DNA of 23,374 nucleotides. Source: a virus. The DNA lies in IMG/VR virus record IMGVR_UViG_3300032156_000002, positions 73,023 to 96,396 of that record; one strand, given 5' to 3'. Both the position numbers and the translations under genes were made by a program. A model generated the notes under the pieces. The model did no database searches, was not told where the DNA came from, and saw only the letters and a list, made by a program, of their open reading frames with translations. Positions 1 to 23,374 of the stretch are shown here, one piece after another. The first letter of the stretch is position 1. Every line of letters starts with the position of its first letter.

Positions 1-1
1 A

Positions 2-3000
2 AATTCCCGCGAGTACAAGATTACGCGGTTTGGGTTACACAAATTCGCGAGCGGCGACAAGACGTACACCGATATGTGGACGGCGGTTCTCGCAATCGGG
101 AAGGGCTTGGCGAAGTACCCCGAGGCCATGTCGTGGAGAACGGCCCCGGACACGGTGCTCGTGTTCTTCCCGCTCGCGTGGGAAGTCCTCGCCATGCCAA
201 TAGACGTGGCCGCCGGACTTGACCCCGAGTACGCGACCGTCCTTGACATGCCCGAGATTATCGAGCGCGGCGGCCCCGGCTCAGGCCACTTCGGCCACGA
301 GGGCAGGCCCGGAGAGGTGGGCGGGAGTCTACCCGACGAGGGCGGCCTCTTGACCGGGGAACCGGGCGATGCGCGGGTCAACACGTTTTTCACTAAACGC
401 GGACTCGGAATTGATGTAACACCCGAAGATGCCTTGGGCCTTTGGGAGACATGCAAGGAACTGAACGGCGGCGTGCGCACCGGTCTCACGGACAGCGTTC
501 TTCCTCCCGGCTCTCCACAGATTGAAACGGACGAGGTCTGGATTGCGCCCAACGGCGAGGCCGTTCGGGTTATCTTGGGCGGGCACGAGGGTGTCGCTCA
601 CGAGGCTCTTGAGCACTACTACGCAAAGGATGTCTCGAAATTCCTGCCCTTCCTTGACTTGAACATCAAGCAGACCGACCCGGTGTTACACGAAGGGAGA
701 GAGGTCGGTCGGCTCACATTCGTCGCGCCGAACGAAGAGGAGACGCTTGTCGCGACGGCATACATCGACCGGGATGGGAAGTTCCGGTGGAAGATAAAGG
801 AGTCGAGTTTTGACTTCGCACCAGAGCCTCTGCCGCCCACGGCGAGCAAGGAGGAGATTGTCCTCGCCAATCCGAAACACACGGTCTATGGCATCGTGGG
901 CGGCGTCGGCGCAGAGGAGTTGTTTATGGCGCACGGTTTCCTGCGCGTCAGCCGCGGCGGACAACCATCGGGGCCTATGTCAACGGCCGGTTTCTCGTGG
1001 GACGCCACCTTGACTCCAACTGAGCCGCAGAGGCGAGCGGTTATGCGCGTTGCCAAGGCCATAGAGGACGCTGGCGGCGGATACATGTGGGAGACTGCGA
1101 ATAGCAACAACAAGCATCCCGCCTCTGAGGGTATCTATTCGGCCCTTTTGGGGAACGCAAGCCGCGCTCGGAACGAACTACGGACTGCCCTGACGGGACA
1201 GCCGCACTTTCCCGTGGTCGAGCGGTCCGCGTGGCCGGACTGGGCACTGGCGCTCGTGATGCGCGGCGGGCCGGGAAGCGGTCACTTTGGGCATGAGGGT
1301 AGGCCGGGCGAGGTCGGCGGGAGTGCGCCGAGCGGAGGATTATCAATCGGAGCACCGGGGACCTACGGCACCGAGCAGGTCGTGCGAGGGCGATGGAATC
1401 CAAATGCCAACCTTGCCTACCACTGGACCGACTCCGAGGGACTGGAAGGAATCCTCGACAAGACAGAATGGGAGGCGGGAAGTCTCACGGTCAATCCCGG
1501 CTATCGGTATGTCGGGCATGGTCCACGTCAAGACCGTTTCGCGCTCGTGTTCGACCGCTCCATGATACGGGAGGACAAGGCAGAGGCGACGGTGCCATGG
1601 AGTGAGTGGGAGATACTCTCGCGCGATGATGTTCCCTTGATGCCGGGAATCAACGAACCGCAGGCGTTTCTTGGCTTCGGCGTTCGCACCCAGCGCGATG
1701 CTGATATTCTGCGCCGCAAGATTATCAAGTTCTATGATGACCCCGACTGGGGCACGATGTGGCCAATCCACATCGTGCCCGACGTGACACCGGTCCATCT
1801 GCGCTCAATGGTCGAGCGCGGCGGCCCCGGCTCGGGCCACTTTGGGCACGAAGGCCGCCCCGGTCAGGTCGGGGGAAGCATGCCCGGCGACGGATTATCA
1901 ACCGGCGAGCCGGGCGAGGACGTGAGCGCACGAGAGGCCAAGGTCCGCAAAAAACTCGACGCCATCATCAAGCGGACGAACGCGAAGATTGAGCGCATCA
2001 AGACCGCCGACAAGGCCGGTGCCATGCGCGTATTCTTCCGAGGGTTGGACAAAGAGCGCAACCGCTACGCGGGTGGCACGCACGTCAAGGGCTGGTGGAA
2101 ACTTGGCCGCGAGGCGATGGTCAAAATCATCTTCCAGTATCGCGCCTTTGCGGAGGCGAAGTACGAGAAGATGCCCCAAGTGGCCGACCTTTACGCGGGC
2201 GACACTTACAACAAAGACCGCATCAAGTACCTGCGCGAGCGGCTGGACCTCCTTGCCAGAATCGAGTATGACCTGCGGCACGTAGAGTCTGACCCGGACA
2301 TGATTGTAGAGAATGCGAGGAGTATCCAAACAGCCTTCAATGCCATGCGCGAGGTTGGCTATTTCCTTGCGCTTGATGCCGAACTCGCGCTTGACAACGA
2401 GGGGCACAAGTTCAACTGGCGCGACTCGGACCCAACGGTCGAAATGACCGTAGACGGCGAAACTATCAAGGTCGAACCGGCGGTGTACGCACGTGCCGCC
2501 GATATACGAATCGACTGGGACCCCAAGCCTGCGGAGACGCAGATTCTCGAGGCGCGGGCCGATGGATTCGCCGAGGCAATCCATACACGCATCGAGGCGA
2601 TGAGACCATTCACGGATGGACTTGTCAACGCCGCGAACGATGCGGTTCCGGGCCGTGTCCTCGTGGGTCGGGACAACGCCAGAGATGCGCTGAACGCCGT
2701 CGCCGCCGAGATTTACAACGCCGAGGCTCGCCCGAAGGTGTCCGCCATCCAGAGCCGCATCGGCATGGGCGAGTCCGTGCCGCAGGCTGACTTGGACTAC
2801 GTTGCCGACTGGACGGTCAAGTTCAAGGCATACGATTCGGCCATGAGAGACCTTGACCTTGCGCGGCGCGACGTGAGGACATGGCAGTTAGGCGGTCTAT
2901 CGTCGGAGTTGTGGAAAGACTACGGCGGACCCGAGGACACCATCCAACTCACGAGAGGCGTTGACACCGGCGACAGAATGATTGGCGGGGTTGAGGAAAG

Positions 3001-3562
3001 GAACATGAGGCTGGCGGATAAATTCCTGTCAGCCGTTGTCTCGCCCGATGTCGAACCCGGCATGGAGGTCAAGGTCTATCGGTTGGTCGAATCGGACCCG
3101 GAGCCGGACCGCGGCTTCTATCGGTCGAGCGACAGCGGCGACCTGCTCTCCGGCATCTACTTGCCCGACGGTGCGGATGCGACCACCTTCGTTCACGAGT
3201 ACGGGCATCATCTTGAGCAACACAACGCGGGATTGCACGAAGCGACCCGCGCATTCTTGTTTGAGCGAAGCAAGGGTTTGCCCATCGAGCACTATCCTGT
3301 GCCACCCTTCCGGCCGGACGAACAAGGCTACCTCACAGCCTTCCACCTGATACCCGACGACTACGCGGGCAAGGTCTACGGACCAGATGCCCTGCACTCG
3401 GGCGCGACCGAGGTCCTGTCACAGGGCCTTCACCGATTGAAAGAGGACCCGGTTTACTTCTCCGAGGGCGACCGCGACTGGTTTGACTTCACGGTGCTCT
3501 CCCTGACCGGCGACCTAGAGAGGGACATGCAATGGCTACGTCAACACATCCCTACGCCCTGA
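2..3562 (+). CDS. Modular phage head-region protein with three GGPGSGHFGH linkers and a C-terminal HEYGH metallopeptidase (5' partial)
   Basis: The frame is open to the left edge, and the ATG at 74 has no convincing ribosome site, so the gene starts outside the window. Numbering from that Met, identical Gly/Pro/His linkers at residues 65-85, 397-417 and 582-602 divide the protein. Module A (86-396) is unassigned. Module B (418-581) begins with a YHWTDSEGLEGIL stretch, then SLTVNPGYR and ALVFDRSMI, which faintly recall the ADP-ribosyltransferase-like toxin domains of phage MuF-type proteins (inference, weak). Module C (603-1162) is a long, charged, largely helical region ending in HEYGHHLE (H1041, E1042, H1045), a zinc-metallopeptidase HExxH motif; E1113 in TEVLSQGL is a candidate third ligand. 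The next gene starts inside its 3' end. Likely a virion-packaged or head-processed multidomain protein. Confident about the coding and the HExxH, unsure of function. Confidence 0.75.
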   Translation, partial: NSREYKITRFGLHKFASGDKTYTDMWTAVLAIGKGLAKYPEAMSWRTAPDTVLVFFPLAWEVLAMPIDVAAGLDPEYATVLDMPEIIERGGPGSGHFGHEGRPGEVGGSLPDEGGLLTGEPGDARVNTFFTKRGLGIDVTPEDALGLWETCKELNGGVRTGLTDSVLPPGSPQIETDEVWIAPNGEAVRVILGGHEGVAHEALEHYYAKDVSKFLPFLDLNIKQTDPVLHEGREVGRLTFVAPNEEETLVATAYIDRDGKFRWKIKESSFDFAPEPLPPTASKEEIVLANPKHTVYGIVGGVGAEELFMAHGFLRVSRGGQPSGPMSTAGFSWDATLTPTEPQRRAVMRVAKAIEDAGGGYMWETANSNNKHPASEGIYSALLGNASRARNELRTALTGQPHFPVVERSAWPDWALALVMRGGPGSGHFGHEGRPGEVGGSAPSGGLSIGAPGTYGTEQVVRGRWNPNANLAYHWTDSEGLEGILDKTEWEAGSLTVNPGYRYVGHGPRQDRFALVFDRSMIREDKAEATVPWSEWEILSRDDVPLMPGINEPQAFLGFGVRTQRDADILRRKIIKFYDDPDWGTMWPIHIVPDVTPVHLRSMVERGGPGSGHFGHEGRPGQVGGSMPGDGLSTGEPGEDVSAREAKVRKKLDAIIKRTNAKIERIKTADKAGAMRVFFRGLDKERNRYAGGTHVKGWWKLGREAMVKIIFQYRAFAEAKYEKMPQVADLYAGDTYNKDRIKYLRERLDLLARIEYDLRHVESDPDMIVENARSIQTAFNAMREVGYFLALDAELALDNEGHKFNWRDSDPTVEMTVDGETIKVEPAVYARAADIRIDWDPKPAETQILEARADGFAEAIHTRIEAMRPFTDGLVNAANDAVPGRVLVGRDNARDALNAVAAEIYNAEARPKVSAIQSRIGMGESVPQADLDYVADWTVKFKAYDSAMRDLDLARRDVRTWQLGGLSSELWKDYGGPEDTIQLTRGVDTGDRMIGGVEERNMRLADKFLSAVVSPDVEPGMEVKVYRLVESDPEPDRGFYRSSDSGDLLSGIYLPDGADATTFVHEYGHHLEQHNAGLHEATRAFLFERSKGLPIEHYPVPPFRPDEQGYLTAFHLIPDDYAGKVYGPDALHSGATEVLSQGLHRLKEDPVYFSEGDRDWFDFTVLSLTGDLERDMQWLRQHIPTP
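266..328 (+). repeat. GGPGSGHFGH linker copy 1
   Basis: Encodes RGGPGSGHFGHEGRPG then EVGGS. Copy 2 has the same 21 residues, yet 12 of the 21 codons differ synonymously, so selection acts on the peptide. It is followed shortly by GGLLTGEPG, a second conserved tail seen after most copies. Confidence 0.9.
1262..1324 (+). repeat. GGPGSGHFGH linker copy 2
   Basis: Same 21-residue peptide as copy 1 in different codons (for example AGC instead of TCA for serine). It separates modules A and B of the long first gene and is followed by GGLSIGAPG. Confidence 0.9.
1817..1879 (+). repeat. GGPGSGHFGH linker copy 3
   Basis: Differs from copies 1 and 2 by a single residue (Q for E in the EVGGS end). It separates modules B and C and is followed by DGLSTGEPGED. 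Confidence 0.9.
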
Positions 3563-3807
3563 GAGACCCGCAGAACGGCGAGATTTTCAATCTAGCCGGT
3601 GGACTGTGGACCGGCGAGAATCAGGAGGTCGTTGGCCTCCTGAACGTCTGGTTTGCCCGTTCCCGGCTGTATTTGGACGACCCCGGTAGGTATTTGCCCG
3701 ACCCGGACTGGCAGTTGGCGCAGGACGCCGCGCAGGAAATGGGCTTCGAAGTGGTTTCCGGTCCGCCCCCGGAAACGGGAGTGCCGCCGGAGGGGAACAT
3801 TTACTGA
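3532..3807 (+). CDS. Small conserved-type phage head-region protein
   Basis: A 91-residue acidic protein starting at an ATG preceded by an AGAGG ribosome site. It overlaps the 3' end of the upstream gene by 31 bases in another frame. It reads DPQNGEIFNLAGGLWTGENQ and then VWFARSRLYLDDPGRYLPDP, a pattern I associate with short hypothetical proteins next to phage head genes. No catalytic motif, signal peptide or membrane segment is visible. Its tight coupling to the preceding gene suggests co-expression. Function unknown. Confidence 0.7.
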   Translation: MATSTHPYALRDPQNGEIFNLAGGLWTGENQEVVGLLNVWFARSRLYLDDPGRYLPDPDWQLAQDAAQEMGFEVVSGPPPETGVPPEGNIY

Positions 3808-3811
3808 CGGC

Positions 3812-3919
3812 CTAGAAGTTCGTCCGGGCGAATTCGCCGAAATACCTGACGGCGGCGTGGTCATAGGCGAGCGCGGCGGCTTCGGGGGTCTCAAAATAGC
3901 CGAGTAGTCCGTTTGTGTT
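3812..3919 (-). pseudogene. Remnant of an AP2-type DNA-binding domain (C-terminal half)
   Basis: Read on the minus strand, this intergenic stretch encodes LLGYFETPEAAALAYDHAA followed by VRYFGEFARTNF and a TAG stop. This is the second half of an AP2 domain (strand 3 plus the amphipathic helix), in the form typical of phage HNH-AP2 homing endonucleases. The first half of the AP2 domain and any HNH motif are missing: upstream on this strand the frame runs antisense into the ChaB-like gene and no longer looks like AP2. It is convergent with the neighbouring + strand gene. Most likely the scar of a degraded or excised homing endonuclease gene. The protein match is clear by eye; the history is inference. 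Confidence 0.65.
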
Positions 3920-3965
3920 AGGCAGACTGTTCCGCGAGCGGTAGGATAAGACAGCGGAGGTATCT

Positions 3966-4898
3966 GTGCCCGGCTCTGTGACCGTGCCTAGTACGCTCAA
4001 AGGACACGCCGCCGACATCTGGCGAGCCGCATTCCTTGCGTCTTGCGAGGGCACGTGCAAAGGGCGCGAGGACAAAGACTCCTGCGCCGCGTCCATTGCG
4101 TGGACCGCGGTGAAGGAAAATTACAAGAAGGGCGACTCGGGGGAATGGGTCGCCAAAGGCGGGCCTATGACGGAGCAGACGAAATTGATTGAACGCAAGG
4201 AATTCTCGGCGGGCCAGCGGGGCAAGTTGGCTGAGGAAAACAAGGCCATGCCCGGTGGCGGCTATCCCATCGAGAGCGAGCAGGACCTTCGCAATGCCAT
4301 TCATGCGATTGGCCGTGCGAAGAATCGCGCCATGACTATCCGGCACATCATGCGTCGCGCCAAGGCCCTCGGGTTGATGAAACTCATCCCGGCGGGTTGG
4401 GTGTCCGAGGTGAAGTCGCTGGCGCAGATTATCCGCGCCGTTCCCGGCGACATCCTCGTTCGCCGCATCGCGCGCGAGCACGAGGCGACCTACGATGTCG
4501 AGTTGACTCAGCGTGGCCTCGCCAACACCGAGGCCGTTCGTCCTGCCTGCTTTGATAGCGAAGTCTGGCGTGCTCTGCCCGCGAGCGAACGCACCTACGG
4601 CGCGCTTCTGCGTCGGCGCTTCATCTCGCGGCAGTACCACGAAGCCGTGGACCAGATGCTTGAGAACGGGTGGGAAGCCCGGAAGAATCCGAATCGCCCG
4701 GAGGAGTTCATCTTCCGTGGCTACGTGAATACGCCCGACGGCGCGGTGTTCGTGCGCGACATTCTTGTGCGCCGCCGCGGTACGGGCACATGGTACCCGC
4801 GCGAGGTGAGCCGCGGGGCCAGCGCCTCGACCTCCATCATGCTCGACCCGCAGGAAATTCGGTATCGCGGCCCCGAAATCGAAATCCCGGTTCACTGA
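3966..4898 (+). CDS. ChaB-like plus DUF6582-like phage protein
   Basis: 310 residues. Start GTG with GGAGG at 3956-3960, five bases upstream. The N-terminus (about 1-65: LKGHAADIWRAAFLAS, later AASIAWTAVKENYKKGDSGEW) matches the ChaB-like domain found in phage head regions. Residues about 75-138 (FSAGQRGKLAEENKAMPGG, then DLRNAIHAIGRAKN and RHIMRRAKALGLMKLIPAGW) match the DUF6582-type module common in phage proteins. The C-terminal 170 residues are unassigned. Both small helical domains are often found next to capsid protease genes, but their roles are not established. No membrane segment is visible. The next gene begins a few bases after its stop. Confidence 0.7.
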   Translation: MPGSVTVPSTLKGHAADIWRAAFLASCEGTCKGREDKDSCAASIAWTAVKENYKKGDSGEWVAKGGPMTEQTKLIERKEFSAGQRGKLAEENKAMPGGGYPIESEQDLRNAIHAIGRAKNRAMTIRHIMRRAKALGLMKLIPAGWVSEVKSLAQIIRAVPGDILVRRIAREHEATYDVELTQRGLANTEAVRPACFDSEVWRALPASERTYGALLRRRFISRQYHEAVDQMLENGWEARKNPNRPEEFIFRGYVNTPDGAVFVRDILVRRRGTGTWYPREVSRGASASTSIMLDPQEIRYRGPEIEIPVH

Positions 4899-4905
4899 GG
4901 TGCGT

Positions 4906-5457
4906 ATGACCCCAACAGAGTCGGACCTCGTTCGTGGCGCGCGAGAAATTCTTGACATCTCCGCTTTGATTCTCCGCGGCGGGGCGGGGAGTGGGCACTT
5001 CGCTCACAAGGGGGTCCCCGGCCAAAGGGGCGGCAGTGCGCCGGGGCCGGGAGGCGGCACGGTTTCGGAGGCAGGCGGAACGCACAAGGGGGTCCCCGGC
5101 CAACGGGGCGGCAGTGCGCCCGGACCAATGGGACTCGGAACGAGTTGGCAAGGGGGAAAGTCATTCGCCCACACCCTGACGAACAAGTCATACGACTCTT
5201 GGGTGACGATGCTCTCCAAAAAGCCGCTCGCGAAGTTGCGGGCTTGGCAGGATGTTGTCTCTGGGCAGATGGAACTTCTGCGAAAGAACGGTGACAAGTC
5301 TCCGGGCGAGATTGCTTCGATAGAGCAGATGGTCTGGGAACTCGCCCTCACCGACGCGGTGGCACGCAAGGCATTTGCGAACGAGTTTCCGGCAGGCAGT
5401 TTCGGGCTTCCGGCGTGGCTGAAAGAATGGCGAGCGAAGGCGGAGGGGGCGCAGTGA
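4906..5457 (+). CDS. Linker-bearing phage protein A (GGAGSGHFAHKG type)
   Basis: 183 residues from the ATG at 4906, chosen over the GTG at 4900 because GAGG lies five bases before it. The N-terminus (DLVRGAREILDISALILRGG) closely parallels that of the next gene, so the two are partial paralogues. Residues 24-44 are a variant of the Gly/Pro/His linker; a second, truncated linker copy follows after 26 residues because of a DNA-level duplication. The rest (YDSWVTMLSKKPLAKLRAWQ onward) is helical and ends in WLKEWRAKAEGAQ. No catalytic motif is visible. Its TGA overlaps the next gene's GTG. Function unknown; it probably belongs to the same linker-tagged set as the long first gene. Confidence 0.7.
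   Translation: MTPTESDLVRGAREILDISALILRGGAGSGHFAHKGVPGQRGGSAPGPGGGTVSEAGGTHKGVPGQRGGSAPGPMGLGTSWQGGKSFAHTLTNKSYDSWVTMLSKKPLAKLRAWQDVVSGQMELLRKNGDKSPGEIASIEQMVWELALTDAVARKAFANEFPAGSFGLPAWLKEWRAKAEGAQ
4975..5037 (+). repeat. GGPGSGHFGH linker copy 4 (variant)
   Basis: Encodes RGGAGSGHFAHKGVPG then QRGGS, a diverged form of the linker in the long first gene, followed by APG. Confidence 0.85.
5005..5040 (+). repeat. 36-bp direct repeat, left unit
   Basis: Encodes HKGVPGQRGGSA. It is repeated at 5083-5118 with one mismatch (A/C in the Gln-Arg region), offset 78 bases and in frame. The near identity contrasts with the synonymous divergence between other linkers and points to a recent in-frame duplication. 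Confidence 0.85.
5083..5118 (+). repeat. 36-bp direct repeat, right unit (partial linker copy)
   Basis: Second unit of the in-frame duplication. It carries only the C-terminal half of the linker (HKGVPGQRGGSA) and lacks the GGAGSGHF part. Confidence 0.85.
5442..5446 (+). promoter_or_regulatory. Ribosome binding site deciding the 5454 start
   Basis: GGAGG seven bases before GTG 5454, inside the 3' end of the preceding gene. It supports the short start and translational coupling. Confidence 0.6.
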
Positions 5458-6446
5458 CGGACAGACTTCTCCGCGGCGCGCTTGAAATCCTTGACCTGTC
5501 GGCCGTCATTTTTCGCGGCGGACCCGGCAGTGGCCATTTTGGCCACAAGGGTCGCCCCGGCGAGGTCGGGGGAAGTGCGCCGGGCATGGGCGGATTGTCA
5601 ACCGGCGAGTCGGGCAAGACATATCCGGTGAAGTGGACCCCGACGGGGCGTGGCGTGGGCGCTGGCGTTTCTCACGAGAGTGATGACGGGAGGTTTGTCA
5701 TTCACGGAACCGGCGCTGGGCACGGAATGAATTATGTGTTGCAGGACAAGAACGCCAGCAAACCGGATGAGGCGGCGGGTCGCTTTGCCACATTGGCCGA
5801 GGCCAAGGACGCCGCCCAGCGCATCGCCAACGAGACAGAGGGATACACGACCGGCGAAGCAACTGGCAAGTATCCGGCCAACTTCAATCCCGAGACCGGC
5901 CTCTACAAGAACAAGGTCATTTACGTCCGCAAGAGCAACAGCCACAAGTGGTTTTGGGTGAACATCGCCAACGACCAAGCGGACGTGGACCGATTGATGC
6001 CCGGCATTCTGCGTGACTACAAGACCGCAGAGGGCAGGCAGTGGCAAATCAAGGTCGTGGATGTCGAGTGGGAAGGCGGCGATGTCTCCAAGATTCCGTA
6101 CTCGCTGACCGGCCCGGAACTCGAACGGTTCGCCAGCAAGGGATTGTCAACCGGAGAACCCGCCGGAGACTACGGTCGCCGTGAGGTCGTGAAGGTCAAC
6201 CTCGGGACGCTGAATGGAAAGCGCGTCTACATCGAACATCCCCTGCGCACCTCGACGGAGGAAGGGAACTGGCCGAATGACACGCTTCACGTCGGTGGCA
6301 GTAGCATACTACTGGATACCCAGCGCATGACGGAGTCCCTGTATCGCCTGATGCCAGCGGCCTACATGGCGGGCAATGGAAAGCCAGCCAGCGAGTGGCG
6401 CTGGTTCATTGACGAGGCGCGCCGCCGGGGATTGCTCCGTGGCTGA
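5454..6446 (+). CDS. Linker-bearing phage protein B
   Basis: 330 residues from GTG 5454, which overlaps the upstream TGA (GTGA) and has GGAGG at 5442-5446; an upstream in-frame GTG at 5415 lies deep inside the previous gene and is less likely. The N-terminus (DRLLRGALEILDLSAVIFRGG) is paralogous to that of the gene before. Residues 21-41 are a canonical linker with the GLSTGESGK tail. A second, orphan tail GLSTGEPAGD sits at residue 230 without the linker. Between them is a domain with DDGRFVIHGTGAGHG and GRFATLAEAKDAAQRIA, a small beta-rich layout; the C-terminal part ends in EWRWFIDEARRRGLLRG. No enzyme motif recognised. Likely part of the linker-tagged set. Confidence 0.7.
   Translation: MTDRLLRGALEILDLSAVIFRGGPGSGHFGHKGRPGEVGGSAPGMGGLSTGESGKTYPVKWTPTGRGVGAGVSHESDDGRFVIHGTGAGHGMNYVLQDKNASKPDEAAGRFATLAEAKDAAQRIANETEGYTTGEATGKYPANFNPETGLYKNKVIYVRKSNSHKWFWVNIANDQADVDRLMPGILRDYKTAEGRQWQIKVVDVEWEGGDVSKIPYSLTGPELERFASKGLSTGEPAGDYGRREVVKVNLGTLNGKRVYIEHPLRTSTEEGNWPNDTLHVGGSSILLDTQRMTESLYRLMPAAYMAGNGKPASEWRWFIDEARRRGLLRG
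5514..5576 (+). repeat. GGPGSGHFGH linker copy 5
   Basis: Encodes RGGPGSGHFGHKGRPG then EVGGS, one residue (K for E) different from copies 1 and 2, and is followed by APGMGGLSTGE. Confidence 0.9.
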
Positions 6447-8187
6447 GAAGGAAACCTTTGGCGGCGCGAACTACAACGCCGAAACGGGCGACAGCGGGCG
6501 CAAGTGCGACGAGTGTGTGTACTTCGCCGCGGACCGCTGTGACAAGTGGAAACGCAAGGTGGCACCGGACGGCATTTGCAATGCCTACTCGCCACGACCG
6601 GAGGGCAGACTATCCATGAGCGAAGCGATTATCAACCCCGAGTCACCCGAGGCCATGCCGATGCGGTCCACGGACCTCTACATCACGCGCGTGTCTCTTG
6701 ACCCGCAGACACGCCAGCGCCGCTGGTATGCGACAGCGAGCGGGACGAAGAAAGACCTGTACGGTGACAACATGACCGTCATGCTGTTCAAGGACTTTAT
6801 CAAGCGCATCGAGCGCGGTGACGAAGCCCCCGAGCCGTTCAAGTCGCGCTCGTGGAACGGCGGCCTGCCGTACTTGTCGGTGGCTCACTACCTTGACCTT
6901 GACGGGTTTGGAGTGGCGGGCAAGACTGACCAAGTTTGGGCCGACGGCGACATTTTCAAGGCCAAAGGCACGTTCTCGGATAGCACCGTGGGACGAGCCG
7001 CCTACGAGGCGGTCAAGCGCGACATCGAGAGCGGAAAGCCGCCGAGCGAGAAAGTCAGGATTTCCATTGCGTTCATTGACTGGGGCCACGGGCACGAGGG
7101 CGCAGGTGGCGTCTTTGCCCGAAAGAGCCTTCTGGACAGGTGCCCGCACTGCGATAGCGGGCTGGGGAAGAAATCCTACCGGGAAGGGCAGATAGTGCAT
7201 TTGGCCTTGACCCGGAGGCCAGCCTACCCCGATACTGAAATCCAACTAGAGGAGCGAGCCATGACTACCCGACTGGAAGATGCCTCAAGCATTGTGGGCG
7301 ACGAACTCGCCAAGGACCTCGAAAAGCGAAGTGGCGCTCTCACAGAGCGGGCCGAGCAGGCTACTCCGGGGGTTGTCGTGGTCCGCGACGATTCTAGCGC
7401 CGCCGCCGAGAAGGACAAGGCCGAGGCCAAGCCCGAGGTCGAAACCTCCGGCTCCGCGACCGTGGAGGAAATGTCCATGGCCAAGGACGGATTCGGCACC
7501 ACGCTCGACGAGGCCGAAGCCTTCCTCGCGCGCTCGAAGGAAAGTCCGATTCTAGACGGCTGGGGAATTCTCGCCGCCGTTATCAAGAACGCATCCGCCC
7601 GGCCCGCGGCCGAGCGCGAGTCGCTCGTCGAAAAGGCGTTGGTTGAATTCCGCGACCGGCTCGATGTGGTCAACCTCGACACGCTGACAGCCGTGCGCGC
7701 ATTCCTCGACAAGGCACCCGCGCCCGTTGCGCCGTCTGCGCCCGGCGCGCCCGTTGTTCCCGCGCCCGCACCTCACGTGCTCGATGAGGGAATGGAGAAT
7801 CTCAGGGCGGTCTATGACGAGGCCCTTGGCACCGCCAATGCCACCGCGCAGGAGAAGTTGGCCGCAATTCAGCCTGCGATGAATTCGCTGGCCGAGGTCA
7901 TCATGCGCAGTGTCGAACCGCAGGCTCCCGCCGCCGAGGCGGCCTCCGCCGGTGAAACGGTGGAACTCACGAAAGCCGTACAAGCACTCACGGGGGTTGT
8001 CGCTACCCTCGTTGGTCGAGTTGATGGAATCGAAAAGCGGAGTGTGACGACACCGCGCGCCCCCGAGGCTCCGGCCCGGCGCGGCATTCGCATGGTGCCA
8101 GCCTTACCCGCGTCCGTGACTCGTTCCGCGACCGGCAAATTGTCAATCCGTGACATTGCCCGCAGGAGCGTGGGACTCACTGAATAA
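6439..8187 (+). CDS. HiPIP-like / prohead protease / scaffold fusion protein
   Basis: 582 residues from GTG 6439, which overlaps the upstream stop. Residues 23-47 hold C-x2-C-x7-C-x12-C with the GIC..Y ending typical of HiPIP-like modules near phage capsid proteases. Residues about 70-270 look like an HK97-type prohead serine protease: candidate catalytic H150 (LSVAHYLDL) and S209 (VRISIAFID), and a closing IVHLALTRRPAYPDTEI strand resembling the EVSLVTxPAxP end of that family. A CPHC pair is inserted between these elements. The remainder is Ala/Glu/Pro-rich with helical stretches, as expected of a scaffold fused to the protease, and lies directly before the capsid gene. It should cleave itself and the capsid or other head proteins during maturation. 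An internal start producing free scaffold is possible but not shown. Confidence 0.75.
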   Translation: MAEKETFGGANYNAETGDSGRKCDECVYFAADRCDKWKRKVAPDGICNAYSPRPEGRLSMSEAIINPESPEAMPMRSTDLYITRVSLDPQTRQRRWYATASGTKKDLYGDNMTVMLFKDFIKRIERGDEAPEPFKSRSWNGGLPYLSVAHYLDLDGFGVAGKTDQVWADGDIFKAKGTFSDSTVGRAAYEAVKRDIESGKPPSEKVRISIAFIDWGHGHEGAGGVFARKSLLDRCPHCDSGLGKKSYREGQIVHLALTRRPAYPDTEIQLEERAMTTRLEDASSIVGDELAKDLEKRSGALTERAEQATPGVVVVRDDSSAAAEKDKAEAKPEVETSGSATVEEMSMAKDGFGTTLDEAEAFLARSKESPILDGWGILAAVIKNASARPAAERESLVEKALVEFRDRLDVVNLDTLTAVRAFLDKAPAPVAPSAPGAPVVPAPAPHVLDEGMENLRAVYDEALGTANATAQEKLAAIQPAMNSLAEVIMRSVEPQAPAAEAASAGETVELTKAVQALTGVVATLVGRVDGIEKRSVTTPRAPEAPARRGIRMVPALPASVTRSATGKLSIRDIARRSVGLTE

Positions 8188-8245
8188 GTCCGCCAGAGCG
8201 CGTGCCGCTTCACGAGCGGCGTCAAGCGCAAGGCCATCTTTGTTT

Positions 8246-8250
8246 GGAGG
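8246..8250 (+). promoter_or_regulatory. Ribosome binding site of the major capsid gene
   Basis: Strong GGAGG eight bases before ATG 8259. It fixes this start over an in-frame start at 8202 that lacks such a site. The 71-base leader also holds a small 6-bp hairpin (8204-8220) of unknown meaning. Confidence 0.8.
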
Positions 8251-8258
8251 ATAGCACC

Positions 8259-9440
8259 ATGACTGAGACCATTGCCCCGGCGCTTGCCGCGGGAGAAAAG
8301 GTAATGAACTTGGGCGAGGGCGAGGCGGCATTCGTGTCGCGCGCCAACGACCCCGTGATGTCGCCCGTGCCCTATGCACGACCGAGCGACTTCGCCGCGC
8401 AGTACCCGACTCCGCTTGACCCGACCGAAATCATCGCCATGTGCGAGGAACTCTCGGTCTGGCAGGCGCTCCCCGAGGAAACCACGGCGCTCTACCAGCA
8501 CACGTGGCGCGAGTTGAACGCTCTGGCCTTCGCGTCCGGGTCATCGTACATCTCGTTCGCGGACGGGAACTGCCCTGAGGAATACGCGCACGACGGGTCA
8601 AACACGACCATCACCCTCAAGAACATCGGCGCAAAAAAGAACCTCAGCGTGTCCGACATCATGCACTCCGCCGCCGTGGCCGCGGCCAATTGGAACGGCA
8701 TCAATCGGCTGGTAGCCCCAATGGCGTCGAGCGAGGGAATGCCCGGTGGTTCGAGCGAGGGGTCCTTCCGGCAGGAATACGTGGCCGACCTGAAGGAAAA
8801 GGAAATCCGGCTGGCCATGACTCTCGTCCTCAATGGATGGGACCGCCTGCTCGTCGCGGGCAATGCCGGAAACAACGCCCTTGAGTTCAGCGGCATCGAA
8901 ACTCTCGTGGCGACCAACTGCGCGAACTACATGGCGGACACCACCTCGGGGTCCTTCAGCGCGCAGGCGTTCGACCGGTTCCTTGCCCGCTCGTGCGCGA
9001 AGCCGACGGTCATCTTCGGGCATCCGCAGGCCATTCAGGAAATGATGATGGCCTACTTCGCCCTCGGCTTCAACGGTTCGCAGGTCGTGAACTTCAGTAC
9101 CGGCGACCGCATCACCCCCGGATTCAACTTCGGCGGGTTCGTGAACACGGGCGTCGGGCGCTTGGGTGTCGTGAGTGACAACAACTTCACCCGTGTCCCC
9201 GCGGGAGCCATCTTCCGCTCGGACCTGTTCGCCCTCCGCATGAATCACAACGGCGTGCCGCTGGTGTTCAAGATTACGCAGATTCCACTCGCGTTGCAGG
9301 ACTTGACCCCCGGATGCACCGCCATCGCCTTCGAAGTGTGGGCAAAGACGGCGCTCATCGTGAAGCACTGTTGCGCTCACAGCCGCTACCGTGGCTTCTT
9401 CACGGGCACCATCACCACGACCTGCCCGGTCATCGGGTAA
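8259..9440 (+). CDS. Major capsid protein (HK97-type fold)
   Basis: 393 residues starting MTETIAPALAAGEKVMNLG after a strong ribosome site. The order protease/scaffold then capsid, the length, and features such as RQEYVADLKEKEIRLAMTLV, GNNALEFSGIETL, PTVIFGHPQAIQEMM and the basic/aromatic C-terminal domain fit a major capsid protein. It forms the icosahedral shell; the N-terminal segment may be removed by the upstream protease, though no cleavage site can be fixed by eye. The C-terminal domain is unusually rich in Cys for a capsid protein (HCCAHSR and TCPVIG), which might allow inter-subunit disulfides or metal binding (inference). A hairpin terminator follows. Confidence 0.8.
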   Translation: MTETIAPALAAGEKVMNLGEGEAAFVSRANDPVMSPVPYARPSDFAAQYPTPLDPTEIIAMCEELSVWQALPEETTALYQHTWRELNALAFASGSSYISFADGNCPEEYAHDGSNTTITLKNIGAKKNLSVSDIMHSAAVAAANWNGINRLVAPMASSEGMPGGSSEGSFRQEYVADLKEKEIRLAMTLVLNGWDRLLVAGNAGNNALEFSGIETLVATNCANYMADTTSGSFSAQAFDRFLARSCAKPTVIFGHPQAIQEMMMAYFALGFNGSQVVNFSTGDRITPGFNFGGFVNTGVGRLGVVSDNNFTRVPAGAIFRSDLFALRMNHNGVPLVFKITQIPLALQDLTPGCTAIAFEVWAKTALIVKHCCAHSRYRGFFTGTITTTCPVIG

Positions 9441-9486
9441 CGGAGATGCTTTGTCCTCTCCCAGCGGGTGAAGTGCCTTAGAAGAT

Positions 9487-9530
9487 AGTGGGCGGGGTAG
9501 GCTCCATGCCTCCCCGCCCACTTTCCTTTA
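9487..9530 (+). terminator. Strong hairpin with T-rich tail after the capsid gene
   Basis: AGTGGGCGGGG (9487-9497) pairs perfectly with CCCCGCCCACT (9512-9522). An inner AGGC/GCCT helix extends it past a bulged T, leaving a 5-base loop. The 3' arm runs into TTTCCTTTA. It is a credible intrinsic terminator, probably only partly efficient because same-direction genes follow. It also holds the apparent start codon of the next gene. Confidence 0.65.
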
Positions 9531-9931
9531 TCCCGTCATCGGAGTCCGAGGACCTGCTTGTGTATCCGGTTGGACTGGACGACAATATGGGTGGTTCGAG
9601 CCGCCCGTATGGAGACGAGATGGCACAGCAAATGTGGGATGACGACCTCCCGAAGCAGGACCCCATTACCAACGCCGCTGGCGAAGTGGCAATGAAGTAT
9701 TATCAAGAGATGCAAATTCTTGTCCCTTGCGGCCGCGATGACGGCACCAAGGGACAATACGTTTTTGTGGTCCGTAACCACGTCGCCCTGTCTTGGGTGG
9801 ACCCGCGCGACATTCCCTGTCTGCGCGCCATCCGGGGCGGTTGTTGCGGTAACAGGCGGCCCGGCGTCATTCTCTACGCCAACGCACGCGACGTGGAGTT
9901 GTGGATGGGACAGAAGCCCGGAGAGGATTGA
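9506..9931 (+). CDS. Small phage head-region protein with GGCCG motif
   Basis: 141 residues if ATG 9506 is used; this start lies inside the terminator hairpin with GGCGGGG as ribosome site. GTG 9560, after GAGGA, is a good alternative outside the hairpin. The C-terminal half, FVVRNHVALSWVDPRDIPC followed by LRAIRGGCCGNRRPGVILYA and DVELWMGQK, is a compact beta-rich pattern with a Cys pair that I associate with short hypothetical proteins near phage capsid genes. Position right after the capsid gene suggests a head decoration or completion role, but no family is recognised. Confidence 0.65.
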   Translation: MPPRPLSFIPSSESEDLLVYPVGLDDNMGGSSRPYGDEMAQQMWDDDLPKQDPITNAAGEVAMKYYQEMQILVPCGRDDGTKGQYVFVVRNHVALSWVDPRDIPCLRAIRGGCCGNRRPGVILYANARDVELWMGQKPGED

Positions 9932-9932
9932 G

Positions 9933-10619
9933 ATGCCATCTAAAAAGGCAACGACCAAGAGCAAGGCCGAAGAAAAGAGCGCGAAAGCGACCGTCGTCGG
10001 AGACGCCTATCTCCTGCGCGAGAACATGAACAAAGAGACCATGACGACGGCTCTCATGCAGATGAACGACGAAGAACTGAGAGCGATTGCCGTGGCCGAG
10101 GGATTCGGGTCGCAGAGTTTGAAGAAAGATGAATTCGTGGCGGAAATCGTCTCAAAGTGGCTCTCTAGTTCGACGCCATCGCGCGCCACCCCGCGGCCAG
10201 CACCCGCGAAGCCTGCGAGCAAGGCGAGGCCTGCGCGAGAGCCGAAGGCCAAATCAGGCGTGAGCGCCGTGGCGGTAGCGAGGGGCGAGGGTCCGGCCGC
10301 CGTTGTGGGCAATGCCTATCTCCTGCGCGAGAACATGAGCCGCGACGACATGGCCGACCTCCTCGATAAGATGTCGCGCGAGGAACTTGAGGCCGTTGCG
10401 GTCGCGGAGGGATTTGTCCAAGACGACGCGACAAAAGAGGACCTCGTGGAGGCGATTCTCAATCGCTGGGCGGCGATTCCGTCAGTGACCGTGAACAGAG
10501 GCGGCGTAGTCGGAGACGTGCGGCCCGGCTATGCTCGGGTCTATCCCGAGCCTCCGGCCAATCCCAACACGCCGAGGTCTGCGCGTGTTGGACGCATCTT
10601 TGGCGAGACGGGGAAATAG
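9933..10619 (+). CDS. Protein with two tandem 56-residue helical modules
   Basis: 228 residues from ATG 9933, two bases after the previous stop. A Lys/Ala-rich N-terminus leads into module 1 (residues 21-76). A Pro/Ala/Lys-rich linker (SRATPRPAPAKPASKARPA) leads to module 2 (124-179), followed by a GVVGDVRPGYARVYPEPP tail. By hand alignment the modules are gapless and half identical (28 of 56), sharing AYLLRENM, EELxAxAVAEGF and a terminal W. The pattern of short helices with a Lys-rich turn resembles SAP/HeH/Rho_N-like helix-extension-helix folds that bind nucleic acid (inference). Basic and flexible, it may be a packaged or nucleic-acid-associated head protein. No enzyme motif is visible. 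Confidence 0.7.
   Translation: MPSKKATTKSKAEEKSAKATVVGDAYLLRENMNKETMTTALMQMNDEELRAIAVAEGFGSQSLKKDEFVAEIVSKWLSSSTPSRATPRPAPAKPASKARPAREPKAKSGVSAVAVARGEGPAAVVGNAYLLRENMSRDDMADLLDKMSREELEAVAVAEGFVQDDATKEDLVEAILNRWAAIPSVTVNRGGVVGDVRPGYARVYPEPPANPNTPRSARVGRIFGETGK
9993..10160 (+). repeat. Tandem module 1 of the 9933 gene
   Basis: Encodes residues 21-76 (VVGDAYLLRENM to EIVSKW). It aligns without gaps to 10302-10469. Confidence 0.85.
10302..10469 (+). repeat. Tandem module 2 of the 9933 gene
   Basis: Encodes residues 124-179 (VVGNAYLLRENM to AILNRW). About half of its residues match module 1. Confidence 0.85.
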
Positions 10620-10622
10620 GCC

Positions 10623-11576
10623 ATGACCTATCCGCGTCAGGAGTTTCTCAACTTCCAGCCGGACGAGACGGACAGGTGGAGTGCGGTCGAGCCGGTCCTG
10701 CGGTTCGACGACCTCGCGCCGCGCGACGACAGCCTGCCCATAACGCTCTCCGTTATGATTGCGGCGAACGACTACCGCAAGGCACAGATACTTCGCACCC
10801 TTGAGTGCTTGGCCCGCCAGAAGTTCCGAGACATCGAAGTTCTTGTGGCGCAGATTGGCGGCAATCAGGACCTCGGGGAGGCGTGCGCGAGATTCTTGCC
10901 GTACCTGCGAGTGCGCTTTTTCAAACTCGAACGCGAGGGTTTCGCCGCCGACCCGAGCCGCGGCTTCCGGGCGATGATACCCGAGGCGCAAGGCGACTAC
11001 ATCGCGGCCATGCAGGCCGAGATTATGCTGACCGAGGAGGCGTGCGGTGTGCTGGTACGCTCGATGCGCGACCCGATGCTGGGGTCCACTTTCCATAGTT
11101 GCCTTGACGCTTCGCCGCTTGAGGACTGGTTGAGCAAAGAGAAATTCATCGTCCTGCGCATCGGCTTCCTCGATGGACAATGCCAACAGGCGCTCGACCA
11201 GACGGACTGGCACAGTCACGTCCGAGAAATCGAGCAGATATACTCCTACAACCGGCACGGAGAAGGATTGTCAAACCGCGGCAACACCTTCTGGCGGCCC
11301 GCTATCCATTTCCCGTGGTGGTTCGTCGGTTGCGCGAAGCGCGAAGCGGGCATCTGGAAAGATATGCCCGAGATGCTTGGGCACGCGATGATTGACTTCT
11401 ACTTGATGAACTACCGCATCTCCTACGGCTACGTGGACATTCTGCCGCCGGGGTTGTACGGCTACCATCAGTACCACTTTCGCACGGCTGTCGGCATGAA
11501 GGACGAGGAGCCGACCATGCGCCTTGCGTTACAGGAAAGGGCGCGAAGGGAGAGGGGAGGCGAGCAGGTCGAATGA
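10623..11576 (+). CDS. Glycosyltransferase, GT-A (family 2-like), divergent
   Basis: 317 residues, first gene of the sugar cassette, starting three bases after the previous stop. After a 40-residue lead, LSVMIAANDYRKAQILRTLE and KFRDIEVLVAQIGG form the nucleotide-binding start of a GT-A fold, followed by GDYIAAMQAEIMLTEEA where a DxD motif is normally found. That motif is not canonical here (AEIML), so metal dependence or activity is uncertain. The C-terminal region is rich in aromatic residues (FPWWFVG, YGYHQYHF). No membrane segment. Probably transfers a sugar from a nucleotide sugar; donor and acceptor unknown. Its stop overlaps the next start (ATGA). Confidence 0.6.
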   Translation: MTYPRQEFLNFQPDETDRWSAVEPVLRFDDLAPRDDSLPITLSVMIAANDYRKAQILRTLECLARQKFRDIEVLVAQIGGNQDLGEACARFLPYLRVRFFKLEREGFAADPSRGFRAMIPEAQGDYIAAMQAEIMLTEEACGVLVRSMRDPMLGSTFHSCLDASPLEDWLSKEKFIVLRIGFLDGQCQQALDQTDWHSHVREIEQIYSYNRHGEGLSNRGNTFWRPAIHFPWWFVGCAKREAGIWKDMPEMLGHAMIDFYLMNYRISYGYVDILPPGLYGYHQYHFRTAVGMKDEEPTMRLALQERARRERGGEQVE

Positions 11577-12409
11577 GGATTGCCATTGCTGGTTTCCGGG
11601 GGAGGCTTGGGTCGTGGCTGTTCGAATCTGGCGGACCCGACATCTTTGCGCTGGACGTGGACTGTGCGGACCCGCATGCGGTTGGTGAGTGCATCCAAGA
11701 GTCCAAGCCCGATGTGATTATCAATTGCGTTTCGTGGACCAAGGTGAACGAGGCGGAGGACCCGGCCAACCGGGAGGCCGTGATTCGCGCGAACGTTCGT
11801 GCACCCGGCGTCCTGCGGCGCGCCTTCGGCGGCTACCTCATCCAACTCTCCTCGGGTTTCGTGTTCCCCGGCACGCCCCTGCCGCGCGTCATCGAGTACA
11901 ACGAGAACGCCAAGACCAACCCCGTCAACTTCTACGGATTTTCAAAACTGGGGGGCGAGGCGGCGGCCCGGCTAGGCAATGGGCCGACACTGGCGGTCCG
12001 AACGCTCGACCTGTTCGGGCCGGTGGCCATTCCCGGCAAAGAGGATTTCGTGCAGGGCGTGGTGCGCATCCTGCGGTCCGGTCAACCATTTCCCACGCGC
12101 CCGTTCTACATGCGCCAGCCGACGTACATCCCTGAACTTGCGCGGGTATTGCTCGGCATTGCCAGATGTCAGAATCCAATCACGGGGATTCTTCACCTTG
12201 CCGGGTGGCCCGCCACGGATGCGCGCCACTGGGCCGAGGCCGTGGCCGATGCCTATGGTCTGCCCAAGGATGGCATCTGCGGAGGTTATGAGCCGAAGGT
12301 GCCCCGCCCGTTCGGCGCGGTCCTGAACGTCAGCAAGGCGAAGCACCTCGGAATCAATATGATGTTCCCGACGGACGCTCTCAATATCATGGCGCGAGGT
12401 CAACAGTGA
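11573..12409 (+). CDS. RmlD-like NAD(P)-dependent 4-keto-sugar reductase
   Basis: 278 residues, a normal length for dTDP-4-dehydrorhamnose reductases. The Rossmann motif GFRGRLGSWL is at the N-terminus, the catalytic serine region QLSSGFVFPG holds S93/S94, and the YxxxK motif is Y121-G-F-S-K125. PDVIINCVSWTKVNEAEDP and RANVRAPG are typical of the RmlD branch of extended SDRs. It should reduce a 4-keto nucleotide sugar at C4. Because the only complete early pathway in the window is CDP-linked, the likely substrate is a CDP-4-keto-6-deoxy or 3,6-dideoxy hexose after C5 epimerisation (inference); a dTDP-sugar from the host is the alternative. Coupled to both neighbours by ATGA/GTGA overlaps. Confidence 0.75.
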   Translation: MRIAIAGFRGRLGSWLFESGGPDIFALDVDCADPHAVGECIQESKPDVIINCVSWTKVNEAEDPANREAVIRANVRAPGVLRRAFGGYLIQLSSGFVFPGTPLPRVIEYNENAKTNPVNFYGFSKLGGEAAARLGNGPTLAVRTLDLFGPVAIPGKEDFVQGVVRILRSGQPFPTRPFYMRQPTYIPELARVLLGIARCQNPITGILHLAGWPATDARHWAEAVADAYGLPKDGICGGYEPKVPRPFGAVLNVSKAKHLGINMMFPTDALNIMARGQQ

Positions 12410-13110
12410 AGTTCAGTGTCGTGCTCCTTACCTTCAACAGCCCCAGCCGCTTCGAGAAGCGCATGGACGAACTGGCCTACTGGACGGCTAACCGCGACGC
12501 GGAGATTGTGCCCGTGCTCAACGGACCCGTGGACCGCGAGTACAGCCTTTTGCTTGCGCTGGCCATCTCGCGGAGCGCACACGAGCCGGGCGCGCCCTTC
12601 ATCCGACCCATCGCCATTCCGATAAACCACGGCTTCGCCGGAGGCATGAACATCGGCGCGCGCTCGACCGCGGGCGAGATTATCATTCTCCTCAGCGATG
12701 ATGTGCGCATTGCCGGTGACTTCCTTACCCCAATCGAGGCGACCCTGAGGCGCGGCTCGCTGTCCATCGTCTCCAAGACCATTGTCAACTTTCCGGGCGG
12801 ATGGAATCAGTTTGGCGATGTTGTTGTGGCCTACCCGGACGGGTCACTGGTGGCCATGCGCAAGTCAATATGGCAGGCACTCGGCGGTTTCGACGAGCAA
12901 TTCACACCCGCGGGTTTCGAGGACGTGGACCTCGGGTATCGGGCCGCGCAACTCGGCTTCCCGCTGGTTGCACTTCCCAACCTGCCGGTGGACCATAGCG
13001 CGCCGGGCCAGTCTGCGCCCTACAACAAAGAACGGTTCGACCGATGTGTTCGGATGAAGGCGTTGTTCGCCGCGAAGTACGGATTAGAGAACGTGCCTGC
13101 GGTTCCGTAG
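12406..13110 (+). CDS. Family 2 glycosyltransferase
   Basis: 234 residues from GTG 12406 (GTGA overlap with the previous stop). FSVVLLTFNSPSRFEKRM opens the GT-A fold, NHGFAGGMNIGARSTAGE precedes the metal site LLSDDV (D98, D99), and GFEDVDLGYRAAQLG (E172, D173) gives the acceptor-side acidic motif typical of rhamnosyltransferase-like GT2 enzymes. It is compact, soluble and apparently complete. It should transfer one sugar, possibly the deoxyhexose made by the cassette; specificity cannot be read from sequence. Confidence 0.8.
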   Translation: MKFSVVLLTFNSPSRFEKRMDELAYWTANRDAEIVPVLNGPVDREYSLLLALAISRSAHEPGAPFIRPIAIPINHGFAGGMNIGARSTAGEIIILLSDDVRIAGDFLTPIEATLRRGSLSIVSKTIVNFPGGWNQFGDVVVAYPDGSLVAMRKSIWQALGGFDEQFTPAGFEDVDLGYRAAQLGFPLVALPNLPVDHSAPGQSAPYNKERFDRCVRMKALFAAKYGLENVPAVP

Positions 13111-13119
13111 GAGAGGGTC

Positions 13120-14052
13120 ATGCCTGCCAAGCGAAAGATGCGCATTGCGTTCGCGATGATATATTATCCGGTAGCGATGGGGCGTTACTTCCTTGAGGCC
13201 CTGCGCCGCCGGAGAGATGTCGAGTTGTGGACGTTTGGCCCGTACACGGCGCAATGGATTCCGTGGGACGGCGGAATGAACCTGCCCACGCGCTACGTGT
13301 TCCGGCCAGACATGCCGTTATCAATGCCGCCATTCATCTCCTACGGCTGGGCCGAGAACTCGAAGCCGTGGGAGCCGGACCTGTGGCTGGAAGCAAATGC
13401 GGCTATGCAAACCGAAGGCCGACCCAAAGGCAAGTACGCGGTGGTAGGAACCGACCCGCACGTTCTCGACTACACGCCCCAACGTCGGGCGGCGGACTTC
13501 TTCTTTGGGATGCAGGGGCCGTACCTCAAGCCGGGCGACATCTGGCTTCCCTATGGCTACGACCCCCTTTGGCATTCGTTCTCGCCGGTTCCCGCGGCGC
13601 TCCGCACGAACGATGCGGCACTCATCGGCCTCCACTACGAAAAACGCACGCAACTTGTGGACCGACTGCGGGCACTCGGACTGACCGTGCACTATTCCAT
13701 CGGCCCGGCCTATGAGGACGCGCGCGCCATCTACCATGACACGCGGGTTGGCCTCGACTGGGCCAGCCTGCAAGACCTGAATGCGCGCGCCTTCGAACTT
13801 ATGGCCCTCGGGTGCGCGCCGCTTCTTTCGCGCGTGCCGGACCTTGGGACACTGTTCGTGGAGGGCCGCGATTACGAGGGATTCGATACTCTTGATGAAG
13901 CCGTGGCCAAGGCGGTTGCTCTTGCGCGCGACCCCGCCCGCGTGGACGAACTTGCGCGCAATGCTCGGCGCGCGGTCGAGCCGCACACATGGGACGCTCG
14001 CGTGCGCGACATCCTGCACAAGACTGGGCTATTGCCCGAGGCGGAGTGGTGA
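13120..14052 (+). CDS. CgeB-like glycosyltransferase (GT-B)
   Basis: 310 residues from ATG 13120 after a GGAGAGGG ribosome site. The C-terminal half, VGLDWASLQDLNARAFELMA followed by LGCAPLLSRVPDLGTLF, EGRDYEGFDTLDEAVAKA and NARRAVEPHTWDARVRDIL, matches the Glyco_trans_1_2 type domain of CgeB-like transferases. The N-terminal half is the less conserved acceptor domain. No membrane segment is visible. The function is transfer of an unknown sugar onto the cassette's glycan. Its TGA overlaps the next gene's GTG. Confidence 0.75.
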   Translation: MPAKRKMRIAFAMIYYPVAMGRYFLEALRRRRDVELWTFGPYTAQWIPWDGGMNLPTRYVFRPDMPLSMPPFISYGWAENSKPWEPDLWLEANAAMQTEGRPKGKYAVVGTDPHVLDYTPQRRAADFFFGMQGPYLKPGDIWLPYGYDPLWHSFSPVPAALRTNDAALIGLHYEKRTQLVDRLRALGLTVHYSIGPAYEDARAIYHDTRVGLDWASLQDLNARAFELMALGCAPLLSRVPDLGTLFVEGRDYEGFDTLDEAVAKAVALARDPARVDELARNARRAVEPHTWDARVRDILHKTGLLPEAEW

Positions 14053-14471
14053 CACAACTTCCATCCGAAGGTTACAGAGTCAATCGGGTGAAACATCGCG
14101 GCGACCCCAAGAGTGCTGTTCTTGAATCTGGCGACGCGGTGACGAAGCAAGACCGTGTTTTCTTCCGCATTCCCATCGCGATGGGTCGCTTCAGCGCGCT
14201 GGACTGGGTATCCATCAAGTGCGCAGAGTACCACGGGGAACATTTCGTCTACCTTGACCCCCTCTACGAGAACGACAAGGACACGGGCAGGGGGCATTGG
14301 TTCGCGGCATGCACCTGTGGAAGTCCGGCGGTGTTGATTGGCCCGACGGATGCGCAGATTGAGGACGCGGGCGTAGAGGAGCAACTCTTGGTGTGCTTCC
14401 TGTATCACAAGACTCTGACCGAAACGGGCTTTGGCCGCCACGCAACGACGGGAGAAAGGCCGTGGGCATGA
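14049..14471 (+). CDS. Unknown small protein inside the sugar cassette
   Basis: 140 residues from GTG 14049 (GTGA overlap). It contains DWVSIKCAEYHGEHFVYLDP, GRGHWFAACTCGSPAVLIGP and a C-terminal LVCFLYHKTLTETGFGRH. The CTCG pair with other Cys/His residues might bind a metal, but no known motif is complete. Coupled on both sides to a glycosyltransferase and a methyltransferase. I do not recognise it; being in the middle of an otherwise pure carbohydrate operon argues for an accessory or acceptor-related role, or a small virion protein. Confidence 0.6.
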   Translation: MTQLPSEGYRVNRVKHRGDPKSAVLESGDAVTKQDRVFFRIPIAMGRFSALDWVSIKCAEYHGEHFVYLDPLYENDKDTGRGHWFAACTCGSPAVLIGPTDAQIEDAGVEEQLLVCFLYHKTLTETGFGRHATTGERPWA

Positions 14472-15154
14472 AAGACTACGCGCGATTCGACAAGTACCTC
14501 GACGACCTCTCGCAGGATGTCCGGCCCCAGCCGGTGGACGATGGGCATAAATACTGGGCGACCATCGGGTTCCGCACGATGCTCGCGCAGATTCCAGAGC
14601 ACGAGCGGGGCCAAAGGCGTTGCCTCGATGTCGGATGCGGCGAGGGCTTCATGGAGCCGGTCATTGCCGCCGAGGGCTACCAGTGGACCGGCGCAACTAT
14701 TGGGCAGGACGGCATAGATGCCATCGCGCGGGGGATGAATGTCCAGTACGCCGACATGACTTTCCTGCCGGTTGAGGACCACTACTTTGACCTCATTTTT
14801 GCACGGCACGTTCTTGAGCACAGTCCGTTCCCCGTCATCACCTTGATGGAGTGGAGACGCATCTGCAAGGGCTACCTCATTCTCATTGTTCCCTGCCCCG
14901 ACTACTGGGAGTGGTACGGCCGCAATCACTACGCGATGGCGAACGTCGTCCAGTTGCGTTGGTGGCTCCGCCGGTCTGGCTGGCACGTGATGCACGAGTC
15001 GACTCTCAGCACAACCGACGACGAATTCCTGCTCATGTGGCGGCAGACGCCGCACCCGCAGATGGGCAACCCCGGCCCGGCGGCCCGCTTCCCCGAGGAC
15101 AAGACAGTTGAGTACCGCTTGCTCTGCAAGGCGAGCCTCGAGGTCGTCGAATGA
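14468..15154 (+). CDS. Class I SAM-dependent methyltransferase
   Basis: 228 residues from ATG 14468 (ATGA overlap); GTG 14462 is an alternative with a better-spaced GGAG. Motif I is LDVGCGEGF (residues 53-61), then ADMTFLPVEDHYFDLIFARH and VLEHSPFP, typical of methyltransferase type 11/FkbM-neighbour enzymes in glycan operons. It probably methylates a sugar hydroxyl or carboxyl in the glycan; substrate unknown. Coupled to rfbF by another overlap. Confidence 0.75.
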   Translation: MKDYARFDKYLDDLSQDVRPQPVDDGHKYWATIGFRTMLAQIPEHERGQRRCLDVGCGEGFMEPVIAAEGYQWTGATIGQDGIDAIARGMNVQYADMTFLPVEDHYFDLIFARHVLEHSPFPVITLMEWRRICKGYLILIVPCPDYWEWYGRNHYAMANVVQLRWWLRRSGWHVMHESTLSTTDDEFLLMWRQTPHPQMGNPGPAARFPEDKTVEYRLLCKASLEVVE

Positions 15155-15855
15155 TGAGAGTTGCTATCTTCGCGGGCGGGCGCGGTACGCGCCTCATGGA
15201 CGAGACCATGGGCCTCTTGCCCAAGCCGCTCATTCCGGTGAAGGGCAAGTCTATCATCGAGCACGTCTCGGCCATCTATCGCGACCAAGGCTTCTGGACC
15301 TTCGATATACTCGGCGGCTTCATGGTCGAGAAGTTGACGGAGGCCCTGCCGTGGGCGCACGTCCACGATACCGGTGAGGACACGCAGACCGGCGGACGGC
15401 TGAAACGTGTCGAGGACGTTATCAAGGGCGAGCCTTTCATGGCCACTTACGCCGATGGCCTCGCCGATGTCAACATTCTGGCTCTCTTGGAGTGGCACGA
15501 GAAACTACGGTCTGAGCGGGGCGCGATTGCGACCATTACTGTCAGCCAGCAGGCATCGCGCTTTGGGATGGTCGAGGTGAACGGCGGATTGGCGCGGGCG
15601 TTTGCCGAGAAGTCAAGTCTGCTCTCGAACTGGATAAACATTGGCTTCTACGTGTTCGAGCCAGAGATTTTCAGTCTGATTCCCGGCGACAACTGCGTTC
15701 TCGAACGCGATGTACTTCCGATGCTTGCGGAGCAGGGGCGGCTCGGTGCCTTCCCCCATTTCGGATATTTTCAATGTGTGGACACATGGCGGGACTTGGA
15801 AGCGGCCAATGCCGCGCCCGAGAATCCTCTGCCATGGCGGAGGTGGTCAAAATGA
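15151..15855 (+). CDS. rfbF: Glucose-1-phosphate cytidylyltransferase
   Basis: 234 residues. It opens with FAGGRGTRLMDET and LLPKPLIPVKGKSI, the nucleotidyltransferase signature, and carries the family-specific DTGEDTQTGGRLKRVEDV, FMATYADGLADVNI, WINIGFYVFEPE and the closing PWRRW. These match RfbF, which makes CDP-glucose from CTP and glucose-1-phosphate, the first step to 3,6-dideoxyhexoses. It is slightly shorter than typical RfbF (about 257). Start ATG 15151 overlaps the previous TGA; ATG 15154 is equally possible. The following gene is the matching dehydratase, which strengthens the call. Confidence 0.85.
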   Translation: MMRVAIFAGGRGTRLMDETMGLLPKPLIPVKGKSIIEHVSAIYRDQGFWTFDILGGFMVEKLTEALPWAHVHDTGEDTQTGGRLKRVEDVIKGEPFMATYADGLADVNILALLEWHEKLRSERGAIATITVSQQASRFGMVEVNGGLARAFAEKSSLLSNWINIGFYVFEPEIFSLIPGDNCVLERDVLPMLAEQGRLGAFPHFGYFQCVDTWRDLEAANAAPENPLPWRRWSK

Positions 15856-16910
15856 ACGCACCCGAACTGGCCGAGATGACCAAGACAATCCCGATTGACT
15901 GGCCCAAGTTTGACAGGACCCGCGCACTGGTGTTGGGCGGCGCTGGATTCATCGGCATGGCCGTATGTGAGGGCATTATGCAGGGCGGCGGGACCGTCTT
16001 TGCCGTGGACTTCGACCACGACCCGGCCACGCCCTTTGCGGCCCATGACATGGCGAAGTTTGTCGAACGCACGATGCACGCGGACGTGACGGACTTCGAT
16101 ATGGTAATGCGACTGTTCGCGGAGGCCCAGCCGGACCTTGTGATTCACTTGGCCGCGATGTCGCAGGTCACGCACTGCATGGTCGCGCCCCTCCAAGCCT
16201 TCAAGACCAATGCGCTTGGGACGGCCAACGTCCTTGAGGCATGCCGCATTACGCGGATGCCGAAAGCGATTGTCATTGCCTCGACCGACAAGGTTTTCGG
16301 AGACTGGGGCGAGGCCGAGGCGAACGACGAGACGCCTCTACGCCCGCGCCACCCCTATGACGCGAGCAAGGCCGCCGGTGACATGCTGGCGCAGACCTAC
16401 GCCCAACAGTACGACTTGCCGCTGGTGGTCACGCGGTGCGGGAACGTGTACGGGCCGGGCGACGTAAACTGGGACCGCCTCGTTCCGGGTGTGATTCGCT
16501 CACTACTCGCGGGGCGACGCCCGACCCTGCGGAGCGACGGCCAGTATGTCCGAGAATTCAATTACATCGCGGACATCGCCAACGCCTACTGTATTGTCGC
16601 CTCGAAACTTCTCGGCGGGTCCCTGCGCGGAAAGACCTACACGATTTCCAACGGCGAGGCGCACAAGGTGGCGGATGTGGTCCACATGCTTCAGCGTTTT
16701 GTGCCGGGCGGCGAGGTCCTCGAACCCGTCTTTGGCGACAGGGCGCAAAACGAGACTCGCGTCCTCCGCCTCAACGCGGAACGGTTCGGGAAAGAGACAG
16801 GCTGGAAGGCCGTGATGAGTCTTGAGGACGGCCTGAAAAGCACAGTCGCTTGGATGCAATTTTACTTGGGCATTGCATTGGAGGATGGCGATGAACCCGA
16901 CCGTTCGTGA
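15852..16910 (+). CDS. rfbG: CDP-glucose 4,6-dehydratase-like SDR
   Basis: 352 residues from ATG 15852 (ATGA overlap, GGAGG at 15839-15843). GGAGFIG (residues 29-35) binds NAD. STDKVFGDWGEAEANDETPL contains S144-T-D-K, characteristic of CDP-glucose 4,6-dehydratases, followed by HPYDASKAAGD (Y169, K173) and RCGNVYGPGDVNWDRLVPGV. The protein should convert CDP-glucose to CDP-4-keto-6-deoxyglucose. The C-terminus (YISNGEAHKVADVV-like region) is a normal extended-SDR substrate domain. A GDP- or dTDP-sugar dehydratase is less likely given the STDK motif and the flanking rfbF. Confidence 0.8.
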   Translation: MNAPELAEMTKTIPIDWPKFDRTRALVLGGAGFIGMAVCEGIMQGGGTVFAVDFDHDPATPFAAHDMAKFVERTMHADVTDFDMVMRLFAEAQPDLVIHLAAMSQVTHCMVAPLQAFKTNALGTANVLEACRITRMPKAIVIASTDKVFGDWGEAEANDETPLRPRHPYDASKAAGDMLAQTYAQQYDLPLVVTRCGNVYGPGDVNWDRLVPGVIRSLLAGRRPTLRSDGQYVREFNYIADIANAYCIVASKLLGGSLRGKTYTISNGEAHKVADVVHMLQRFVPGGEVLEPVFGDRAQNETRVLRLNAERFGKETGWKAVMSLEDGLKSTVAWMQFYLGIALEDGDEPDRS

Positions 16911-17391
16911 GGTTGACATCGCGGGCATGCGGGGGGTCCATAGTTTCAACCTGCCCGTTATCCGCGACGAGCGTGGCTGGGTGCAAGAACTCTCGACCTA
17001 CGGATTCACGCACCGGCCCGTGCGCGAGGTCTACGGAAGCGGGATACGCTATGGCGTGGTCAAGGGTTGGCACATGCACACGAAGATGACCCTGTGCTAC
17101 GTCTGTGTCATGGGCGAGGTTGTCGTCGGCTTGCACGACCCGCGTCAGTTGGCGAATGGCGAGACGCCCATCTCGGTCATGGTGCATCTGGCCGCCGAAG
17201 GCGATGACTACTGCGCGCTGGTCATCCCGCCCTTCGTCTGGAACGGTTTTCGCATCCCCTTACAGTCGCACTTCCAGAAGGCCATGATTATCAATTCCTC
17301 GGACCTCGAACACGACCCGGAGGAGATAAGGCGCATTGCGCCAGACGCCATTCCCGGCTTCGACTGGGGACTCTATACGGTGGGCGGATGA
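16891..17391 (+). CDS. RmlC-like cupin nucleotide-sugar epimerase
   Basis: 166 residues from ATG 16891, chosen because GGAGG (16880-16884) lies six bases before it; it overlaps rfbG by 20 bases. RDERGWVQELSTYGF, YGVVKGWHMHTKMTLCYVCV, GEVVVGLHDPR and ALVIPPFVWNGFRIP follow the dTDP-4-dehydrorhamnose 3,5-epimerase layout. H61 and H63 lie at the usual catalytic His position, while the family's GFxHGF motif reads VWNGF, an Asn in place of His. It probably epimerises a 4-keto sugar, possibly at C5 only, as in the ascarylose route (inference). An isomerase of the related QdtA/FdtA type cannot be excluded. Confidence 0.7.
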   Translation: MNPTVREVDIAGMRGVHSFNLPVIRDERGWVQELSTYGFTHRPVREVYGSGIRYGVVKGWHMHTKMTLCYVCVMGEVVVGLHDPRQLANGETPISVMVHLAAEGDDYCALVIPPFVWNGFRIPLQSHFQKAMIINSSDLEHDPEEIRRIAPDAIPGFDWGLYTVGG

Positions 17392-18158
17392 ATACTATCG
17401 TTCTAGCGCAAGGGCAGGGCATGCGGTGGGACTACTCGCGCATTCCGCAGGACCCCGGAGAGGCACTGGGTGTCATCGAGGGCAAGACCCTCTACTGGAT
17501 AGGGCCGCGGCCCGAGTATAAGCAGTTACTTCCCATCGGCCCGGAGACCCTGCTCACCCGGACCCTGAGGATGCTCGCGGAATCCGGCCTTGCCAGTCCG
17601 CCCCATCGCATCATCCTCGCGGCGTGGCCCGAGTTGCACGGGAGTGTTCCCGACGCGGGCATTTCCAAGGTCATCCTGACGAACAACGGGACGACTGTAC
17701 TCGAAGGAATGATGGCCGCGCGGGGCCTATGGGGATACGACGCGACCGCCGTCCTCTGCGGAGACGTTCTTTTCAGCCGCAAGGCCATAGACCACATCGC
17801 GGCATGGGTCAACAGGAGCGCGCCGTTCGAATTCATCACTCGGTCGAGCGGACCGTCGCCCGTGACCGGCAAGGTCGCCCTCGAAATCTTCGGTTTCCTG
17901 TTTCGGCCTATCGCAACGCCAACGATGGAACGGCACATTCAGGCCATCACCGAGAGCATGAGGGCTATAGACCAACCGGCGCGCATGTGGCATCTCTATA
18001 ACGGTCTCGGCGGCAATCCCTACGCCTACAGTTACGCGCGCGTCCACTATCCTGCTATCACGTGGGAGCCGGGCGACTACACGGACGACATAGACAGTCC
18101 GCAGGAATGGATGCTTCACGGGGAGATACTGGTCGCGGCGGTGGAGGCGGACAAGTGA
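17388..18158 (+). CDS. Divergent nucleotidyltransferase-like protein
   Basis: 256 residues, ATGA-coupled. IVLAQGQGMRW replaces the usual LAGGxGTRL, and about 25 residues (SRIPQDPGEALGVIEGKTLY region) are inserted before KQLLPIGPETLLTRTLRML, which matches the PKPLLPIGGKPLL strand. AVLCGDVLFSRKAIDHI supplies the metal-binding Asp (GDVLF), and DDIDSPQEW near the end resembles the DIDTPED motif of NTP-transferases. It may activate a second sugar or a non-sugar group, or be a pseudo-enzyme given the altered signature. Product unknown. Confidence 0.65.
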   Translation: MNTIVLAQGQGMRWDYSRIPQDPGEALGVIEGKTLYWIGPRPEYKQLLPIGPETLLTRTLRMLAESGLASPPHRIILAAWPELHGSVPDAGISKVILTNNGTTVLEGMMAARGLWGYDATAVLCGDVLFSRKAIDHIAAWVNRSAPFEFITRSSGPSPVTGKVALEIFGFLFRPIATPTMERHIQAITESMRAIDQPARMWHLYNGLGGNPYAYSYARVHYPAITWEPGDYTDDIDSPQEWMLHGEILVAAVEADK

Positions 18159-18628
18159 TTATCATTCTGCGGGACAGGATGGCGGATTCAATCGGGGTCG
18201 AGCGGGCGCGCGAGTTGCTCGCACTCCCGGCGACGGTGGTGGTTTTTATGCGTCCCGAGTGGGGCGGCGTGCATATGATGGAGTTGCAGGGCTGGGACGA
18301 CCCCATTCAGGTCAAGATGGTTGGGGGCGAAGCCGAGCAGACATTTGTGGCCATCGAGATGCTACGCACCGAGCACGGTGACGACACGATGGTTCTCATT
18401 TCCGCGTTGCCCGAGGATTCGATGGCCGCCGTGCTGGCAGACATTCACTTTGCTGGGTCTCTTGAGGAGGCCGAGACAAGTTTCATCGAGGAGGCGTACT
18501 ATGCGCGAAAGCGACCTGAACAGGGACCAACTCCTAATCGCGGAACTCGTAATGCGCCACTGGTCAAAGGTGGACTGGAAGCCGGGGGCGCGAATTCCGC
18601 CGAGCGGGAAGGTCCTGACACGACTTGA
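18155..18628 (+). CDS. Unknown small protein overlapping rfbH
   Basis: 157 residues from GTG 18155 (GTGA overlap). It reads IIILRDRMADSIGVERAREL, VVVFMRPEWGGVHMMELQGW, MLRTEHGDDTMVLISALPED and ADIHFAGSLEEAETSFIEEA, a compact alpha/beta protein. From about residue 116 the frame overlaps the start of rfbH for 128 bases, and there the composition turns Gly/Pro/Arg-rich, so the native fold likely ends near IEEAYYA. No family recognised. Its coupling inside the CDP-sugar genes suggests an accessory role. Confidence 0.55.
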   Translation: MIIILRDRMADSIGVERARELLALPATVVVFMRPEWGGVHMMELQGWDDPIQVKMVGGEAEQTFVAIEMLRTEHGDDTMVLISALPEDSMAAVLADIHFAGSLEEAETSFIEEAYYARKRPEQGPTPNRGTRNAPLVKGGLEAGGANSAEREGPDTT

Positions 18629-19796
18629 CGCCTTCTGCCTAGCCGGGGCGATGCTGGACGGCAATCTTGCCGGAGGCAAGTACATGCGCGCGTTCGAACG
18701 CGCGCTCGGCCGGTACATCGGCAAGCGGAGATGCCTTATGGTCAACTCGGGGTCGAGTGCCAACTTCCTCGCGCTGGCTACACTGAACGCCCTGCGGCCA
18801 TTCAAGCGGGGCGACGAAATCATCACGACCGCCTGCGGATTTCCAACCACGGTCGCGCCCATCGTCCAGTTGGGAGCGACGCCGGTGTTCATTGACATAG
18901 AGTTGGGCACCTATGTTCCGACCGCCGACGCGGTACTCAACGCAGTGAGTAAAAATACTCAGTGTATTATCCTCGCCCATACGCTGGGTAATCCGTGGCC
19001 GGTGAAAGAAGTGTCCGACCGACTGGTTGGCACGAATGTTGTTATTGTCGAGGACAACTGCGACGCCCTTGGCTCGCTTCACGGCGGCCAGAAAACCGGC
19101 TGGTACGGGGAGTTTGCGACGCAGAGTTTCTACCCGGCCCACCACATCACGACTGGCGAGGGCGGCGCGCTTCTGATGGACAAGCCGAGTCTCGCCAAGA
19201 CGGCCCGCAGTCTGCGTGACTGGGGACGCGACTGTTGGTGCGAGCCGGGCGACAACGATACGTGCGGCAAGCGTTTCGCGACTCCGTTCCCAAACCTACC
19301 CGATGGTTTCGACCACAAATATGTCTATTCTCACCTCGGGTACAATTTGAAGGCGACAGACCTACAGGCGTCGGTGGGTCTCTCGCAGATGGAGATGGTA
19401 GATGCGTTTGGCCGGAAACGGCGCGCCAACTTCAGGCGGTTGTTCGATATATTGGCTGACGGCTTGGCCGACAGCGAGTACGCCATCCTGCCATATGCCT
19501 CCAAGGACAGCGACCCGAGTTGGTTTGGATTTCCAATCACCCTTGGCCGGGCCGCGCGCCCGCGAGCGAGAGTGATTGAGGACCTACAGCGGGCTGGGAT
19601 TGACACGCGGATGCTGTTTGCCGGTGACATCAGGGCGCAACCGGCAATGCGCGACGTGCCTTACTTGGGACACGCCGGACTGCACAACACGGTCCGCGTC
19701 CTGCGCGACACGTTTTGGGTCGGGGTCTGGCCGGGCATCTGCCCCGAGGCCATCCAGTACATGGGCGAGCAGATTATCAAGGCAGTGCGTCCGTGA
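18501..19796 (+). CDS. rfbH: CDP-4-keto-6-deoxyglucose 3-dehydrase (E1), PMP and [2Fe-2S] enzyme
   Basis: 431 residues from ATG 18501 (GAGGAGG at 18488-18494), normal length. IPPSGKVL at the N-terminus, VNSGSSANFLALATL, GFPTTVAPIVQLG, ILAHTLGNPW, SFYPAHHITTGEGGA, RSLRDWGRDCWCEPGD, HKYVYSHLGYNLKATDLQA and DSDPSWFGFPITL follow RfbH throughout. H214 replaces the PLP-binding Lys of ordinary aminotransferases, the hallmark of the dehydrase. The iron-sulfur ligands are spaced exactly as in E1: C187-x57-C245-x-C247-x7-C255. It removes the C3 hydroxyl of CDP-4-keto-6-deoxyglucose using electrons from a reductase partner (E3/RfbI), which is not in the window. Confidence 0.92.
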   Translation: MRESDLNRDQLLIAELVMRHWSKVDWKPGARIPPSGKVLTRLDAFCLAGAMLDGNLAGGKYMRAFERALGRYIGKRRCLMVNSGSSANFLALATLNALRPFKRGDEIITTACGFPTTVAPIVQLGATPVFIDIELGTYVPTADAVLNAVSKNTQCIILAHTLGNPWPVKEVSDRLVGTNVVIVEDNCDALGSLHGGQKTGWYGEFATQSFYPAHHITTGEGGALLMDKPSLAKTARSLRDWGRDCWCEPGDNDTCGKRFATPFPNLPDGFDHKYVYSHLGYNLKATDLQASVGLSQMEMVDAFGRKRRANFRRLFDILADGLADSEYAILPYASKDSDPSWFGFPITLGRAARPRARVIEDLQRAGIDTRMLFAGDIRAQPAMRDVPYLGHAGLHNTVRVLRDTFWVGVWPGICPEAIQYMGEQIIKAVRP

Positions 19797-19820
19797 CGCA
19801 CAAGGCTGAGGAGAAGCCAA

Positions 19821-20864
19821 ATGAAGATTGACCTCATCGCATCCGACGGCAGTCCCATGGGTATCACGCCCCCCGACATCGAAGGGCGCGGCGTGGGCGG
19901 CGCAGAACTTGCCATGATGACGCTCATGCGCACCTTTGCGGAGCGCGGTCACAACGTGCGGGTGTTCAACAATCCGCGCGCGCCCGGTAGGTACGACGGC
20001 GTGACCTATCACCGGCACGAGGATTTTCAACTCGCGGAACCGCGAGATGTCATCATATTGTTCCGCGCGCCAAGCCCGATGGTTGACAGCCGCGCCCCGT
20101 GCCGGGTCATGTGGTGGAGTTGCGACCAGTACACCGTCGGGGACTACAAAGCCCTCTCCAACTCGGTGAACAACGTCATTTGCATTTCAGACCATCATCG
20201 CAACTACTTTCTTGAGCACTACCAGATGGACAAGAACAAAATCGCGGTCTTTGACCTTGGGGTGCGGCTTGCGGACTACAACTTTATCGAGGAGAAGGTC
20301 AAGAACCGGCTCATCTTCTGCTCCGTGCCGGACCGCGGGCTTGAGCAACTCCTGCCCGCCTACAAGATTATCAAAGAGATGGTGCCGGACGCGACGCTGA
20401 CCATCACCAGCGACTACCGGCTGTGGGGAGCCGCGCCGATGAACGAACGCCATCGTTTGGCATGGGCTGGCCAACCGGGTGTAACCTTCTACGGAATGGT
20501 CCCGAGGCGGGAACTCATCCGGCTCCAAACGCAGGCTGAGATATTGGCGTATCCGTGCACCTACGACGAGTTGTTCTGCATCGCCATCGCGGAGTGCCAA
20601 GTGGCGGGGGCGCTTCCGGTTACGAGCGCCTACGGCGCTCTGCCCGCGACCAACTCTGCCGGGATTGTCATTCCCGGCCAACCGGACTCGGGGGATTTTA
20701 CAAGAGCCTTCGCGAGCCGGATTTCGGGTCTCCTCACGACCGACCGCCAGTACATGAAGTCGCACGTGAAGAAAATGCAGGAGGCGGCCCGGCGGCGTTT
20801 CGACTGGTCTATCGTCGCGCAGAAGTGGGAGCGGCTCATCAAAGAGGGAAAGGCGGACGCATGA
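19821..20864 (+). CDS. Family 4 glycosyltransferase (GT-B)
   Basis: 347 residues, ATG 19821 preceded by GAGGAG. GRGVGGAELAMMTLMRTFAE is the N-terminal glycine-rich acceptor loop; VPDRGLEQLLPAYKIIKEMV with a preceding FCS replaces the usual R/K donor-phosphate region; E250-LFCIAIA-E258 followed by CQVAGALPVTS is the Ex7E donor motif. Soluble. It adds one sugar to the cassette's glycan; donor and linkage unknown. ATGA-coupled to another GT4. Confidence 0.8.
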   Translation: MKIDLIASDGSPMGITPPDIEGRGVGGAELAMMTLMRTFAERGHNVRVFNNPRAPGRYDGVTYHRHEDFQLAEPRDVIILFRAPSPMVDSRAPCRVMWWSCDQYTVGDYKALSNSVNNVICISDHHRNYFLEHYQMDKNKIAVFDLGVRLADYNFIEEKVKNRLIFCSVPDRGLEQLLPAYKIIKEMVPDATLTITSDYRLWGAAPMNERHRLAWAGQPGVTFYGMVPRRELIRLQTQAEILAYPCTYDELFCIAIAECQVAGALPVTSAYGALPATNSAGIVIPGQPDSGDFTRAFASRISGLLTTDRQYMKSHVKKMQEAARRRFDWSIVAQKWERLIKEGKADA

Positions 20865-22114
20865 TACTGCTCATATCAGACCTAGACCTTCACGGGTCGG
20901 GCTACTTGAACATCGCGCTGGCGCTATCCAAGGAATTGCACGAGCGCGGGCGCAATCTGACGGTGTTGGGCATCGGTTACGACGGCGGCGAACACAAGTG
21001 GCCGTTCCACATCATTCCTGTGGAGCAGGGGGGCGCGTGGCAGGCCATCAACGGGATGGTCAACAACTTCGACAACCTCGGCCAGCAGGGTGCGAACGAG
21101 GCCGTCGAGTGTATTATTGTGGCCCTCGACATTCCGCATCACACACAATGCCTATCCCTCGCGAAGAATCGTTGGCCCTACATCGGCATTTTCCCGGTCG
21201 AATCGGGTCCGCTCCGCCGGAGTTGGGCGGCAATCCTCGCGCAGATGTCGAGTCGACTCGTCATCAGCGAGTTCGGCAAGCAGTGCATCCGTGACGCGGG
21301 GTTGACAAGCGAGCATCTGCGTGTCGGGATTGATGCTGAGTCATGGCGTCCGCCCGACCCCGGCGAGCGCGACAAGTTGCGCACTGCCCTTGACCTCGGC
21401 AAAGACGTGTTCCATGTCCTGACCGTGGCCGACAATCAGGAGCGCAAGAACTTGAGCGCCAGTGGGCAGGCAATTGCCATTCTCGCGGAGCGCGGCGTCA
21501 ACGTGAAGTGGAGTCTGGTCACGCGGGTCGGGGCCTTTGTCGGCTGGAACCTCGACGACATGGCGGCGGATTTCGGCATCCAAGACCGCTTGCTCAAGTA
21601 CGAGCGCGGCATTGCCCATGACCGCATGTGGGCGTTGCACGCGACCGCCGACGCCTTCCTGCTCACCTCCAAGGCTGAGGGATGTTGTCTCCCCGTGCTC
21701 GAGGCGATGAGTACGCGCCTACCCGTTGTAGCGACCGACTGTACGGCGGTCCATGAGCATCTGTTTGAGAACGGCCAGAAGAAACCAACCCGTGGCTTCC
21801 CGGTCCGGTCCGCATTCAAGCACATGGACCCGTGGGGCAACAGCATCCGCCACTATGCAGACCCCGTGCACGCCGCTGACCAACTTGAGCGGGTTTACAA
21901 AATGCGGGGCACCCACCAGTTGACGGAGATTATCAATCGGGCGCAGGAATATGCGCGCTCGCGGCAGTGGTCTGTCGCCGGGGACCTTCTGAACCGGGAA
22001 ATTTCTCGCACACTCACGGAGCGCAATGGACCGGGAACGGTCGAACGCAAGGACGCGGAGCCTGTCACGGTGCCGCGTCCCATCGCCCCTTACCGCGACA
22101 TCTCGGGGGGATAG
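20861..22114 (+). CDS. Family 4 glycosyltransferase (GT-B)
   Basis: 417 residues from ATG 20861, overlapping the previous stop (ATGA). DLDLHGSGYLNIALALSKEL is the N-terminal domain start; VLTVADNQERKNLSASGQAI provides the usual RKN donor-phosphate region; and SKAEGCCLPVLEAMSTRLPV contains E273-x7-E281. FPVRSAFKHMDPWGNSIRHY near the end recalls GT4 enzymes that end with a D-P-x(7-9) stretch. The C-terminal 30 residues are polar and possibly disordered. Soluble; specificity unknown. Confidence 0.82.
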   Translation: MILLISDLDLHGSGYLNIALALSKELHERGRNLTVLGIGYDGGEHKWPFHIIPVEQGGAWQAINGMVNNFDNLGQQGANEAVECIIVALDIPHHTQCLSLAKNRWPYIGIFPVESGPLRRSWAAILAQMSSRLVISEFGKQCIRDAGLTSEHLRVGIDAESWRPPDPGERDKLRTALDLGKDVFHVLTVADNQERKNLSASGQAIAILAERGVNVKWSLVTRVGAFVGWNLDDMAADFGIQDRLLKYERGIAHDRMWALHATADAFLLTSKAEGCCLPVLEAMSTRLPVVATDCTAVHEHLFENGQKKPTRGFPVRSAFKHMDPWGNSIRHYADPVHAADQLERVYKMRGTHQLTEIINRAQEYARSRQWSVAGDLLNREISRTLTERNGPGTVERKDAEPVTVPRPIAPYRDISGG

Positions 22115-22122
22115 GGTCTGAC

Positions 22123-22992
22123 ATGCGAATCTACTACGTCAACGACACGCATTTTCATTCGGGGTCCGAGGCGGTCTCCGCGGCCATCCGGGCCAAACTG
22201 CAATCGCAGGGTCACGAGATTGTCGCCGTCGCGCACCGGCCCAGTGGTCCCGACCCGGCCCTCATGGGCGGGTGCGATGCCATGGTCGTCAACGGCGAAG
22301 GCACCTTCAAAGGAGAGAAGTACAACTTCGAGCCACAGAGACAAGAGGCCATTCTGTTCGGGATGCGCGAGGCCAAGCGACGCCACCTGCGGGTGCACTT
22401 TATCAATGCCACGTGGTGCGACATGACTCCGGGCTGGGGACCGATACTTGCGTCGCTCGACGAAGTGGCCGTGCGCGAGGTGGCCAGCCGGAACGAGATG
22501 CTGACCAATCAGGGCGTGAGGCCCGCTATCTATCCCGACATGAGTTACTACGCTCCCGTCGAACGGACCGGTGCGTATACCAACGCAGGCAAGGTCATTG
22601 TCGGGGAAATCTACCCGCACAACTTTCCCGATGGCCTCTCGGAGGCAAATCCGATGCTTCACGGCCTGCCGAGTGTTCCGCTTCGGGCAGGTTGGTCTTG
22701 GAGCCGGATTGTCAATGAACTCCGGGGCGCGCTCGTCTACATCACCGGCCAGCATCACGGTGTGTACGCCGCATGCCGCGCGCGCGTTCCCTTCGTATTC
22801 TGCAAGGTCAATACGCACAAGGTCTCGGGCCTATTCGAGTGGGCCAACGTGAACATTCCGACGGTCAGACGGGGCGAGGATATTCTTGACTGCCTTGCGT
22901 GGGCATTGGAGAACCGCGACGTTTACGAACGGCTATTCGATTTCCTCGACAGGGCGATACCATGGCCCGGTATTCTACAGGAGGCAAGGTGA
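22123..22992 (+). CDS. Polysaccharide pyruvyltransferase-like protein
   Basis: 289 residues from ATG 22123, eight bases after the previous stop. CDAMVVNGEGTFKGEKYN is the N-terminal motif with the family's Gly-rich xNGEGTxxG loop, and ITGQHHGVYAACRARVPFVF is the conserved xRxHGxxxALxxxVPxx motif in a slightly altered form (QHHG). These resemble the WcaK/CsaB-type pyruvyltransferase family, which adds a ketal pyruvate from PEP to a sugar. Here the family also includes non-pyruvyl glycan enzymes, so exact chemistry is uncertain. GTGA-coupled to the last gene. Confidence 0.7.
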   Translation: MRIYYVNDTHFHSGSEAVSAAIRAKLQSQGHEIVAVAHRPSGPDPALMGGCDAMVVNGEGTFKGEKYNFEPQRQEAILFGMREAKRRHLRVHFINATWCDMTPGWGPILASLDEVAVREVASRNEMLTNQGVRPAIYPDMSYYAPVERTGAYTNAGKVIVGEIYPHNFPDGLSEANPMLHGLPSVPLRAGWSWSRIVNELRGALVYITGQHHGVYAACRARVPFVFCKVNTHKVSGLFEWANVNIPTVRRGEDILDCLAWALENRDVYERLFDFLDRAIPWPGILQEAR

Positions 22993-23374
22993 GCAAGCAC
23001 AACCGAAGGCGCATACAGACTGGTCCGCAGGCGGTCCTTCCCGTGACGGACGGCGCACGCCAGTGGATGAGCGGGGGCGTCCTGATTGACGTGCTCATGC
23101 CCGTATACGGCGAATGGACGCTCGCCGAGAAGGCATACGAGTCCATCGCACCCGCGATGGAGGGTGTGGCCGAGGAGTACCGAGTCTACATTGTGGACAA
23201 CGGAACGCCCGAGTGGGTCAACCAGCAGGGCCAGAGCGTGTCGGCACTCCAACAGGCCCTCGCCTTGCGCCAGAAGATGCGCCCGCAGGATATGTTCCGT
23301 CGCCTCGAAAAGAACATCGGCTACCCCGGCGCGGTGAACGAAGCCGCGAAGCACGGACGTGCTCCACTTATCCT
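22989..23374 (+). CDS. Family 2 glycosyltransferase, N-terminal part (3' partial)
   Basis: At least 128 residues, running off the right edge. Start GTG 22989 overlaps the upstream TGA with GGAGG four bases before. After a basic 30-residue lead comes GVLIDVLMPVYGEWTLAEKA, then EYRVYIVDNGTPEW (the first nucleotide-binding Asp-Asn-Gly strand) and LEKNIGYPGAVNEAAKHGRA, the NxGxxxAxNxG element just before the DxD motif, which lies beyond the window. Clear GT2; activity cannot be judged without the rest. Confidence 0.75.
   Translation, partial: MSKHNRRRIQTGPQAVLPVTDGARQWMSGGVLIDVLMPVYGEWTLAEKAYESIAPAMEGVAEEYRVYIVDNGTPEWVNQQGQSVSALQQALALRQKMRPQDMFRRLEKNIGYPGAVNEAAKHGRAPLI

Follow-up and report, generated by a model that had tools for sequence, protein, structure and literature searches.

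A shared glycine-rich linker in phage head-gene polyproteins as a probable cutting site of the prohead protease

The 20-residue glycine-rich linker shared by two adjacent genes in the head-gene cluster of this phage is probably a cutting site of the prohead protease; the short leaders in front of it would be propeptides that are removed, and the polyproteins of effector-like domains that carry the same linker would be cut in the prohead. The sequence patterns strongly suggest that the protease cuts between the residue preceding the linker and its first two glycines, freeing leaders and separating domains; packaging, ejection and the task of each body are what we infer beyond this. The window (the whole stretch of DNA analysed, 23,374 nucleotides) corresponds to positions 73023-96396 of a 96,396-base virus record (G000), and its features are collected in Table 1.

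Table 1. Features of the window, in window coordinates; a slash within a motif marks a predicted cut.
Feature	Position	Strand	Details and basis
3' part of polyprotein ORF	1..3562	+	five linkers in the ORF, three inside the window
Linker in polyprotein	269..328	+	after EIIER
Linker in polyprotein	1265..1324	+	after ALVMR
Linker in polyprotein	1820..1879	+	after SMVER
Gene 1	4906..5457	+	ORF; ATG at 4906, stop ending at 5457
Gene 1 leader (predicted propeptide)	4906..4977	+	likeness to gene 2 leader; P3-P1 = I-L-R at its end
Gene 1 linker GGAGSGHFAHKGVPGQRGGS	4978..5037	+	predicted cut R (codon 4975-4977)/GG
Tandem half-linker HKGVPGQRGGS in gene 1	5083..5115	+	lacks the GGxGSG core
Gene 1 body	5158..5457	+	paralogue elsewhere in the same phage; no family match
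Gene 2	5454..6446	+	ORF; GTG at 5454, stop ending at 6446
Gene 2 leader (predicted propeptide)	5454..5516	+	likeness to gene 1 leader; P3-P1 = I-F-R at its end
Gene 2 linker GGPGSGHFGHKGRPGEVGGS	5517..5576	+	predicted cut R (codon 5514-5516)/GG
Gene 2 body	5577..6446	+	no relative found; contains an isolated GLSTGEPA element near 6141
Prohead protease with scaffold-like tail	6376..8187	+	domain at about 6616-7380; junction VVVVR/DDS (P1 codon 7384-7386)
Major capsid protein	8259..9440	+	PHROG, relatives, linker profile; junction AFVSR/ANDP (P1 R28, codon 8340-8342)

The first-pass annotation had described two adjacent genes with a common leader and linker on unlike bodies, and this description holds. 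The leaders, of about 20 residues and each running into the 20-residue linker, are identical at 12 of 18 residues (...DLVRGAREILDISALILR versus ...RLLRGALEILDLSAVIFR), at 36 of 54 DNA positions and at 7 of 18 third positions. Upstream of their last four residues they reach a BLOSUM62 score of 45 over 15 positions, which none of the 29,883 between-phage leader pairs of the de-duplicated set attained (maximum 36); without de-duplication, 20 of 4,969 between-record pairs scored at least 30, which presumably reflects homologues in related phages. Homology between the two bodies, named beforehand as the finding that would overturn the description, was not found by BLASTP (no alignment at E ≤ 100) or phmmer (no cross-match at 0.01). 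The genes overlap by four bases (GTGA) and returned no family match in Pfam, PHROG or NCBIfam, no recognised domain, no MuF match in the same three collections at E ≤ 0.1 and no PADLOC match. A paralogue of the gene 1 body follows a different linker of the same phage (607-aa ORF, G000:68562-70385; phmmer 6.9e-21), and the 11 pattern matches for this body included no relative. For gene 2 there was no pattern match among viral contigs, and a single-sequence fold of its body was too poor for use (pLDDT 46.6). Searches of annotated phages gave no match to the 53-residue leader plus linker, to gene 1 or to gene 2, the low-complexity filter being one that may hide linkers.

Both genes lie between terminase/portal genes (PHROG matches) and the protease and capsid genes, and the linker ORFs are likewise preceded by terminase and portal/head-morphogenesis ORFs. 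The linker has the consensus x/GGxGSG[N/H]FGHxGRPGxxGGS. A strict pattern matched it ten times in the 96-kb record, always on the forward strand, and the reversed-pattern control gave no match; a looser reading placed 16 linkers in the head-gene cluster. Of these, a 1939-residue ORF has six, a 638-residue ORF two, the 607-residue ORF one, an ORF of 1683-1720 residues whose 5' portion precedes the window five, and genes 1 and 2 one each. The five-linker ORF extends from stop to stop over G000:71419-76584 (1683 aa from the first ATG), and its portion in the window (74-3562) holds three full linkers without a leader of the gene 1 or gene 2 type; these and the tandem half-linker of gene 1 had escaped the first-pass annotation. 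In the polyproteins of 1.7 and 1.9 kilo-residues the linkers part domain-sized pieces; altogether the four long linker ORFs comprise 16 pieces of 185-362 residues each, except one of 580. Among ten pieces scanned, two exceeded a Pfam cut-off, as 2'-5' RNA ligase/LigT phosphoesterase and as zeta toxin, and HExxH occurs in five of the 16 pieces. The LigT phosphoesterase and HExxH segments share one ORF and the zeta toxin lies in another; the joining of two or more disparate domains in a polypeptide encoded among virion genes, one mark of polyvalent proteins, is therefore seen in ORFs neighbouring genes 1 and 2.

The linker is not confined to this phage. A stricter pattern detected it in the viral contigs of IMG/VR, in at least 118 stretches, and a single polypeptide can hold as many as ten copies (L106). 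Across 84,980 genomes of bacteria and archaea there were 13 matches, 11 of them in contigs titled Clostridia or groups thereof, including Desulfosporosinus (among them Desulfosporosinus sp. PR, L129) and Lachnospiraceae, which we take to be members of that class. In three annotated records that were found in other ways, the stretches examined contained neither GGxGSG nor the linker, the PDB held no match to a 26-residue linker consensus, and linker strings (GSGHFGH and others) were absent from the open-licence PMC literature. Reading the GRPG of the linker as an AT-hook was also considered.

The residues preceding the linker argue most directly for cutting. After similarity de-duplication, 257 of 303 linkers were retained; they come from 102 contigs, of which 53 have two or more copies and account for 208 linkers. 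Among unrelated proteins of the same phage, agreement at position -1 was 0.84 against 0.15 in shuffled data, a value reached in none of 500 shuffles. Agreement was lower at -3 (0.31 vs 0.11), -4 (0.21 vs 0.11) and -2 (0.17 vs 0.09), slightly raised at -5, -6 and -20 (5/500 shuffles for the last), and within 1.3 sd of the shuffles from -7 to -19. Part of the signal is lineage, since other linker positions also agree within phages, such as the N/H at position 7 (0.84 vs 0.52). With L and A merged, 45 of the 53 multi-copy contigs were uniform at -1, compared with 4.5 in shuffles (maximum 11); contigs L095, L111 and L045 were mixed. When single-copy contigs are included, the 102 contigs comprise classes D (30), K (25), L/A (21), N (7), R (5) and E (2). 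In the phage studied here, 15 of the 16 linkers have R at P1 and one has S, and V or I stands at P3 in 14. The weaker following of -3 and -4 resembles the P3-x-P1 rules of known prohead proteases, which read (L/I)xE in T4 and AxE in SPN3US according to the available parts of the sources (PMC9026906 for T4).

Moreover, the class residue is largely kept where the linker itself has changed. Among GGxGSG cores outside the strict pattern, which were unused in setting the classes and counted only with at most one G in the six preceding residues, it was retained in 4/4 D, 7/7 K, 1/1 N, 19/23 L/A and 2/3 R cases, these cores having tails such as PQxGDG, WTAENGHVPG, SWxGPxDPRF or PRPG, or differing by single changes. 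Two of the four L-class misses appear by eye to be terminase P-loops (GRGSGKS). Some variant linkers stand directly behind a protease domain (L191, L200, L228), as do two ordinary ones (L272, L277).

The same residues recur at the places where capsid and protease-scaffold precursors would be cut, and the leader ends of genes 1 and 2 match these predicted junction motifs. The capsid protein of this phage, for which the PHROG major head protein match is weak (E 0.025) and annotated phages gave no match, has 21 relatives. In R-type capsid junctions R or K occupies P1 in 22/22 rows (18 distinct), at a variable distance from the start and before a conserved xxDP, with V or I at P3 in 21 rows and T in one; behind the protease domain hVx[KR] occurs in 17 of 19 rows, the other two being without a site. 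Seven of ten related records searched keep the capsid site without a linker match, and these may be fragments. In a column test, in which identical ends were merged (17, 38, 11, 17 and 11 sequences) and L261, L271 and L272 were left out, the linker profile of the R phages ranked the capsid junction first of 392 columns (5.35 vs 3.70 for the next) and the protease-scaffold junction first of 537, the latter in a near tie with an ALTR column inside the domain (3.77 vs 3.76).

Other classes follow with varying clarity. For the L type, 52 of 59 capsid loci were examined (seven were partial or repeated), and the junction reads R-x-[LA] before [SAGTR]P in 51 rows and R-x-M in one; in the 12 distinct linker-bearing records of this type L or A ends every one of the 40 linkers; where the capsid reads FRAA/SPL, the linkers of the same record end in A, A and A. 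The L-phage profile placed the capsid junction second of 315 columns, the top column lying in the body, and the L-type proteases gave no distinct junction column. An E phage combines a Gp23 capsid protein (2.4e-64) with linkers of the form [LIF]xE/GG and a weak match to the T4-type S77 protease, below the cut-off (16.3 vs 27 bits); its capsid protein has a single [LI]xE/[GA] site, near the start, among six [LIF]xE in all. The D-type capsid query found no relatives beyond its own contig, and the D phages were therefore reached by family searches. In a set of 38 records, family searches matched Phage_capsid in three, Peptidase_S78_2 in two and Peptidase_S78 in three. In the linker-bearing rows of the D phages a D, picked by eye, lies shortly before the capsid fold, and a D follows the DUF2213 protease in 12/12 rows printing the region, of 13 (again by eye, and it may belong to the fold); the D profile missed the junction column in both the D capsid and the D protease families. 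K/G and N/S were seen by eye at like places in three phages. When 31 capsid N termini from linker-bearing phages (G056, L261, left out) were assigned to linker classes with their own phage excluded, 19 were right and 12 wrong, whereas permuted class labels gave a mean of 7.0 right and at most 17 in 20,000 permutations; raw scores alone gave 20 right.

The candidate enzyme is encoded beside these predicted substrates. An AF2 model of its protease domain (17 sequences; pLDDT 80.5), whose relatives were taken from capsid-protein loci, had T4 gp21 as first Foldseek match (E 0.004, prob 0.99) and superposed on it (5jbl) with Z 10.5 and an rmsd of 2.9 over 139 aligned residues, the herpesvirus proteases coming next at Z 6.3 and below. 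The protein is thus predicted by the model to have the gp21/assemblin fold. H91 and S150 are invariant in the 17 sequences, among 25 invariant columns, and would be catalytic residues. The predicted protease-scaffold junction falls just past the low-confidence end of the model. Ten pattern matches obtained with the protease query included none confirmed as a relative.

The first-pass annotation had also proposed that the shared leader is a targeting signal, for example for packaging into the prohead. The connection with the prohead is well supported by the head-gene location, by the junction-like residues before the linker and by the effector- and head-type bodies found elsewhere, but what recurs is the linker, with the appearance of a cleavage site rather than of a targeting signal. 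After de-duplication, two leaders from one phage resembled each other no more than leaders from different phages did; that comparison was biased, because de-duplication had removed the pairs with similar leaders. Without it, and with like-body pairs dropped by a crude ungapped comparison, 5 of 55 within-phage leader pairs on unlike bodies scored at least 25, compared with 22 of 4,969 pairs drawn from different records. Unlike bodies with a common leader are thus found repeatedly (in this phage, L053, L089, L091 and L105), while most linker proteins have no such leader. The leader was accordingly rejected as a general signal and kept as a minority feature. Packaging of genes 1 and 2 by their shared leader is plausible by analogy, because a shared leader at a protease site resembles the capsid-targeting sequences of T4.

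The bodies behind linkers in other phages are diverse. A sample of 148 of 227 bodies was surveyed, in which loci L119-L126 were skipped as the same genome, pieces shorter than 90 residues were left out and longer ones were cut at 420; no Pfam family matched more than seven of them. Among the 25 of 30 Pfam families listed were ADP-ribosyltransferases of several kinds, zeta toxin (5), GNAT, PBECR3, NUDIX, topoisomerase IB, MuF (3) and the proteases XkdF (1) and DUF2213 (1), and the 25 of 82 PHROGs listed add minor-head and head-morphogenesis families. These families overlap the polyvalent-protein repertoire as given in the accessible part of Iyer et al. (2017; PMC5512222).

In the mechanism that we propose, precursors would enter the prohead by means of a leader, a fused head domain or the whole precursor, and the prohead protease would cut between the residue before the linker and GG during head maturation, the residue before the cut being R in this phage and P3 mostly V or I. 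For genes 1 and 2 the cut would remove the short shared leader, as gp21 does with the capsid-targeting propeptides of T4; in the proteins of 1.7 and 1.9 kilo-residues it would release domain-sized pieces, each with the 20-residue linker as its new N terminus. By precedent, the pieces would probably be packaged, ejected with the DNA and act early in the host.

An extension of this mechanism, possible in our view though distinctly less probable than cutting as such, gives the linker two roles, that of protease site and, after the cut, that of a tag of 20 residues (GGxGSG[N/H]FGHxGRPGxxGGS) at the N terminus of every released effector, in a cassette common to phages with unrelated capsids and proteases. 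Being conserved beyond the cutting site, the tag would bind a common partner for holding or ejection; and because the phages would re-tune P1 and P3 alone, protease specificity would be readable from the linkers. A linker that is never cut, serving alone or together with the leader as a docking or packaging tag that binds a scaffold or capsid protein and brings its body into the prohead, with -1 as part of the binding face, appears unlikely. It would account for conservation well beyond P4-P1, as positions left free by the reading pattern are near-constant (S20 98%, P14 95%, R13 91%, in contigs fetched by a pattern fixing some of these positions), and it has precedents in ten residues of T4 IPIII (PMC9026906) and 30 of P1 DarB (PMC9024508), as far as the available portions of these papers go. 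It does not predict, however, the agreement of -1 and -3 with the junctions of the capsid and protease-scaffold proteins, the retention of -1 in variant linkers, or the presence of linkers inside polyproteins and behind protease domains.

Cutting by embedded metallopeptidase (zincin-like) domains, as Iyer et al. (2017) proposed for the release of polyvalent proteins (PMC5512222, in the part available), is very improbable as a general explanation: five segments here carry HExxH, but 78 of 102 linker contigs have none in the linker ORFs seen (partial loci, in which a separate zincin gene is possible), and the -1 and -3 residues follow the capsid and protease-scaffold junctions. That the linker is a recombination handle, with DNA kept similar for shuffling gene ends between head proteins, would suit the unrelated bodies on either side and the modular architecture and is scarcely credible given the saturated synonymous sites. 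Codon agreement at invariant positions between copies was 0.370 vs 0.330 expected (5,630 codon pairs, 30 contigs), with contig L097 as an exception (0.79), and 178 of 512 Ser5 codon pairs mix TCN and AGY; recent copying therefore does not explain the likeness of the linkers. Just as hard to credit is a plain flexible spacer inherited per phage lineage, with -1 as lineage history without function, for which the Gly-rich tail and the within-phage agreement of several linker positions speak, since -1 is the most phage-specific position while most flanks are at background and codons are saturated, and since it matches capsid junctions in several capsid families.

With cutting by the prohead protease as the preferred explanation, the closest known things are the capsid-targeting sequences of T4 and the polyvalent proteins. 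The T4 internal proteins IPI-III and Alt, cut by gp21 (PMC9026906, in its accessible part), likewise bear a short N-terminal leader on unrelated mature parts, ending in a P3-x-P1 site, in a head cluster with a gp21-like protease next door. A common leader on unrelated mature parts, one mark of such propeptides, is found in the pair in the window and, by the crude body test, in four other records. In contrast with T4, a 20-residue linker follows the site here and may recur many times within one polypeptide, and P1 is R (D, K, N, L/A or E elsewhere). Polyvalent proteins (Iyer et al., 2017; PMC5512222) also unite several unrelated domains in one late-gene polypeptide and, in the part of that source available, have ART-PolyVal, PBECR, zeta toxin and metallopeptidase-like segments in common with the proteins described here. 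The polyprotein analogy was already drawn there; the words 'linker' and 'glycine' do not occur in its main text, the cutter it proposes is the embedded metallopeptidases, and the prohead protease is not named as cutter in the available text.

Other systems are similar in part. In the giant phages phiKZ and SPN3US, the prohead protease processes ejection-bound head proteins at SxE or AxE; these proteins differ, in the sources as available, in having N-terminal propeptides (except the C-terminal one of the protease itself), P1 = E, as in T4, and no shared cassette linker. MuF polymorphic toxins (Jamet et al., 2017; PMC5576092, in part) are phage-delivered toxins joined to head proteins; genes 1 and 2 differ in lacking a MuF match, and the text of that paper is without 'linker' or 'cleav'. 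In L107 and L110 the linker follows, by eye, an apparent MuF end. The Dar proteins of phage P1 (PMC9024508) are large internal proteins with an N-terminal capsid-targeting signal in DarB and, in the part of the source available, no such linker. The open-licence PMC literature, searched mostly as listings, yielded no account of a common cassette, of P1 classes other than glutamate or of effector arrays processed in trans.

Taken together, these analyses suggest that many uncultured phages make packets of takeover proteins as polyproteins cut inside the growing head. If true, effectors destined for ejection would be produced by tailed phages in arrays, as genuine polyproteins on which the capsid-maturation protease acts in trans, and the linker would reveal the cutting rules of uncharacterised prohead proteases (R, D, K, N, L/A). 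The protease of HK97 is likewise not known to cut after E. Besides, the linker would find many effector domains without known relatives, would mark the exact mature ends of effector domains, and would provide a natural cut-and-load tag for cargo into phage heads.

The ORF at window positions 74-3562 proved to be part of a longer gene, since its reading frame continues open to the left edge of the window; the whole polyprotein, in which domain-sized pieces are parted by the 20-residue linker, carries two further linkers upstream of the window part. Downstream of many linkers in this phage lies a second short element, GLSTGEPG, which is also found alone between domains, and these lone copies resemble linker remnants. 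A linker-like stretch beginning NPNHSPKNGQF was observed behind the DUF2213 protease domain of another viral locus (L271, G056), and it perhaps represents a separate linker family.

Features located in the record of this phage (G000)
Feature	Position	Remark
Whole polyprotein ORF	G000:71419-76584 (window part 1-3562)	1683-1720 residues
Gene with ChaB-like N-terminal domain (PF06150)	window 3966-4898	between polyprotein and gene 1
GLSTGEPG element	window 6141; G000:61979; G000:69750	

By eye, a stretch similar to the ChaB-like domain opens some protease ORFs of phages related to this one. Behind the head genes, a long run of sugar-related genes (window ~10600-23000) was likewise recognized by eye, with glycosyltransferase-, sugar-nucleotide epimerase/dehydratase- and aminotransferase-like members.

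Protease and capsid protein are joined in one ORF in L186 (G026:C1), where a 683-residue frame has family matches to both, while the 713-residue frame of L187 (G022:C1) has the capsid family match only and its protease part was recognized by eye. The phage L148 (G011) has a pair of capsid-protein genes that belong to one family; their ORFs lie at 8515 and 11176. Additionally, several N-terminal leaders of the T4-like phage L091 (G032), with the pattern ..IVKDIAS..LFE|GG, resemble one another much as do the capsid-targeting sequences, the T4 leaders removed by the prohead protease gp21.
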